Shown: one piece after another, positions 1 to 64,000 of the stretch | How the letters are laid out: each line of letters begins with the position of its first letter | How positions within the stretch are numbered: the stretch's first letter is position 1 | Assembly: GCF_000016165.1 (NCBI RefSeq) | Contig: NC_009253.1 | Span: 2,142,332-2,206,331 of the forward strand | DNA length: 64,000 nt | Direction: 5' to 3' | Origin: Desulforamulus reducens MI-1 | GTDB lineage: Bacteria > Bacillota > Desulfotomaculia > Desulfotomaculales > Desulfotomaculaceae | The notes under the pieces: model-generated | Database searches by the model: none | The model's input: only the letters and a program-made list of their open reading frames with translations | Told to the model about the DNA's origin: nothing | Position numbers and translations under genes: made by a program

Positions 1-190
1 AATCCACTGTTAGCGGGAAGAAATCAATATCCCGGGTGTTTTTAGCCACTGTAGCCGTTACCAGAACAACAGTTTCTCCATAAGTTACCAGCACAGCCCC
101 ACTGGCCTGCTTGGCCATTCGACCTGTTTCCAGAGTGAGGGTTCTTCCCCCCAAGGATATTTCCCTGATTAATACTTGATTTTCAGACAC
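1..190 (-). CDS. pnp: Polyribonucleotide nucleotidyltransferase (PNPase), N-terminal part, cut by the window edge
   Basis: Only the first 63 codons are present; the gene continues past the left edge. The visible peptide contains the [12 protein letters not shown] stretch and the [10 protein letters not shown] stretch typical of the first RNase PH domain of PNPase, a phosphorolytic 3'-5' exoribonuclease. The start is a GTG at 190, chosen because GGAGG lies 8-9 bases upstream (199-203). It follows rpsO, the usual rpsO-pnp order of bacteria, with a terminator-like hairpin between them. Identification rests on family resemblance of a short N-terminal piece but is clear. Confidence 0.93.
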
Positions 191-305
191 TCTTCTTACC
201 TCCAAAGTTCTGTACTTGACAAATCTTAGCAATTCGACATTTTTAATAGTATTTCCTTCTTAATATGAGAAAAATACAAGTTCTTTATTTTTAAACCAAT
301 ATAAA

Positions 306-343
306 AATAATAAAAGTGGGCAAGATAGCCCACTTTTATTATT
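306..343 (-). terminator. Hairpin after rpsO
   Basis: Arms AAAAGTGGGC and GCCCACTTTT (312-321 and 328-337) are perfectly complementary around a 6-base loop, and flanking AATAAT/ATTATT extends the stem. The rpsO stop codon lies inside the right flank. It probably terminates or attenuates rpsO transcription ahead of pnp; the downstream side is T-rich in both directions. Confidence 0.75.
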
Positions 344-608
344 TACGTAATCCAAGTTTTTCTAAGATAGTACGATACCGATCAAAGTTACGGTCACGCA
401 GGTAGTTAAGTAATGCACGACGTTGACCTACCATTTTTAAGAGACCACGACGGGAGTGGTGATCCTTCTTAAAGGACTTTAGGTGCATGGTTAATTGATT
501 AATACGCTCGGTTAATAGAGCAATTTGAACCTCAGGAGAACCTGTATCACCTTCGTGAGTCTTAAAATTCTCAATAATTTCATTCTTCTTTTCTGGGGAT
601 AGAGCCAA
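339..608 (-). CDS. rpsO: 30S ribosomal protein S15
   Basis: 89 residues, the standard S15 length. Shows the family core [20 protein letters not shown] followed by the HHSRRGLL and RRALLNYL segments that bind 16S rRNA. The start is a TTG at 608, preceded by a strong AGGAGGTGA at 8-9 bases; a longer in-frame reading upstream to 707 would run through the leader and is not used. S15 is an early 30S assembly protein that binds the central domain of 16S rRNA. The 5' leader contains a hairpin that may mediate autoregulation (separate entry). Confidence 0.97.
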
Positions 609-636
609 GATGTTCACCTCCTTATTCTTATTATCC

Positions 637-684
637 CTGTTATCCAAGACAACCGCCGGAGTAAGCAAATCCCCTAGATAACAG
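637..684 (-). promoter_or_regulatory. Candidate rpsO mRNA leader stem-loop
   Basis: On the minus strand an 8-base arm CTGTTATC (677-684) pairs perfectly with GATAACAG (637-644), closing a 32-base interior just before the rpsO Shine-Dalgarno. S15 represses its own mRNA through leader structures in several bacteria, and the position fits. The motif-level match to a known S15 leader class was not established, so the role is inference. Confidence 0.4.
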
Positions 685-696
685 TTCCTTGGGATA

Positions 697-918
697 TTAT
701 TTCCCAATTATGGTTATCACCAAACGGCCATTTTCAATATCCTTTGCAACAATATCAAACATTCGACCTGATTTGGCAAAAAAACCTCTAAATCTTGTGG
801 CTGTTGGTATACGGCCGGGAATCCCTCTGGCTGCAACAATAATATCAGATGTTGCTATTCTATCCTGACGCAGGTCCTTTAACCGCTTACGGGCATGTTC
901 CGTAATAATTATACGCAT
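697..918 (-). CDS. Small DUF4258-like protein
   Basis: 73 residues. The N-terminal [11 protein letters not shown] motif with conserved His, followed by a small alpha/beta body ending in a LVITIIGK strand, resembles DUF4258 (a small fold related to RelE-like toxins). Function is unknown. I chose ATG 918 because GGAG lies 6 bases upstream; a GTG at 930, immediately after the stop codon of the preceding gene, is the alternative. The tight junction with the 76-residue gene upstream suggests translational coupling. Confidence 0.7.
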
Positions 919-930
919 ACCATGCTCCAC

Positions 931-1161
931 TTAGCAACTGTTATATTGATAAGTGCGGTTATCATCCTCTTCTTGGGCCAAAAAGGCATAGAGTGCGTCT
1001 TGAAATGCAGTAATTCTTACATTATCCATATTGGAACGAACATAGAGAGATTCTAACTCTCGCTTAAGAGATTGAAACTCTTCGCTTACACATATTAATG
1101 CAATATGATTAAGCCAGCGTTTTACCTCCTCATCAGGCGTATCAATCTTTGGATACCCCAC
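931..1161 (-). CDS. Unknown 76-residue protein, paired with the DUF4258-like gene
   Basis: I do not recognise this family. The protein is hydrophilic, with a predicted helical segment FQSLKRELESLYVRS in the middle and an acidic EEDD stretch near the C-terminus. The start is a GTG at 1161, placed 9 bases after AGGAAAGGAG; upstream in-frame codons lack a ribosome binding site. Its stop codon directly abuts a possible GTG start of the next gene, so the two are probably co-translated. It sits between ribF and rpsO, where Bacillus has no gene. It could be a partner (for example an antitoxin) of the downstream protein, but nothing proves it. Confidence 0.65.
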   Translation of the reverse strand: MGYPKIDTPDEEVKRWLNHIALICVSEEFQSLKRELESLYVRSNMDNVRITAFQDALYAFLAQEEDDNRTYQYNSC

Positions 1162-1283
1162 GGACAACGTCTCCTTTCCTAATAATATCGGGACGTTTGC
1201 CGCATTTATTGTAGCACAACCACTGCCGGATGTAAACGTTAGGTACAATAAATATATGGGGATTTCTTCTTAATTATTCTAAT

Positions 1284-2219
1284 TTACTCTGGATGGTCAA
1301 ATCTGGCACTTAATACATCAGCCTGAATTTGATTAATCAGATCGTGGACAGAGTTAAACTTTTTTTCATCCCTTAGTTTACGAATATATTGAACTTTTAT
1401 TTTCTTACCGTAGATGTCACCACAGAAATCTAATAAATGAACTTCAATATTGGTTCGTGGATTGTTGCCGTGAAAAGTAGGCTTTGTTCCAACATTAGCT
1501 ACCCCCAAGTATGTCTCACCATCCAATTCTACATGAACGCTGTAGACCCCTTTGGCAGGTACCATCATACCATCAGGACAATCAATATTGGCCGTAGGAA
1601 AACCCAAGGCGTTTCCTCCCCTGCGATCCCCCGTCACCACAATCCCTTCTGTGAAGGGGTAATACCCAAGGTATCTCTTTGCAGCAATAACGTCTCCTTC
1701 TGCTAATTTGTTTCTTATGAGAGTACTGCTAACTACTTGTTCTCCTACCTTAACAGGTGGAATTACACTGAGTGAATAGCCGTACTCAAGGGCATAACTG
1801 CGAAGATCTTCTGAGGTACCGCTGCCTTTATAACCAAAGGAATAGTTGTATCCAACAACAATTCCTCGAACGTTCATTTCCTTAACAAGAATTTCTTTGA
1901 GAAATTCCTCTGGGCTTAAATGAGCAAGTTCCTGGGTAAAGGGTAACAGTATTAAAATATCCACACCTAGTTCCGCCATGATACGCTGCTTTGATTCCTG
2001 GTCTAACAGCATGGCAGGTGCCATTTCTGGTTTAAGAACCATTAGAGGATGTGGTTCAAAGGTTAATACCGCTGCTGTTCCGTTTGTACGACGTGCAACT
2101 GCCACAGCTTCACCGATGAGCCTTTGATGCCCGAGATGAATCCCATCAAAATTTCCTAATGCTACAATAATGTTAGGATATATATCTTTAAGCCCTTTAA
2201 GGCTTTTATAAACACGCAA
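1284..2219 (-). CDS. ribF: Bifunctional riboflavin kinase / FMN adenylyltransferase
   Basis: 311 residues, the normal length. The N-terminal nucleotidyltransferase half has GNFDGIHLGHQRLI (residues about 22-35, the HxGH-type motif) and the C-terminal riboflavin kinase half has GNALGFPTANI. It converts riboflavin to FMN and then FAD in the cytosol. The start is TTG 2219, with GGGGGTAAGAGAG just upstream. It lies downstream of truB, as in the Bacillus nusA-infB-rbfA-truB-ribF-rpsO order. Confidence 0.96.
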   Translation of the reverse strand: MRVYKSLKGLKDIYPNIIVALGNFDGIHLGHQRLIGEAVAVARRTNGTAAVLTFEPHPLMVLKPEMAPAMLLDQESKQRIMAELGVDILILLPFTQELAHLSPEEFLKEILVKEMNVRGIVVGYNYSFGYKGSGTSEDLRSYALEYGYSLSVIPPVKVGEQVVSSTLIRNKLAEGDVIAAKRYLGYYPFTEGIVVTGDRRGGNALGFPTANIDCPDGMMVPAKGVYSVHVELDGETYLGVANVGTKPTFHGNNPRTNIEVHLLDFCGDIYGKKIKVQYIRKLRDEKKFNSVHDLINQIQADVLSARFDHPE

Positions 2220-2309
2220 CTCTCTTACCCCCTGCCAACTGCAACATTCTGCCCCTATTTAATATAATACCTCACAGAATTCCGGTAGATCCATAAAATC
2301 ATTCTGTAT

Positions 2310-3242
2310 TTATGAAGCAAAAACCACTTCGGGTCTTAGAATTATGCGTTCCCCAAAATCGTTTACATCTAAAACGGGCTTATAAATACCTAACAATTCG
2401 TGATTTAGTTGAACTTGAACAAGACCTTCGGGCTTTAGGTATTCTAATCCTACTCTTACACCCGCCGGATACAGGGTTGCTCCGGAGCATACTGATTTTT
2501 GCGCAGAAGGATGAATTTCAACTATGGGTAAATGCTGAACAGCCTTAGCCATCGGGATTACTGCACTCTCTAGTTGGCTTTTGTCAGCTAAAGCTGCAAT
2601 TTCCTCCAATGTATAAGCATTGTGCAAGCCAAAGGCGGCTACCCGGGAACGTAACAAAAAGGACATATAGGCGCCACAACCCAGTTCCTTGCCGATATCC
2701 GAACACAGGGTACGCACATATGTCCCCTTTGAACAAGCCACATCAAACAATACCCTGGGGTTTGGGGTTCCCCAATCCCAACTGTCTACAATATTCACCT
2801 GATATATGGTAACCGTTCTAGTAGGAACATCTACTATTATACCTTCCCGTTCAAGTTCATAGAGTTTTTTGCCCTTAACCTTAATGGCTGAGGCCATAGG
2901 CGGGGTTTGTTTAATCTCTCCCTGGAATTTGCGTAATTCACTGGAAAAGTCATCCAATTTTATGGCCGATGCATCGATGCGGCTAATAACATTGCCAAAG
3001 GCATCCTGACTGGATGTTTCAATTCCCAGAGTTATTTCAGCCCTATAAGTCTTGTCTCCATCTGTAACAAACCTAGCTAGTCGTGTAGCTTTGCCTACAC
3101 ATACTGGGAGAACACCCGATGCTCCAGGGTCAAGGGTACCAGTATGCCCACATTTCTTCACCCCAGTAACCCGTCTTACAAAGAATACAACATCGTGGGA
3201 TGTCATTCCCGGAGGCTTTAAGATATTGATGACCCCATCCAC
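2310..3242 (-). CDS. truB: tRNA pseudouridine-55 synthase
   Basis: 310 residues. GHTGTLDPGASGVLP carries the catalytic Asp, and the C-terminal part resembles a PUA RNA-binding domain. It makes pseudouridine 55 in the T-loop of tRNAs. The start is GTG 3242, one base after the nrnA stop codon (3244-3246) and preceded by GGGGGTG; this gives the usual N-terminus, DGVINILKPPGMTS. Longer upstream starts would overlap nrnA by about 110 bases and are not supported. Confidence 0.96.
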   Translation of the reverse strand: MDGVINILKPPGMTSHDVVFFVRRVTGVKKCGHTGTLDPGASGVLPVCVGKATRLARFVTDGDKTYRAEITLGIETSSQDAFGNVISRIDASAIKLDDFSSELRKFQGEIKQTPPMASAIKVKGKKLYELEREGIIVDVPTRTVTIYQVNIVDSWDWGTPNPRVLFDVACSKGTYVRTLCSDIGKELGCGAYMSFLLRSRVAAFGLHNAYTLEEIAALADKSQLESAVIPMAKAVQHLPIVEIHPSAQKSVCSGATLYPAGVRVGLEYLKPEGLVQVQLNHELLGIYKPVLDVNDFGERIILRPEVVFAS

Positions 3243-3243
3243 C

Positions 3244-4215
3244 TTAACACCCCCGGAATATTTCTTGGGCTTCCTTGAGAACGACTTCCTTAACTTCCTG
3301 AAGTGTACCTTGAATGGTACACCCTGAGGCTCGAACATGTCCTCCGCCACCAAATTTTTTAGCTAAAAAGTTAACATCCACCGTATATTTAGACCGAAAA
3401 CTAACCTTTACCTTTTGCTTATCCAATTCCCTAAAGGAAATAGCTAACTCAACACCCTTAATTTTACGGGGGTAACTTATTAGACCTTCTATATGCTGAT
3501 CCTCAGCACCCAACGCATCAATTTTATCACGGTCAATACTTATCCAAGCAATGCGACCACAATCACTGACTTCAAGGCTATTTAAGGCAGCTTCCAATAA
3601 TCTGATCGATTTCAGAGGCTGTTCCCCAAAAATCAGATTGGATAAACGGGAAACTGGAACTCCAAACTTCACCAGTTCTGCTGCCTTACTGTGGGTTTCT
3701 GGAGTGGTGTTTTCAAAACGAAATGAACCAGTATCTGTAACAATGGCTGTATAAAGATTGATGGCTATATCCAAATTGATGGAAACACCTAATAACTCCA
3801 GCAGTTCCATAATTATTTCCCCAGTGGCTGCTGCACTTGATCTTACGTAGTTATGGTGTCCAAAGGGCTGATCATTAACATGGTGATCGATAACTACCAC
3901 TGGCAAACCTGAGTCCACTGTGGGAGTGATGGTAGAACCAAGGCGCTCCGGCACCGAACAGTCTACCACCACAAGTAAATCATATTTGCGATCAGGTACA
4001 CTGCCCACAACAATCTCATCGATCCCGGGAAGAAATCGATATAAGTCCGGCAGTGGGTCTGAACTAACTATAGTTACCTCTTTACCTACAGATTGTAACC
4101 CCATACCTAACGCTAGGACAGAGCCAAGGCTATCACCATCTGGCATAATATGACCACACAGCAAGGGTCTACTTGACTTCTCCAGCACATCTGCCACTGT
4201 CCTCAAGTTATTCAT
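3244..4215 (-). CDS. nrnA: DHH-family nanoRNase / pAp phosphatase
   Basis: 323 residues. GHIMPDGDSLGS and VVIDHHVND are the DHH catalytic motifs for Mn2+, and GGGHVRASG is the DHHA1 motif. NrnA degrades oligoribonucleotides of 2-5 nt and dephosphorylates 3'-phosphoadenosine 5'-phosphate, a by-product of assimilatory sulfate metabolism. It overlaps the rbfA end by 8 bases (ATGA-type junction), which indicates translational coupling. It occupies a common Clostridial position between rbfA and truB. Confidence 0.93.
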   Translation of the reverse strand: MNNLRTVADVLEKSSRPLLCGHIMPDGDSLGSVLALGMGLQSVGKEVTIVSSDPLPDLYRFLPGIDEIVVGSVPDRKYDLLVVVDCSVPERLGSTITPTVDSGLPVVVIDHHVNDQPFGHHNYVRSSAAATGEIIMELLELLGVSINLDIAINLYTAIVTDTGSFRFENTTPETHSKAAELVKFGVPVSRLSNLIFGEQPLKSIRLLEAALNSLEVSDCGRIAWISIDRDKIDALGAEDQHIEGLISYPRKIKGVELAISFRELDKQKVKVSFRSKYTVDVNFLAKKFGGGGHVRASGCTIQGTLQEVKEVVLKEAQEIFRGC

Positions 4216-4570
4216 GAGTTGGCTTTGCCTCCTGAGAGTTTATCTCATGAAGAATTTCAGCTATTCGAGTTCCGTGATCCAGTGAAGTATCTAATTTAAA
4301 TATTAATTCTGGGGCATGACGAAGCTTAATCCTTCTTCCAATTTCAGAACGCATGTAACCAGCGGATTTTTGAAGTATACTCAATGTTTCTTGCCGGTGA
4401 GCATCGGAACCCATAACACTAATAAAGATTTTAGCAAAGGATAGATCTCGAGTAACCTCGACACCTGTTATTGTCACAAAACCTATTCTTGGATCCTTTA
4501 TGTCATTTCTGATTAAATCTGCTACTTCTTTTTTTATAGCCTCAGCTACACGTTCCGGTCGGTGCGACAT
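4208..4570 (-). CDS. rbfA: 30S ribosome-binding factor A
   Basis: 120 residues with the KH-like RbfA fold. Diagnostic stretches are HRPERVAEAIKKEVADLI, DPRIGFVTITGVEVT and LRHAPELIFKLDTSLDHG. RbfA helps mature the 16S rRNA 5' end and the 30S subunit. The start ATG is 8 bases after AGGAGGTG. It follows infB directly; the ylxP (DUF503) gene usually found between infB and rbfA in Bacillus is absent. Confidence 0.96.
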   Translation of the reverse strand: MSHRPERVAEAIKKEVADLIRNDIKDPRIGFVTITGVEVTRDLSFAKIFISVMGSDAHRQETLSILQKSAGYMRSEIGRRIKLRHAPELIFKLDTSLDHGTRIAEILHEINSQEAKPTHE

Positions 4571-4600
4571 GCTAACACACCTCCTGTTGTTTGGTAGTTC

Positions 4601-7558
4601 TTAAATCTCCCGTTTGATCGCTTCCATTGTAAATGCTTCAATAATGTCACCTTCCTGCACATCATTAAAGCGATCAATGGTTAAGCCACACTCATAACCC
4701 TGGGCCACTTCTTTCGCATCATCTTTAAAGCGTTTTAGAGAGTCCAGCTTCCCTTCAAAGACAACAATTCCATCTCGAATAACGCGAACACTGGCATCCC
4801 TGACGATTTTACCCTCCGTCACATAGCCCCCGGCGATGGTACCAATTTTAGAAGCTTTAAATGTCTTACGAACTTCTACGTGTCCCAGTACAACCTCTTT
4901 GAATTCCGGATCAAGCAAGCCGCTCATGGCTTTCTTTACATCATCAATAACTTCATAAATTACCCGGTACAGGTTAATATCAACTTTCTCAGCATCTGCT
5001 AATTTACGGGCATTGTTATCTGGTCGTACGTTAAAACCAATGACAATGGCATTGGATGCAGTGGCCAGCATAATATCCGTTTCATTAACCGCACCAACAC
5101 CTGTATGAATGAGATTTACCTTTACCTCTTCCGTGGTCAGCTTTTCCAAGGCTTGAGCCAGTGCTTCGATGGAACCTTGAACGTCTGCTTTTACAATGAT
5201 AGGCAGTTCCTTTATCTGTCCTTCTTGGATATGTTTAAACAGATCATCCAGTGAGATTTTTGTAGAGGATTTGAGACCTTCTTCCCGCTTTCTAATCTTT
5301 CGTTTTTCGGCCACATCCCGTGCCAGTTTCTCATCCTCCACAGCTACCAGGATATCTCCCGCCTCCGGCACATCAGACAAGCCCAAAATCTCTACAGGTG
5401 TACTGGGTGGAGCTTTCTTAACCCGGCGACCTTTGTCATCGATCATGGCTCTAACACGTCCAGATACTTGGCCAACAACAATAGTATCCCCCACATTCAG
5501 GGTACCATTCTGAACCAGTACAGTGGCCACTGGACCTCTTCCTTTATCCAATTCAGCTTCCACCACCGTACCTCTAGCCATACGGTCTGGATTTGCCTTT
5601 AATTCATGTACTTCAGCCACAAGTAAGATCATTTCTAGAAGATTGTCTAAACCAGTTCGGTTTTTGGCAGATACTGGTACAGCAATGACATCGCCTCCCC
5701 AGTCTTCCACCACCAGTTCATGCTGGGTTAGTTCTTGTTTAACTTTATCGGGGTTGGCATCTGGTTTATCCATTTTGTTTATGGCTACAATAATTGGAAC
5801 ATTGGCTGCTTTTGCATGGTTAATGGCTTCAATGGTTTGGGGCATGACACCATCATCAGCTGCAACCACTAAAATAGCGATATCAGTAATTTGTGCCCCC
5901 CGAGCTCGCATGGAAGTAAAAGCTGCGTGACCCGGTGTATCAACAAATGTTATCTTTTTACCGTTACGCTCTACCTGATAGGCACCAATATGTTGAGTAA
6001 TCCCGCCTGCTTCTCCAGCTGTAACATTAGTCTCACGAATAGCATCTAGCAAAGATGTTTTACCATGGTCTACGTGGCCCATAATGGTAACAACCGGTGG
6101 CCGAAGCACCAATTTATCTTCATCTTCTTCGGGTTCAGCCATAACCAAAGCTTCCTTATCAACAGCCACTTTGAGTTCGGTCTCAATACCGTACTCTCCG
6201 GCAATCAATGTAGCTGTTTCAAAATCTACTTCTTGGTTTATGGTAGCTAAAACACCTAGCCCCATCAATTTTTTAATGACCTCTGCAGCCGTTTTCTTGA
6301 GCTTTTCAGCCAGCTCTTGGACGGTAATAACCTCAGCTATTTGGACTGGCTTTTTGTCTAAAATTGGTGGCGGTGCAGATTGTTGATGCTGTCTCTTTTT
6401 ATTCTTGTTGTTACGTCCTTTAAAGAGCTTATTTTTTTCAATTTGGCCATCTGCCCATTTGCCATCTTTTTCATAATTCTTACGGCGGTCGCCCTTTGTT
6501 TTATCCGGTGCCTTCGTTGGCTTGGGCTGCGCAACTTGTTCCGGTGGTTTAGGAATACTAGGTCCAGCACCTCGGTTTGCCCCAGGTCTCCCAGCGCCTT
6601 GGGGTCTGCCCTGACCACCCTGGGGACGGTCTCCATAGTGTCTGCCTTGACCGCCTTGGGGACGATCTCCATAGGGCCTGCCTTGACCGCCTTGGGGACG
6701 ATCTCCATAGGGTCTGCTTTGACCGCCCTGGGGACGATCTCCATAGGGTCTGCCTTGACCGCCCTGGGGACGATCTCCATAGGGTCTGCTTTGACCGCCC
6801 TGGGGACGATCTCCATAGGGTCTGCCTTGACCGCCCTGGGGACGATCTCCATAGGGCCTGCCTTGGCCACCTTGGGGACGATCTCCATAGGGTCTGCCTT
6901 GACCGCCCTGGGGACGATCTCCATAGGGCCTGCCTTGGCCGCCCTGGGGACGATCTCCATAGGGCCTGCCTTGGCCACCTTGGGGACGATCTCCATAGGG
7001 TCTGCCTTGACCGCCCTGGGGACGATCTCCATAGGGTCTGCTTTGACCGCCCTGAGGGCGACCTCCATAGGGTCTACCTTGACTGCCCTGGGGGCGATTC
7101 GCCTGTGGCCTTCCCTGGCCACTCTGTTGGGCACTACCTTGTCTTGGTGCTGTTTGCTCATTCTCGCTGTTGGTTGTAGTTTTCGATCCTCTCAATTCCT
7201 GAGCAGGTTTTTGAGCTACCTTTGCTTTATCTTCATATCTCCGATCGGGAGGCCTGTTGGGTACTCTATCCACTAATCCTGGGCCCTTGGCATTATCGGG
7301 TCTAAATAACTGATCTTTTTCTTTTTTGTCTTCCATTCCTTGCCCCCTACCATGTTCTCTTTGAATTTGTTTATTTGCTGAATCTGATGATTTTTCCTGC
7401 TTTTTACCGTATTGATGATATACCTTTTCAACAGCATCATTTTCAAGTGCACTCATGTGTGATTTCACAGATATACCTATTTGCATTAATTTATTTATAA
7501 GTTCTTTATTCTCTATGTTAAGTTCCTTTGCCAATTCATGGACCCGTTTTTTGGTCAT
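4601..7558 (-). CDS. infB: Translation initiation factor IF-2, with a repeat-rich N-terminal region
   Basis: 985 residues. An IF2_N domain lies at the start ([13 protein letters not shown]), followed by a long low-complexity linker, a second IF2_N domain ([20 protein letters not shown]), a GTPase domain with [11 protein letters not shown] (about 493-503), DTPGHAAF and NKMDKP, and domains II to IV. IF-2 recruits fMet-tRNA to the 30S subunit and promotes subunit joining. ATG 7558 is 7 bases after GGAGG; a GTG two codons upstream is less well placed. The linker holds 13 tandem 12-residue units rich in Gly, Arg, Pro, Gln and Tyr (separate entry). Confidence 0.97.
6600..7095 (-). repeat. 36-bp tandem repeat inside infB (13 units)
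   Basis: The marker string CTCCATAG recurs every 36 bases from 6631 to 7063, giving 13 in-frame units that encode [12 protein letters not shown] with few changes (Gly for Asp in the first unit, His for Pro in the last, Gln-Ser ends in three). DNA identity between units is very high, with only scattered third-position changes, which points to recent expansion or ongoing homogenisation. There is no spacer sequence, so it is not a CRISPR array. The encoded segment is probably disordered. Confidence 0.97.
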
Positions 7559-7594
7559 AGACACACCTCCAAAATTTCAGAACAATTATTATTT

Positions 7595-7906
7595 CTAAGC
7601 CTCTCCTCCTTCCAGCAGGCTTTCTATGCCTCGGGCGAAGTTCGGATCCATTATCGCTACGGCTGCTCGTGGGGACTTCCCCAATGCCGATCCTAACTCG
7701 TGCTTTGTAAAGGCAATTTTTGTAGTCACTTTTTTTGACTGACCAATACGAATATATTCTTGCTTTATTCTTTCAGATGTATCAGCAGCAATAATTAAAA
7801 GTTTAACCTTACCCTTTATTATATTCTCCCGAACAGCAAAATCACCTGACACGGTTTTCCCAGCACGCTGACTTAACCCTAAAAGATGAAAAACGGACCC
7901 GCTCAC
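7595..7906 (-). CDS. ylxQ: L7Ae-family K-turn RNA-binding protein YlxQ
   Basis: 103 residues. HLLGLSQRAGKTVSGDFAV near the N-terminus and the LLIIAADTSERIK core match the L7Ae/L30e family. Such proteins bind kink-turns in RNA; YlxQ's own target is not established. The start is GTG 7906, immediately after the stop of ylxR, so the pair is probably translationally coupled. Conserved position between ylxR and infB. Confidence 0.93.
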   Translation of the reverse strand: MSGSVFHLLGLSQRAGKTVSGDFAVRENIIKGKVKLLIIAADTSERIKQEYIRIGQSKKVTTKIAFTKHELGSALGKSPRAAVAIMDPNFARGIESLLEGGEA

Positions 7907-8173
7907 CTATTTCACCAGTCCTTGCTTAAGATTTTCTATAATTTCTGGTGATATGGCACATTCTAGAGATCGCTCCAACCTTTTACCTTTTATTGCCTTT
8001 TGTAAGCAATTAGCACTGGGACAGACGTAAGCACCTCGTCCAGATTTCTTTCCAGTGGGATCAATCTCCACCGTTTCCTGGGGGGTCCGCACCACCCTTG
8101 TCAATTCTCGCTTAGGCTTCATTTCCTGACAGCCAATACACATCCTTAGCGGAACCTTTTTGACCTTGGGCAC
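7907..8173 (-). CDS. ylxR: YlxR-family (DUF448) RNA-binding protein
   Basis: 88 residues. RMCIGCQEMKPKRELTRVVR and the KSGRGAYVCPSANCLQKA segment are typical of DUF448, a small nucleic-acid-binding protein encoded after nusA in most bacteria; it has been linked to transcription regulation and RNase P. The family-typical CxxC pair is seen at the start (CIGC) and a Cys pair later in the chain. Lies 12 bases downstream of nusA. Confidence 0.93.
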   Translation of the reverse strand: MPKVKKVPLRMCIGCQEMKPKRELTRVVRTPQETVEIDPTGKKSGRGAYVCPSANCLQKAIKGKRLERSLECAISPEIIENLKQGLVK

Positions 8174-8185
8174 TGCACAACCTCC

Positions 8186-9340
8186 TTACTCACCATTTTT
8201 CTCTTCGGACGAATCAACATGTTTGTATTCGTCCTCAAAGGTTTCTAGATAATTATCATCTGTGGAAAATCCATCGTTTTCCTCAGCATCATATTCTGGA
8301 TAAATATCTGTCATCTGGGACTCACTTTTTATATCAATTTTCCACCCTGTCAGCTTTGCAGCAAGACGTGCATTTTGTCCTTCTTTTCCAATGGCTAAGG
8401 AAAGTTGGTAATCAGGCACAATAACTCTGGCTACTTTCTCATCTTCCCAAACTTCCACTGCCACCACTTTAGCTGGGCTGAGAGAAGAGGCTACATACTT
8501 TGATGGATCCTGGTTCCATTTTATAATGTCAATCTTTTCACCGTTCAATTCAGTAACAATATTTTGTACACGCATCCCTTTTGGGCCCACACATGCACCC
8601 ACTGGATCAATATTTTCATCTTTTGAATAAACAGCAATTTTAGATCGATAACCGGCTTCCCTGGCAATGGATTTTAATTCAACAACTCCTTCTTGAAGTT
8701 CAGGGACCTCCAGTTCAAACAACCGCTTTAGCAGACCTGGGTGAGTCCTGGACACTAAAATCTGTGGCCCCTTTGTGGTTTTGCGAACCTCCACTATGTA
8801 AGTTTTCAACCGATCGCCGTGTCTATAATCTTCGTTCGGTATTTGCTCAGAAGGTGTTAAAATAGCCTCTGTTTTACCCAACTCAATAAAAACATTTTTA
8901 TTCTCTATTCGTTGCACAATACCAGTAAGAATATCACCTTCACGGTTAGAAAATTCTTCAAAAATGATATTTCTTTCCGCCTCACGAATTCGCTGAACAA
9001 CAACTTGTTTAGCCGTCTGCGCCGCAATACGGCCAAAATTTCTAGGAGTGACTTCATCTTCCACCACATCTTCCAGGTTGAACCGAGGGTCAATTTTTCT
9101 TGCATCTTCTAAGGAAATTTCAACCCGATCGTCTTCAACTTCCTCCACAACAGCACGCTGGGAATATACTTTATAATCTCCTGTATCTCGATCAATATGG
9201 ACCCTTGCGTTTTGTAACGAACCAAAGTTCCGTTTATAAGCAGATAACAAGGCCGCTTCAATAGCTTCTAACAGCACATCCACTGCAATACCCTTCTCTT
9301 TTTCTAAATCTCTCAAGGCTTCTAAGAACTCACTGTTCAC
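8186..9340 (-). CDS. nusA: Transcription termination/antitermination factor NusA
   Basis: 384 residues. N-terminal RNA-polymerase-binding domain, then S1 (GIVQRIENKNVFIELG), KH1 (DPVGACVGPKGMRVQ) and KH2 (LSLAIGKEGQNARLAAKLTG). It ends in an acidic tail instead of the C-terminal repeats of proteobacterial NusA, as is usual in Firmicutes. It modulates pausing, intrinsic termination and antitermination. The start is GTG 9340 after GGGGGGAG. Confidence 0.97.
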   Translation of the reverse strand: MNSEFLEALRDLEKEKGIAVDVLLEAIEAALLSAYKRNFGSLQNARVHIDRDTGDYKVYSQRAVVEEVEDDRVEISLEDARKIDPRFNLEDVVEDEVTPRNFGRIAAQTAKQVVVQRIREAERNIIFEEFSNREGDILTGIVQRIENKNVFIELGKTEAILTPSEQIPNEDYRHGDRLKTYIVEVRKTTKGPQILVSRTHPGLLKRLFELEVPELQEGVVELKSIAREAGYRSKIAVYSKDENIDPVGACVGPKGMRVQNIVTELNGEKIDIIKWNQDPSKYVASSLSPAKVVAVEVWEDEKVARVIVPDYQLSLAIGKEGQNARLAAKLTGWKIDIKSESQMTDIYPEYDAEENDGFSTDDNYLETFEDEYKHVDSSEEKNGE

Positions 9341-9362
9341 TTTTTTGCTCCCCCCAATAATA

Positions 9363-9824
9363 TCAAATTTCTACTGCCAAACGTGCGGTGGCAACCTGTT
9401 GATGGGGTAATACAACCTGTTTCCCTTTAATCTCCAGGTGAATTCCCTCTTCATTATAGTCTAATAATTTACCAATAAAATTTTTCGAACCATTTATAGG
9501 GGCAAAGGTGGTTATGTTCACCAAATGACCATTAAATTTTTCAAAATCTTGTGGTTTCTTCAGCGGTCTTTCTATGCCAGGTGAGGATACTTCTAAAAAA
9601 TAGGCCTGGGGCACTGGGTCTATTTCATCAAGAAGGGTGTCGATTTTTTCAGATACACCCTGACAGTCATCCAATTCAATCCCGCCGGGTTTGTCAATAA
9701 AAATCCTTAAATACCAGTTTCCACCTTCTTTGACATACTCAACATCAACCAATTCCAGTTTTGCCTCTTCTACAATCGGCGCTACAGCTTCTGTTACTTT
9801 CTCTACTACGGTACTCTTAGCCAA
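9363..9824 (-). CDS. rimP: Ribosome maturation factor RimP
   Basis: 153 residues, standard length. LELVDVEYVKEGGNWYLRIF and the LDEIDPVPQAYFLEVSSPGI segment are characteristic. RimP is needed for 30S assembly. The start is TTG 9824, 7 bases after GGGAGG. It is the first gene of the rimP-nusA-infB transcription unit; a plausible promoter lies 127-155 bases upstream. Confidence 0.96.
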   Translation of the reverse strand: MAKSTVVEKVTEAVAPIVEEAKLELVDVEYVKEGGNWYLRIFIDKPGGIELDDCQGVSEKIDTLLDEIDPVPQAYFLEVSSPGIERPLKKPQDFEKFNGHLVNITTFAPINGSKNFIGKLLDYNEEGIHLEIKGKQVVLPHQQVATARLAVEI

Positions 9825-10165
9825 AGATAATCCTCCCTTAAACTTAGTAAAGTCGCAATTACCTAAACTAATACGAAAGAGTGGGAAAATCCCACTCCTC
9901 TCCTAAGCACAAATAATTGATACAAAATAGGCAACTAAAAAAGCATAATAAGTATACCATGGAAACAATTTCTTTACAAGCTTGCTGTTTGAGATATGAA
10001 AAGGTGCACCTAGTCTTATTTTCACCCTAGAATATTTAAATAAAATCTACAGAATTATCCTATCACTCCAGTATAAAATCTATACATCCCCTCTGGAATA
10101 TTAGTCACTTCTTTTTGACAAAGGATTATGTGATTCGAAGCTACTTTAGAATCTTGAAATTGAGT
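9825..10165. other. Intergenic region between the PHP gene and rimP (341 bp)
   Basis: No convincing coding sequence. It holds a GAGTGGGA/TCCCACTC hairpin (9879-9897), which has only a short T-run on the minus side and may be a weak terminator or a leader hairpin in the rimP transcript. It also holds the promoter candidate at 9951-9979. The rest is AT-rich without recognisable structure. Confidence 0.7.
9951..9979 (-). promoter_or_regulatory. Candidate sigma-A promoter of the rimP-nusA-infB operon
   Basis: On the minus strand TTGTAA (9974-9979) and TATACT (9951-9956) are separated by exactly 17 bases, with transcription expected to start near 9944. The hairpin at 9879-9897 would lie in the 5' leader. 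The -10 matches 5 of 6 and the -35 matches 4 of 6 consensus bases. Confidence 0.5.
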
Positions 10166-11197
10166 TCAATTCCTTATATAAATATGATTTGAGAATATCC
10201 AGGGACGAGGTCTGACATGACCTTTATATACTTCCACCCTGTAGACTCCGGGATCAGGGTTAGGCAGTCGAAGAAAATTCGTTTTTCTTTGTAATAATAA
10301 TTTACCGTCCTTTATTACTTTCATATGGGCCTTCGTCGGAAGTATTACGTTTAGTGACATATTGGGTCGTTGTTTCACCTCTTCTCCCATATGCCATTGG
10401 TTGTTTAAGTGCTGGAGATAAAATTGAAAATGCTCCACTCTTCCAGCACAATGATTAACAAGATAACTCCTGCCGCTTTTTATGGCAGATAAAATAATAT
10501 GTCGATCCCTATGCACAATACCCTTTAAGGGTTCCTTGGCAAGTATATGGGTTCTGAATGTCTTAAATTGATACTTATAACTACTAAGTATATTAGGTAT
10601 CCAACTCAACTGCCTTCCGCCATGGGCATCAACCCCTGCTATGGCAGGTACCGGCCTTTGTTTCCCCAAGCGATCCCATTTTAATAAGGTCTCTGAACGA
10701 GGGGGGCTAAGGGTTGCCTTTGGAAACAGAAAACTTTTTAACAGACCCTTTTTATTCTTAAAACTAGCCATCCATTGTGAAAAGTAATTCCAAATTTCTA
10801 AACCGACTGCATTATCCAGATCCCAGTCCTCCCAGTTCATTTTACCTGGAAACATAGGGTTTTCTTTATGATCAGGATGAGCTAAAAATCCAAAGCCGCC
10901 TTGCTCATAGACCTGACTAACGTATTGGTGGGGCAACAGCTTGTTACTGGGCACAGAGTTAATATCGTAGCATAAAAAATGGTTCTTCTTTGGGGTCACT
11001 TCAGATCCCACCAGAACCAACACTCCATGTAGGTATTGCTCACCTTCCCGGTGCAACCCCGCCAAGGTATCGTGATCATTTATTAGAATAAATTTGGCTC
11101 CTGCCTTTGAAGCCGCTTTGGCTATTCCTTTAAAGTCAGCAGAACCATCCGAATAAAATGAATGAATATGCACAACACCGGAATACTGATAAATCAT
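10166..11197 (-). CDS. PHP-domain metal-dependent phosphoesterase
   Basis: 343 residues. Metal-binding PHP motifs are visible in order: VHIHSFYSDGS (about 9-19), INDHDTLAG, VGSEVTPKKNHFL, FLAHPDHKENP and IAGVDAHGG. PHP proteins hydrolyse phosphoesters; the substrate here is not evident. The C-terminal third carries no recognised domain. The ATG start follows GAGGTG. The gene stands alone between polysaccharide deacetylase and rimP, so context gives no pathway. Confidence 0.85.
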   Translation of the reverse strand: MIYQYSGVVHIHSFYSDGSADFKGIAKAASKAGAKFILINDHDTLAGLHREGEQYLHGVLVLVGSEVTPKKNHFLCYDINSVPSNKLLPHQYVSQVYEQGGFGFLAHPDHKENPMFPGKMNWEDWDLDNAVGLEIWNYFSQWMASFKNKKGLLKSFLFPKATLSPPRSETLLKWDRLGKQRPVPAIAGVDAHGGRQLSWIPNILSSYKYQFKTFRTHILAKEPLKGIVHRDRHIILSAIKSGRSYLVNHCAGRVEHFQFYLQHLNNQWHMGEEVKQRPNMSLNVILPTKAHMKVIKDGKLLLQRKTNFLRLPNPDPGVYRVEVYKGHVRPRPWIFSNHIYIRN

Positions 11198-11321
11198 GTT
11201 GCACCTCAGTTAATTAGTTTGCATGGTACAACAATATTTTAAAGCAAATGCATGAATATGTATAAAGGTAATATCTTGTATCTAAGCGAATCTACTTTAG
11301 TACAACATGATACTATTGTTT

Positions 11322-11344
11322 AAGCCCGGTCATAGACCGGGCTT
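11322..11344 (-). terminator. Hairpin after the polysaccharide deacetylase gene
   Basis: Perfect AAGCCCGGTC/GACCGGGCTT stem with a 3-base loop, 13 bases after the deacetylase stop codon in transcription order. The T-run on the minus side is poor (TTAAAC), so termination may be weak. Confidence 0.65.
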
Positions 11345-11356
11345 TAGAGTGCAAGA

Positions 11357-12310
11357 TTATTGTATTTCTTCCAGGCCACAAAAACGGTAGCCCTCATCCC
11401 TGCATTCTTGAATTAAGCTACCAAGCATATCAGCATTTGCCTTGTTAACAGCATGAAGCAAGATAACTGCTCCGTTATGCAGACGTTCTTTTACTGTGTT
11501 CTTATTTTGCTCCGGGGTCCCTGCATCCGGTCGCCAGTCCACCATGGCAACAGACCAAAAGACATTTCTGTAGCCCATTTCATAAGTCAACTTTAACGTT
11601 CTTTCACTGTATTCTCCCATGGGCGGGCGCAAATATTGCATTGTTGCTCCGGTTTCCTTGGTAAATGCATCGCTTAAAGAATTAATCTCTTTTTGCAAAG
11701 TAGCATCACTGACCGTAGGTAGACTGGGATGATTATCTGTATGATTGCCCACAATGTGTCCTTCTCTTACCATTCGTTTGACCAGTTCAGGGTTTCTCCG
11801 AAGGTAATCACCTGTAATGAAAAATGTCACCTTAACATTGGCATCCCTTAGAGTATCTAAAATTTTTGAAGTATATCCATTTTCATAGCCTTCATCAAAG
11901 GTCAGGTACAAATTCTTGCCACTAATATCTCCATGGTAAATACCGCGATATTTTGCCAGTGACTCTTTGCCACGGTTGTTTACCTCCGGTAATTGATGCT
12001 CTTTATTGGGCTTATAATACCAACCCATCTTTTCATTGGCATAGGTTGAGGAAACTACCTCCTTTGGTTTTTGCGGTTTTACAGTACTTTGGTGTTTATC
12101 CTGATTAGTATCTTTTTCAACGGTCTTTTTATTTTCTTTGTCATCCATGGTGGGGTCAATTTTTGGGGGTGTTTCCGTTGTCATGGTAGACTCTTGTACA
12201 ATTTGTTTTTCAACCGAATTGGTAGTTGTACTTTTATAAACCAACACCCCGGAACCTAGAATAATCAATATAGCTAAAATAAATGTAGTAGTCTTTTTCC
12301 CTTTTCCCAT
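11357..12310 (-). CDS. Membrane-anchored polysaccharide deacetylase (PdaA-like)
   Basis: 317 residues. A single N-terminal membrane helix (TTTFILAILIILGSGVLV) is followed by a Lys/Thr/Glu-rich linker and a NodB-homology domain: LTFDEGYENG holds the first metal Asp, HTDNHPSLP the His pair, and LRPPMGEYS the Arg motif. The family deacetylates N-acetylmuramic acid or N-acetylglucosamine in peptidoglycan, and PdaA acts in spore cortex synthesis. ATG 12310 lies 8 bases after AGGAGGAC, while the longer reading has no binding site. It is divergent from the YkuD-like gene, suggesting a shared envelope role. Confidence 0.88.
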   Translation of the reverse strand: MGKGKKTTTFILAILIILGSGVLVYKSTTTNSVEKQIVQESTMTTETPPKIDPTMDDKENKKTVEKDTNQDKHQSTVKPQKPKEVVSSTYANEKMGWYYKPNKEHQLPEVNNRGKESLAKYRGIYHGDISGKNLYLTFDEGYENGYTSKILDTLRDANVKVTFFITGDYLRRNPELVKRMVREGHIVGNHTDNHPSLPTVSDATLQKEINSLSDAFTKETGATMQYLRPPMGEYSERTLKLTYEMGYRNVFWSVAMVDWRPDAGTPEQNKNTVKERLHNGAVILLHAVNKANADMLGSLIQECRDEGYRFCGLEEIQ

Positions 12311-12539
12311 TTGTCTGTCCTCCTCAGAAAAACTAGGCTTCCGATAATTCTTTAGCACACTCACAAGCACCCAGCGTACAAAGGGTAAAAGCGTATAAGA
12401 TAAATCTATTATTACCCTTCTTTTGAAATATAGTCATAAATAGCCTTTTTTAGCAATATATAACTTAACAATAATATCTAAATACAAAGATCCCAATTCT
12501 TTAGATTTAAGATACTTGAGCCTGCTGGAGGTTCGTAAA

Positions 12540-13829
12540 ATGATTATCCAAATCAGTAAAAAAAGAATTGTTCAAGTTGCCCTTGCAATTATCTTAACTT
12601 TATCTTTATGGATTACCATAGGCTTTTGGGTAAGTCATCGTGTTCACGACAGCCCGGAAGGTAGGGTCGTAGTAACATTTAATTTTCTGGCACCCATGAA
12701 ACCTTCTGCAACGGAGGATTTAATTATTACAGAGGCGGATAACGGCAGAAAGGTTCCCTTCACACATCAATGGTTAACAGCCAGTAAGCTTCAAGTTACC
12801 ATCTCGGAAACACGTTACCCACTGGGACGTAAATATTTTTACCACTTTAAATTATCCCCTGCCATGATCTGGCCATTTTACGTATGGGCTGCCGGTGAAT
12901 TCCAAGGAAAAGTTAAATTGCGCTTTGTCGGCATCGACTCCAAAGGAACTGTCCCTTCCAGAGGACCCATTACTTTACAGTTTAACACTAATGTACAACC
13001 GCAGAAAATATCGAATTTTGTTTTTGGGCCAGTTCCCGGAAAAATAATACCGTCTAAAACCAATCTTACCGAAAAAAAACAAATTTTGGATTATAGTCGT
13101 TGGGAATATTGGCCCAATAAAAAACTAAACAATCTATGTCGCTACTCAATGGACATCAAAGCTGGTCTCCCCAGTCAAACTGGAGGTAAACTGACCCACT
13201 CAATAAAGGCTGAATTCGTAACAACCCCTGAATTCTTAATAGAGAAAGCTCTACCTCAGCCAGGGTCAGATAGTGTTTGGTTAACTAGGGAAATTCTTTT
13301 ACAAACAAACCAGCAGTTAAAGTCCGGACATGTTTATATCAAGGATCTTTCCGGCCAATGCCAAATTAAGGGCAATACAATTCGCTTTATCACTGATAGG
13401 GTAATGATGCCTGGTAAAAAATACACAGTCAAAGCAAATCTTACCTCTACCAGCAACGAATCACTAGACTTTACATACTCTTTTTCAACTACGAACCTTG
13501 GTCATAATCGCTGGTTAGAATTAAAGTTAGATCAAACCCCAGTTCTATGGCTTATGGAGGGAAATAGGACTTTACATAAAATGAATGTCAGAGTGAAACC
13601 GGATCGAACCATTCCCCGGGGTACTCTTTATGAACTAAGACGACACTCAGAATCCCCCTGGATGCATCTGAATGCGGATATTCTCTTGCATCCTCTGTCA
13701 GAAAATGTGGCTGATAATCACGATCAATTGAATTTACCAAAATCCTACAGTTGTATTTACCTGCAAGAAAAGGATGCCAAGAAGCTTTTTCATGCATTAC
13801 CCCCGGGCTTTATGCTAATCTGTCATTAA
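12540..13829 (+). CDS. Membrane-anchored protein with Ig-like region and degenerate L,D-transpeptidase (YkuD-like) end
   Basis: 429 residues, beginning with a membrane anchor (VALAIILTLSLWITIGFWV). Two beta-rich segments resembling bacterial Ig-like (Big) modules follow (GRVVVTFNFLAPM; RGPITLQFNTNVQP). The last 75 residues resemble the C-terminus of a YkuD domain: KSYSCIYLQEKDAKKLF aligns with the usual SHGCIRL...DAxxL, keeping the Cys but replacing His, Gly and Arg by Tyr, Ser and Tyr. It may therefore be inactive or altered in specificity. ATG 12540 is chosen for GGAGG 8 bases upstream. The orientation is opposite to its neighbours. Confidence 0.7.
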   Translation: MIIQISKKRIVQVALAIILTLSLWITIGFWVSHRVHDSPEGRVVVTFNFLAPMKPSATEDLIITEADNGRKVPFTHQWLTASKLQVTISETRYPLGRKYFYHFKLSPAMIWPFYVWAAGEFQGKVKLRFVGIDSKGTVPSRGPITLQFNTNVQPQKISNFVFGPVPGKIIPSKTNLTEKKQILDYSRWEYWPNKKLNNLCRYSMDIKAGLPSQTGGKLTHSIKAEFVTTPEFLIEKALPQPGSDSVWLTREILLQTNQQLKSGHVYIKDLSGQCQIKGNTIRFITDRVMMPGKKYTVKANLTSTSNESLDFTYSFSTTNLGHNRWLELKLDQTPVLWLMEGNRTLHKMNVRVKPDRTIPRGTLYELRRHSESPWMHLNADILLHPLSENVADNHDQLNLPKSYSCIYLQEKDAKKLFHALPPGFMLICH

Positions 13830-13831
13830 AA

Positions 13832-13864
13832 AACCCTACAAAATTTGCAGGGTTAGATTTTTTT
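13832..13864. terminator. Bidirectional terminator between the YkuD-like gene and polC
   Basis: AACCCT/AGGGTT stem (13832-13837 and 13849-13854). On the plus strand it is followed by A plus seven T residues; on the minus strand the other side also reads into a T-run. It lies between the convergent 3' ends of the two genes and serves both. Confidence 0.85.
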
Positions 13865-16800
13865 AAAAAAGAGACATTTGATCTGATTCCTGCAGGTTGT
13901 TCAAACAACCATGGTTTTGTAAAACTTCAATCACCGTTTTCGATATTTTAGCCCGGTTTCTCAGATCATCAATGGAAGTAAAGGGTGCTTGTTCCCTGGC
14001 TGCGACAATATTTTTGGCAGCTGAGGCCCCCACACCCTGTAGCCCACCAAAGGGAGACAATAGTCCCTCAGGGGTTATAAGGAACTTTGTAGCATCGGAT
14101 TTTTCCAAATTGACAGGTAATATCTTAATTCCACGACAGTTTGCTTCCAGCGCTACCTCTAAGATAGTTAACATATTCTTTTCCTTTTGAGATGCCGCGT
14201 TGCCCTTTTCTTCAATTTCCTCAATTACCTGTTTAATCTTGTTAGGCCCCGAAACCATTAATTCAGCATCAAAGTCATCTGCCCTCACTGTGAAATAAGC
14301 TGCGTAAAAGGCCTCCGGGCGGTAAACTTTAAACCAAGCAATCCGAAAAGCCATCATCACATAGGCAGTGGCATGTGCCTTCGGAAACATGTATTTAATT
14401 TTACGACAGGATTCAATATACCACTCTGGCACCCCTTGGGACCTCATAGCCTCTGCATCCTCTTCTTTAACCCCTTTACCCTTCCTCACGCCCTCCATAA
14501 TCTTAAAGGCTTGTTTAGGGGGTAACCCCTGATAAATTAGATAGACCATAATGTCATCACGGGCGGAGATAGCTTCAGAAAGTTTACAGGTACCTTCCTT
14601 AATTAGATCCTGTGCATTATTCAACCAGACATCTGTACCGTGGGAAAAACCCGAAATACGGACCAGTTCAGAAAATGTCGTGGGCTTTGTATCGACCAAC
14701 ATCTGGCGAACAAATTTAGTACCAAATTCCGGAATCGCATAGGTCCCCACCTGGGAACGGATATCCTCTGGTGTAACTCCCAGAGCATCTGTAGATGCAA
14801 ATAAACTCATGGTTTTTGGGTCATCCAACGGTATTTCTCTGGCATTAACGCTGGTTAAATCTTCCAACATACGAATCACTGTAGGATCATCGTGCCCCAG
14901 GATATCAAGCTTAACTAAACTATCATGAATGGAGTGATAGTCAAAATGTGTTGTTCGGGTATCGGATTTTACATCATCCGCAGGTCTTTGAACCGGTGTA
15001 AACATGTGCACATCCAGACTATTAGGAACGACCATTAGGCCCCCTGGGTGCTGACCGGTTGTTCTTTTTACACCAGCACAGCCCAGAACCAGTCGCTTCA
15101 TTTCGGCACTTCGTTTTTTAATATTCCGTTCTTCAAAGTAGTTTTTTACAAAACCAAAGGCTGTCTTTTCAGCGATTGTACCTATAGTACCTGCTCTATA
15201 AACGTAATCCTTTCCAAATAATTCCTCTGTATATTTATGTGCTCTGGGTTGATAATCTCCGGAAAAGTTTAGATCAATATCAGGAACTTTATCCCCATCG
15301 AAACCAAGGAACACTTCGAAGGGAATATCATGCCCATCCTTTATATAGTTTGTTCCGCATTTAGGACAATTTTTATCCGGCATATCCGCACCACAACCTG
15401 CTGAACCATCCATTAAAAACTCACTGTTTAGGCAATTGGGACATCGATAATGAGGAGGCAGGGGGTTTACCTCCGTTATATTGGTAAAGGTTGCCACAAG
15501 GGAGGAGCCTACTGATCCCCTGGATCCTACTAAATATCCGTCATCCAGGGATTTTTTAACTAACTTATGAGCAATTAGATATAAGACTGCAAATCCATTG
15601 CCTATAATGGACTTTAATTCTTTATCCACCCTTTGTTGAACCACCTCCGGTAGTGGTTCGCCGTATAATTCCCTAGCACGTTGTAATGTCATATCTGTAA
15701 TTTGTTGTTCTGCTCCCTCAATGTAAGGAGGGTGTAATGTGTCTGGAATTGGTTTAAAAGCTTGTATCATGGAAGCTATATTCCTAGGATTGCTAACAAC
15801 AACCTGGAAAGCCGTCTCTCTGCCTAAGTAAGAAAACTCCTTAAGCATCTCTTCTGTGGTTTTAAAATATAGTGGAGCCTGATTATCTGCATCATCAAAA
15901 CCTTTACCTGCCATGAGGATTCTTCTGTATACTTCATCCTCTGGATTAAGGAAGTGTACGTCCCCGGTGGCTACCACAGGGATACCTAATTTACTCCCCA
16001 ATGCAACAATTTTTCTGTTTATTTCCTTTAAATCTTCTTCGCCGTTTACCTGTCCTGTGCGAATCATAAACTCGTTATTGCCTAAGGGCTGAATTTCCAG
16101 GTAGTCATAAAATGAAGCAATGTCCTCCAGCTCTTCCTGTGATGCACCTGCCATAAGGGCCTGGTAAAATTCCCCTGCCTCACAGGCAGACCCTATCAGC
16201 AATCCTTCTCGGTATTTTACTAACTCCCGCCGTGGTATACGGGGCTGGCGGTGAAAATACCGGAGATGAGAAAGGGTGATCAGTTGATAAAGATTTTTTA
16301 ACCCTACCTCATCCTTCACCAATATGGTCACATGTCTTGATTTAAGTTTCTCTTGATTGACTCCCTGGCCCATCCCACTTAAGGTTTTTACGTCAGAGAT
16401 CTCTTGTTCAGCTAGCTTTCGCAAAAAAATTTGCCATAGTTTGGCGGTAGCAGACGCATCATCCACTGCACGGTGATGATTGGTCAACTCTATTTTAAAT
16501 TCCTTCACCAGGGTATTTAGCTTATGGTTTTTAAGATTAGGGAACAATACCCTAGCAACACCTAGCGTATCAATAGCAGGGTTTGTCACTTCCTGTTTCA
16601 GATATTTACGCAAACCAACCCTTAAAAAGCTAAGATCAAAGGAGGCATTGTGAGCAACCAAAACAGCCTCTCCCATAAACTCACTCAGTGCAGTCAATGC
16701 TTCTTTCCCATCTGGGGCGTCCTTTACCATTTCATCGGTTATTCCGGTAAGTTTAGTAACTTCAAAGGGAATCTCTTTTTTGGGGTTGACAAGGGTACCA

Positions 16801-18143
16801 AAACGACCGACTTCTTCACCGTTTAAGTATTTTACAGCTCCGATTTCAATAATCTCATCAGTTTGCGGAGAAAAACCCGTTGTCTCAAAATCAATGATAA
16901 CATGTTCAGTCCCCTGTAAAGGAACGTTATGTTTCATACTAACCACAGTGGCAATTCCGTCGTCAATCAAATAGCCTTCTACACCATAGATGAGCTTTAT
17001 GCCCGCCTTTTTGGCTGCTGCATAAGCCTCTGGAAAGGCCTGCACAACACCATGGTCCGTAATAGCCACTGCAGGATGTCCCCAGGCCGCTGCCTGTTTA
17101 ACAGCATCAACAGCACTCATGACACTATCCATAGAACTCATCTTTGTGTGCAGGTGGAGTTCCACCCGTTTGTCCGCTGCTTTGTCATCGCGATTTGTTA
17201 CTTTAGCTGTGCCTAGATTAATGTCGTAAGCCATCACGGTTAATTCTTGGGAAAATTTGTCATACTGTACAGGTCCGCGCACAATAACCCAGCTACCGTT
17301 TTTAAGTCTTTCACTGGTTTCTGTATCGTCTTCTTCCAAAAATTTTTTAACCTCAATGGAGTCCGTATTGTCAGTAATGTTAAATGTTAATATTTGACGG
17401 CCAGATTTTAGTTGTTTAATTTCTACATCAAAAACTTTACCCTCTACAATTATGTTTCGTTCTTCTTCGGTAATTTCATGAATGGGTTTAGGCTCCCCTT
17501 TAATTGGTTTGCCAATTATTATCCCATCATCAAGATTCCCCGTTGCGCTACCATTTTTCTTTTCCTTTTGCACACTTACCTTTTCCGCAGTAAGTTTTTG
17601 CCAGAGGATTTTTTCCATTTCATCCTGGGTTTGGCACCATTCATCGTTGGTATCAGCATTTTGCTTCATCAGAAAAAGTACCTTGTATTGAAGACCGTAG
17701 ATATTTTTTATACAGCCTTCCAGAAACAAGTCACACTTTTTACCCCGTAGGAGTTCCAAGCTTACTTCATCGGGCAAGGTAATTTCTAATTTTTTTCCCT
17801 TGCATTCCCACTGGGTATTCTGTAACCAACAACGGGCCACCGGGAATTTTTTAATCAGTTCTTCTTTCAGGTATTCAAAATTTATTTCTTCACCCATAGA
17901 TTGGGTTGAGACAAACTGAAAATCTACCTCTAATAAAACTGGCCCCGGTGTAATGGTAGCCAGGGCCGACTTTAAAGAATTTATTTCTTCATTGGATATT
18001 TGCCGGTGTAGGTTTAGTCTTAACCTCCACTGCCTCTTACGAATGTTAACAGCTACACTGACAACCTGAGTATGTTTTGCAACTTCTAAAAGATTCTTCC
18101 CTATTTTTTGATCATCCAACACATCGATGAGTGAAACTGCCAT
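13863..18143 (-). CDS. polC: DNA polymerase III alpha subunit, PolC type
   Basis: 1426 residues, full length for PolC. OB-fold region (IIVEGKVFDVEIKQLKSG), PHP domain starting near residue 326 (VELHLHTKMSSMDSVMSAVD), and a DEDD proofreading exonuclease inserted near 414 (VIIDFETTGFSPQTDEIIEIG, with AHNASFDLSFL). The polymerase core includes PDIDLNFSGD near 955 and the CPNC/CPKC zinc ligands. PolC is the main leading-strand replicase of low-GC Gram-positives. ATG is preceded by GGAGGG. It follows proS and a glycosyltransferase gene. Confidence 0.98.
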   Translation of the reverse strand: MAVSLIDVLDDQKIGKNLLEVAKHTQVVSVAVNIRKRQWRLRLNLHRQISNEEINSLKSALATITPGPVLLEVDFQFVSTQSMGEEINFEYLKEELIKKFPVARCWLQNTQWECKGKKLEITLPDEVSLELLRGKKCDLFLEGCIKNIYGLQYKVLFLMKQNADTNDEWCQTQDEMEKILWQKLTAEKVSVQKEKKNGSATGNLDDGIIIGKPIKGEPKPIHEITEEERNIIVEGKVFDVEIKQLKSGRQILTFNITDNTDSIEVKKFLEEDDTETSERLKNGSWVIVRGPVQYDKFSQELTVMAYDINLGTAKVTNRDDKAADKRVELHLHTKMSSMDSVMSAVDAVKQAAAWGHPAVAITDHGVVQAFPEAYAAAKKAGIKLIYGVEGYLIDDGIATVVSMKHNVPLQGTEHVIIDFETTGFSPQTDEIIEIGAVKYLNGEEVGRFGTLVNPKKEIPFEVTKLTGITDEMVKDAPDGKEALTALSEFMGEAVLVAHNASFDLSFLRVGLRKYLKQEVTNPAIDTLGVARVLFPNLKNHKLNTLVKEFKIELTNHHRAVDDASATAKLWQIFLRKLAEQEISDVKTLSGMGQGVNQEKLKSRHVTILVKDEVGLKNLYQLITLSHLRYFHRQPRIPRRELVKYREGLLIGSACEAGEFYQALMAGASQEELEDIASFYDYLEIQPLGNNEFMIRTGQVNGEEDLKEINRKIVALGSKLGIPVVATGDVHFLNPEDEVYRRILMAGKGFDDADNQAPLYFKTTEEMLKEFSYLGRETAFQVVVSNPRNIASMIQAFKPIPDTLHPPYIEGAEQQITDMTLQRARELYGEPLPEVVQQRVDKELKSIIGNGFAVLYLIAHKLVKKSLDDGYLVGSRGSVGSSLVATFTNITEVNPLPPHYRCPNCLNSEFLMDGSAGCGADMPDKNCPKCGTNYIKDGHDIPFEVFLGFDGDKVPDIDLNFSGDYQPRAHKYTEELFGKDYVYRAGTIGTIAEKTAFGFVKNYFEERNIKKRSAEMKRLVLGCAGVKRTTGQHPGGLMVVPNSLDVHMFTPVQRPADDVKSDTRTTHFDYHSIHDSLVKLDILGHDDPTVIRMLEDLTSVNAREIPLDDPKTMSLFASTDALGVTPEDIRSQVGTYAIPEFGTKFVRQMLVDTKPTTFSELVRISGFSHGTDVWLNNAQDLIKEGTCKLSEAISARDDIMVYLIYQGLPPKQAFKIMEGVRKGKGVKEEDAEAMRSQGVPEWYIESCRKIKYMFPKAHATAYVMMAFRIAWFKVYRPEAFYAAYFTVRADDFDAELMVSGPNKIKQVIEEIEEKGNAASQKEKNMLTILEVALEANCRGIKILPVNLEKSDATKFLITPEGLLSPFGGLQGVGASAAKNIVAAREQAPFTSIDDLRNRAKISKTVIEVLQNHGCLNNLQESDQMSLF

Positions 18144-18200
18144 TGGAACCCTCCATAACTACAACTACTGCCTGGCAATTTGTATCGTTATCCTTCGTAT

Positions 18201-19364
18201 CTACTCAGATACCATATGTTTTGTTTTATAGGTCGCACACAGTTCTTCCATTACTGTTACGGCTGCTTCTGCAGATCGTGGCCGACCAATTTGTTTTGCC
18301 GCATCAGCCATCGATTTTTGTATCGCGACATTACTTAAAAATTCTTTTACTCTATGGACTAAATCTTTCTGTCCCCTAACCAGTCGAGCAGCCCCCATGC
18401 TTTCCAGAAATTCTGCATTACGCTCCTCCTGGCCAGGTATTGGATCTGTGATAAACATAGGTAAACCAGTGGCCATTGCTTCCGCCGAAGTTAACCCCCC
18501 TGCTTTACCGATCATTAAATCACAGGTGGCCATTAAATCTTCAATATTGTTTATATAGCCAAGTACCTCTACCTTCCTGGACAATGTAGGCTGTAGCTTT
18601 ATTAGTTTATTACGCAACTGCTCATTTCGACCGCAAACCACAACCATTTGGCAAGGTAAACCAGAACTAGCCAGTTCCTTTACTATATCCCCCAGGGGGC
18701 CCATCCCTAAACCGCCGCCCATAATTAAAACGGCTGGCAAGTCAGGTTCCAAATTCCAACGATATCGCAGTACACTTTTATTCTTAGGGATAGCAAATTT
18801 AGGATCAATGGGAATACCAGTAGCTTTAATTTTGTTGTATTGTATACCATGTTCTGCAAAGGACTTAACCAATGGATCAACTGCTACCAAATAGTAGTCC
18901 ACATCATTAAACAACCAGAAAGGATGAACAGTAAAATCAGTAATAGCTGCAATAATTGGTACCTTGCATTTCCCTACACTTTTCAAATGTGTTAATATGC
19001 CCAACGGAAAGGGATGAGTGCACATGATCGCCTGTGGCTGCATCTGATCGATAAAAGTGACCAGTTTGGGAGCAGCCAGGCGGTTCATAATTCGATTAAA
19101 CTCATTTTTAGCAAAGCCAGAAAAGGGCTTCTCCTTTTCTGCTTGTCTGTATAAATAACCATAAATGATGGGAGACATTTTGATAATTTCCATGTAGGTT
19201 CCCAGTACTACTTTTTCTATAAGAGGGCTGGCATAACGGAAGGTATCAAGAATGATAACCTCAGCCTTGGAATTACGGCGAATAATTTCTTCCTTGACAG
19301 CCGCTGCTGCCCTCATATGCCCTTCACCGGCAGAGACCGACAGTACCAGTATTTTGTTTAGCAT
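18201..19364 (-). CDS. GT28-family diacylglycerol glycosyltransferase (MGDG synthase-like)
   Basis: 387 residues. The N-terminal LSVSAGEGHMRAAAAVKE and C-terminal GKAGGLTSAEAMATGLPMFI motifs are typical of monogalactosyldiacylglycerol synthase and UgtP-type enzymes, which add sugars from UDP-sugars to diacylglycerol at the membrane. Peripheral membrane protein with no transmembrane helix. It sits between proS and polC in the envelope/replication cluster. Sugar specificity cannot be read from sequence. Confidence 0.85.
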   Translation of the reverse strand: MLNKILVLSVSAGEGHMRAAAAVKEEIIRRNSKAEVIILDTFRYASPLIEKVVLGTYMEIIKMSPIIYGYLYRQAEKEKPFSGFAKNEFNRIMNRLAAPKLVTFIDQMQPQAIMCTHPFPLGILTHLKSVGKCKVPIIAAITDFTVHPFWLFNDVDYYLVAVDPLVKSFAEHGIQYNKIKATGIPIDPKFAIPKNKSVLRYRWNLEPDLPAVLIMGGGLGMGPLGDIVKELASSGLPCQMVVVCGRNEQLRNKLIKLQPTLSRKVEVLGYINNIEDLMATCDLMIGKAGGLTSAEAMATGLPMFITDPIPGQEERNAEFLESMGAARLVRGQKDLVHRVKEFLSNVAIQKSMADAAKQIGRPRSAEAAVTVMEELCATYKTKHMVSE

Positions 19365-19377
19365 CTTATATATGCAC

Positions 19378-21087
19378 CTACAGTGTTGGTAAAATTTCTA
19401 ATATCTTAGGCACAGAATCTTTAACAGAAACTAGGTCTGTTTGCCCGGAACGGCGCTGTCGAATTTCCACTACGCCTTCGGTAACAGCTTTGTTACCAAC
19501 CACAATTCTTAATGGGTAGCCGATTAGGTCAGCATCTTTAAATTTCACTCCGGGGCGTTCGGAACGGTCGTCCAGAATGGTTTCTACACCAGCTTGATTA
19601 AGTGCTTTGTAAAGTTCCTCAGCAATTTTCATCTGGTTATCGTCTTTCGGAGCTACAGGAATAACAATGGCCTGGTATGGTGCAATGCTAGCAGGCCAGA
19701 TAATGCCATCTTTGTCATAGTTTTGCTCAATGGCTGCTGCCATAGTACGACTTACCCCAATGCCGTAGCAGCCCATAACAATGGGCTGTTCCTTACCGTT
19801 TTCATCCAGAAAAGTAGCCCCTAAAGCTTTACTGTATTTAGTACCTAATTTAAAGATTTGACCAACTTCAATGCCCCGGGCCTCCAGTAGCTGTGCGCCA
19901 CACTTAGGGCAAGGCTCTCCTGCCTTAACCATACGAATATCTTCTACGATTTCTGGCTGGAAGTCCCGCTTAGGGTTAACATTAATCAGGTGAGCATCCT
20001 GTTTATTGGCCCCTACAACGGCGTTAACCAGGGCCATTACTTCCATGTCAGCTACAATACGAATGTTCTCCAGTCCCACAGGACCCACATAACCAGTGGG
20101 AGCACCTGTCACTTGCTGAACCGTGCTTTCATCGGCCAGATCGAGGGTCAACGCCCCAAGGACATTTAACAGTTTAATTTCGTTTACATCACGATCACCA
20201 CGAACCAGTGCTGCTACAACTTCTTTATCAGTTTTATAAAACATAGTCTTAATCACTTGGAAAGGCTCGACACCCAGGAACTTTGCCACTTCCTCAGCAG
20301 TTTTTTTACCGGGTGTACTTACTTCCTGCAATTCTAGCTGTTGAATTGCAGGATCAAGGCCAGCGGCTGGCAGTGTTGTTGCCTTCTCAACATTGGCCGC
20401 ATAATCACAATCAGAGCAATACAAAATAGCTGCTTCGCCTGATTCCGCTAACACCATGAACTCATGGGTGCTACTACCGCCGATTGCACCGGAATCAGCC
20501 TCAACCGGTCGAAACTTCACACCACAACGGCTAAATATGCTTGTATATGCTTCATGCATCTTTTGATAACTTATATCCAGTCCTGCTTCGTCTCTATCAA
20601 AGGAATACAAGTCCTTCATAATAAACTCTCTGCCCCGCAGCAAACCAAAGCGAGGTCTGCGTTCATCCCTATATTTATTTTGAATCTGGTATAGTAACAA
20701 GGGCATTTGTTTATACGAACGAACTTCTCCACGTATTAAAATCGTAATAACTTCTTCATGGGTGGGTCCCAAACAGAAATTACGATCGTGGCGATCTTTA
20801 AGACGGAACAACTCCGGACCGTACACATGCCAGCGACCGGACTCTAACCACATCTCCGCAGGTTGAATGATGGGCATTAACAATTCCTGCCCACCCTGCT
20901 TGTCTATTTCTTCCCGAATAATTTGCCTTAACTTTTTGAGAACACGTTGGGCTAATGGCAGATATGTATATACACCGGAGGCTGTTTTACGAATAAAACC
21001 AGCTCTCAGCAATAGTTGGTGACTTACCACTTCGGCCTCTGCCGGAACTTCCCTTAAAGTTGGAACGAGCATTTGACTAACACGCAT
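19378..21087 (-). CDS. proS: Prolyl-tRNA synthetase (bacterial type, with editing domain)
   Basis: 569 residues. Class II motifs are visible (TGPTHEEV-like [32 protein letters not shown]), together with an inserted YbaK-type editing domain (about residues 230-390; [20 protein letters not shown]) and a C-terminal anticodon-binding domain. It charges tRNA-Pro. The 64-base upstream gap leaves no room for a T-box leader, so expression probably depends on the larger operon. Confidence 0.97.
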
Positions 21088-21151
21088 ATTAAGATCCTCC
21101 TGATATATTTAGATAGTCATATTGCGACATTAGATAGATGTTCATGAATAG

Positions 21152-22201
21152 TTAAAGATTCTCTATTTCTTTCAGCAACTCTTCTAACAGTTGGTCTTCG
21201 GGAACCTGTCGGATTATTTCTCCCTTGCGAAAGATTAGCCCCACCCCTTTGCCACCTGCTATCCCTATATCTGCTTCCCTTGCTTCGCCGGGCCCATTGA
21301 CAGCACAACCCATCACAGCAATTTTAATGGGTTTGTCCACTGTAGCTATTCTCTGCTCAACCTCTTCAGCCAATTTTATCAGATTAATTTGCGTTCTCCC
21401 ACATGTAGGGCAGGAAATCAGCTCAGCTCCCCGCCTGCGTAGTCCCAAGGCCTTTAATATTTCCCATGCTACATTCACTTCGTATTTAGGATCACCGGTG
21501 AGAGATACTCGAATGGTATCACCTATCCCTTCAGCAAGCAGGGCTCCGATTCCCACAGCAGATTTTATGGTACCACTTTTTACCGTACCTGCTTCGGTTA
21601 CACCCACATGCATTGGGTATTCTACCCTGGCAGATAGTTTACGGTAAGCTTCCAGCATAAGAGGAATATTGGAAGCTTTTAGTGACACCTTTATTTCGTT
21701 GTAGTTTAATTCCTCTAATAGCCTAATATGGTTTAAGGCACTTTCCACCATCGCATCCGGCGTCACTCCGCCATATTTAGTTAGTAATTCCCTTTCCAGG
21801 GAACCAGCATTTACACCAATGCGTATTGGAACTCTTCGTTCCCGGGCCGCTGCTACAACTTCTTGTACTTTTTCCTTTCCACCTATATTGCCAGGGTTGA
21901 TTCTTAAACCATCAACACCAGCCTCTATAGCCAATAGGGCCAGTCGATAATCAAAGTGAATATCAGCAATTAGGGGTATACTAATACCTGCTTTAATAGT
22001 TGGTAAAGCTTCGGCAGCTGTTTTGTCCGGCACAGCTACTCTGATTACTTCACAGCCCACCGCAGATAACTCGTTAATTTGATCAATTGTAGCAAGGGCA
22101 TTCCTGGTATCCGTATTTGTCATGGATTGTACAACAACAGGTCCACCCCCGCCAATCTGTACTTTACCCACCATAATTGGTCGTGTTATTTTAGAATTCA
22201 T
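21152..22201 (-). CDS. ispG: 4-hydroxy-3-methylbut-2-enyl diphosphate synthase (IspG/GcpE)
   Basis: 349 residues. The TIM-barrel N-terminus contains [13 protein letters not shown] and [11 protein letters not shown]. The C-terminal [4Fe-4S] ligands lie in CPTCGRTQ and [10 protein letters not shown]. It reduces MEcPP to HMBPP in the MEP isoprenoid pathway using reduced ferredoxin or flavodoxin. Clusters with dxr and uppS; a ferredoxin gene lies 5 kb upstream in the same direction. Confidence 0.97.
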
Positions 22202-22212
22202 GTTATCCTCCG

Positions 22213-23256
22213 CTAACGATTACCAAACATTAAATTAACAATATCGTTATATGTGATTACCACCATCAATAGTAATAATAGTCCAAAACCGATAAGATGA
22301 ATAAAGCTTTCTTTGGATGGTTCCACTGGCCTGCCGGTTATTTTTTCCCAAAGCAAAAATAATACCCGACTGCCGTCCAGAGCTGGTATAGGTAAGAGAT
22401 TAAATAAGCCCAGATTAATACTTAAGAATGCCGCCAATTGCATAACCTGAAATATACCAAACTCTGCTGCCTTACCAATTTCATTAACCACACCTACGGG
22501 TCCTGCTAAATCAACAGGGGCCTGTTGCGTAAACATTTGACCGATAAAAGAAAGAATTAACCCTGACACCTGAATTGTAAAACTTGTTCCAGCCGCTAAA
22601 GCAGCCAGCGGATTAAGTTTTTTCATCAGTGGCTGAGTTGGTTTAATACCAATTTTATATTGACCTGACACATCTTTGACAGTGGTTAAGGTTAATTTTA
22701 CCTGTTCTTTTCCTCTTTGGATTGTTAAATTAAGGGATTCTCCAGGATGTTTATTGGTTTCTGCAACCAACTGGTTCCAATCCTCCACAGAGTTATCATT
22801 TACAGCAACAATTCGATCCCCCACTTTAAGACCTGCTTTTTCAGCTGGAAACCCTTTAATCACCTCGCCTACTTCTGTTGTGGCATAGGGCATCCCTTGA
22901 AGGGTAAAGATGACTGCAAACAAAACTACTGCTAAAACAAAATTCATGAGGGGACCTGCAATAATTACAGATGCCCTTTGTAAAGCTGTTTTGAAGTTAA
23001 AAGTACGATCAAGTGGTATCCCTTGATCGTCTTCTTCATTGGGGTCCATCCCAGCCATTCGAACAAAACCGCCCAATGGCAAAAGGCGAAGATTATACCT
23101 GGTCTCACCCCGGTTGAATCCAAAAACCTTAGGTCCAAAACCCAAGCTAAATTCGTGAACCATGATTCCTACCTTCTTTGCTACCAGGAAATGGCCTAGC
23201 TCATGGAAAAATATTAATAATCCAAAGACAGCAACCGAAGCGATAAATGTTTGCAT
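22213..23256 (-). CDS. rseP: Site-2 intramembrane metalloprotease RseP/RasP
   Basis: 347 residues. [12 protein letters not shown] near residue 20 is the HExxH zinc site, [12 protein letters not shown] contains the third metal ligand, and a PDZ domain ([15 protein letters not shown]) lies between. Several hydrophobic helices span the membrane. The family cleaves anti-sigma factors and signal-peptide remnants. ATG 23256, 5-6 bases after AGAGGTGA, gives the usual start; longer readings would overlap dxr. Confidence 0.95.
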
Positions 23257-23266
23257 AACTTCACCT

Positions 23267-24430
23267 CTAACAATTTCTAATGATTTTGTTTGCCTCTTCC
23301 CTTGCCCAACCATCAATTTCAAGAATCTCCTCTAGGACAGGAGACCCCTGAAATTGATGTTCGTTTAAAGTTCGTTTAACAATGGAGGGAATTTGCATAA
23401 ATTTTATTTGTCCCGCCAGAAATGCATGAACAGCTACTTCGTTGGCAGCGTTTAAAACTGCCGGTGCTGTACCTCCTATTTTCCCAGCCTGATAAGCCAA
23501 TGACAGGGAAGGAAACCTATTTGTATCTGGTTCTTCGAAGGTTAGCCCCTTAAGTTCTGTTAGATTTAACTTAGGTAAATGGTTAAACCAACGTTCTGGG
23601 TAACTAAGGGCATATTGAATGGGTATTCTCATATCTGGCATGCCAAGGTGAGCAAGCAATGAACCATCGCCATATTCAACCATGGAATGAATAACACTCT
23701 GGGGATGAACCACTACATTAATATCGTCGTAGTCAACACCAAAAAGCCATTTGGCTTCTATAACTTCTAATCCTTTGTTCATTAAAGTAGCGGAGTCGAT
23801 GGTGATTTTTTGTCCCATGGACCAATTGGGATGTTTCAGGGCCATCTCTGGCGTGACATTTTCAAGTTCTTGTCTGTTTAATTGGCGAAAAGGACCACCA
23901 GAGGCTGTCAGTTGGATTTTTCTTATCGCTGATCTATTTTCCCCATGTAAGCACTGCCAAATAGCGGAATGTTCACTATCCACAGGTAAAATTTCAACCT
24001 TATATTCTTCTGCCAGTTTAGTAACATATTGTCCCGCTGCCACCAGAGTTTCTTTGTTTGCCAGTGCAATTTTCTTACTTGCTTTGATGGCAGCACAGGT
24101 GGGAACTAAACCAATGGCCCCACTTAGCGCGGTTACAACTACAACTGCTTCATGACAAGTGGCCACCGCCACCAGACCATCTAAACCATAACGAATTTCA
24201 GGCCTTAACTTCTCCTTTATCAGATGCTCTTTAAGCCAAAGAGCATCTTCTTCTAACTGAAGGGAAACTAAAAGGGGTTTATAGGCTTTACATTGTTCCA
24301 AAAACAACTCACGGTTTCTGCCTGCAGCTAAGGCTACCACATTAAGTTCTTCCGGGAAACTATTTACAACTTCCAGGGTCTGCCTGCCAATCGAGCCGGT
24401 ACTTCCTAAAATAGATATCTGTTTCATCAT
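23267..24430 (-). CDS. dxr: 1-deoxy-D-xylulose 5-phosphate reductoisomerase
   Basis: 387 residues. ILGSTGSIGRQTLEVV is the NADPH-binding motif, LPVDSEHSAIWQCL and TASGGPFR the metal/substrate loop. It converts DXP to MEP, the committed step of the non-mevalonate isoprenoid pathway. Two consecutive Met codons leave the start uncertain by one residue; AGGTG lies just upstream. Confidence 0.97.
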   Translation of the reverse strand: MMKQISILGSTGSIGRQTLEVVNSFPEELNVVALAAGRNRELFLEQCKAYKPLLVSLQLEEDALWLKEHLIKEKLRPEIRYGLDGLVAVATCHEAVVVVTALSGAIGLVPTCAAIKASKKIALANKETLVAAGQYVTKLAEEYKVEILPVDSEHSAIWQCLHGENRSAIRKIQLTASGGPFRQLNRQELENVTPEMALKHPNWSMGQKITIDSATLMNKGLEVIEAKWLFGVDYDDINVVVHPQSVIHSMVEYGDGSLLAHLGMPDMRIPIQYALSYPERWFNHLPKLNLTELKGLTFEEPDTNRFPSLSLAYQAGKIGGTAPAVLNAANEVAVHAFLAGQIKFMQIPSIVKRTLNEHQFQGSPVLEEILEIDGWAREEANKIIRNC

Positions 24431-24448
24431 TTGGCACCTCAGTTAATC

Positions 24449-25537
24449 TTATTTCACCCTTGGGCTTTGAATTCCTGCTTTTACTATTGCTTGGATGGCA
24501 ATTAACAAAATTGGGCCAACGATCATTCCTACAAAGCCTAATATTCTAAACCCAAAAAACAATGCCACCAGAGTCGCTAAGGGATGTAATCCAAGGTTAT
24601 CCGCCACAACCTTCGTTTCCAACAGTTGCCTTGCCACAAGAATAACAATATATAAGACCAATAATTTTAGGCCAAAAGCTATTTCCCCAGAGATTATGGA
24701 CCACACTATCCAAGGGAGTATTACCGTCCCGGGCCCCAAAACAGGAATAATATCAAAAAAGCCAATCAAAAGACCCATTGTTAGGGCATAATCTGCCCCT
24801 ATTATGTATAAACCTGATATGCTAATAAAAGTGCTAATGCTAACGAGAATCCCCTGGGCCTTAATGTAGGAGATAAAAGCATTGAACACTTCTTTAATAA
24901 CATGTAGACTTCGTTCCCCATAGGGTGCAGGAAGAAATTTAATCCAATGTAATGCCAATGACCTTCTGTCTTTACTAATAAAATAGGTTGCCAAAAAACT
25001 CACTATAATGATGGTTATAAAACCTGGAACAGCAGAGAAGGTACTATACAACGTATCCAGTGCAGCTGCTAAAAGATTCTGCAATGTATCCGCTATGGAC
25101 CTAAAGGATTCTTGAATATAATTTGAGACACTTGGAGGTAGTTCCCCATATAGTTGCTGGAGCTTTGGTAGGGACTTTTCGACCCAATACTGAATCTCTT
25201 GAATAATAAAAGGAATACTTTTAGATAGGTTTATAAGTTCAGTAATCAATCTTAACAGCAACAATGAAATAATTGTAACAAAAAATATAATAAGCAAAAA
25301 CATAGAAAGGGCAACTGCTGGTCCCCTGGAAAAATGTATTTTATTTTGCAGAATATACACCATAGGCTCCAGCAAAAAGCTAATAAAAATTGCCAGAACA
25401 AAGGGGACAATGAGAGGTATTATAAATGAGACCCCTTTAACAAAGTAAACGGATAACTTATCAATAATAAAGAACGCCACTAAAAGAAGCAGACCGGCCA
25501 AAACTAAATTCAGGGCGGTCTTTAGCCAAGCAGGCAA
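24449..25537 (-). CDS. AI-2E family membrane permease (YtvI-like)
   Basis: 362 residues, very hydrophobic, with about eight membrane segments. The conserved FFDIIPVLGPGTVILPW motif and the C-terminal LGLHPLATLVALFFGFR segment place it in the AI-2E/PerM superfamily. Some members export autoinducer-2 and others act as Na+/H+ antiporters; substrate is unknown here. It is inserted between cdsA and dxr, a position not occupied in Bacillus subtilis. Confidence 0.88.
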   Translation of the reverse strand: MPAWLKTALNLVLAGLLLLVAFFIIDKLSVYFVKGVSFIIPLIVPFVLAIFISFLLEPMVYILQNKIHFSRGPAVALSMFLLIIFFVTIISLLLLRLITELINLSKSIPFIIQEIQYWVEKSLPKLQQLYGELPPSVSNYIQESFRSIADTLQNLLAAALDTLYSTFSAVPGFITIIIVSFLATYFISKDRRSLALHWIKFLPAPYGERSLHVIKEVFNAFISYIKAQGILVSISTFISISGLYIIGADYALTMGLLIGFFDIIPVLGPGTVILPWIVWSIISGEIAFGLKLLVLYIVILVARQLLETKVVADNLGLHPLATLVALFFGFRILGFVGMIVGPILLIAIQAIVKAGIQSPRVK

Positions 25538-25563
25538 TACGTTTCACCTCTATGATATTATAA

Positions 25564-26361
25564 TTAAATTATAAACAAACTAACAACATAGTATACCAAG
25601 GGTGCCGTAAACAGCAAACTATCAAAGCGATCCATGAACCCGCCATGGCCTGGTATAATCTGCCCAGAGTCCTTTATGCCAGCCTGTCTTTTCAGGGCTG
25701 ATTCCACTAAATCTCCAAGTAAAGCAGCTATACCAATAAGAACGCCAAGGACAACCACTATCCCCACTGAACCCCCTTGCTGATAGATACCAAAGATATA
25801 GGCTGTTAGGGCGGAACCCAAAACCCCTCCAATTGCCCCCTCAACGGTCTTTTTGGGGCTTAGTACCGGTGCAAGTTTATGTCTACCCAAAGAACGTCCT
25901 ACAAAATAGGCAAATGTATCACTGATCCAAGTGGCTGCCAATAACAATAGAAGCCACATAAAGCCGTTTTCCAATTCACGTGTCAAATAAAAGAAAATTA
26001 AATTGCCTAAATACAAAACTGCAACTAAATTACCGAACACATCAACAGGGTATACACGAGGATATAAGAAGGCCATCATTATTAAACTGACTATTACCAA
26101 AAAGACATACATCAGTCCTAGGTATTCATCTTTATATAGATATGCACTGGTGAAAATAAATAAACCACCAATTTGTATCATCCATTTGGAAGGATTAAGC
26201 TTTAGTCCCTTGAGAATATCCGATATCTCAAAACCAGCCATTGTAAAAACAGAAAGAGCAAGTAACCACAGTACCCAATCACCAAACCAAGCTGCTAAAA
26301 CTATTACTGGTATTCCTATGACTGCGCTTAGCACTCGCAGGTGCAACAATTTGTCCACCAA
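25564..26361 (-). CDS. cdsA: Phosphatidate cytidylyltransferase (CDP-diacylglycerol synthase)
   Basis: 265 residues with multiple membrane helices. The family signature is seen at the C-terminus: SALKRQAGIKDSGQIIPGHG followed by GFMDRFDS. It makes CDP-diacylglycerol from CTP and phosphatidate for phospholipid synthesis. It starts one base after the end of uppS in transcription order, so the two are coupled. Confidence 0.96.
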   Translation of the reverse strand: MVDKLLHLRVLSAVIGIPVIVLAAWFGDWVLWLLALSVFTMAGFEISDILKGLKLNPSKWMIQIGGLFIFTSAYLYKDEYLGLMYVFLVIVSLIMMAFLYPRVYPVDVFGNLVAVLYLGNLIFFYLTRELENGFMWLLLLLAATWISDTFAYFVGRSLGRHKLAPVLSPKKTVEGAIGGVLGSALTAYIFGIYQQGGSVGIVVVLGVLIGIAALLGDLVESALKRQAGIKDSGQIIPGHGGFMDRFDSLLFTAPLVYYVVSLFII

Positions 26362-26362
26362 C

Positions 26363-27154
26363 CTACTTTTTGTTTAGTCCACCAAATCGCCGTTCCCGAC
26401 GTTGAAACCCAATGATAGCTTGTAATAAATGGTAACGTTGAAAATCCGGCCACATCACGTCTGCCAACCAAAATTCTGTATAAGCAAGCTGCCAGAGAAG
26501 AAAATTACTTATTCTACACTCTCCAGAAGGTCTGATTAACAACTCAGGATCCGGCATACCTGCGGTATAAAGGGAATCACAAATTAGTTTATCATTTATA
26601 TTGGCAACTTCCATTTCGTTACTTTTGACCATGTTAGCAATTTTAATAACTGCATCAGTAATTTCCGTTCGTCCACCATAGTTTAACGCTAAATTTAAAG
26701 TTAGCCCGGTATTGTTTTTTGTTTTTTGAAAGGCAGCCTGTAATGCCTCCTGGGCCCTTTGGGGCAGTTCTTCCAGACGACCTATGGCATTTACTCTAAC
26801 ATTATTTTTATGTAGCTCTACAACCTCTTTTTCCAGATATTCCACCAGTAAATCCATTAAATAGGATACTTCCTTTTGGGGACGTTTCCAGTTCTCGGTG
26901 GAAAATGCATAACATGTTAAATATCCAATACCAATTTCTGAACAGAGCTTTACAATATTTCGTAAAGATTCAACACCCGCTCGGTGTCCCAGGGACCTTG
27001 GCATGCCCCTGCGTTGTGCCCATCGTCCGTTGCCATCCATAATAATAGCAATATGTTGCGGGAGCTTATTTCGGTCTATAGATTGAAGAAGTGTATTTTC
27101 ATCGGCTGTAACCTTTGGTCTAGAAAATAGACTGGTTATCTTTCTCAGCATCAT
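26363..27154 (-). CDS. uppS: Undecaprenyl diphosphate synthase (isoprenyl transferase)
   Basis: 263 residues. IIMDGNGRWAQRRGMPRSLG holds the catalytic Asp and the DxGNGRWA signature; LLIRPSGECRISNFLLWQ and TEFWLADVMWPDF complete the cis-prenyltransferase motifs. It makes the C55 lipid carrier for peptidoglycan. The start is the ATG-ATG pair at 27154, just after GGAGGC; longer readings cross the upstream terminator-like hairpin. There is about 35 residues of N-terminal extension before the core. Confidence 0.96.
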   Translation of the reverse strand: MMLRKITSLFSRPKVTADENTLLQSIDRNKLPQHIAIIMDGNGRWAQRRGMPRSLGHRAGVESLRNIVKLCSEIGIGYLTCYAFSTENWKRPQKEVSYLMDLLVEYLEKEVVELHKNNVRVNAIGRLEELPQRAQEALQAAFQKTKNNTGLTLNLALNYGGRTEITDAVIKIANMVKSNEMEVANINDKLICDSLYTAGMPDPELLIRPSGECRISNFLLWQLAYTEFWLADVMWPDFQRYHLLQAIIGFQRRERRFGGLNKK

Positions 27155-27172
27155 TTGAGCCTCCAATATAAC

Positions 27173-27199
27173 AACCCCCTTCCGGATATGAAGGGGGTT
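27173..27199 (-). terminator. Hairpin between the ferredoxin gene and uppS
   Basis: AACCCCCTTC pairs perfectly with GAAGGGGGTT around a 7-base loop, followed on the minus strand by GTTATATT. It lies 8 bases after the ferredoxin stop and only about 18 bases before the uppS start codon, so it may act as a partial terminator or set relative expression in the operon. Confidence 0.6.
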
Positions 27200-27206
27200 T
27201 ACTGCA

Positions 27207-27371
27207 TTACTCTTCAATAATGGCTCCGGTAGGGCAGATATCCAAGCATGTGCCACAGTTTTCGCATGCCATGGTTATTTTAAATATGTCGCCCTCCTCA
27301 ATGGCATTGTTGGGACAGGAATCCAAGCATGTACCACAGGCCATACACTCATCCGTTATTTTATAGGCCAA
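27207..27371 (-). CDS. Small 2[4Fe-4S] ferredoxin
   Basis: 54 residues, the size of clostridial ferredoxins. Two complete cluster motifs are present, CMACGTCLDSCP and CENCGTCLDICP, giving eight Cys ligands for two [4Fe-4S] clusters. It is a low-potential cytosolic electron carrier. The start is TTG 27371, 8 bases after AGGAGGTG; this SD lies inside the 3' end of the overlapping PASTA gene (11-base overlap). Its neighbours uppS, dxr and ispG make it a candidate electron donor for IspG. Confidence 0.9.
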   Translation of the reverse strand: MAYKITDECMACGTCLDSCPNNAIEEGDIFKITMACENCGTCLDICPTGAIIEE

Positions 27372-27576
27372 TGTGTACACCTCCTTTCCCTTTCTCCTCA
27401 AACGCCACCGTCAACACCACGCACTTAGAACTCGTTAATTCCATTTTAACTACACGCTTGTTTCCATCTGGCATACCTCGATGTGGCCTGGTAATGGCAA
27501 CAGTTACATCGAAACCGCAATTCCTAAGAAGGGACAATGCATTGTTTAGTTCGTACCCCAGTACATCTGGCATCAT
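27361..27576 (-). CDS. Single-PASTA-domain mini-protein
   Basis: 71 residues, no signal peptide or membrane helix. MPDVLGYELNNALSLLRNCG matches the PASTA pattern VPDVxGxxxxxAxxxLxxxG, followed by a beta-strand pair ending VVLTVAFEEKGKGG. PASTA domains usually form extracellular repeats in PrkC-type kinases and PBPs and sense muropeptides; a stand-alone cytosolic copy is uncommon. It begins one base after the frr stop and overlaps the ferredoxin gene, indicating one transcript. Function unknown. Confidence 0.8.
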   Translation of the reverse strand: MMPDVLGYELNNALSLLRNCGFDVTVAITRPHRGMPDGNKRVVKMELTSSKCVVLTVAFEEKGKGGVHIGL

Positions 27577-27577
27577 C

Positions 27578-28910
<1,333 letters not shown>

Positions 28911-28931
28911 TTAAACGTTATCAAATAAATA

Positions 28932-29585
28932 TTATGCTTTAATTTGTGCAGCTACTTCGGCAGCAAAGTCATCTTGACGCTTTTCTAAGCCTTCTCCCAT
29001 TTCATAACGGACAAAACGACGAACATCAACTTTTTCGCCGATCTTGGCAATGATTTCGTTAATAACTTGCTGCACTGTTTTGTCAGAATCTTTAATAAAG
29101 GGTTGCTCAAGCAGGCAAACTTCTTTGTAGAATTTCTCAATACGCCCTTCAACCATTTTTTCGACAATTTTTTCTGGTTTGCCTTCATTTAACGCCTGTG
29201 CTCTTAAGATTTCTTTTTCTTTTTCAATCTTATCTGCAGAAACTTCCTCCCGGCGCACGAACTCAGGTTTAGCAGCCGCGATTTGCATAGCAATGTCTTT
29301 GGCTAAACCGCGAAAATCTTCGTTTTTAGCAACAAAATCAGTTTCACAGTTGATTTCAACCAAAACACCGATACGACCGCCACCATGTATGTAGGATTCC
29401 ACAACACCTTCAGCGGCAATTCTACCAGCTTTTTTAGCAGCAGCAGCAAGACCCTTTTCACGCAAAAACTCAATGGCCTTTTCCATATCCCCGCCCACTT
29501 CAGCTAAAGCCTTTTTACAATCCATCATACCTGCACCAGTACGTTCTCTTAACTCTTTAACCATGCTTGCAGAAATTTCTGCCAT
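28932..29585 (-). CDS. tsf: Translation elongation factor Ts
   Basis: 217 residues, the short form common in Clostridia. [15 protein letters not shown] and [16 protein letters not shown] are the EF-Tu contact motifs. It exchanges GDP on EF-Tu. ATG 29585 is preceded by AAAGGGGGA; an upstream in-frame TTG two codons earlier is less likely. It has its own promoter candidate after the rpsB terminator. Confidence 0.97.
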
Positions 29586-29629
29586 GATCAAAATCCCCCT
29601 TTATGTAACCACCCATTTAATCTTGTGGT

Positions 29630-29656
29630 ATTATAACCAGATTCTTCCCTTGACAA
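29630..29656 (-). promoter_or_regulatory. Candidate sigma-A promoter of tsf
   Basis: Minus strand TTGTCA (29651-29656) and a perfect TATAAT (29630-29635) separated by 15 bases, slightly short of the optimum. It lies immediately after the rpsB terminator, so it could drive tsf-pyrH-frr independently of rpsB. Confidence 0.5.
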
Positions 29657-29660
29657 ACAT

Positions 29661-29705
29661 AAAAAAAGGTAGAGGCCTCCCGTACTAGCAAGACGCCCTC
29701 TACCT
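29661..29705 (-). terminator. Rho-independent terminator of rpsB
   Basis: On the minus strand GGTAGAGG pairs with CCTCTACC around an imperfect interior, followed directly by seven T residues. It starts 7 bases after the rpsB stop codon. It probably separates rpsB from the tsf operon, fully or in part. Confidence 0.88.
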
Positions 29706-29711
29706 AACGTA

Positions 29712-30410
29712 CTACTCTGCGACTTGTTCTCCCTGCTTACCTTCTAAAATTGCATCAGCAATCTTACCTGTAAGCAGTTTTACTGCCCGAATAGCGTCAT
29801 CGTTACCGGGAATTACGTAATCAATTTCATCAGGATCGCAGTTTGTATCAACAATGGCCACAATAGGAATGCCAAGCTTACGAGCTTCTGCCACTGCAAT
29901 GCGTTCCTTCCGGGGATCGATTACAAAAAGGGCCCCAGGCAGACGACGCATATTCTTAATTCCACCAAGGAATTTATCCAGCTTCTCTTTTTCATGGAGA
30001 AGTTGAGCAACTTCCTTTTTGGGCAGAACCTCAAAGGTTCCATCTTCTTCCATGCGCTCCAGTTCATGCAATCTATCAATACGATTACGTATGGTTTGGA
30101 AGTTTGTTAACATACCACCCAACCAACGCTGATTTACAAAGAACATTCCGCAACGTTCAGCTTCTTCTTTAACAGCTTCTTGAGCTTGTTTTTTGGTGCC
30201 TACAAACAGCAGGGTGCCACCTTCACCAGCCAGCTGTTTTACGAAGTCATAGCACTCTTCAACTTTCTTAACGGTTTTTTGTAAATCAATGATGTAAATG
30301 CCGTTACGATCAGTAAAGATATAGGGGGCCATTTTGGGGTTCCAACGACGAGTCTGGTGCCCGAAATGCACGCCCGCTTCCAGTAGTTGTTTCATGGAGA
30401 TAACTGCCAT
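29712..30410 (-). CDS. rpsB: 30S ribosomal protein S2
   Basis: 232 residues. [20 protein letters not shown] at the N-terminus, [20 protein letters not shown] and the [20 protein letters not shown] segment are S2 signatures. Strong GGAGGAGGTG upstream of the ATG. First gene of the conserved rpsB-tsf-pyrH-frr set. Confidence 0.98.
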
Positions 30411-30465
30411 AGCTAGTTACACCTCCTCCCTCATTGTTTTTAATCCTCCGTCATCATCATCTCCG

Positions 30466-30492
30466 GCAAGACCTTAACAAAGGCAACCTTGC
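30466..30492 (-). promoter_or_regulatory. Hairpin in the rpsB 5' leader
   Basis: Minus strand GCAAG...CTTGC with an inner CCTT/AAGG pair forms a two-step stem within the roughly 110-base rpsB leader. It could be an S2 feedback site, but no known consensus was matched. Confidence 0.3.
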
Positions 30493-30529
30493 TCAAATCC
30501 AATAACGTGTGTATTCAACACCAGATGTT

Positions 30530-30558
30530 ATTTTAGCATAATCAGACAACCTGCGCAA
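30530..30558 (-). promoter_or_regulatory. Candidate extended -10 promoter of rpsB
   Basis: Minus strand TGC followed by TAAAAT (30530-30535), that is an extended -10 box, with TTGCGC (30553-30558) 17 bases upstream. The -35 is weak, which fits an extended -10 promoter. Transcription would start near 30523, leaving a leader of about 110 bases. Confidence 0.45.
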
Positions 30559-30571
30559 GCAATTATTCCGT

Positions 30572-30610
30572 AATAAAAACCACAGTTTGCTTGAAACTGT
30601 GGTTTTTATT
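30572..30610 (-). terminator. Terminator after codY
   Basis: A 17-base perfect stem (arms contain AAAAACCACAGTTT and AAACTGTGGTTTTT) with a 5-base loop, ending in TTTTTATT on the minus strand, 3 bases after the codY stop. It closes the xerC-hslVU-codY unit. Confidence 0.92.
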
Positions 30611-30613
30611 ACT

Positions 30614-31399
30614 TTAATTGTGCTTCAGCCTTTGCAGTTCCTCGATCAAACGATCGTTTAACACCCGAATGTAAGTACCCTTCATTCCCAAGGATTTGGA
30701 CTCAATCACCCCAGCGCTTTCAAATTTACGCAATGCATTTACAATAACTGACCGCGTGATACCCACCCTATCAGCAATCTTGCTGGCAACCAGGACCCCC
30801 TCGTCCCCTTCCAATTGTTCAAAAATGTGTTGAACTGCATCTAATTCAGAGTAAGATAAGGTACCGAGGGCAATTTGTACAGCTGCTTTCTTCCTTGCTT
30901 CTTCTTCCATTCTTCCTGCCCTTGCACGTAGAATTTCCATAGCAACTACCGTGGCACCATATTCGGCCAAGATCAAGTCCTCATCAGTAAAGTTTTGGTT
31001 AAACTTAGCCAACACCAAGGTTCCTAAACGTGAACCAGCACCTACAATGGGAACCACAGTGGTAACTTTGTTTTGACCCTTACACTTTTCTTCCTCAAAG
31101 AATACACATGCATCATAGGTCTGGCAGAAGTTTGCATGGGTTTCACTAACTCCCAAAAGTCCTTCGTTGTATTCCTCAGGAAAACGTTTGGAACCTTCAA
31201 CAATATCTTTCATAATATCACAGGCAAACTCTGGCATAAATTTGTAGCCAAGGGCCCGACCACGACGGTCAATAATATAGCAGTTTGCCTCAATGTTCTC
31301 AGATAACACATCTGCGATTTCGCCAAAGTCAACAGGATAACCAGCAGATTTCTGTAATAGTTTATTAATTGTACGTGTTCTTTCCAATAAGGTCTTCAT
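30614..31399 (-). CDS. codY: Global transcriptional repressor CodY
   Basis: 261 residues. N-terminal GAF domain (about 1-155) that senses branched-chain amino acids and a C-terminal winged helix-turn-helix: [20 protein letters not shown] is the recognition region, followed by the [14 protein letters not shown] wing. Represses nutrient acquisition, motility and sporulation genes when GTP and isoleucine are high. Order xerC-hslV-hslU-codY is that of Bacillus subtilis; no flagellar operon follows it here. Confidence 0.97.
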
Positions 31400-31420
31400 T
31401 CTGTCACTCTCCCCGTTTTT

Positions 31421-32821
31421 TTAAAGAATATAACGACTAAGATCACGATTTGTTACAACATCCTTTAGCTTCTCACGAACATAATCACTGTCAATAGTGA
31501 GTGACTGTCCATTAAGTTCTGGAGCCTCGAAGGAAACATCCTCCAATAATTTTTCGAGAATGGTGTGCAACCGCCTTGCTCCAATGTTTTCATTTTGTTC
31601 ATTTACAGTATAAGCAATATCGGCAATTTCTACAAGAGAATTTTTAGAAAATTCAATTTTAAGTCCTTCAGTCCCTAATAACTCAGTGTATTGTTTGATT
31701 AAGGAGTTTTGCGGCTCTGTTAAAATTTGTTCAAAATCACTTCTGCTCAGGCTTTCTAACTCTACCCTGATGGGAAAACGTCCTTGTAACTCTGGAATTA
31801 AATCAGAGGGTTTTGCTATATGGAAAGCCCCGGCTGCTATGAAAAGGATATGATCTGTCTTTACAGGGCCATACTTTGTCATTACTGTGGATCCTTCCAC
31901 AATAGGAAGGATATCCCTTTGTACGCCTCCACGTGATACATCTGCACTACCAGTGGTCCCTTCCCTTGTAGCAATTTTATCAATCTCATCAAGGAAGATA
32001 ATCCCATGATCTTCTGCACGCTTCACCGCCTGTGCAGTCAATTCATCCATATCGATCAATTTCTGAGCTTCTTGCTGGGTTAATATCTTGCGAGCCTCTT
32101 CTACAGTGACCTTGCGTTTACGTTTTTTCCTTGGGAAAATACTCCCTAACACGTCTTGCATGTTAACGCCCATCTCTTCTACGCCACTGTTACTAAAAAC
32201 CTCAAGCATAGGTGTGCTTTGATCTTCCACTTCAATTTCTAGATAATCTTTTTCTAACTCACAGCGGGACATTTTTTCCCGTAGAGTTTCCCTCTCAAAC
32301 TTAATCCTACTATTTTGCTGCTCCCAGGATTTATCTTCCTGTTGAGTATCCTGCACCCCGCCAAATAGCATTTCAAAGGGATTTTTTGTTTGGGTAGGCC
32401 GGTTCGGATAGGGTGCTAAAAGTTCAATAATTCTTTCATCAGCCAGTCGCTTGGCCCGTTCTTCCACTTCTTCTACTTTTTCTTGCTTAAGCATGCGAAT
32501 GGAGGTTTCGACCAAATCCCTGACCATGGATTCTACATCCCGCCCCACATAGCCCACTTCTGTAAATTTAGTGGCTTCAATTTTAACAAAAGGGGCTTTT
32601 ACCAGTTTAGCTAAACGACGGGCAATTTCGGTTTTACCTACGCCCGTTGGGCCAATCATTAAAATATTCTTCGGTACAACCTCATCAATCAAATCTTCTT
32701 TCAACTTACTGCGACGGTACCTGTTTCGCAAAGCCACAGCCACTGCTTTTTTGGCTTTTTCTTGGCCCACTATATATTTATCAAGCTCTCTTACGGTTTG
32801 TCGTGGCGTCAGGGCTTCCAT
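31421..32821 (-). CDS. hslU: HslU ATPase subunit of the HslUV protease
   Basis: 466 residues. Walker [18 protein letters not shown], Walker [13 protein letters not shown], sensor region [14 protein letters not shown], with the I-domain between (about 110-240, charged coiled segment). It unfolds substrates and feeds them to HslV. ATG 32821 has AAAGGAGTGGAG upstream and gives the usual [13 protein letters not shown] start. Confidence 0.97.
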
Positions 32822-32846
32822 TGGCTCCACTCCTTTGATACCTAAA

Positions 32847-33377
32847 TTAAATTTCCTCAACAACAATATTTTTATTAGTGTAGACACAAATATCTGCGGC
32901 CAAATTTAGAGCCTCATAGGTTATATCTTTAGGCGAAAGATTGGTGTGTTTTGTGAGTGCTCTGGCAGCTGCCAATGCATAAGGACCGCCGGAACCTATG
33001 GCTGTTACTCCTTCATCCGGCTCAATAACTTCTCCGTTACCTGACAAAACCAACAGATGTTCTTGATTGGCCACAATCAGCATGGCCTCCAGCGTGCGCA
33101 GGTATTTGTCAGTACGCCAGGCTTTGGCCAATTCCACAGCAGCCCTCATTAGGTTACCATGATACTCTTCCAATTTTCCCTCAAACTTTTCAAATAGCGT
33201 AAAGGCGTCTGCCACCGACCCGGCAAAACCTGCCAAAACTTGACCATTATGCAAGCGTCTCACTTTTCTGGCAGTATGTTTCATGATCGTATTTTGTCCA
33301 AAGGTAACCTGCCCATCACCGGCTACGGCAACCTTGGTACCTCTCTTTACAGCAACAATGGTCGTTGCGTGAAACAT
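32847..33377 (-). CDS. hslV: HslV peptidase subunit of the HslUV protease
   Basis: 176 residues. [20 protein letters not shown] near the N-terminus contains the family's catalytic Thr region; in Bacillus ClpQ the sequence before it is also not fully processed. The start may be ATG 33377 or two codons earlier at 33383; GGAAGGG fits the former at 6 bases. Forms the double-hexamer core cleaving substrates delivered by HslU. Confidence 0.96.
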
Positions 33378-33402
33378 CAGCATCCCTTCCTCTTTTCCAA
33401 AG

Positions 33403-34299
33403 CTACGCCCTTGGGTGGCTCATTTTATAAACTCGCTTAATTTTTTTCTTTGTTACGTGGGTGTAGATCTGAGTTGTTGACAAAGAAACATGCCCAAGTA
33501 ACTCCTGAACACTGCGTAAATCTGCTCCGTTATCCAGTAAATGAGTAGCAAATGAATGACGAATTGTATGGGGACTAACATTTAATTTCATGCCAAGTCG
33601 TTGGCAGTATTTATCCACTATTTTTCTAATACCCCTATCACTTAACCGAGTCCCTTTATAGTTAACAAAAACAGCCTCACAGTCTTTTATTACCATTTTA
33701 GGTCGAGCATTTCTACAATATTCTTTCATTGCTGCCACTGCACTTTGATGGAATGGAACGACCCGTTCCTTAGATCCTTTTCCCATTACCCTGATATATC
33801 CCCTGGCCAAATCAATATTGCTAAGATCTAAAGCAACCAGTTCTGACACACGTATGCCAGTGGCATAGAGCAACTCCAGCAGCGCCCGGTCCCTAATGCC
33901 TAGAGGAGAATGATCTGGTGCTTCCACCAGTTGTTTCGTCTCCTCCTGGTATAAGAACTTAGGCAATCTTTTCTCCCGTTTAGGATTAGCCACCCGTAGC
34001 ATCGGATTGGTATAGGCTAACCTTTCATTATAAAGAAATTTAAAAAAAGCTCTCCATGAAGCAAGTTTTCTGGCCACCGTTGCTCTACTTAAGTTTTTTT
34101 GTCTTAGATAGGCCAGAAATTCCCTTACCAAACTACTATTAATTGATGCGTGATCCATTTTTTCAATTGGTTTATTTAAGACAATTGAAAAGTAATCCAA
34201 ACCATCAAATAAATCTTTCTGGTAAGCCTCAATGGTATGAATAGAAAAATTTTTTTGTACTTTTAAATAATTAACAAAGTTATCTATTAAAACATACAT
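33403..34299 (-). CDS. xerC: Tyrosine recombinase XerC/CodV
   Basis: 298 residues. N-terminal SAM-like core-binding domain ([18 protein letters not shown]) and catalytic domain with [13 protein letters not shown] (Arg I), [12 protein letters not shown] (His-x-x-Arg), [17 protein letters not shown] (Tyr). Resolves chromosome dimers at dif with XerD. ATG 34299 was chosen because it begins the family's usual N-terminus; the SD (TTGGGAT) is weak and an upstream ATG at 34335 is possible. Confidence 0.93.
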
Positions 34300-34420
34300 A
34301 AATATCCCAACTATTTCTTTGTCGAAATATGACACCTAATAAAATATATCACAAGCCCTTTTGAAATTGCAACTACCTTTTGACAATTTAATTATTATAT
34401 TGTTATTCCCCTATTGTCTC

Positions 34421-35746
34421 TTATATATCACATATTTTTTCTTTTTCAATCCACTCCTTCAATATTTCAAGAGCTCGCTCTGCCTGGGCACGACCCCTTT
34501 CCCGCTTGCCTTTAAGCCGGACAGTAAGCTCTGGAAACAGACCAAAGGTAACATTCATTGGTTGAAAGTTCTTTGTGGAAGCAGTGGTTATATAATGCAT
34601 TAATGCCCCATGAGCGGTTTCTTTCGGGAAAATTAATAAATCTTTCTGTTTTGCCAAAGCTGCAGCGTTGATTCCTGCTATTAATCCTGCTGCGGCAGAT
34701 TCTACATAACCTTCTACTCCGGTAATTTGCCCGGCAAAGAATATTCTTGGGTGTTCTTTCATTTGAAGGGTAGGTTGTAAGAGAACTGGAGATGTAATAT
34801 ATGTATTTCTGTGCATAACACCGTATCGCACAAATTCAGCATCTTCCAGACCCGGGATAAAGCTAAAAACTCTTTTTTGCTCACCCCATTTAAGATTTGT
34901 CTGAAAACCCACCAGATTAAAAAGAGTACCCTCAGCATTATCCTGCCTCAACTGAACAACCCCGTGGGGTCTTTTGCCAGTTCTTGGGTCAGTTAGACCA
35001 ACTGGCTTTAATGGCCCGTAGAGCAATGTATCCTTCCCTCGGGAGGCTAATACTTCAACTGGCATACAGCCTTCAAAATGTACCTGTTTTTCAAATTCTT
35101 TTATTGGGGCCCTTTCCGCATGAATCAGTGCATCATAGAATTTTTCGTATTCATCTTGATCCATGGGACAGTTTAAATAAGCTTCCTCACCCTTACCATA
35201 ACGCGAAGCTCGGAAAACCTTTGTCATATCAAGGGACTCCAGGGTCACAATGGGAGCGGCTGCGTCATAAAAATATAGATACTGTTCACCTGTAACTTTA
35301 GCTATTTCATGAGATAAAGATTCGGAGGTAAGGGGACCTGAGGCCACAATTACTATTCCCTTTTCAGGTATCTTTGTTACTTCTTCCCTGTGTATATCTA
35401 TCAAGGGATGATCTTCCAGTGTCTCTGTAATATATCGAGAAAAACCTTCCCGGTCAACTGCCAGTGCCCCACCAGCCGGAACCTTGTGATTATCTGCGGC
35501 TGAGATAATTAAAGAGTCAAGCTGCCTCATTTCCTCTTTTAGTAAACCTACTGCATTTTCTATGGCAGCAGCCCTTAAGGAATTACTACAAACCAGTTCT
35601 GAAAAATAGGCTGTATGGTGGGCCGGAGGGTATTTCTGCGGTCGCATCTCGTAGAGGTCCACATGTATACCCCTACGAGCTAATTGCCATGCAGCCTCCG
35701 AACCAGCCAATCCCGCACCAATAACTGTAACCCTGTGCTCTGTCAT
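34421..35746 (-). CDS. trmFO: Folate-dependent tRNA (m5U54) methyltransferase TrmFO
   Basis: 441 residues. FAD-binding [21 protein letters not shown] at the N-terminus, [16 protein letters not shown], and [17 protein letters not shown] near the C-terminus. It methylates U54 of tRNA using methylene-tetrahydrofolate and FADH2. ATG 35746 follows AGGAGG at 10 bases. Lies between topA and xerC as in Bacillus. Confidence 0.96.
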
Positions 35747-35829
35747 GTAGAATAGTCCTCCTGTTGATTGATAGGGGATAAGAAAATGAGAAGAATACTG
35801 TTTATCAGCCCTTCTCACTCTTAAACCTT

Positions 35830-37962
35830 TTACTTCTTATTGTTTTTCACTGTCTTCTTTTTATTTCCGTTTATATTGGATGCAGCCTTTTCTCCTTTAC
35901 TGGGACAATGTTCATTTACACATTGCAAAACCTTTTCTTTGCCCCGGGATTTTTTCTCCACCATCATTTCACCACATTGGGTGCATTTTTCCTTGGTCGG
36001 CATATCCCATGTTACAAATTCGCATTCCGGGTATCTGCTGCATCCATAAAATTTGCGTCCTTTCTTGCTTCGTCTTAATACCATTTCACCCTCACACTTA
36101 GGGCAGCCAACACCGGTTGGTTCTAAGAGGGGTTTTGTATTTCGACAGTCCGGAAACCCTGGGCAAGCAAGAAATTTACCGTATCGCCCAAGTTTAATAA
36201 CCATATTTCTACCGCATTGTTCGCAAATTTCCTCCGAAACCTCATCTGCCACTTGCACTTTACCAATTGCTTCTTCAGCTGTTTCCAGGGTTTGGGAAAA
36301 GGGTTCATAAAAATCCCTTAGAACACCCGCCCACTGTTGTTCCCCCTCAGCAATCTGATCAAGTTTTTTCTCCATATCCGCCGTGAATTCTACATTAATA
36401 ATCTCTGGAAAATGGTTTTTCAATAAATCAACAACAATGACGCCCAATTCGGTGGGATAAAACTGTTTGTTTTCTCTTACAACGTAGCCGCGTCTTTGAA
36501 TGGTCTCAACGATAGGTGCATAGGTACTTGGACGTCCAATGCCTTTCTCTTCCAACACCTTTACCAGAGTAGCGTCCGTATAGCGTGGGGGAGGTTGTGT
36601 AAAATGTTGCTTAGGCGTTAAGTCTTTGGCCTGCACCTTATCCCCCTTAGCTAATTCAGGCAAAACACTCTCTTCTTCTTTATGGCCATCATCGTTACCC
36701 TCTATGTAAACTTGCATAAATCCTGGAAATTTAATAATCGATCCTGTGGCCCGGAATAGGTAATCCCCTGCACTTATATCCATGGACGTGGTGTCAATAA
36801 CCGCCGATGCCATTTGACTGGCCAAAAATCGAGACCATATTAATTTATAAAGTTTGAATTGATCATTGGTTAAGTATTGTTTAATACTATCTGGGTCACG
36901 GTTAACGGATGTGGGTCGAATGGCCTCGTGGGCATCCTGCACTTTTCCTTTGGCTACAACCTGTCTTGGTTGCTTTGGTACATAGGCTGGGCCAAACCGC
37001 TCCATAATAAAACTTCGGGTTTCTTCAATAGCGGTTTCAGATACTCTAGTGGAGTCGGTACGTATATAAGTCACTAAACCTACGGGTCCTTCTTTGCCCA
37101 AATCGATACCTTCATAAAGCTGTTGTGCCACAACCATGGTCTTACGGGACGTAAAATTAAGCTTTCTCGAAGCTTCCTGCTGCAAGGAACTGGTGGTAAA
37201 GGGAGGTGCTGGGTTACGCAATCTCTCTTTTCTGGTTACGTTTGAAACAACGTATGCTGCTCCCTTTAATTCTGCTAGGATTTTATCCATAGTCTCTTGA
37301 TTTGGTATTACTATTTTTTTATTCTTGTGTTTATGCAGTTTAGCCTCAAAGGGAGACTTTGCTGATTTTAAGAATTTTCCCGTCAGAGTCCAGTATTCCT
37401 CTGGAATAAACGCCTGTATTTCTTCTTCCCGATCACAAATTAGGCGTACAGCCACTGACTGAACTCGACCTGCAGATAGCCCTTTTTTAACCTTTCGCCA
37501 CAAGAGAGGGCTTAAATTATAACCCACCAGCCTGTCTAATATTCTTCTTGCCTGCTGTGCATTAACCCTATCCACGTCAATGCGCCGTGGTTGCTTAACA
37601 GCAGCTTGGATGGCATTTTTAGTAATTTCATTAAATTCAATGCGACAAGGGGTTTCTTCATCTATCTCCAACAATTTGGTTAAATGCCAGGCAATTGCCT
37701 CACCTTCACGGTCCGGGTCAGATGCCAGCAGAACATGATCAACTTTCTTAACGGCAGAACGGAGTTCTTTAAGGATGTCCCCTTTCCCGCGAATTGTTAT
37801 GTATTTTGGAGAAAATGCATTTTCAACATCAACACCAAACTGGCTTTTGGGTAAATCTCTCACATGTCCCATGGAAGCTTTTACTGTATAGTTTTTGCCT
37901 AAATATTTGCCAATGCTTTTTGCTTTAGCAGGTGATTCAACAATTACTAATGTTTTACTCAA
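35830..37962 (-). CDS. topA: DNA topoisomerase I
   Basis: 710 residues. N-terminal TOPRIM ([34 protein letters not shown]), active-site region [15 protein letters not shown] with the nucleophilic Tyr, and three C-terminal zinc-finger segments (CEQCG...CPGFPDC; CPKCEG...CSRYPEC; CTQCGE...CVNEHC). The tail is Lys/Asn-rich. It relaxes negative supercoils. Confidence 0.97.
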
Positions 37963-38087
37963 ATTGGTACACCTCGTTTAGAAAAGCCTTTTCAACGCTC
38001 CTCTGTAAGGAGCTGATTCTCGTTAACTTTACTGGCCCCTAACTACTTTTACTGTATCAATATTTATTATTATTTAGAACCAATTCC

Positions 38088-39245
38088 CTATAACCCAGCA
38101 TTAATATACATTTTTCCAGGAAGGGATCTGATTAAACCTTCTATTTCTAATATCGTTAAAGCTGCTGCAACCTCTTCTGGCAACAACTTACTTAAATTAA
38201 TAACTTGCTCCATCGTTTGAGGGATTTCCGATAATACTGCTAAAACCTTTTTTTCATTGACTTCCAAGGTTACCTTCTTCGATTTTTTTTGTTGACTTTT
38301 AATATCCTTTGTCTCTATCCCTAGTTCTTTCAAAATGTCTAAAGCTCCCGTAACCAAGCTAGCCCCTTGCTTTATTAACTTATTGGTTCCGGCACTTTTG
38401 GGGTTGTTAATATTACCAGGAACTGCCATAACTTCCCTTCCCTGCTCCAAAGCAAAGTCTGCCGTTATTAAAGCACCACTTTTTTCAGCTGCCTCTATCA
38501 CCACAACTGCACTGCTTAATCCGCTGATAATCCGGTTTCGACTAGGAAAGTGCCATGGCTCAGGCATGGTACCCGGCGGAAATTCTGTAATAATGGCACC
38601 CTTTTCAATAATTTGTTTCATTAATTTCTCATTTTCTCTAGGATACACAATATCTGGCCCGCATCCCAGCACAGCCATTGTCATGCCATTATTCATCAAT
38701 GCCGCTCGGTGGGAAGCACTGTCTATCCCCCGGGCCATACCGCTGATAATTTCTATACCTCCCCTAGCCAGTTCTCCTGCCAGGGTTTCGGTGACCACTA
38801 GGCCATAGGGAGAAGGTTTTCTGGATCCAATAATTGCTATTCCTATACAATCATCCTGTGGCAAATGACCCCTGACAAAAATGGCCGGCGGCGGATCATG
38901 GATACATTTTAGTAAATATGGATAGGTTTCATCATCAATTGTAAGAACTTTACAACTGATTTTTTCAAGATATTTTTCCAAGTTATCAAACTGAATGTTC
39001 TTTCTGCGTTGTACTAGTTTCCTAGCACCCTGGACCCCGACACAGGGAACCCCTTGTAAATCATTCTCAGACGCTTGCCAAGCCTCTACGGGAGATCCAA
39101 AATGGTGAATGATATCCCATACGCGTCGACCACTGCCTGGCAGAAGAATCTGCCACCCTATCCATCCTAAACGATTATCCAAATTACCCACCCCGGTTAC
39201 TGGATTTCTACCACTTTCGGGATTGTAATTGGATTTTCCTTCCAT
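38088..39245 (-). CDS. dprA: DNA processing protein DprA/Smf
   Basis: 385 residues. Rossmann-type core with IAIIGSRKPSPYGLVV, SGMARGIDSASHRAALMNNG and EPWHFPSRNRIISGLSSAVV, and a C-terminal winged-helix segment (PQTMEQVINLSKLLPEEVAAAL). It loads RecA onto incoming single-stranded DNA in transformation. Upstream of topA, as in many Firmicutes. Confidence 0.95.
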   Translation of the reverse strand: MEGKSNYNPESGRNPVTGVGNLDNRLGWIGWQILLPGSGRRVWDIIHHFGSPVEAWQASENDLQGVPCVGVQGARKLVQRRKNIQFDNLEKYLEKISCKVLTIDDETYPYLLKCIHDPPPAIFVRGHLPQDDCIGIAIIGSRKPSPYGLVVTETLAGELARGGIEIISGMARGIDSASHRAALMNNGMTMAVLGCGPDIVYPRENEKLMKQIIEKGAIITEFPPGTMPEPWHFPSRNRIISGLSSAVVVIEAAEKSGALITADFALEQGREVMAVPGNINNPKSAGTNKLIKQGASLVTGALDILKELGIETKDIKSQQKKSKKVTLEVNEKKVLAVLSEIPQTMEQVINLSKLLPEEVAAALTILEIEGLIRSLPGKMYINAGL

Positions 39246-39266
39246 ACAATCTTTTTTTTCTAAAAT

Positions 39267-40178
39267 TTATGAGATCAACCTTAAAATATGGCCTATGTCC
39301 TGATGCTTTCGCAAAAGATCTTGGTGTAAGTCCCCAAAAAATTTAAGCCTATTTCCCATTGTATAAATATTAAATTCACTTGGCTTTAAATGCAGTTTTT
39401 CAATTTCCTCCCACATCACTGGTGTTGATATGGGTGCACCAGCAATAGGTCGCAAACTATAGGTCCATGCCATGCTTTTACCTCTGGTATTCTGTAGGTA
39501 ATCAACGTAGATTTTTCTTTTATCCCTTTTAGCTAAGGACCTCTCAATGGTTGCTTTCTCAGAGAAAGCATCTGCTACTGTTTGTGCAATTAAACCCATT
39601 GCCTTGGTTACCTGTTGAAAGGTATATACCGGCCTAAGAGGAATAAAAATATGAATACCAGTCGCCCCAGAGGTTTTCGGGTAACCAACCAGCTTTAAGT
39701 GGTCTAACGCATTTTTGATCACCAATGCCACTTCTAATACATCTCGAAACTTTGCCTCTTCTCCCGGGTCTAAATCAATAATAGCAATATCTGGATATTC
39801 TATATGACTTTGTTTGCATAACCATGCATGTATTTCTATACATCCCTGATTGGCTAACCACACCAAGGTAGCAGCATCTTCACAAATTATATAATTCACT
39901 GTCTTATCTGAATGTCGTATGGACTCTGTCTTTATCCATTCCGGAGCATAATTGGGACATTCTTTCTGATAGAAAAATCCCCCTTCAATACCATCTGGAT
40001 AACGTTTCATTACCAAGGGGCGCTCTTTTATATAAGGAAGTAAATAAGGCGCAACGTCCGTATAATACTTTACTAGGTGTGCTTTGGTCAAGCCCTCGGG
40101 CCACATTAACTTATTTAAATTAGTAAGTTTTATATTTTTCCCCTCTATTCTTGTCTCTGTTGTTGATATAGTGCTCAC
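39267..40178 (-). CDS. LigD-type NHEJ DNA polymerase/primase domain protein (stand-alone)
   Basis: 303 residues, a single polymerase domain of LigD (archaeo-eukaryotic primase fold). AIIDLDPGEEAKFRDV carries the catalytic DxD and KTSGATGIHIFIPL the conserved Ser-Gly and His; MAWTYSLRPIAGAPISTPVMW is the family C-terminus. It fills gaps and adds ribo- or deoxynucleotides at breaks in Ku-dependent end joining. The start is GTG 40178, 8 bases after GGGAGG. Its partners (ligase and Ku) are 18 kb away, beyond a transport island. Confidence 0.92.
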   Translation of the reverse strand: MSTISTTETRIEGKNIKLTNLNKLMWPEGLTKAHLVKYYTDVAPYLLPYIKERPLVMKRYPDGIEGGFFYQKECPNYAPEWIKTESIRHSDKTVNYIICEDAATLVWLANQGCIEIHAWLCKQSHIEYPDIAIIDLDPGEEAKFRDVLEVALVIKNALDHLKLVGYPKTSGATGIHIFIPLRPVYTFQQVTKAMGLIAQTVADAFSEKATIERSLAKRDKRKIYVDYLQNTRGKSMAWTYSLRPIAGAPISTPVMWEEIEKLHLKPSEFNIYTMGNRLKFFGDLHQDLLRKHQDIGHILRLIS

Positions 40179-40220
40179 CTTTACGCCTCCCTTCACTTTT
40201 TATATTTTGTCCCCATCTTT

Positions 40221-40256
40221 AAAAAAATTATAGCCCGGCAAAGATGCCGGGCTATA
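40221..40256 (-). terminator. Terminator of the first NhaD-type permease gene
   Basis: Perfect 11-base stem TATAGCCCGGC/GCCGGGCTATA with a 6-base loop, then AATTTTTTT on the minus strand, 10 bases after the stop codon. It isolates the transport island from the NHEJ polymerase gene downstream. Confidence 0.93.
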
Positions 40257-40265
40257 AAAAGAATT

Positions 40266-41549
40266 TTATGTTAAGTAGAAGAAATATAGATAAGTAGAAG
40301 AAATGATGATGGATACTATCATTAAGGGAAAGGCCACTTTCATAAAGCCAAGGAAAGTAAATTTCATTCCTTGTTTCTCGGCCATTCCAACCACCACCAC
40401 GTTAGCAGAAGCACCAATAATTGTTCCATTGCCGCCCAGACAGGCCCCTAGGGCCAAAGACCACCAGAGGGGGTCAAGGTTAGTCATACCGCCTAAACGT
40501 CCCATATCTTGAATCAACGGAATCATGGTAGCCACAAAGGGGATATTATCCACAAAGGCTGAGGCTATGGCAGACAGCCAAAGGATTAACATACCTGTGG
40601 TAAGCAATTCCCCACCGGTTATTTCCAATGCCTTTGCGGCAATCCATTCAATGACACCAACCTCTTCCAGACCGCCAACCAGAATGAACAATCCAGCAAA
40701 GAAGAAGATGACAGGCCATTCCACAGCCTCCAAGGCATGTTCTGGTTCCTCACCAGTTAATAGCAACAGCAGGGCTGCACCAGCCAGCGCAATGGTAGCC
40801 GATTCTAGATGCGCATACTGGTGCAGTAGGAATCCGCCAATGGTTAATGCCAGAACAAACAAAGCCTTTTTAAGAAGTTTAGCATCCTTAATTTCATCAT
40901 TTTCATTCATGGCTAAAATGTTTTGCTTTAACTCTTCCCGAACCACAAATTCCTTACGGTAAATCCATTTCAAAAGATAAATGGTAACAACCATAATAAC
41001 TATTACTACAGGTGCTAGATTAACCACAAAATCCATAAAACCAAGACCAACGGCAGAACCAATCATAATATTTGGCGGGTCGCCAATCAGAGTAGCTGTA
41101 CCCCCAATATTAGAAGATAAAACTTCTGATATTAAGATTGGCATAGGGTTAATTTCCAAGGCTCTGGCAATGGAGAAAGTAACGGGAACAATCAAAAGCA
41201 CGGTAGTAACATTGTCCAATAGGGCTGATAAAACGGCAGTAATTACAGACAAGGCTACTAATATGGCTAAGGGTTCACCTTTACTTTGTTTGGCCGCCTT
41301 CACGGCAAGATACTCAAAAACACCTGAGCGCCTAGTAATACCCACAATAATCATCATCCCCACCAAAAGACCAATGGTGTTGAAGTCAATGGCTTCAACG
41401 GCCCTCTCCTGATGTAAGACGCCAGCAATGATTAAGATCATCGCGCCAAACAACGCAACGACCGTCCGATGAATCTTTTCAGAAATAATAATTGCGTAAG
41501 CAACGAGAAAGACGGTCGTAGCAAAAATGACTTGACTGTTTCCTTCCAT
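40266..41549 (-). CDS. ArsB/NhaD-type ion permease, copy 1
   Basis: 427 residues, about eleven membrane helices, ion transporter superfamily (ArsB/NhaD, P-protein-like). Family landmarks: FNTIGLLVGMMIIVGI, LDNVTTVLLIVPVTFS, GGTATLIGDPPNIMIGSA, and the repeat-half ALGACLGGNGTIIGASANVV. Members exchange Na+ for H+ or export anions; the substrate is not evident. It is nearly the same length and sequence as the copy at 44378-45661. Good RBS and a promoter candidate of its own lie upstream. Confidence 0.88.
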   Translation of the reverse strand: MEGNSQVIFATTVFLVAYAIIISEKIHRTVVALFGAMILIIAGVLHQERAVEAIDFNTIGLLVGMMIIVGITRRSGVFEYLAVKAAKQSKGEPLAILVALSVITAVLSALLDNVTTVLLIVPVTFSIARALEINPMPILISEVLSSNIGGTATLIGDPPNIMIGSAVGLGFMDFVVNLAPVVIVIMVVTIYLLKWIYRKEFVVREELKQNILAMNENDEIKDAKLLKKALFVLALTIGGFLLHQYAHLESATIALAGAALLLLLTGEEPEHALEAVEWPVIFFFAGLFILVGGLEEVGVIEWIAAKALEITGGELLTTGMLILWLSAIASAFVDNIPFVATMIPLIQDMGRLGGMTNLDPLWWSLALGACLGGNGTIIGASANVVVVGMAEKQGMKFTFLGFMKVAFPLMIVSIIISSTYLYFFYLT

Positions 41550-41609
41550 AATATATCCCCTCTCCTAGTATTTGGTGTGACCATCAGTCCCTTATACACT
41601 GCCATGAAT

Positions 41610-41638
41610 ATTATAATCCTATCAATATCCCTTTACAA
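41610..41638 (-). promoter_or_regulatory. Candidate sigma-A promoter of NhaD-type copy 1
   Basis: Minus strand TTGTAA (41633-41638), 17-base spacer, perfect TATAAT (41610-41615). Transcription would begin near 41603, giving a leader of about 54 bases. Confidence 0.55.
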
Positions 41639-41662
41639 GAATGTTGTCGAAATATTTATTTT

Positions 41663-41703
41663 AATTTAGATACCCTGGTTTTGCAAACCAGGGTATCTAA
41701 ATT
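41663..41703 (-). terminator. Terminator-like hairpin after SLC13 copy 1
   Basis: A perfect 19-base inverted repeat (41663-41681 and 41685-41703) with a 3-base loop, placed 3 bases after the stop codon of the SLC13 gene; both flanks are AT-rich. Unusually long perfect stem for a terminator. Confidence 0.85.
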
Positions 41704-41706
41704 AAA

Positions 41707-43155
41707 TCAGCTTAGCACCGCAGGAATACCAATTAAAGGCCAGAAAGTTAAGGAGAGGATGGCTACCATTGCCAGAATCGCTAAACTTGCTGGAATTCCC
41801 GTCACAAAAAACTCTCCTGTGGTAAATTGTTTTGATTCATAGGCGATAGCATTGGGAGCTGCTCCTATTAATAAAAGGAAGGGCATCCCCGACATAGCTA
41901 CCGAGGCATACAATACCACTTCAGGATTTACGCCCAAATATTTAGCAATAACAAGAGCAACTGGTAAACAGATAGAAATGGCCGCTACGTTCATGATAAA
42001 GTTGGTTAGTATCAATACCAAGAATGATATACCTAATAAGAAAACTAACCAGGGCGCATCTTTGATAAAGGAAAGCCAGCTTACCGCCATCCACTCCGCA
42101 GCACCAGTTTGCCATAGAGCAAAACCAATACTCATTGCGCCAGAGAACAGTAATACAATATTCCAGGGAATGGATTTCTCCAGTTCTTTAACAGTGAGTA
42201 TGTTTGTTATGAAGAATACCAGCCCCGCTGCCAACAACGGAATGGAACGATCCATACTTTTTAAGGCAGGAATGTACTGTTTAAAGATAAGGGTACAAAG
42301 AGCAATACCTACTACAGCTAATACAAAGATTTCCTGTTTAGTAATTGGACCTAACTTATCTAATTCTACTTGAGCTCGCTGCCGTAGCCCCTGTACTTTT
42401 AACTTTTCTGGCTTATAGATTGTAATCATTAAAAAGAAAACAAGGAAAACAGTAATCCAGCCAAAGGGTGCTAGGGCAGCAGAAAATTCAAGAAAACCAA
42501 TATCTTGGCCCGTAAATTCTTTGAAAAAACCTACTGCCGCAGGGTTACGGGCACCGCCCATCATGGTACAGATACTACCAGCACCAGCTGAGAAAGCCAT
42601 TCCCATAAACAATGCTTTTCCAAATTTACTTGGTTTAGTAGGATCTCCTCCGTATAGTGCAAGTATTGACATCATAATTGGGAACATGGCACCAGCCACA
42701 GCAGTGTGTGCCATAACGTGTGTTAAAAGTGCCGTAAGTACAAATACTCCCAGTAAAATCTTTCTTGTATCTTCTCCAACTAAAACAAGCATTTTATAAG
42801 CGACTCTTTTGGTGATTCCACATTGGGTAAAAGCAATACCCACAAGTAGGGAGCCTAAAATAAACATTACAGTGGGATCCATAAAATCCCTAAATGCATC
42901 CTTTGCTTCACGGATACCAAAAACTGGCTGTAATACACCAATAGCAATACTTGTTACTCCAATGGGTATTACTTCAAAAACCCAAAAGATACCTGCCAGT
43001 AGGAAAAGTCCAATACCAGCTTTACCAGATTGTGTTAATTCAAAGGATTTCCCCATAGGGTCAATGGCCGGAGCTACCTGGGGCATAAAATAAAATAAAA
43101 GCAATACTGCAAAGCCAAGAAATATAAAAAAGTATCTTTTTGTCTCTTTACTCAT
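41707..43155 (-). CDS. SLC13/DASS-family anion permease, copy 1
   Basis: 482 residues, about eleven to twelve membrane helices. GLFLLAGIFWVFEVIPIGVTS and FRDFMDPTVMFILGSLLVG match divalent anion:Na+ symporters (DASS), and IPWNIVLLFSGAMSIGFALW starts the second half. At the positions where the family usually has Ser-Asn-Thr, this protein has AHT (in VMAHTAVAGAMFPI) and MNV (in NFIMNVAAISICLP). Substrate may be sulfate, a dicarboxylate or bicarbonate. ATG 43155 lies 5-8 bases after GAGAGGTG. Paralog at 45783-47234. Confidence 0.86.
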   Translation of the reverse strand: MSKETKRYFFIFLGFAVLLLFYFMPQVAPAIDPMGKSFELTQSGKAGIGLFLLAGIFWVFEVIPIGVTSIAIGVLQPVFGIREAKDAFRDFMDPTVMFILGSLLVGIAFTQCGITKRVAYKMLVLVGEDTRKILLGVFVLTALLTHVMAHTAVAGAMFPIMMSILALYGGDPTKPSKFGKALFMGMAFSAGAGSICTMMGGARNPAAVGFFKEFTGQDIGFLEFSAALAPFGWITVFLVFFLMITIYKPEKLKVQGLRQRAQVELDKLGPITKQEIFVLAVVGIALCTLIFKQYIPALKSMDRSIPLLAAGLVFFITNILTVKELEKSIPWNIVLLFSGAMSIGFALWQTGAAEWMAVSWLSFIKDAPWLVFLLGISFLVLILTNFIMNVAAISICLPVALVIAKYLGVNPEVVLYASVAMSGMPFLLLIGAAPNAIAYESKQFTTGEFFVTGIPASLAILAMVAILSLTFWPLIGIPAVLS

Positions 43156-43178
43156 CCAAATCACCTCTCGTTTAAATT

Positions 43179-43263
43179 AAGGTGCTTAATAATTTTTAAC
43201 TTTCAGCATTTTGATCATAAACTGGTTACCAAGGTGCTAATTAGTAGTGGTGCTTATGGTGCA
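43179..43263 (-). promoter_or_regulatory. Cluster of AAGGTGCT-type motifs upstream of SLC13 copy 1
   Basis: Plus-strand motifs AAGGTGCT (43179), AAGGTGCT (43231), GTGGTGCT (43247) and ATGGTGCA (43256) crowd the region just upstream of the start at 43155. Related copies lie upstream of the first MpsC gene, the second SLC13 gene and the SulP gene. A shared transcription factor site is possible but unproven. Confidence 0.35.
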
Positions 43264-43320
43264 ACGAATATTTGCTGACGATAGGAAAAAATGTACTTAA
43301 CCCCCTTTCTTAGAAAATAA

Positions 43321-43374
43321 AAACCAACGTTATATTGGATATTTCTATGGAAATAACCAATATAACGTTGGTTT
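43321..43374 (-). terminator. Terminator after MpsC-like copy 1
   Basis: An 18-base perfect stem (43321-43338 with 43357-43374) plus inner TATTTC/GAAATA pairing, followed on the minus strand by TTTTATTTTC. It separates the MpsC-like gene from the SLC13 gene; the second module has a terminator in the same place. Confidence 0.85.
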
Positions 43375-43461
43375 ACTTTATACCTAGCCTTAGAGGCTCT
43401 GTATCACGCCTACCAACATTCCAATTTTCGACTCGCTGTATGCCTTAAAGCAATTAGCCAG

Positions 43462-43827
43462 TCAGTTTTGTTTTAACTTTTTCTCAAAATCTTGATTAAG
43501 AATAAAAACTTCTATTTGTTCTCCTGTCCGAATACTTATATCTCCATGGCTGCTCATCACCCGACAATTAGTAATATCTGTAATAATTTTTTCTATTTTA
43601 TCTAAGTAAGATTCTCTTAGCTCCATTCTCAATTGTTTTACCAGGGCACGTCCCTTCTTACTAGTGCTGACGTGTTTTTCCTCTTTGGTCAATACTCCCT
43701 TTGAGCGAACTACAACCATATCACGACAAATCATCGCCCTTGTTATCTCCGGTCCCCGGCCAACCAACTCCCTTTGAAATTTTATAAAGGCCTCACAGAT
43801 TTGTTTTTCTAATAATTGCAGATTCAT
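43462..43827 (-). CDS. MpsC-like (DUF2294) small protein, copy 1
   Basis: 121 residues, soluble. The ICEAFIKFQRELVGRGPEIT N-terminus and the VLTKEEKHVSTSKKGRALVK core fit PF10057 (DUF2294), the family named for MpsC of the Staphylococcus membrane-potential-generating MpsABC system. The precise job is unknown; here no MpsA or MpsB is nearby, and the gene instead precedes an SLC13 permease. GGGGGAGGG precedes the ATG. Paralog at 47478-47849. Confidence 0.8.
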   Translation of the reverse strand: MNLQLLEKQICEAFIKFQRELVGRGPEITRAMICRDMVVVRSKGVLTKEEKHVSTSKKGRALVKQLRMELRESYLDKIEKIITDITNCRVMSSHGDISIRTGEQIEVFILNQDFEKKLKQN

Positions 43828-44377
43828 GACCCTCCCCCTTTATAAGCAGTTCATAAACTATTTTAAAGGTGCTTAAATAACTGTTTTTTTAATGTAGGCT
43901 TGTTACTTTTGACACAATCCATATCAAATAAATGATACCAATACTTATTTCAAAGACAGTTGAATTAAAGAATTCTTAAAACTACCAAGTTGTTATCAAA
44001 CTTTAAATAACTTCGAATTTATCTTCTTACCACCATATCCTATCATTTTTATAGCTTGGCGCTATCATTGACAAATTATTACGTCTTGTGATGACAACTC
44101 TTTGTGTCTTTAAGTTACAAATTTAAAATAATTCTGTACACCCCTGTTATTTGCTTTGTTCTACCTTTTATTTTTATTTTCTTTTATTTCCTTCTCCTAA
44201 GTAGTATTTTCTTAGATTTAAACTTTTCATCAGAAAAAAACACCGATTCTTTAATCTCATGATAATAATCGGTGGTTAATTATGCTTTGCTTTATTTTTC
44301 ACAATTCCTCGCCATGTGGTTTGTAAACACCCCTAATGGCACCCGAAAGCCTCCTCGAGCCATCAGATTATAAATGA
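43828..44377. other. Intergenic region between the two transport modules (550 bp)
   Basis: AT-rich and without a convincing coding sequence. It contains an AAGGTGCT motif at 43866-43873 upstream of MpsC-like copy 1 and the terminator of NhaD-type copy 2 at 44234-44276. About 100 bases between that terminator and the NhaD stop are unexplained. No clear promoter could be assigned to MpsC-like copy 1. Confidence 0.7.
44234..44276 (-). terminator. Terminator downstream of NhaD-type copy 2
   Basis: CACCGATT (44241-44248) pairs with AATCGGTG (44267-44274), and the minus strand continues with seven T residues. It lies about 100 bases after the stop codon, leaving a longer 3' UTR than usual. Confidence 0.8.
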
Positions 44378-45661
44378 CTATGTCAAATAAAAGAAGTACA
44401 GATATACGGTCGATATAATAATTGATACAAGCATCAGAGGAAAGGCAACTTTCATAAAACCAATGAAGGTCCACTTTAAACCTCGTTTTTCCGCCATTCC
44501 TGCCACTACTACGTTTGCAGATGCACCAATAATAGTACCATTGCCACCTAGACAGGCACCCAGAGATAAAGACCACCAGAGGGGATTAAGGTCGGTGATA
44601 CCACCTAATCTCCCCATATCTTGAATTAACGGAATCATGGTGGCCACAAAGGGAATATTATCCACAAAGGCTGAGGCAATGGCTGAAAGCCATAGGATCA
44701 GCAAACCCGTAGAAAGCATTTCTCCCCCGGTCAGTTTTAAGGCCTCCTTAGCAATCCACTCAATGACCCCTACTTCTTCAAGGGCGCCAACCAAAATGAA
44801 TAGTCCGGCAAAGAAGAAAATTACTGGCCACTCTACGGCTGCCAAGGCATGTTCTGGTTCATCTCCAGTAATCAGCAACAGTAACGCCGCTCCACCCAGA
44901 GCAATTGTTGCCGATTCTAAGTGTACATATTGGTGCAATAAAAACCCGCCTATGGTTAATGCAATCACAAATAATGATTTCTTTAATAAAACAACATCCT
45001 TTATCTCATCCAAGGGATTCAATGCCATAATGTTTTGCTTTAATTCTTCGCGAACTACCAGTTGTTTTTTATAAAGCATCTTTAAAAGAAACACCGTAAC
45101 AGCCATAATAACTATAATTACCGGGGCTAGATTAAATACAAAATCCATAAACCCAAGGCCCGTTGCAGAACCAATCATAATATTTGGTGGGTCACCTATG
45201 AGGGTTGCTGTACCACCTATATTGGATGATAAAACCTCTGAGATTAAAATAGGAGATGGATTTATTTCCAAAGACTTTGCAATGGAAAAGGTCACTGGAA
45301 CAATTAGTAACACAGTTGTTACATTATCCAGTAAAGCTGACAACAATGCAGTAATTAATGACAATGATATGAGTATAGCTAAGGGTTCCCCTTTACTGCT
45401 CTTGGCCGCCTTTACCGCTAGATATTCAAAAACCCCTGAATTTCTAGCAATACCCACGATTATCATCATGCCGACCAAGAGGCCTATGGTATTAAAATCA
45501 ATTGCCTCTATGGCCTTCTCTTGTTGAAGAACCCCCCCAACGATAACAATCATCGCACCCAAAAGTGCTATCACTGCCCTGTGAATCTTTTCGGAAATGA
45601 TAATGGCATAGGTTAGTAAAAATACTGCTGTGGCAAAAATCACCTGGCTGTTTCCTTCCAC
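44378..45661 (-). CDS. ArsB/NhaD-type ion permease, copy 2
   Basis: 427 residues, same length as copy 1 and closely similar along its whole length, including LDNVTTVLLIVPVTFS and GGTATLIGDPPNIMIGSA. About eleven membrane helices. The start is GTG 45661, 8 bases after GAGGGGGA and aligned with the start of copy 1; the longer reading to 45739 crosses the promoter. Substrate unknown (Na+/H+ exchange or anion export are family options). Confidence 0.88.
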   Translation of the reverse strand: MEGNSQVIFATAVFLLTYAIIISEKIHRAVIALLGAMIVIVGGVLQQEKAIEAIDFNTIGLLVGMMIIVGIARNSGVFEYLAVKAAKSSKGEPLAILISLSLITALLSALLDNVTTVLLIVPVTFSIAKSLEINPSPILISEVLSSNIGGTATLIGDPPNIMIGSATGLGFMDFVFNLAPVIIVIMAVTVFLLKMLYKKQLVVREELKQNIMALNPLDEIKDVVLLKKSLFVIALTIGGFLLHQYVHLESATIALGGAALLLLITGDEPEHALAAVEWPVIFFFAGLFILVGALEEVGVIEWIAKEALKLTGGEMLSTGLLILWLSAIASAFVDNIPFVATMIPLIQDMGRLGGITDLNPLWWSLSLGACLGGNGTIIGASANVVVAGMAEKRGLKWTFIGFMKVAFPLMLVSIIISTVYLYFFYLT

Positions 45662-45704
45662 AGTTATCCCCCTCAATTTGATTAATTTAGATGCCATTTT
45701 TATG

Positions 45705-45739
45705 TTGACACACCTGAAATTATACTCCAGGTGTGCCAA
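45705..45739 (-). promoter_or_regulatory. 35-bp dyad covering the -10 box of NhaD-type copy 2
   Basis: Minus strand TTGGCACACCTG and CAGGTGTGTCAA form 12-base arms (one mismatch, G-U in RNA) separated by 11 bases that contain TATAAT. There is no T-run, so it is unlikely to be a plain terminator; a repressor operator is the simplest reading. Confidence 0.5.
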
Positions 45740-45746
45740 CAGTCAA
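45719..45746 (-). promoter_or_regulatory. Candidate sigma-A promoter of NhaD-type copy 2
   Basis: Minus strand TTGACT (45741-45746), 16-base spacer, perfect TATAAT (45719-45724). The dyad at 45705-45739 overlaps its -10 and spacer. Transcription would begin near 45712. Confidence 0.65.
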
Positions 45747-45782
45747 CGAAATCTTCTTGTAGTTTAGGGGTTGCTGCCAACT

Positions 45783-47234
45783 TTAATGTATCAAGGCTGA
45801 CATCCCTATTAACGGCCAGTAGGTAAAGGTCATTAGTACTAATATGCAAAGAAGCATAGCGCTGGCCGGAATTCCTGTCTTGAAGAATTCTCCTGTTGTA
45901 AACTGTTTAGATTCATAGGCCATTGCGTTGGGGGCTGCACCAATCAACAGCAGGAAGGGCATACCAGCCATTGCGGTGGCTCCATAGAGAATAAGTTCAG
46001 GGTTTACACCTAGATATTGAGCAATAACCAAAGCAACCGGTAAGGTGATCGCAATGGCTGCAACGTTCATGATAAAGTTGGTCATAATCATAACTAAGAA
46101 ACAAATGCCCAGTACAAATACTAACCAGTGAGCATCTACCAGCATGGCTAACCATTTAACGGCAATCCACTGGGCGGCGCCAGTCTTCCAGAGGCAGAAG
46201 CCAATACTCATGGCCCCGGAGAAGAGCAATACAATGTTCCAAGGGATCTTCTTTTCTAAATCTTCGACGGTTAAAATATTGGACAAAAAGAACAATAAGC
46301 CAGCCAGTAGCAAAGGAACAGAACGATCCATTGGCTTTAATGCAGGAATAATAGCCTGGAGAACCAACATGGCCAATGCGCAGAATACAACAATCCCTAC
46401 AAAGATTTCTTGCTTGTTGACAGGACCTAATTTTGCATATTCAATCCTTGCTTTTTCCCTAAGTCCCGGAATCTTTGTTTTTTCTGGTTTATAAATAATC
46501 AGTAATAATGCCCATAGCAAAAATACAGTCAGCCAGCCAAAGGGAGCCAGATGTGCAGAAAATTCAAGGAAAGATACCTCTGCTCCAGTAAACTCTGTGT
46601 AAAAACCCACTGCCGCAGGATTGCGGGCCCCGCCAAGTAAGGTACAAATACTTCCTGCACCAGCAGTGTAGGCCATGCCAATGAATAGTGCCTTACCAAA
46701 ATTAGTGGGTTTGCCGTCTGGATTTTCGCCGTATAATGCTAAAATGGTAACCAATATTGGGAACATCGTAGCAGCTACCGCGGTGTGAGCCATAATATGA
46801 GTTAACAAAGCCGTAATGACAAAAACTCCTAGTAGAATTTTTCTTGTATCCTCACCCACAACATCCAGCATTTTATAAGCAAGACGCTTGGTGATACCAG
46901 CCTTAGTAAAGGCTAAGCCAATTAATAATGATCCTAAAATAAACATTACAGTGGGATCCATAAAATCCCTAAAGGCCTCTTTTGCTGGCCGGATAAGAAA
47001 CAAGGCCTGAACAACACCGATGGCAATACTTGTTACACCAATGGGAGTAACCTCAAAGACCCACCAAATACCCGCCAGCAAGAAAAGACCAATGGCAGCT
47101 TTACCTTCCTGGGATAAATCAAAGGCTTTTCCGGAAGGGTCAATGGCTGGACTAAATTGCGGCGCAAAATAAAACCCTAAGAAAAGTGCAACACCTAAAA
47201 GAATAAATGCTATTCGCTTTATGTTTTCGCTCAT
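45783..47234 (-). CDS. SLC13/DASS-family anion permease, copy 2
   Basis: 483 residues. Same architecture as copy 1, with FRDFMDPTVMFILGSLLIG and IPWNIVLLFSGAMSIGFCLW, and the same altered signature positions (MAHTAVAATMFPI and NFIMNVAAIAITLP). The start at ATG 47234 follows AAAGGGGTG; an earlier in-frame start at 47255 is less well supported. Lies between MpsC-like and NhaD-type genes as in the first module. Confidence 0.86.
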   Translation of the reverse strand: MSENIKRIAFILLGVALFLGFYFAPQFSPAIDPSGKAFDLSQEGKAAIGLFLLAGIWWVFEVTPIGVTSIAIGVVQALFLIRPAKEAFRDFMDPTVMFILGSLLIGLAFTKAGITKRLAYKMLDVVGEDTRKILLGVFVITALLTHIMAHTAVAATMFPILVTILALYGENPDGKPTNFGKALFIGMAYTAGAGSICTLLGGARNPAAVGFYTEFTGAEVSFLEFSAHLAPFGWLTVFLLWALLLIIYKPEKTKIPGLREKARIEYAKLGPVNKQEIFVGIVVFCALAMLVLQAIIPALKPMDRSVPLLLAGLLFFLSNILTVEDLEKKIPWNIVLLFSGAMSIGFCLWKTGAAQWIAVKWLAMLVDAHWLVFVLGICFLVMIMTNFIMNVAAIAITLPVALVIAQYLGVNPELILYGATAMAGMPFLLLIGAAPNAMAYESKQFTTGEFFKTGIPASAMLLCILVLMTFTYWPLIGMSALIH

Positions 47235-47352
47235 TACATACACCCCTTTTAACATTTTTCCGTACCAGGTGCTTTTATGAAATAGGTCCTAAACCACCCA
47301 CTTATTAATCGTCGTCTTTTTTTATCATCCCCTTTCACTGAAATAAAAAATA

Positions 47353-47395
47353 AAGACCAGCGTTCAACAAGCAAATAAATTGCCCATTGATACCG
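47353..47395 (-). terminator. Terminator after MpsC-like copy 2
   Basis: Minus strand GACCAGCG and CGCTGGTC arms enclose an imperfect interior and are followed by TTTATTTTTTATT. A second small hairpin, TCACAAAG/CTTTGTGA (47407-47426), lies between it and the stop codon. Same position as the terminator in module 1, but unrelated sequence. The exact outer edges are approximate. Confidence 0.75.
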
Positions 47396-47477
47396 CTGGT
47401 CTGTTATCACAAAGATCACTTTGTGAAATACCCACCAACTACAAGGTCAGCTGACAATTAAACCCTTTAAAAAGAAT

Positions 47478-47849
47478 TTAACCACCAGTTGTTTTTAATT
47501 GTTTTTCCAAATCAATATCTAAAATAAATACCTCAATACATTCACCAGTTCGAATACTGATATCCCCATGACTGCTTTTTACGTTGCATTGGGCGATAAC
47601 TGCAATTATTTTCTCAATCTGTTCCACATAAGTGTCCCTAAGTTCCATCCGCAATTGTTTTACCAAAGCACGGCCTTTGCGACTGCCGCTTACATGCTTC
47701 TCTTCTTTGGTCAGAACTCCGCTGGATCTGATGATAATCATATCCCGGCAAATCATTGCCTTGGTATATTCCGGACCTCGACCAACCAGAGATCTTTGGA
47801 ACTTAATGTATTCATCGCAGATTTTCTTTTCTAACATGGACTGTGACAT
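47478..47849 (-). CDS. MpsC-like (DUF2294) small protein, copy 2
   Basis: 123 residues, clear paralog of copy 1: ICDEYIKFQRSLVGRGPEYT, VLTKEEKHVSGSRKGRALVK, SSHGDISIRTGE. Soluble. Likely the first gene of module 2. An inverted repeat upstream (47869-47896) may be its operator. Function is not known beyond the DUF2294 family name. Confidence 0.8.
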   Translation of the reverse strand: MSQSMLEKKICDEYIKFQRSLVGRGPEYTKAMICRDMIIIRSSGVLTKEEKHVSGSRKGRALVKQLRMELRDTYVEQIEKIIAVIAQCNVKSSHGDISIRTGECIEVFILDIDLEKQLKTTGG

Positions 47850-47868
47850 TTACCAGCCCCCTAACGGA

Positions 47869-47896
47869 ATGACAAACTCGTTAGAATATTTGTCAT
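47869..47896 (-). promoter_or_regulatory. Inverted repeat upstream of MpsC-like copy 2
   Basis: ATGACAAA (47869-47876) and TTTGTCAT (47889-47896) are perfect 8-base arms separated by 12 bases, 20 bases upstream of the start codon. Spacing suits a dimeric regulator or a leader hairpin. No equivalent was found before copy 1. Confidence 0.35.
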
Positions 47897-48061
47897 TTCT
47901 TTCTTAATTTGTGTTTTAAATTTAATAAAAGACAGAATTAATGTACAGGGTGATTTTAAGTTGTTTTTTGTGCTTTTCGTCACTAGTTCTTTATCAATTA
48001 AACCACTGCTTACATTCTCTTTAGATTAAAATTTTTGTCATTACACTTACGGCCTAGGCCA

Positions 48062-48094
48062 ATATAAAAACTCCTGCTTAAAAACAGGAGTTTT
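48062..48094 (-). terminator. Terminator of the Cys-rich 91-residue gene
   Basis: AAAACTCCTG/CAGGAGTTTT perfect 10-base stem with an 8-base loop, continuing in TTTTTATATT on the minus strand, 14 bases after the stop codon. Confidence 0.88.
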
Positions 48095-48107
48095 CATTTC
48101 TCGATTA

Positions 48108-48383
48108 TTATATTGCACTGGTTGCCATTGCTTTATCAAAGAAGAATAACCGCTCTTTTTTTCTATTTACTTCCATTTCACCATCACGGCACCTGAAATG
48201 TTCACAGCGGGTAGGAATAACTGAAATATCCGTTACGATCATATAATCAATTTCCTTAGGAGACTGGCGTTTTACTTCTGCTTCAACCAACTTAATGTTT
48301 TCCTGAATAATGGTACTAAGATTCATTCGTATTTGGCAATTCTCCTTGTGTATACAGACGCCACATTTAGAAGCTCCCACCAT
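48108..48383 (-). CDS. Unknown 91-residue Cys-rich protein
   Basis: Not recognised. The N-terminus carries a CGVCIHKENC cluster (Cys 7, 10, 16) and CEHFRC follows later, so five Cys could bind zinc or an iron-sulfur cluster. The middle is a charged helix (NIKLVEAEVKRQSPKE). ATG 48383 is 7 bases after GGGGGGAAG. The gene is flanked by its own terminator and a leader hairpin, so it is probably monocistronic. It sits next to the second MpsC-like gene. Confidence 0.7.
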   Translation of the reverse strand: MVGASKCGVCIHKENCQIRMNLSTIIQENIKLVEAEVKRQSPKEIDYMIVTDISVIPTRCEHFRCRDGEMEVNRKKERLFFFDKAMATSAI

Positions 48384-48426
48384 AATTCTTCCCCCCTTAC
48401 TCTTTAAGTATGACCATAAAATGAAA

Positions 48427-48473
48427 AGGCCAGCACAATGTACGGATAATATTCCGTCTACATGCGCTGGCCT
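48427..48473 (-). promoter_or_regulatory. Long leader hairpin (attenuator-like) upstream of the Cys-rich gene
   Basis: Minus strand AGGCCAGC pairs with GCTGGCCT, and the interior continues as CATGTAGACGGA against TCCGTACATTG, giving a nearly full 47-base hairpin that ends in TTTTCATTTT. It lies about 40 bases before the start codon of the 91-residue gene. It could be an intrinsic terminator/attenuator or the end of an upstream transcript. Confidence 0.5.
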
Positions 48474-48670
48474 ACCCCATGCCAAGTTACTCTTCGCATT
48501 TTGTCTGCCATCTATTTATCTTAGCAATTTATTAAAACTAAGTGACATAAGCTTTGTCTTAAAATAACGGTTTAGTGAATTTTTGTACAGTCTCATATAG
48601 TAGAACTACTAAAGTTTATCATTACCATAAACCCTTATTCTTTTGATTTCTTTAATTTACTAAAAAAAGA

Positions 48671-48698
48671 AAAAAAGCGATTCATCAATCGCTTTTTT
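48671..48698. terminator. Bidirectional terminator beside the insertion sequence
   Basis: AAAAAAGCGATT and AATCGCTTTTTT are perfect 12-base arms with a 4-base loop, giving T-runs in both directions. No gene ends directly at it; it may be the original terminator of the SulP operon, displaced by the IS. Confidence 0.8.
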
Positions 48699-48776
48699 TG
48701 TCCATCATTGAATAAATAATTTTCACAAAGTTTATCGGTAAGCTTAATGTTTTATTCTTGTATCAATAAACCTAAC

Positions 48777-50628
48777 ATTATCTTCAAATCGGAAAGTAAC
48801 TTTCCGAGCCAAGTTAAAGCTCCAAAATAACCAATTTTTGGTTATACCGCTTGAGCTGCTATGTTGCCTGAATGCCTAATCACTCGGAAAGCGTTATCAC
48901 TGCTGTATACTCCAATAAAAAGCTAGATTTTAGGGTGCAGTTAATAAGACCCATCTTTTTTGGATCAGTGATATCATATTTGATTAATTCGATTAGTCTC
49001 GAGTTTGTTTAACCTGAACTTACGGCAACCCATGCCTGTATGCAAAGGAATTCTTGTAATTTTTCCTTAGCATTCTTCAATGCCTTTTGCAGCCAGGGAT
49101 TAGGGGCTAACTTTATATGGCGGTAACGGTTGTTGCCTACAATGTTCCCAGGTACATTCAGTATTTTACGGCGGATAGTGGGCACTTCAGCACGGCTGTC
49201 TTTGCCATCCAATAAGGCCAAGCGAAACCAGTTGAGAAGGTTATACGATAATACTTTGAGCCACATAAAGGCTTTGTTTCGATCCATCTCTGCTTGGCTC
49301 ATTTTTTCAAAGCCTAAGCCAACCTTGAGTTCATCAATTTTGTTTTCGATATTGCAACGCTTATTGTATTCGTGCCATACCTCCTCTGGGTTGTGCTCGT
49401 CACTAGAAGTAATTATCACCTGGTAGTCGAATGTCTTCAGGTCAAAGTTAAGTTGATCGCCGCATGCCTTAGGTTCTTGAGTTTCACGGATAAATACAAA
49501 CCTGCGGGCTTTGGACCATTTAGGTAATGGAATGGTGATTTCTGCTGCAGCATAATGGTTGCTCAAAGACTGCCACTGGTTCTGGTCATCAAGGTATTTA
49601 ATGACCTTTCTCATATTACTGGTGAGTTTAGCCTTACAAATATACTCGATGCCCTGTTCTTCCAGGTAGGCAAAGTTATCCTCATCAAAGAAACCTTTAT
49701 CTATGCGGATACCTTTTACGAGGATATTCTGGGCAGCTAAGATCTCTAATGTCTCTTTAAGGAATTCCATAAATTGGCCATTGCTGGCGACGTTCCCACT
49801 ATATAACCCGGCATTGACTAGTTCGCAAGTTCCAGAGATAAATGCTACCTTTACCTTGTAGGAAGGCCTCCCGTGGTACCGAGGATTGTAACCGACTTTT
49901 GATCCTTCCTGTTTCCCAAAAACAGTGAGGACACTGTCATCAATATCTAGCCAGACTTCACGGGGCTGATCGGATTTGGCCTTTAAGGACAGCATTTCCT
50001 GATTCACCAGAGGCAATTGGTTTAATGCCTCCTGCTCACAGATAAGAGATAGAAAGTTCCGCAAAGTGCTTTCGTCAGGCACTTGTGTTACTTCTTTAAT
50101 TTTCTGGTATCCAGGGTCAGTTTGCAGAGCATTCATATGAGAAAACCGTAATAATCCCAAGGAAAGGGCATCAATGATTGTATCTAACAACCCTGTATCA
50201 GAGTATTTACAGTTATGATGTCGCTTAAGGGAAACCCCTTTAAGCATACCCTTGAAATCAATGGCTTGCTTAAACGCCTCTAGTATGCCAAAATTTCCAT
50301 AAGCAGTTACAGAAGTATTGTCAAAGCTAATCGGAAGATCACTTTTGCTAGTCAGGCGTTGAAGAGAATGTAATTTCTTCTGATATTTACGTTCCAAATC
50401 ACGTCGTTGTTGACGGGTCAAAGTTTCAAGTTGATTTGTGGTAATAAATTGTGATACCATCATTTCAGAGGGTCACCATCCTTTTGGAATGTTTTGTTTG
50501 GACGCTAAACAATTCCGTAGAAGGGGCGGTGTACCCTCTTTTTCTGTCAAATTTTTTACAACAAAAAATGGTTATTAGACCTTGATGTTATTGGGTTTTT
50601 AAACTTTACTTTCCGTATCTAAGATTAT
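48777..50628 (-). mobile_element. IS1380-family insertion sequence (boundaries approximate)
   Basis: The transposase gene is flanked by imperfect inverted sequences: 48777-48799 and 50606-50628 agree at about 18 of 23 positions (core CGGAAAGTAA), with a second inner pair containing AATAACCA (48826-48833 and 50569-50576). A size near 1.85 kb fits the family. No target-site duplication could be identified, so the exact ends remain open. Confidence 0.5.
49009..50463 (-). CDS. IS1380-family transposase
   Basis: 484 residues, apparently intact. DIDDSVLTVFGKQEGSKVGY with RPSYKVKVAFI, the RIDKGFFDEDN segment, and RCNIENKIDELKVGLGFEKM supply the DDE-type acidic residues of this family. The ATG start has only a weak binding site (AAAGGATGG). 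It lies downstream of SulP in the same orientation. The element seems recent because the frame is undamaged. Confidence 0.9.
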   Translation of the reverse strand: MMVSQFITTNQLETLTRQQRRDLERKYQKKLHSLQRLTSKSDLPISFDNTSVTAYGNFGILEAFKQAIDFKGMLKGVSLKRHHNCKYSDTGLLDTIIDALSLGLLRFSHMNALQTDPGYQKIKEVTQVPDESTLRNFLSLICEQEALNQLPLVNQEMLSLKAKSDQPREVWLDIDDSVLTVFGKQEGSKVGYNPRYHGRPSYKVKVAFISGTCELVNAGLYSGNVASNGQFMEFLKETLEILAAQNILVKGIRIDKGFFDEDNFAYLEEQGIEYICKAKLTSNMRKVIKYLDDQNQWQSLSNHYAAAEITIPLPKWSKARRFVFIRETQEPKACGDQLNFDLKTFDYQVIITSSDEHNPEEVWHEYNKRCNIENKIDELKVGLGFEKMSQAEMDRNKAFMWLKVLSYNLLNWFRLALLDGKDSRAEVPTIRRKILNVPGNIVGNNRYRHIKLAPNPWLQKALKNAKEKLQEFLCIQAWVAVSSG

Positions 50629-50696
50629 ATAATAAAGTTTTTATATGCTACTGTAACAAAATATTAGATTTTCTCCCTAGTGTCCTAGTTTTTTAA

Positions 50697-52418
50697 TTAG
50701 GCTTGGGCAGTCCTTTCGTGGCTACTATAGCCGACATTTCGAACAAATGAACTTGCCTCATCCAGAGCCTTACCGGAAGTTGCAAATACCTCATCGTCTT
50801 CCATAAATATATTGTCTTTACCAATATGTTCGACGATATGCATTTTATCCAGCATTTTAAGAATCTTCGGTGTAACACCAGACAAGATAACCCTTTTGTC
50901 GTCACCCTGAGCCCGGTTGATAAAGGCTTCTATCACCTCTAGGGCAGTTATGTCAATAACAGAGATACCCTTAAAGCGAATCATAAATACCTTTGAATCC
51001 GAGTAGCCTTCCGATAGTTTTCTCTCTAAATCTGCTGATGAACCAAAATAAAGGTTTCCTTCCAATTGGAAGATGGAAATAGAGGGATTCTGACCATTAA
51101 TTGCCTGCTCAACAAAACGTCCATCATTGGCGCGAACTGGTGCCAGGGTCTTAACATTAGCAACACCAGAATCTTTCAGGTAAAGGATTAACGAAAGTGC
51201 TACACCAGCATAAATAGCTTGTTCCAGTTCTGGAGCAAGGATAGTGGTGAACATGGTAACAAGTAATACAACTGCATCATTTCGGTTGGTTTTTAGAACT
51301 TTGGCCACAGCCTTTTTATCAATCATGGAGTAGGCCACAACCATGATCACCCCAGCCAAACTGGCGTTAGGAATATACCTGGCATAGGGAGCAAAGAAAA
51401 TCAGAACCAGCAAAATTATAAAACCTACCAAGACACCCGACAGCCGTGTCCTACCACCGTTTTGGAAGGTGATAGCAGAACGAGTAAAGGATCCAGAACC
51501 AGCAATACTGCTAAAGAAAGCACCGCCCATGTTTGCAATACCCTGACCTATAAATTCTTGGTTAGGATCAATTTTTTGCAGAGTTTTTGAGGCAATGGCC
51601 TTGGAGATAGACACAGCTTCTACAAGACCGATAATGGCAATAACCAACGCTCCTGCACCCAGATCAGCTGCTGCAGACAAACTAAAATTCGGCATACTTA
51701 GGGGTGGTATGGCCTGGGGAATTTTACCCACTACCTTAATACCATACTGCTCTAAACCTAATGTCATTACTAAGATAACAGAAAAAACAACACCGAGCAA
51801 AGCACCGGGAAGGTTTTTGTTAATTTTTTTACAAATTAATATTACCGCAATGGTGAAAATACCCACACCAAATGCAACATAATTCATTTTGTCAAGGTTC
51901 TGGAAACAAGCCATTACTTTATCAATACTGGATAGGTGACCTTTGGGTAACTTGATGCCCAATAGGTTGTTTAATTGCCCCATTGCAATAATAATACCCG
52001 CACCTGCCGTAAAACCTACAATTACTGCGTGCGATACATAGTTTACCAGTGAACCAAGCCTCAAGGTACCCATGGCAAATTGTATGGCGCCAACCAAGAA
52101 GGTAAGTAAAAACAGATTACCAAAGAAATTATCACTTCCTAAAAATGATGCCATGTAAGCAGCAATTAACAATGAGATTGCGTTAGTCGGTCCTGTGGCT
52201 AACTGGTTCGAACTACCAAAGGAAGAAGCTAAAATCGTTAATACAATTCCAGAGTAAAGTCCGTATGCAGGGTGTACACCTGCTATCATGGCATAGGCCA
52301 TGGTTTGAGGCAAGGCAACTACAGCTACAGTGAGTGCTGCTATAAAGTCAAATCGAAAATCCTTTTTATCATAGTTTCTTAGGGTGTCTAAAATCGGTAC
52401 GTACTTTAAAATGTTCAT
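50697..52418 (-). CDS. SulP-family anion transporter with STAS domain
   Basis: 573 residues. About a dozen membrane helices (AALTVAVVALPQTMAYAMIAG; GPTNAISLLIAAYMASFLG; GSGSFTRSAITFQNGGRTRL) and a C-terminal STAS domain (ISIFQLEGNLYFGSSADLE; MIRFKGISVIDITALEVIE). Bacterial SulP proteins import sulfate, bicarbonate or C4-dicarboxylates. ATG 52418 follows GGGGGC at 7 bases. It is the last gene of a probable operon with two CBS-pair proteins and a WYL regulator. Confidence 0.92.
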   Translation of the reverse strand: MNILKYVPILDTLRNYDKKDFRFDFIAALTVAVVALPQTMAYAMIAGVHPAYGLYSGIVLTILASSFGSSNQLATGPTNAISLLIAAYMASFLGSDNFFGNLFLLTFLVGAIQFAMGTLRLGSLVNYVSHAVIVGFTAGAGIIIAMGQLNNLLGIKLPKGHLSSIDKVMACFQNLDKMNYVAFGVGIFTIAVILICKKINKNLPGALLGVVFSVILVMTLGLEQYGIKVVGKIPQAIPPLSMPNFSLSAAADLGAGALVIAIIGLVEAVSISKAIASKTLQKIDPNQEFIGQGIANMGGAFFSSIAGSGSFTRSAITFQNGGRTRLSGVLVGFIILLVLIFFAPYARYIPNASLAGVIMVVAYSMIDKKAVAKVLKTNRNDAVVLLVTMFTTILAPELEQAIYAGVALSLILYLKDSGVANVKTLAPVRANDGRFVEQAINGQNPSISIFQLEGNLYFGSSADLERKLSEGYSDSKVFMIRFKGISVIDITALEVIEAFINRAQGDDKRVILSGVTPKILKMLDKMHIVEHIGKDNIFMEDDEVFATSGKALDEASSFVRNVGYSSHERTAQA

Positions 52419-52453
52419 AGTACATGCCCCCAACAATAAAATTTCGATGTGGT

Positions 52454-52535
52454 AAGGTGCTATAACAAGATGCAGTTGATAATTAAAATCTATTTGTGAA
52501 ATCTAGTACTTCACAGATCATAACTTAAAGGTACT
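52454..52535 (-). promoter_or_regulatory. Possible operator region upstream of SulP
   Basis: Contains AAGGTGCT (52454-52461) and the related AAGGTACT (52528-52535), plus an imperfect 19-bp dyad GTGAA-N9-TTCAC at 52495-52513. These lie in the 126-base gap between the CBS gene and SulP. They may allow SulP to be controlled separately from the rest of the operon. Confidence 0.3.
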
Positions 52536-52544
52536 TATTCAATT

Positions 52545-53078
52545 TTAGCTAGTTAGCTGATTTCTTTTGATATAAGCATCGACTAAGTAATACATCTCAC
52601 TTATTAGAGAGTCTACCGAAAGGAAGCCCACGGGATTCTCTTCCTTACAAACAACCAGAACATTGGAACCGCTTTGGTTAAACCTTTGTGCAGCACTCAT
52701 TAACGTATCATCTACTTTAACACTAACCTCTTTTAAAGACTTTACCCAAGGATGTATCGGTGATCTCATCTCCTCCTTAAAACGTTGTGTAAATAATCCC
52801 TCCCAAAGTAAAGGTTTAATCATAAAACCAGAAACATTCCATCCCCCAAAATATTTATCCGTTGGGAGTGTCTTTGGACCTACAGCCCTTATTACGTCCT
52901 GAAAGGTTAAAAGTCCTACTGGTTTTTGACCAGCACCTATAACTAACAAACTGGCAATACCATTTAGTGAAAGACTTTGCTCCATTACATTTACTGCTGT
53001 TGCCAAACTATCTTGTACTCGAATGATAAATTTTTCATCAATCGGTGTCATTAAATCTTTAATTCGCTTTTCCTTCAC
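52545..53078 (-). CDS. CBS-pair protein B
   Basis: 177 residues, two CBS domains. KDLMTPIDEKFIIRVQDSLA opens the first and LLTFQDVIRAVG closes it; MRSPIHPWVKSLKEVSVKVD opens the second and GFLSVDSLISEMYYLVDAY closes it. CBS pairs bind adenine nucleotides such as AMP, ATP or c-di-AMP and often control transporters. GTG start 53078 follows AGGAGGAAGGAG. It shares a WEGLF linker with protein A (54279-54773), so the two are paralogs. It probably senses energy or nucleotide state for SulP. Confidence 0.85.
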   Translation of the reverse strand: MKEKRIKDLMTPIDEKFIIRVQDSLATAVNVMEQSLSLNGIASLLVIGAGQKPVGLLTFQDVIRAVGPKTLPTDKYFGGWNVSGFMIKPLLWEGLFTQRFKEEMRSPIHPWVKSLKEVSVKVDDTLMSAAQRFNQSGSNVLVVCKEENPVGFLSVDSLISEMYYLVDAYIKRNQLTS

Positions 53079-53094
53079 GCTCCTTCCTCCTTTT

Positions 53095-53892
53095 TTAATA
53101 GCTGATTAAATACTTGCTCTTTGTAGAATACATATCATTTTTATCTATCCTTCTTAGCCTATTGGCATGAAGGATATTTTTACAGTTCTCAAGGACCTTA
53201 TAACGAAGCCATCCCGGTTCAATAATATCCACTTCACTTCCCCACATGGTTAAAAGACCAATCATTTCCCGGCCTCTTTTGGTATAGATTTGTAACATAA
53301 ACGTACCATCTTTGAGTTTTTGTTTTGAACTAATGTCTCCAGCCAGCAATTGACAGACATTGCTAAGTACCTTGGCAGATACTTTAATCTTTATATCCTC
53401 CCAAGACCCTTCAACGGTTTTGGACACGACCATAGTCTGGCGACTGGCGCACACTGCATCTTCACTGTCAAAAAAGCATATTGGGATATCAAAGGGAATA
53501 ATAATTCCAACCCGACTCATCCATGTTCGTATTAATATTTCTTTAAGAAAAAACCGTGCGTACTGCATTTCATTTTTTAAAATATCCAGATCCGATAACA
53601 TATTGATTAATAGAAGTTCCGCCGCAGACTCCCGTTCTTTCTCCCGTATGGTATATCCCCCGGGAAATTCAGAATCATGATGAGTTGTTTTAAGTATTTC
53701 GTACCCCAGATTTTGCAGTTCATTCAAATAACGGTAGATCTGTCTTGTACTTACACCACATTTCAGTGCCAAATATTCCAGAGGAGCGCCTCCCCTGTCA
53801 CTAAAATTTCTTAATTCCTTTAACACAATCTCCAAATTTTGAGAATGATTGTGTTTAGCTTTTCGGGTAGAATTTTTATCCAACAAAACCAC
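53095..53892 (-). CDS. WYL/HTH-type transcriptional regulator
   Basis: 265 residues. N-terminal winged helix (APLEYLALKCGVSTRQIYRY and LNELQNLGYEILK) and a C-terminal segment resembling the WCX part of WYL regulators (DGTFMLQIYTKRGREMIGLL ending in EPGWLRYKVLENCKNIL). The middle is divergent from typical WYL domains. WYL proteins bind nucleotides or oligonucleotides and act as local regulators. The start (GTG 53892) has a poor binding site and is uncertain. Likely controls the SulP operon it lies in. Confidence 0.75.
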   Translation of the reverse strand: MVLLDKNSTRKAKHNHSQNLEIVLKELRNFSDRGGAPLEYLALKCGVSTRQIYRYLNELQNLGYEILKTTHHDSEFPGGYTIREKERESAAELLLINMLSDLDILKNEMQYARFFLKEILIRTWMSRVGIIIPFDIPICFFDSEDAVCASRQTMVVSKTVEGSWEDIKIKVSAKVLSNVCQLLAGDISSKQKLKDGTFMLQIYTKRGREMIGLLTMWGSEVDIIEPGWLRYKVLENCKNILHANRLRRIDKNDMYSTKSKYLISY

Positions 53893-53903
53893 CCCGTTAC
53901 TTG

Positions 53904-54263
53904 TTAATGATAGAAATACCGAATTATCCTCGCTTCACCGGATGCAAAATCCGTTTCAGCTTCTACTAATATCTGAAGAATTTTCAAGCTTTCTTCCACG
54001 TCTATATTTTCTAAAGTTGCTAATATACTGTTGATTTCAAAATTAATAAATTCTTTATCGATCAATTCTCGCAGAACCATACTAATCATTACTGCATTTT
54101 GATTTAAATGTGGGTATGTAACACATAGTTTTCCTGCTGTTATTGCTTTATCTAGGATCCCAGTAAATTCATCAGGTAGTATGGAATGTACTTTTGGGGG
54201 CAACAAGCTCTTTAACTGAGCTTCCGTTATTTCTTGGGTTTCCATGCAAGATTTGAAATTCAT
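53904..54263 (-). CDS. Unknown 119-residue protein in the SulP operon
   Basis: Not recognised. Soluble and helix-rich, with an amphipathic core TGILDKAITAGKLCVTYPHL and LVEAETDFASGEARIIRYFY. No signal peptide, membrane segment or metal-binding motif. GAGGGG precedes the ATG at 7 bases. Spacing of 11-15 bases to both neighbours indicates one transcript. It might act with the CBS proteins, but this is only context. Confidence 0.65.
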   Translation of the reverse strand: MNFKSCMETQEITEAQLKSLLPPKVHSILPDEFTGILDKAITAGKLCVTYPHLNQNAVMISMVLRELIDKEFINFEINSILATLENIDVEESLKILQILVEAETDFASGEARIIRYFYH

Positions 54264-54278
54264 ATTTTACCCCTCACT

Positions 54279-54773
54279 CTAAAAAACATTTGCTTCCACT
54301 AACTCACTTACTTCTTTAAAAATTTCAACGGGCCTCACCATTCCAATAATATTTCCATTTTCCTCCACTGGAACCAACTCTAGCCCTTTACTGGTTAGCA
54401 TGTAGATAGCATCCAATATGGAATCCTCTGCTTGAAGTCGTTCTTTTTCAACTGGCCTCATAATATCTTTTACCTTCTTGCCTGCTTGATTTAAACAAAT
54501 TCGGGCGAACAGTCCTTCCCAGTGTTGAGGTCCATCACAATACATTTGAAGAGAAGTAATAATATCACGGAAACTAAGAGTCCCAACTAATTGTTTCTTA
54601 TTATCAAATACAAGTACCGATCGGTGGGCCTGTGATCCAGCCATATGTCCGGAATAGAATGTATTTTTTAAAACAAACATGGCGTCTCGTAAGGTATTCT
54701 CTAAAAATACAGTTGCATAATCCTGAATTGGTACCATGATGTCCCTAACCTTTTTTTCGACATTACGGGGCAC
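54279..54773 (-). CDS. CBS-pair protein A
   Basis: 164 residues, two CBS domains (VRDIMVPIQDYATVFLENTL; GTLSFRDIITSLQ; VKDIMRPVEKERLQAEDSIL; GMVRPVEIFKEVSELVE). It resembles protein B in length and in the WEGLF linker. The GTG start at 54773 has only a weak SD. Likely a nucleotide sensor for the operon. Confidence 0.85.
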   Translation of the reverse strand: MPRNVEKKVRDIMVPIQDYATVFLENTLRDAMFVLKNTFYSGHMAGSQAHRSVLVFDNKKQLVGTLSFRDIITSLQMYCDGPQHWEGLFARICLNQAGKKVKDIMRPVEKERLQAEDSILDAIYMLTSKGLELVPVEENGNIIGMVRPVEIFKEVSELVEANVF

Positions 54774-54818
54774 CAGTTCTCACACCCTTCGCAAGCAAAC
54801 TAATCATATTATAAAAAA

Positions 54819-54962
54819 TTAATTATTTTGCTTCTCATCTTGCCCCAGGGAATAATACTTCCTAATTACCTCCCGGATAAGCTCACTGGTTTCCATTTCA
54901 TTATGAACATTACAAGAGTTAAATTTTTCTTGTACCCATTCAATAAACTGAGCACTCGTCAT
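54819..54962 (-). CDS. Unknown 47-residue protein at the head of the SulP operon
   Basis: The frame is short but well supported: ATG 54962 lies 5 bases after a run of seven G, and the product is mostly helical (QFIEWVQEKFNSCNVHNEME, then LIREVIRKYYSLGQDE). It ends in a hydrophilic tail. I do not recognise it. It is probably the first gene of the operon; the 45-base gap to the CBS gene is unremarkable. Confidence 0.65.
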   Translation of the reverse strand: MTSAQFIEWVQEKFNSCNVHNEMETSELIREVIRKYYSLGQDEKQNN

Positions 54963-55430
54963 AGGAACCCCCCCATGTGAAAAATAGTAACTTATTTCCC
55001 TACCTTTTGCTGTCGCAAAACAGACTTTTGTTTGTTTTCAAGCAATAAATTTAAATCGTTTTACATGGTAAATTTTTTTTGATTAATATCAAACATTTTC
55101 TTTTTTAGAATTCTAAAAATATGCTATAATGTGGTTCAAATCTTTACAAAACAAGACAATATTCAGTTGTCTGTTAATTATTTTAAATGCAAACTTCATG
55201 CCAATAAAAACCGCATCAAATCACGTTCTTTGAGTATGGAGATTGTTTGTTAACATACACTTATGGTTTTACACAATGATTTATCCATCACAGGTTACTT
55301 TCTTTCTAGACAAAAACCTATTTTCGCGCTGGTTTGTGACCAACGTAACAATTCCTTTAGTGCTGTCTGATTTTATACAGGCATAATTTTAATTGTATGA
55401 TTTTATGCAACGGAACAAGGAGGGATGGAT
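54963..55430. other. Divergent control region between the SulP operon and the two-component genes (468 bp)
   Basis: No coding sequence. Visible elements: a TTTTGC-TGTC-GCAAAA palindrome at about 55004-55019, an extended -10 promoter on the plus strand (55122-55130), a small AGACAA/TTGTCT hairpin shortly after it, and an AT-rich leader. No clear -24/-12 sigma-54 promoter was found in either direction. Confidence 0.65.
55122..55130 (+). promoter_or_regulatory. Extended -10 promoter candidate for the histidine kinase gene
   Basis: TGC followed by a perfect TATAAT (55125-55130). The -35 region is poor, as expected for an extended -10 promoter. The start site would be near 55137, giving a 5' leader of almost 300 bases. 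Confidence 0.45.
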
Positions 55431-56978
55431 TTGCTGCAAATTTTTAAAAATAAATCCTTTGCCACACAAATAATGGTTCTAGTTTCTGCCATTTTATTAA
55501 TTCCAATTCTTGTGATGGTGTATGATATTTTTTTCTCTGGTGCTAAGGATGAGATGTTATTAAAAACCAAAGAAGAGCGACTGGGTACTATGGTAAAGGC
55601 AACTGTGAGGGATTTAAATAGTTACCTTAATAAGCTTCCCGGCGAAACACTTATCATTAATTCAAAAAGTACACAAATTTTAGCCAACACCTTCAAATTA
55701 ACGGCAAAATCACTGGCAGACGCCAACCCAGGCGTTCGCATGGGGCTATATATTCCAGAAACCAAGGATTTATATGTTTACGGTTTCCTTCACCAATATC
55801 GCCCTATGACTCCAGAGGAAATAAAGGTTCGCGAAAAGCGTGTTTTAAACGAAGCAGCTTCAGGTTTAACTGCCGTATCAGCTACAAAAGAACCTTTATC
55901 TCGCATTACTGGTTCACTTGGAGATCAAACCTTTGAATATTTGATGCCTGTAACATATCAAGGAAAACTAATCGCCGTAGCATGGGCAGATGAACGTGTT
56001 CATCCGGTTTTTGCCCAAAGCCGACAGTTTAGCCTCATCGCTAGATATCTCACCCTTTTGGGGCTCATCTTTGGCCTAGGAGCCGCCTTGTATGTAATCC
56101 ATAACTTAGCCACTGAGGTTAGAGTAATTAAAAAGGGGCTTTTGGGTATGGAGGAAGACCTTGATAAGCGGCTTCCGGCTATGCCCGGTGAAATTGGAGA
56201 AGTTGTTCAGGCCATCAACAACTTAGCTGATTCATTAAAGGAGAAGAAAAGACTTCAAGAGGAATTAATGCGCTCAGAAAGGCTGGTTGCCCTAGGGCGA
56301 TTGGTTACTGGCGTAGCTCACGAATTAAGGAACCCTCTGGGAATTGTTAGGGCTACGGTCCAAGTGATGGACGGGGAATATAAAAATCTGGAAGGCATAA
56401 AGGATTACACCAAGGTCATTTGTGAGCAAATCGACCGGGGAAATAAAGTAATTCAGGAACTGCTAGATTTCGGGAGACCCAGCAAACCAATCGTAAGCCC
56501 TATTGATTTAAATGGATTACTTGAATCCGTTCTCACTTTTACTTACCCTATCCTCAGACAAAATAACATCCAATTAGTAAGGGAGTTTACAAAAGACTTA
56601 CCTAAAGCCAATATTGATTCAGATCGTATCAAACAAGTATTTGTAAATTTAATTTTAAATGCTATCCAAGCAATGCCGGGTGGCGGCAATCTAACAATTA
56701 ATACTTTTGCTGAAAAGGACACGATACAGGTTCAATTTACTGATTCTGGTAAAGGTATCTCGCCCAAAGACCTGCCACGAATTTTCGACCCCTTTTACAC
56801 CACTAAGGATGATGGTGCTGGATTAGGCCTTGCAATTAGCCACCAGATCATCCGTATGCACGGGGGTGCTATTTGGGTGTCAAGCACGTCGCCCACCGGA
56901 ACTACCTTTAATGTATGCTTGCCCAAATCCAGCCCACAGGAAGGACGTGTTGATATTGAACAAAATTCTAGTTATTGA
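55431..56978 (+). CDS. Membrane sensor histidine kinase (AtoS/NtrB-like)
   Basis: 515 residues. Two membrane helices (near 10-35 and about 200-225) enclose an extracytoplasmic sensor; a HAMP-like segment (LDKRLPAMPGEIGEVVQAIN) follows, then HisKA with GVAHELRNPLG (phosphoacceptor His) and HATPase with NLILNAIQAMPGG and GAGLGLAIS. It pairs with the sigma-54 activator downstream. TTG 55431 is preferred because AAGGAGGG sits 6-7 bases upstream, whereas ATG 55425 is almost on top of it. The 3' end overlaps the next gene. Confidence 0.9.
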   Translation: MLQIFKNKSFATQIMVLVSAILLIPILVMVYDIFFSGAKDEMLLKTKEERLGTMVKATVRDLNSYLNKLPGETLIINSKSTQILANTFKLTAKSLADANPGVRMGLYIPETKDLYVYGFLHQYRPMTPEEIKVREKRVLNEAASGLTAVSATKEPLSRITGSLGDQTFEYLMPVTYQGKLIAVAWADERVHPVFAQSRQFSLIARYLTLLGLIFGLGAALYVIHNLATEVRVIKKGLLGMEEDLDKRLPAMPGEIGEVVQAINNLADSLKEKKRLQEELMRSERLVALGRLVTGVAHELRNPLGIVRATVQVMDGEYKNLEGIKDYTKVICEQIDRGNKVIQELLDFGRPSKPIVSPIDLNGLLESVLTFTYPILRQNNIQLVREFTKDLPKANIDSDRIKQVFVNLILNAIQAMPGGGNLTINTFAEKDTIQVQFTDSGKGISPKDLPRIFDPFYTTKDDGAGLGLAISHQIIRMHGGAIWVSSTSPTGTTFNVCLPKSSPQEGRVDIEQNSSY

Positions 56979-58311
56979 TGATGAAGAGCATATGTGCTGG
57001 GCCTTAGAGAAGGGACTCATGCAGGAGGGATATCAGGTTTTTACATCTACCCGAGGGAAGCACGGACTTGATATTATTCGTAAAGAAACTCCCTCACTGG
57101 TCATTCTGGATTTAAAAATGCCAGAAATGGACGGGTTAGAGGTACTAGTTAAGGCTAAGGATTTAATGCCAAAGCTTCCTATCATTATGATTACAGCCCA
57201 TGGAACCATTGATACTGCCATTGAGGCTATGAAACTGGGAGCAACAGATTATATTACTAAACCCTTTGACCTTGATGAACTTAAAATGGTGATTCGACAG
57301 GCTTTGATGGTTAATCATTTGCAAGAAGAAGTAACTTTTTTGCGATCAGAGTTAAATAAAAAGTATGGTCAAATTGTCGGAAATAGTCAGGCAATTCATG
57401 ATGTTTGTGGCCTAATTGAAAAGGTCGCCGATAGTAATGCCACAGTTCTAGTTACCGGGGAAAGTGGAACTGGCAAAGAAATTACTGCTCTATCTATACA
57501 TCAACTAAGCTCACGTCGGGATAAACCCTTTGTCCCCATTAACTGTGCAGCTCTTCCAGAATCTTTGTTGGAAAGTGAATTGTTTGGTCATGAAAAGGGA
57601 GCTTTTACTGGAGCAGTGGCACGTAAATTGGGACGATTTGAGTTAGCTAATCAAGGAACCCTCTTCCTGGACGAAATTACAGAGATGCCCCTATCTATGC
57701 AAGTAAAACTTCTGCGAGTATTACAGGAAAAGGAATTCGAAAGAGTGGGCGGGACTGATAGTATAAAAATTGACGTAAGGGTTATTGCCGCAACTAACAG
57801 AGACCCCATGGAATGTATCAGAAAGGGTACCTTTAGAGAGGACTTGTTCTACCGGCTGAATGTTTTACCCATCCATTTACCGCCCTTAAGGGAACGAACA
57901 GAAGATATACCCTTATTAGCTATGCATTTCATTAAAAAATTCAATCCATCCCAGGAGCAACGTATGTCCCCCGAGGCCATGGGATTATTGATATCCTATG
58001 AATGGCCCGGCAATATCCGCGAGTTACAAAATGTTATTGAAAGATCTATTATTTTAGCTCAGGGTAATGAAATAAAACCTCACCATTTGCCAAAGGAAAT
58101 TCAAAAATTAGATGAGGTAAAAAACGAAACAACCCACGGCCTTATTATTAATTTCCCAGATGATGGAATTTCCTTTGATGAAGTAGAAAAGGAATTAATT
58201 TTAAAAGCGTTAGAAAAGAGCAATGGCAATCAAACCCGGGCTGCCCAATTACTGGGTATAACCCGCTCTGCCTTACTTTACAGAGCCCAAAAATATAGGC
58301 TAAAAATATAA
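56950..58311 (+). CDS. NtrC-family sigma-54-dependent response regulator
   Basis: About 453 residues. Receiver domain with LVIDDEEHMCWALEKGL and the phosphoacceptor Asp in LVILDLKMPEMDG, AAA+ domain with Walker A GESGTGKE and the sigma-54 contact loop GAFTGAV, Walker B LFLDEI, and a C-terminal Fis-type HTH (GNQTRAAQLLGITRSALLYR). It activates sigma-54 promoters. Start choice is uncertain among GTG 56947, TTG 56950 and TTG 56956; 56950 has the best spacing from AGGAAGG. It overlaps the kinase gene by about 29 bases, indicating coupling. Confidence 0.9.
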   Translation: MILNKILVIDDEEHMCWALEKGLMQEGYQVFTSTRGKHGLDIIRKETPSLVILDLKMPEMDGLEVLVKAKDLMPKLPIIMITAHGTIDTAIEAMKLGATDYITKPFDLDELKMVIRQALMVNHLQEEVTFLRSELNKKYGQIVGNSQAIHDVCGLIEKVADSNATVLVTGESGTGKEITALSIHQLSSRRDKPFVPINCAALPESLLESELFGHEKGAFTGAVARKLGRFELANQGTLFLDEITEMPLSMQVKLLRVLQEKEFERVGGTDSIKIDVRVIAATNRDPMECIRKGTFREDLFYRLNVLPIHLPPLRERTEDIPLLAMHFIKKFNPSQEQRMSPEAMGLLISYEWPGNIRELQNVIERSIILAQGNEIKPHHLPKEIQKLDEVKNETTHGLIINFPDDGISFDEVEKELILKALEKSNGNQTRAAQLLGITRSALLYRAQKYRLKI

Positions 58312-58336
58312 AACACAACCACCCGGTTGTGTTTTT
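58312..58336. terminator. Bidirectional terminator between the response regulator and the NHEJ ligase
   Basis: AACACAACC/GGTTGTGTT perfect 9-base stem with a 4-base loop; T-runs on both strands. It lies between convergent 3' ends. Confidence 0.9.
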
Positions 58337-58337
58337 A

Positions 58338-59288
58338 CTATTGATCTATTGTGCATTCCTGCGGGTTCTTATCATACCGTAGTCCTTTATAACTGGGGTG
58401 CCTCAATCTACCCTCTGGACTGATTTCGGTAAATGTCACTTCGCAAATTAATGTCGGTTTAACCCAAACAGGAGATCGAAACTCTCCCCTAGGGGGAGTA
58501 AAAACCGATTCATCAATCTCTAATGGTTCCATTAGTCTCAATAATTTGTTCTCGTCATCTTTGCCAAAGCCGGTCCCTACCTTCCCCATGTATATCCATT
58601 TACCTTGATTAAAACCAACTAGTATCAGGGAACCTAGATGCCGGTGACCTTCTCCCTTTTCCCAACCGGCAATAACCCATTCTGCCGAATGAGTATTGCG
58701 TACTTTTTTCCAGACTGGTGACCTTTTCCCAGGCATGTATAAACTATCTAACCGTTTCGCCATCATTCCCTCAAGCCCAACTTTCTGAACTGCTTCATAA
58801 AATTTAATACCCGAACCATGTACATATTGAGATACAATCAAATGGGTTCCCGGCTCTATAATATCCTCAAGGACTTTTTTTCTGCTCTCCAGTGGTAAAT
58901 TCATAATACTCTCGCCGTCTTTGTATAAAACATCAAAGGCAATAAAGCTTACAGGAAAACGTCTGGATAGCTGATTCACTTTTAAAGCATCCGTTATCTT
59001 TCCCCTAGATTGAAGTTTGCTAAAGGATGGTTTACCTTCCTCCAGCACTACAATTTCTCCATCCAATATGGCTGGTTTCTGTATAACTTTTTTATGTAAA
59101 TTTTGCAATTCGGGAAACCTTTCCGTGAGATTTATTAAATTTCTTGAGAGAATGGTTGTTTGCTCACTTAGATAGACTAACCCACGGTAACCATCCCATT
59201 TTATTTCATATAAGTAATCATTGCTATCAAAGGGGTCTGCTGGTACAGCTAACATAGGTTTTACCTTTGGTAACTTACTGTTGTTCAT
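58338..59288 (-). CDS. ATP-dependent DNA ligase of the NHEJ system (LigD ligase domain)
   Basis: 316 residues, ligase domain only. Motif I EIKWDGYRG holds the adenylated Lys, DGEIVVLEEG is motif III, VGLEGMMAKRLDSLYMPG is motif IV and SPVWKKVRN is motif V; an OB domain follows. It seals double-strand breaks with Ku. The start ATG follows AAGGA. It is downstream of ku (18-base gap), so the two are co-transcribed. The polymerase domain that often fuses to this ligase is a separate gene at 39267-40178. Confidence 0.93.
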   Translation of the reverse strand: MNNSKLPKVKPMLAVPADPFDSNDYLYEIKWDGYRGLVYLSEQTTILSRNLINLTERFPELQNLHKKVIQKPAILDGEIVVLEEGKPSFSKLQSRGKITDALKVNQLSRRFPVSFIAFDVLYKDGESIMNLPLESRKKVLEDIIEPGTHLIVSQYVHGSGIKFYEAVQKVGLEGMMAKRLDSLYMPGKRSPVWKKVRNTHSAEWVIAGWEKGEGHRHLGSLILVGFNQGKWIYMGKVGTGFGKDDENKLLRLMEPLEIDESVFTPPRGEFRSPVWVKPTLICEVTFTEISPEGRLRHPSYKGLRYDKNPQECTIDQ

Positions 59289-59306
59289 GCCAATCCTTGT
59301 CCCCTT

Positions 59307-60149
59307 TTACGAGGCCGTGGCCTTTTTTGTCCTGGTGGTTTTCTTTTTAGTGGCATCTTTCTTTAATGCGTTATCCCTTTCCTGTTTGGCCAGATCAATA
59401 CTTGCTTTCAATGCAGACATTAGATCTACCACTTTATCGGTTTGGACAGCAGGAACTGCTTCTACCTCTTCCCCAGCAATCTTTGCCTGGATCACTTCTA
59501 AAAGTTGTTGACGATATTCATCTGTGTATTTTTCCGGTTTAAAGGGTGCTGATAAATTATTAATAAGATTTACTGCCATTTTCAATTCATTTTCGTGAAG
59601 TTCTATTTCATAGTCCAATTCTGGAATACCACTTGGTTTTCTTACTTCATCTGGGTAAAACATGGTATTAATAGTAAGAACACCATCAGCCACCCTAAGA
59701 GCAGCAAGTGATTCTTTGTCCCGAATGATAACCTTAGCCACCGCCACTTTGCCAGTTTCTTGCATTGATCTTTTTAGTAATTCGTAGACCTTTTGTCCCC
59801 CTTCACCCGGCGCTAGATAGTAACCCTTATCAAAATAAAGAGGATCAATATCAGTTAAATCAACAAAGTCAACAATGTTAATGCTTTTTGTTTTTTCTCC
59901 AGGCAAGTTTTCAAAGTCTTCATCTTTCATCACCACATATTTACCCTTTTCATATTCATAGCCTTTTACAATTTCTTCGTTGTTTATTTCCGTATTACAA
60001 TAGGGGCAATACCTACGATATTGAATGGGTGTTTTACATTTATCATGTAGATAATTAAATTTTATGCTTTTCTTTTCCGTGGCGGCATACATCTTAACCG
60101 GCACATACACTAAACCAAAACTTACTGCACCTTTCCAAAGGGGTCTCAT
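59307..60149 (-). CDS. ku: Ku homodimer protein of non-homologous end joining
   Basis: 280 residues. MRPLWKGAVSFGLVYVPVKM is the typical N-terminus, followed by the beta-barrel core (YLHDKCKTPIQYRRYCPYC) and a Lys-rich C-terminal tail that helps DNA binding. Ku rings load on broken DNA ends and recruit the ligase. ATG 60149 lies after GGAGGAG; a longer reading to 60209 overlaps the upstream terminator. In Bacillus spores this pathway is part of germination repair. Confidence 0.95.
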   Translation of the reverse strand: MRPLWKGAVSFGLVYVPVKMYAATEKKSIKFNYLHDKCKTPIQYRRYCPYCNTEINNEEIVKGYEYEKGKYVVMKDEDFENLPGEKTKSINIVDFVDLTDIDPLYFDKGYYLAPGEGGQKVYELLKRSMQETGKVAVAKVIIRDKESLAALRVADGVLTINTMFYPDEVRKPSGIPELDYEIELHENELKMAVNLINNLSAPFKPEKYTDEYRQQLLEVIQAKIAGEEVEAVPAVQTDKVVDLMSALKASIDLAKQERDNALKKDATKKKTTRTKKATAS

Positions 60150-60205
60150 AGTTCTCCTCCATTGTTTTTCTTGTAGTATGCCCGACTCTAGCAATGAAAT
60201 GAATA

Positions 60206-60240
60206 ACAAAAATCCACTGCCCTATATTTAGGGAGTGGAT
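60206..60240 (-). terminator. Terminator of the spoVR operon
   Basis: ATCCACT/AGTGGAT arms with inner CCCTA/TAGGG pairing, continuing as TTTTTGTTATT on the minus strand. It begins 10 bases after the spoVR stop and separates that operon from ku. Confidence 0.85.
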
Positions 60241-60249
60241 CTTTGGTAT

Positions 60250-61662
60250 TTATAAAAATTTACGACTACCCTTTGCTCCATCAAAGGAGAATAAAGCAGC
60301 TTTATTGTCAATTTCAGTTTCAATGTAAACTGGTCGATTCCAAAGATTAAAGATATGCACCAGTGTCTTTTCTAGATATTTAATATCCAACTCCCGGTCT
60401 TCAAAAGCATGCTTAAGATAAAGTTCACCCCGTTGTTCATAGTCCCCATTTTCCACCATAATAACCGGAAATCCAGAATTGGTCATACTATAGACCAGAT
60501 GGTCCCTCACTTTTTCCCAGTTTTTCTCCACTATTTTCCACTCATGGCCAATCTTCCGATAGAGGTACAAATCCAGTTCCTCAACTAACTCTTTCGTTAA
60601 GTAATTTCGCAGGAAAGAAATATCGTTGTCCATCTCTCTTATTTCAAACAACTTTTCTCTGCCGGCCCCTTCTCCATACTCTTTATCCCAGCGTTTTTCA
60701 ATATCTTCCAACATTTTCAATCCGAGGTAATAGGGGTTAATGCTGTTGCGGGAGGGTAGAACTACGCCGGCATGCATCTTCGCAAATTCAATAGCTTCGG
60801 CCTCATTAATTTCCATTTCCCTCATTATTCTTAGATGCCAGTAAGAGGCCCATCCCTCATTCATGATTTTTGTTTGCATTTGTGGCCAGAAATAAAGCAT
60901 TTCATCTCTCATCGTTGATAATATATCCAATTGCCATTCTTCCAAATCCCTGGCATTTTCCATAATAAACAAGAGAAGGTCCTTTTCCGGTTGTTCGGGT
61001 AATTTGGTCTGCTTGTTCTTTGAGCAATCACCCTGGCATTGACAAGAATGTTCTGGCTGATCTAACTTCCAAAGGTCGTCATAGGTTGCGTCCTGTTTTT
61101 TGCCACAACAGTTTTTCGTTTTGTTTATGCAATGCTCTTTTCGTTTTATCATTCTATGGGGATCTATGTGCTCCTGGATCGATAAAACTGAGTCAATAAA
61201 AGCCTCTACTTTTTGCTGTCCGTAAATCATTTCATATTGGCGAAATCTTTCTGCAGCTACAGCCATGGACTCAATGATATCCTTCGGGTTTGTATGGCTA
61301 AAGTAAATATTATTTTTAAAAAAGTCACAGTGGGCTAGTACATGTGCTGCCACCATTTTGTTTTGAATGATGGTATTACCCTCCAACAGAAATGCATAGC
61401 AAGGATCTGAATTAATAACCATTTCATAGATTCTGCTTAAATTATAATCATACTGTGTTTTCATCCTGTGATATGATTTCCCAAAGGACCAGTGTGTAAA
61501 ACGAGTGGGCATGCCATAGGCACCAAAGGTGTAGATGATTTCCCCAGGGCATATTTCAAATCGCATCGGGTAAAAATCCAACTTAAAATCCTGAGCAATT
61601 TTAATTATTTTCGGAATACTCTCTTCTAATTGACGTAACTCCTCGTTGATTTGATCTCTCAT
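60250..61662 (-). CDS. spoVR: SpoVR family protein
   Basis: 470 residues. PMRFEICPGEIIYTFGAYGM, NEGWASYWHLRIMREM and VLPSRNSINPYYLGLKMLED match SpoVR, needed for spore cortex formation in Bacillus. It contains a short Cys-rich segment (CCGKKQDATYDDLWKL... CQCQGDC). GGGAGGG precedes the ATG. The gene starts 6 bases after yhbH, in the usual prkA-yhbH-spoVR order. Soluble; biochemical activity is not established. Confidence 0.95.
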   Translation of the reverse strand: MRDQINEELRQLEESIPKIIKIAQDFKLDFYPMRFEICPGEIIYTFGAYGMPTRFTHWSFGKSYHRMKTQYDYNLSRIYEMVINSDPCYAFLLEGNTIIQNKMVAAHVLAHCDFFKNNIYFSHTNPKDIIESMAVAAERFRQYEMIYGQQKVEAFIDSVLSIQEHIDPHRMIKRKEHCINKTKNCCGKKQDATYDDLWKLDQPEHSCQCQGDCSKNKQTKLPEQPEKDLLLFIMENARDLEEWQLDILSTMRDEMLYFWPQMQTKIMNEGWASYWHLRIMREMEINEAEAIEFAKMHAGVVLPSRNSINPYYLGLKMLEDIEKRWDKEYGEGAGREKLFEIREMDNDISFLRNYLTKELVEELDLYLYRKIGHEWKIVEKNWEKVRDHLVYSMTNSGFPVIMVENGDYEQRGELYLKHAFEDRELDIKYLEKTLVHIFNLWNRPVYIETEIDNKAALFSFDGAKGSRKFL

Positions 61663-61667
61663 ATCAT

Positions 61668-62822
61668 CTACCCTCCCCCTTGGTCGGGTTTTTTGAAAAA
61701 GGCTTTAAGTGCTGGATATACCCCTGTTTTATCCCGAATTGTTACACTAACAAAGGACGGGCTATTAATTTTTTTAAGGGATGAGTTAAGCGTACTGGTA
61801 TAGTAATAGGGACCTTCTATTTCTCCATAACCAACCAAATTGCATTTGTTTAACAGTTCTTCAATTAAGCGTATGCATTTTTCATTATCACTGGAAAGGT
61901 TATCGCCATCTGAGAAGTGAAAGGCATAAATATTGTAATCTTCTTTAGGATATCGAGTATTAATGAGGTCTAAGGCAAGTTGATAAACCGAAGAACAACG
62001 CGTACCCCCGCTTTCCCCTTTGGTAAAGAATTCATCTTCGCTTACTTCTTTGGCTTCGGTATGATGGGCTAGAAAAACAATTTCTACGTTTTGGTATTTA
62101 GTACGCAGAAATCTTACCATCCAAAAGAAGAAGCTTCTGGCAATATATTTTTCAAAGGGACCCATAGATCCGGAGGTGTCCATCATCGCTAGTACCACTG
62201 CACTGGACTCATATTTTGGTATAACTTCCCATGTTTTATATCTTAAATCATCCGGCGTAATCCCATGAATACCCGGGTTACCCTTTAAGGCATTGCGTTT
62301 AAGGACTTCCAAAATAGTCCTTTTCCGATCAACATTGCTTTGGATACCATACTTTCTGACATCGCGAAATTCAATTGATTCTGAGGCCAATTGTTTATTC
62401 TTTTTTTCTTTCAGATTGGGCAGTCCCAAATCTTCAAAAACTATTTTTTCTATCTCATCAATGGTTACATCAGCTTCGTAGTAATCATGGCCTGCTTCCT
62501 CCCCCGCTCCGGGTCCATTACCCGGAGACTGTTGAGGATCACTCCCCAGTACGTCGCCAACTTTACTTTTACCATCTCCTTGCCCTGCATGTTTTTGCTT
62601 CCTGGCATCATAGCGAAATCGATATTGATCCAATGAGCGAATGGGTACTTTAACAACCCTACGCCCATCTGACAAAATAATACTTTCTTCACTAACAATA
62701 TCCGCCAGGTTCTTTTTGATTGCTTCGCGTACCTTCTCCCGATGACGGTGTTGGTCAACTTCACCTTTACGGTGAAGCGACCAATCTTCTCTGGTAATAA
62801 TAAAATTATAGGTCAAAGCCAT
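61668..62822 (-). CDS. yhbH: YhbH/YeaH family stress protein
   Basis: 384 residues. VDQHRHREKVREAIKKNLAD at the N-terminus and a von Willebrand A-like core (AVVLAMMDTSGSMGPFEKYI with DxSxS) are characteristic of YhbH/YeaH. In Bacillus it is a sporulation/stress protein co-expressed with prkA and spoVR. The start may be ATG 62822 or GTG 62825; the SD TAGGAG lies very close to both and overlaps the prkA stop codon. Confidence 0.93.
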   Translation of the reverse strand: MALTYNFIITREDWSLHRKGEVDQHRHREKVREAIKKNLADIVSEESIILSDGRRVVKVPIRSLDQYRFRYDARKQKHAGQGDGKSKVGDVLGSDPQQSPGNGPGAGEEAGHDYYEADVTIDEIEKIVFEDLGLPNLKEKKNKQLASESIEFRDVRKYGIQSNVDRKRTILEVLKRNALKGNPGIHGITPDDLRYKTWEVIPKYESSAVVLAMMDTSGSMGPFEKYIARSFFFWMVRFLRTKYQNVEIVFLAHHTEAKEVSEDEFFTKGESGGTRCSSVYQLALDLINTRYPKEDYNIYAFHFSDGDNLSSDNEKCIRLIEELLNKCNLVGYGEIEGPYYYTSTLNSSLKKINSPSFVSVTIRDKTGVYPALKAFFKKPDQGGG

Positions 62823-62827
62823 CACTC

Positions 62828-64000
62828 CTAGCGACTTAACAAACTGCCCACATACTTCAAGAGTTCATTGGCACAAACAGGACAATATCCATGCTCAGCA
62901 ATTAACCGTGCACTTACTTCATTAATTCTCTTTAACTGTTCGCCATCTGGTGTTTTGCTCGAGGTTGTAATCTTGACAATATCCTTTAAATCTGCAAACA
63001 ATTTTTTCTCAATGGCTTCCCGTAATCTCTCATGGCTGTTGTAGTTAAATTTTTTATTTTTTCTGGCATAACTGGATAGACGGATTAAAATCTCCTCTCG
63101 GAAAGCTTTCTTAGCATTTTCCGAAATACCAATTTGTTCCTCTATGGAGCGCATTAACTTTTCATCGGGGTCCATTTCTTCATCTGTAATTGGGTCCTTG
63201 GTTTTAACACCGTTACAGTATGCCTCTACATTATCCAAATAGTTATTAAACAACACCTTGGCTGATTCTTCAAAGGAATATACAAAAGCCTTTTGCACTT
63301 CTTTTTTTGCCATTTCATCGTACTCTTTTCTGGCTACGGAGATAAAATTAAGCAACCTCTCCTTCTCTTCCTGCGTGATGGACGGATGCTGATCAAGTCC
63401 ATCCTTAATAGCCCTAAGTACATCCAAAGGGTTAATACATTGCGTGTTTGTTCGAATCAGCGCCGAGGACAGGCGGTTTATAACATAGCGCGGATCAACC
63501 CCACTCATACCCTCATCAACGGCCTCATTATGAAGCTCTTTGAGATCCTTTTGTTTGAAGCCTTCTACATCTTCTCCATCATAAAGTTTCATTTTCTTAA
63601 CAATATCCATCCCCTGTTTCTTGGATTCCTTCAACCTGGATAGAACCGAAAAAATGCTTGCCACCCTTAGGGCATGGGGAGCGATATGAATAGAGTTTAA
63701 ATCACTTTGCTTAATAAGCTTTTCATAAATTTTCACTTCATCGGTAACCTTCAAATTATAAGGTATTTTCATGACAATGATCCGGGACTGAAGGGCTTCA
63801 TTTTTCTTATTGCTGATAAATGTCCGATACTCATTTTCATTGGTATGGGCAATGATCATCTCGTCGGCATAGATTAAAGCAAACCGACCGGCTTTAAAAT
63901 TTCCTTCCTGAGAAAGGGATAACAGATTCCATAAAAATTTTTCATCGCATTTTAGCATTTCCTGAAATTCCATTAATCCTCGGTTTGAAATATTTAATTC
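62828..64000 (-). CDS. prkA: PrkA serine protein kinase / AAA+ protease, C-terminal part, cut by the window edge
   Basis: 390 codons are visible; the frame is open to the right edge. ELNISNRGLMEFQEMLKCDE and FALIYADEMIIAHTNENEY are in the AAA core region, and the C-terminal part resembles the PrkA kinase domain. PrkA (YeaG) acts in sporulation and stress and depends on ATP. It is the first known gene of the prkA-yhbH-spoVR set, with its promoter outside the window. Confidence 0.94.
   Translation of the reverse strand, partial: ELNISNRGLMEFQEMLKCDEKFLWNLLSLSQEGNFKAGRFALIYADEMIIAHTNENEYRTFISNKKNEALQSRIIVMKIPYNLKVTDEVKIYEKLIKQSDLNSIHIAPHALRVASIFSVLSRLKESKKQGMDIVKKMKLYDGEDVEGFKQKDLKELHNEAVDEGMSGVDPRYVINRLSSALIRTNTQCINPLDVLRAIKDGLDQHPSITQEEKERLLNFISVARKEYDEMAKKEVQKAFVYSFEESAKVLFNNYLDNVEAYCNGVKTKDPITDEEMDPDEKLMRSIEEQIGISENAKKAFREEILIRLSSYARKNKKFNYNSHERLREAIEKKLFADLKDIVKITTSSKTPDGEQLKRINEVSARLIAEHGYCPVCANELLKYVGSLLSR

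Follow-up and report, generated by a model that had tools for sequence, protein, structure and literature searches.

Attenuator-like RNA elements beside mpsC in duplicated permease triads of Desulforamulus reducens suggest a regulatory role for DUF2294 proteins

The window analysed here, 64,000 nucleotides of Desulforamulus reducens MI-1 (NC_009253.1, positions 2,142,332 to 2,206,331), carries two triads composed of mpsC, a DASS-family permease gene and a CitMHS-family permease gene, and beside each mpsC lies a conserved RNA element with two mutually exclusive pairings and covarying helices. We consider it rather likely that the triads are regulated permease operons, not three-subunit transporters, in this case for a probable sulfate permease, and that the DUF2294 protein MpsC binds RNA and regulates by attenuation, in the manner of LicT or PyrR. 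The components of the triads, in window positions, are as follows:

47478..47849, minus strand: mpsC copy A (PF10057/DUF2294), 123 aa; Pfam E 3e-36
47390..47442, minus strand: RNA element copy A, P1-P2 core (47346-47452 including the terminator); R1 46.4 bits, E 4.8e-9, training sequence
45783..47255, minus strand: DASS-family permease copy A (probable sulfate permease), 483-aa form from 47234; TIGR00785 217.4 bits
44378..45661, minus strand: CitMHS-family permease copy A, 427 aa, GTG start; PF03600 343 bits
43462..43827, minus strand: mpsC copy B (PF10057/DUF2294), 121 aa; Pfam E 4.2e-37
43362..43420, minus strand: RNA element copy B, P1-P2 core (43314-43432 including the terminator); R1 73.9 bits, E 1.9e-16, training sequence
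41707..43164, minus strand: DASS-family permease copy B (probable sulfate permease); TIGR00785 217.3 bits
40266..41549, minus strand: CitMHS-family permease copy B, 427 aa; PF03600 353 bits

The original prediction of a duplicated order of MpsC, SLC13/DASS and ArsB/NhaD genes was borne out in its layout, all six genes lying where expected on the minus strand. Profile searches uphold the DUF2294 call (124.3 bits for copy A and 127 for copy B against a PF10057 cut-off of 23) and the SLC13/DASS call (both copies about 217 bits against a TIGR00785 cut-off of 198.6). The equal gene lengths hold, given internal ATG starts for the DASS genes (longest reading frames 490 and 485), and so does the paralogy of the copies, A and B being 71% (MpsC), 71% (DASS) and 84% (CitMHS) identical in the window. 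The ArsB/NhaD label of the third gene stood only in part: the Pfam ArsB and CitMHS cut-offs were passed (for CitMHS, 343 and 353 bits against 31.9), but those of the NCBIfam ArsB and NhaD models were missed (85-114 bits against 415-760 for ArsB; 44.7 against 577, copy B, and 37.5/39.1 against 80 for NhaD), as was that of MamN (220-226 bits against 500).

By its recurrence in the genus, the triad arrangement is not due to chance. Both triads are syntenic in four of nine genomes (G000, G001, G006 and G008), and partial forms occur in five: triad B only in G003 and G004; remnants of triad B, with CitMHS not recovered, in the fragmentary G002; triad A alone, its DASS gene split by an insertion, in G005; and MpsC_A as the sole triad gene in G007, where the o44 element described below is also kept. 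Orthologues of mpsC copy A were found in G001, G005, G006, G007 and G008. Between the window and G006, dN is 0.06-0.14 and dS is saturated or not computable. The phylogeny of the copies, proposed originally as a guide to the age of the duplication, gave a divided answer: the DASS copies split, with B placed apart from A, which joins Desulfosporosinus and other families, and the CitMHS and MpsC copies cluster inside the genus, the CitMHS cluster also taking in Desulfosporosinus. The gene copies may be of different age, or gene conversion may have acted; a recent tandem duplication of the whole triad was rejected on these trees.

Each gene had been credited with its own terminator or promoter, but the supposed terminators between mpsC and DASS turned out to be part of a conserved attenuator-like RNA. 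In this RNA, the P1 helix pairs UUGGU with ACCAA and encloses the hairpin P2; alternatively, the terminator forms when the P1 3' strand is taken up by a segment further downstream. In both window copies the closing helix and the terminator are mutually exclusive, a property expected of the leader of an RNA-binding attenuation protein. The fold z is -7.0 for copy A and -8.0 for copy B. Three mutually complementary segments were also picked out in window copy B and four genus loci by a loose scan, which flagged 7 unlike regions among 116 as well. The RNA is present in the MpsC-DASS gap of every genome having that gap (A in 5/5, B in 7/7), and these 12 elements trained the covariance model R1, in whose structure 96.6% of cells are paired and both-side changes occur in 11 cells against 4.4 in shuffles. 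Outside this training set, the RNA was found upstream of o44 in 9/9 genus members (E 4e-6 to 0.06); since R1 hits the opposite strand of its training elements as well, at E down to 2e-4, its weak E-values are only rough. In a broad 30-element model, pairing reached 84.8% (20-46% in slid controls), both-side changes affected 82 cells against 34.6, and covariation was 0.485 against 0.224, the observed level being reached in 0/500 shuffles. Like the riboswitches and leaders of Rfam 15, this is a cis element with an overlapping terminator; it differs in that neither the window elements nor nine other MpsC loci matched any Rfam 15 family above gathering score. The sole Rfam match in the window was one tRNA, and permissive scans of two leaders returned just hairpin look-alikes far under gathering scores. 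An RNA on/off switch beside MpsC is well supported.

A third RNA element lies upstream of triad A, in a neighbourhood with the following components:

48462..48515, minus strand: third RNA element, leader of o44; R1 31.0 bits, E 6.9e-5, outside the R1 training set
48108..48383, minus strand: o44, 91-aa cysteine-containing protein, just upstream of mpsC copy A and behind the third RNA element
50697..52436, minus strand: SulP-family permease, head of the neighbourhood; PF00916 325 bits
55189..55203, minus strand: sigma-54 type -24/-12 promoter of the CBS-HTH-CBS-SulP operon; TGGCATGAAGTTTGC
55425..58311, plus strand: histidine kinase and sigma-54 response regulator, adjoining that promoter; Pfam

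The o44 protein has no Pfam match; its counterparts are labelled in 7 other genus loci, and an eighth was read from the DNA of G002. The SulP-family permease scores 370 bits with TIGR00815, slightly below the cut-off of 380, and the promoter has a same-place match in 9/9 genus members.

The pairing of this RNA with MpsC extends beyond the genus. At seven loci of another genus, R1 places the RNA (E 1e-4 to 0.006) between an ADH gene and an MpsC gene whose product is just 21-41% identical to the window MpsC. A strict three-segment descriptor detected it 3' of 20/75 MpsC genes, one of these hits being in the wrong register, and 3' of 3/933 of the remaining genes at these loci (mean in shuffles 0.45). 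This leaves 55/75 MpsC genes with no detectable element, and the descriptor found none 3' of DUF2294 at the formate-dehydrogenase plasmid loci of Bacilli. The model R2 was trained largely on MpsC-adjacent sequences (20 of 30 rows came from such places outside the genus), and new matches were therefore counted apart: at E <= 0.1, 90 MpsC loci yielded 26 of these, of which 21 lie on the same strand within 300 nt of MpsC, 16 on its 3' side and 5 on its 5' side. Training rows make up 19 of the 35 cases in which the element stands 3' of MpsC in that search. Among 398 genomes, 37 matches at E <= 1e-3 were obtained in 28 genomes, 11 of which had contributed no R2 training sequence, and 30/37 follow MpsC or an MpsC fragment; matched by hand, 28 lie directly 3' of MpsC, 2 by MpsC fragments, 4 in o44 leaders and 3 elsewhere. 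The pairing reaches other classes as well: in a 2.63-Mb Acetoanaerobium record R2 matches only once, 3' of the MpsC gene (a training sequence), and a new, non-training match stands 3' of DUF2294 on an Anoxybacillus plasmid.

The RNA could alternatively be a small riboswitch that binds bicarbonate, a CO2-derived metabolite, sulfate or an ion directly, mpsC being a frequent first gene of the operon. The core of the RNA, which is small and conserved, would suit such a role: GG/CC is invariant in P1, and conserved joining stretches of AGRC and GUAA type flank the covarying helices. So would an element (E 0.0014) in an operon read as LarB-PEPC in G443, a genome lacking MpsC, and those of G196 and G261, which are not beside MpsC but precede genes taken to be NuoE/NuoF-type. 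We nevertheless hold a riboswitch to be unlikely, if far from negligible: the element mostly follows mpsC rather than heading the operon, all 28 genomes with matches at E <= 1e-3 have MpsC (27) or a fragment of it (one), and the DASS-CitMHS pairs without MpsC have no element (no R1 match at E <= 5 in 21 loci, among which a few contigs appear twice).

The regulator reading also has to be set against the functional unit envisaged originally, in which MpsC, DASS and CitMHS would together couple sulfate uptake to Na+/H+ cycling. Order and duplication are conserved in the genus, in keeping with a unit, and its two permeases do recur as a pair, being adjacent at 19 of the 31 DASS loci retrieved from other genera of the class and at 26/74 named loci. 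MpsC, however, is absent from the DASS loci examined outside the genus: the neighbourhood check found it in 0/31 class loci (BLAST, with PF10057 agreeing) and in 3/74 named loci, all three from Desulforamulus, and G007 has MpsC but no DASS. Elsewhere, MpsC genes adjoin genes other than DASS or CitMHS, and the cassette of mpsC and RNA precedes genes for PEP carboxylase, SbtA bicarbonate permease, PurE/PurK-like, CODH-like and zinc alcohol dehydrogenase proteins, unrelated soluble enzymes among them. As these genes are quite different, MpsC probably controls gene expression, not ion transport. The Na+ coupling of the window DASS is itself doubtful because both Ser-Asn-Thr motifs are changed, reading AHT and MNV when aligned to VcINDY-type chains; in Na+-coupled DASS, PMC7553777 assigns these motifs to the Na1/Na2 and substrate sites. 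A single transport unit thus appears very improbable.

The DASS proteins are probably sulfate permeases, as judged from their association with aprA and from sulfate-reducer records. Of 44 class genomes with this DASS subfamily, 41 have aprA; among 113 genomes, 41 have both, 3 have DASS without aprA above cut-off, 29 have aprA without DASS and 40 have neither (Fisher p 1.2e-8, hand tally), which supports the view that the subfamily tracks dissimilatory sulfate reduction. The account of DASS group Ci in PMC5840216 describes putative sulfate permeases of Firmicute and other sulfate reducers, two such genes lying near sat and aprAB. Set beside that account, the window DASS also comes from a Firmicute sulfate reducer and differs in its altered motifs.

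The original prediction took MpsC to work with MpsA and MpsB in generating membrane potential in Staphylococcus. The deletion and complementation results reported in PMC6689103 and PMC8552792 contradict this, a delta-mpsC strain being without growth defect and mpsAB complementing in the absence of mpsC, and the Pfam name of the family (Na+-translocating membrane potential-generating system) is unsupported by that work. The MpsABC/DabAB system of inorganic carbon uptake in S. aureus shares with the window the small-protein family PF10057, but mpsC is dispensable there according to those papers, and no MpsA (NuoL-like) or MpsB was found among the window neighbours scanned with Pfam, as had been noted originally. 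A plasmid of S. pettenkoferi carries DUF2294 two genes behind DabA. Several features of the protein speak against the regulator reading: PF10057 is the sole Pfam match of MpsC, with no known RNA-binding family, and the family is not strongly basic (median pI 7.9, range 5.3-9.7, 57 proteins). The AlphaFold model has a pLDDT of 88; no fold was assigned, because its best neighbours (Foldseek E 0.029; VIA Z <= 6.9, TRAPP-type chains) score below the level separating relatives from common arrangements. The open-licence literature searched offered no function for MpsC/DUF2294, a lone DUF2294 mention being unrelated (fungal), and, to judge by the papers listed, nothing on such a riboswitch or attenuator with a bicarbonate transporter and PEP carboxylase.

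MpsC might instead act from the cytosol in the manner of PII/SbtB, directly gating the transporters encoded next to it, and its neighbours do include SbtA, an ammonium transporter, KdpA, OadB, H+-PPase, an amino-acid permease and CitMHS and DASS relatives. Yet polytopic membrane neighbours are only weakly in excess (19/107 at +-1 versus 33/353 far, p 0.02; p 0.12 in clade 2 alone), many partners are soluble (PEPC, PurE/K-like, ADH, CODH-type) and the RNA would be left unexplained, so that direct gating seems improbable. On the same weak statistics, membrane-protein neighbours were rejected as a basis for calling MpsC a transporter partner.

Many of the genes behind the cassette are tied to CO2 or bicarbonate. 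Genes for SbtA, PEPC, PurE/K-like proteins, carbonic anhydrase or biotin carboxylase lie near MpsC at 20/52 loci versus 0/31 DASS control loci, a count that leaves out the panel sources, uses a panel built after such neighbours had been seen and includes related genomes repeatedly. Panel genes of this type number 30/290 near MpsC and 3/330 far from it; of the divergent MpsC loci, 0/18 have one. In the MpsC tree, judged by eye, all bicarbonate-type loci fall in one clade and the Desulforamulus proteins in the other; bicarbonate is therefore not assumed as the signal in the window, and MpsC as a bicarbonate marker was rejected there.

If MpsC is the regulator we favour, the mpsC product would be a small cytosolic protein acting on nascent-transcript RNA just 3' of its own gene. 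In one state, P1 would close around P2 and polymerase would read through to DASS and CitMHS; in the other, the P1 3' strand would join the downstream segment, and transcription would stop at the terminator. Genetic linkage suggests that MpsC, perhaps with a small effector, might bind the P1-P2 form and favour read-through, in which case DASS-CitMHS (probable sulfate uptake) and o44 would be induced together.

In LicT/BglG (RAT) antitermination, the protein stabilises a form of the RNA that overlaps with a terminator's 5' arm ahead of permease genes. The window RNA form likewise overlaps the terminator 5' arm before permeases, where putative binding would allow read-through, but MpsC belongs to another protein family, and its RNA, a P1-P2 element, matches nothing in Rfam and usually follows the gene of the regulator on its 3' side. 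The PyrR gene lies near the head of the pyr operon, and attenuators separate it from the gene that follows. MpsC loci resemble this arrangement, some of them also in having an element upstream of the regulator (5/26 new matches); PyrR differs in having no Pfam relation to MpsC, whose target genes vary and whose RNA topology predicts antitermination upon the presumed binding.

It is possible, although we do not favour it, that MpsC/DUF2294 and the RNA form an undescribed two-part switch, widespread among anaerobic Gram-positive bacteria and present in some Bacilli, by which inorganic carbon or a one-carbon state is sensed. Its cassette would then be placed before bicarbonate permeases, carboxylases, genes of formate and CO metabolism and the Desulforamulus sulfate permeases, where it would tie sulfate uptake to CO2 status. 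The covarying RNA beside MpsC in many families offers a concrete and cheap test of MpsC function. For annotators, mpsC need not mean an ion pump, and a hairpin after mpsC need not be a plain terminator. If the regulator reading is true, a regulatory RNA family without Rfam match would be added, and a general switch would be linked to the control of sulfate uptake, with which sulfate reduction begins.

Read along the minus strand, the window has SulP, then a DDE transposase, then o44 (a small gene), and finally two consecutive MpsC-DASS-CitMHS triads (copy A, 47849-44378; copy B, 43827-40266). Two MpsC genes are present in the genome. The features surrounding the triads are:

49009-50463, minus strand: DDE transposase between SulP and o44
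55189-55203, minus strand: sigma-54 -24/-12 promoter upstream of a CBS-HTH-CBS-SulP operon
55425-58311, plus strand: kinase and sigma-54 response regulator beside that promoter

The duplicated arrangement reported in the original prediction is real and conserved: synteny is kept in the genus Desulforamulus, with SulP and ligD-dprA-topA as flanks, except in genome G005, where different genes lie on the CitMHS side. Both triads are found in 4/9 genus genomes, B alone in two, B remnants in one (a fragmentary genome), A alone in one, whose DASS is split by an insertion, and MpsC_A alone in one. Mean identities (A copies among themselves, B copies among themselves, A versus B) are 79, 81 and 69% for MpsC, 92, 90 and 72% for DASS, and 89, 92 and 81% for CitMHS. 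In a tree built by a quick method with SH-aLRT support, DASS copy A joins Desulfosporosinus (99) and next another family (95), and copy B is placed elsewhere; the DASS copies thus appear to predate the genus. The CitMHS copies cluster inside the genus, Desulfosporosinus included, as do the MpsC copies. Another family carries a tandem DASS-CitMHS-DASS-CitMHS array without MpsC (L111, genome G038), so duplication of this pair is not unique to the window. In G005, a transposase-type helix-turn-helix gene splits DASS_A, and a similar one lies with an integrase core near SulP (L040 6920-7594 and 10170-11216). Four relatives have an HTH gene after CitMHS_A (L035 8240-8662, L040 3729-4172, L041 10991-11422, L043 11949-12377); none was detected in the corresponding part of the window, and the G005 gene is accompanied by an RNA element of its own.

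The sigma-54 promoter is kept in 9/9 genus loci and in all six Desulfosporosinus loci holding the SulP cluster, the seventh (L159) being a short contig without it. In these compact clusters (L152-L155, L157, L158) the response regulator (80-81%), SulP (74-81%), the kinase (72-74%) and DASS (83-86%) closely resemble those of the window, and no MpsC was detected; horizontal transfer probably took place.

The best 80 of at least 538 relatives of the window DASS, at 78 loci, belong to records bearing Desulfo-, Thermodesulfo- and Nitrospirota names, to other phyla and to some Beta-/Gammaproteobacteria. A DASS ORF was recognised in 74 of these named loci (4/78 were missed by the ORF caller). Of the 74, 26 have CitMHS within one gene of DASS, 46 a CBS-pair protein, 41 a kinase or response regulator, 12 SulP and three MpsC; Qmo genes are near DASS in two named loci. 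Among 31 loci from the rest of the class Desulfotomaculia, 19 have CitMHS within one gene of DASS and none has MpsC. The earlier view of the triad as one unit holds for the permease pair and is not supported for MpsC as a transport member.

The DASS subfamily co-occurs with the sulfate-reduction marker aprA in the 113 class genomes (both, 41; DASS only, 3; aprA only, 29; neither, 40; p 1.2e-8). The 44 DASS-positive genomes were tallied by hand, one from a fragment, and of the three without aprA over the cut-off one has no match at all and the other two carry split or truncated genes. In one class locus sat is about 7 kb away from DASS. By association only, DASS is probably a sulfate permease. 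In two Firmicutes, the accessible text of PMC5840216 places DASS genes close to sat and aprAB; it counts four DASS and two SulP in D. reducens, where the present analysis finds two DASS (E <= 1e-30). The accessible text of two D. reducens proteomics papers (PMC4759654, PMC4137172) yielded nothing on the window permease genes.

The MAHTAVA and TNFIMNV signatures occur in 116/116 and 111/116 rows, a frequency due partly to selection because the search patterns themselves contained both; they are also in all members of a twelve-member alignment predating that search. As the Ser-Asn-Thr motifs of the window DASS read AHT and MNV, its Na+ coupling is doubtful. Both motifs are replaced in the sulfate-reducer subfamily (MAHTA, TNFIMNVAA; DASS alignment A1), which suggests altered cation coupling. 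Na+-independent exchangers are described in the accessible part of PMC7553777.

When the MpsC-DASS gaps are aligned, both copies share a conserved stretch. RNA segment 1 (UUGGU) can pair with segment 2 (ACCAA), or segment 2 can pair instead with segment 3, which forms the 3' arm of a terminator. The RNA is real and, judged by this pairing logic, is a cis-acting terminator switch. Its 57-nt core is made up of P1, P2 (a hairpin containing an internal, purine-rich step) and conserved joining stretches. Across 11 distinct sequences, 96.6% of cells are paired (slid controls, 24-50%), with both-side changes at 5/14 pairs. R1, a covariance model trained on 12 gap elements of the genus, found, outside its training set, a copy upstream of o44 in each of the nine genus members (E 4e-6 to 0.06) and another before an HTH gene of G005 (E 5e-12); it also matches the reverse strand of its own elements, with E from 2e-4. 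Class-wide, 11/113 genomes match at E <= 0.1, nine of them from the genus, and 21 DASS loci without MpsC gave no match at E <= 5.

Over 91 other loci, R1 gave 14 matches at E <= 10. One other genus supplies the top eight (E <= 0.0055), in seven MpsC-ADH gaps and one ADH-like leader; of the remaining six, three lie immediately 3' of MpsC and two 5' of it (positions by hand). Related elements can be read on the 3' side of many MpsC genes of both clades. A strict descriptor placed the element after 20/75 MpsC genes vs 3/933 other genes (shuffle mean 0.45; p 3e-21), one of the 20 matches (L059) being in the wrong register. A 30-sequence cross-family alignment fits one structure, with 84.8% paired, 82 both-side cells vs 34.6 shuffled, and both-side changes at 8/8 P2 pairs.

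The broad model R2 gave 59 matches at E <= 5 over 90 loci, 19 of them training rows. The 26 new matches at E <= 0.1 lie within 300 nt 3' of MpsC (16), within 300 nt 5' (5) or elsewhere (5); for the 14 above 0.1 the numbers are 3, 4 and 7. At E <= 0.1, R2 found 41 matches spread over 31 of 398 genomes of the phylum; at E <= 1e-3 there are 37, spread over 28 genomes, 11 of these 28 having given no training sequence. The 37 comprise 28 directly 3' of MpsC, two beside MpsC fragments (G186, and G364, whose next gene was read as PEPC), four o44 leaders and three elsewhere, two of which, in one genus, precede genes tentatively read as NuoE/NuoF-type and possibly further regulon members:

L346, about 1552-1601: R2 element before putative NuoE/NuoF-type genes, away from MpsC
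L347, about 1166-1215: R2 element before putative NuoE/NuoF-type genes, away from MpsC

None of the four weaker matches (E 1e-3 to 0.1) is near MpsC: in G443, a genome without MpsC, one stands before genes read as LarB-like and PEPC, one is at a locus without MpsC (G055), and two are in G209:C1 and G495 (L348, L349). The sole R2 match at E <= 1 in a 2.63 Mb Acetoanaerobium record is 3' of its MpsC (a training row); on an Anoxybacillus plasmid a match that is not a training row lies 3' of DUF2294.

MpsC occurs in 111/398 phylum genomes (E <= 1e-8) beside varied neighbours: SbtA, PEPC, PurE/K-like, carbonic anhydrase, biotin carboxylase, CODH-type, DUF4914, zinc ADH, KdpA, OadB, H+-PPase and permeases, and, on Bacilli plasmids, SbtA, DabA and formate dehydrogenase genes. 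Within the first 25 families listed, AIRC, PEPC, Sbt_1, biotin carboxylase and carbonic anhydrase account for 22 of 140 immediate neighbours and for none of the 119 genes at ±5; this enrichment is limited to one MpsC clade, and the window MpsC belongs to a different one. A recurrent cluster of MpsC, PurE-like, PurK-like and SbtA (L044, L050, L066, L229, L233; without SbtA in L239, L240), sometimes joined by PEPC or biotin carboxylase, is possibly an uncharacterised carboxylation route. By eye, the stretches upstream of both mpsC copies (47860-48000 and 43830-44150, minus strand) share CTGTACA or GTGTACA, ACACAAA and TTTGTCA repeats, possibly shared operators; that of copy B is conserved in the genus.

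Because the element adjoins MpsC in distant clades before unrelated genes, flanks mpsC on both sides in some loci and is absent from DASS loci without MpsC, MpsC would be its natural trans-acting partner. Genome G007, which lacks DASS, fits this partnership, since MpsC_A and the o44 element persist there. According to the accessible text of staphylococcal studies (PMC8552792, PMC10269494), mpsC is dispensable for MpsAB. The main rival explanation is that the RNA is a riboswitch and MpsC merely one of the genes co-regulated with it. Under the trans-acting proposal, a stabilised P1 would exclude the terminator, and binding should therefore turn the operon on. LicT binding likewise switches its operon on, and putative MpsC binding would resemble it in this respect. 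The third triad member, MpsC, most probably acts as a regulator that has an RNA target of its own; this would be a more interesting result than the arrangement itself.
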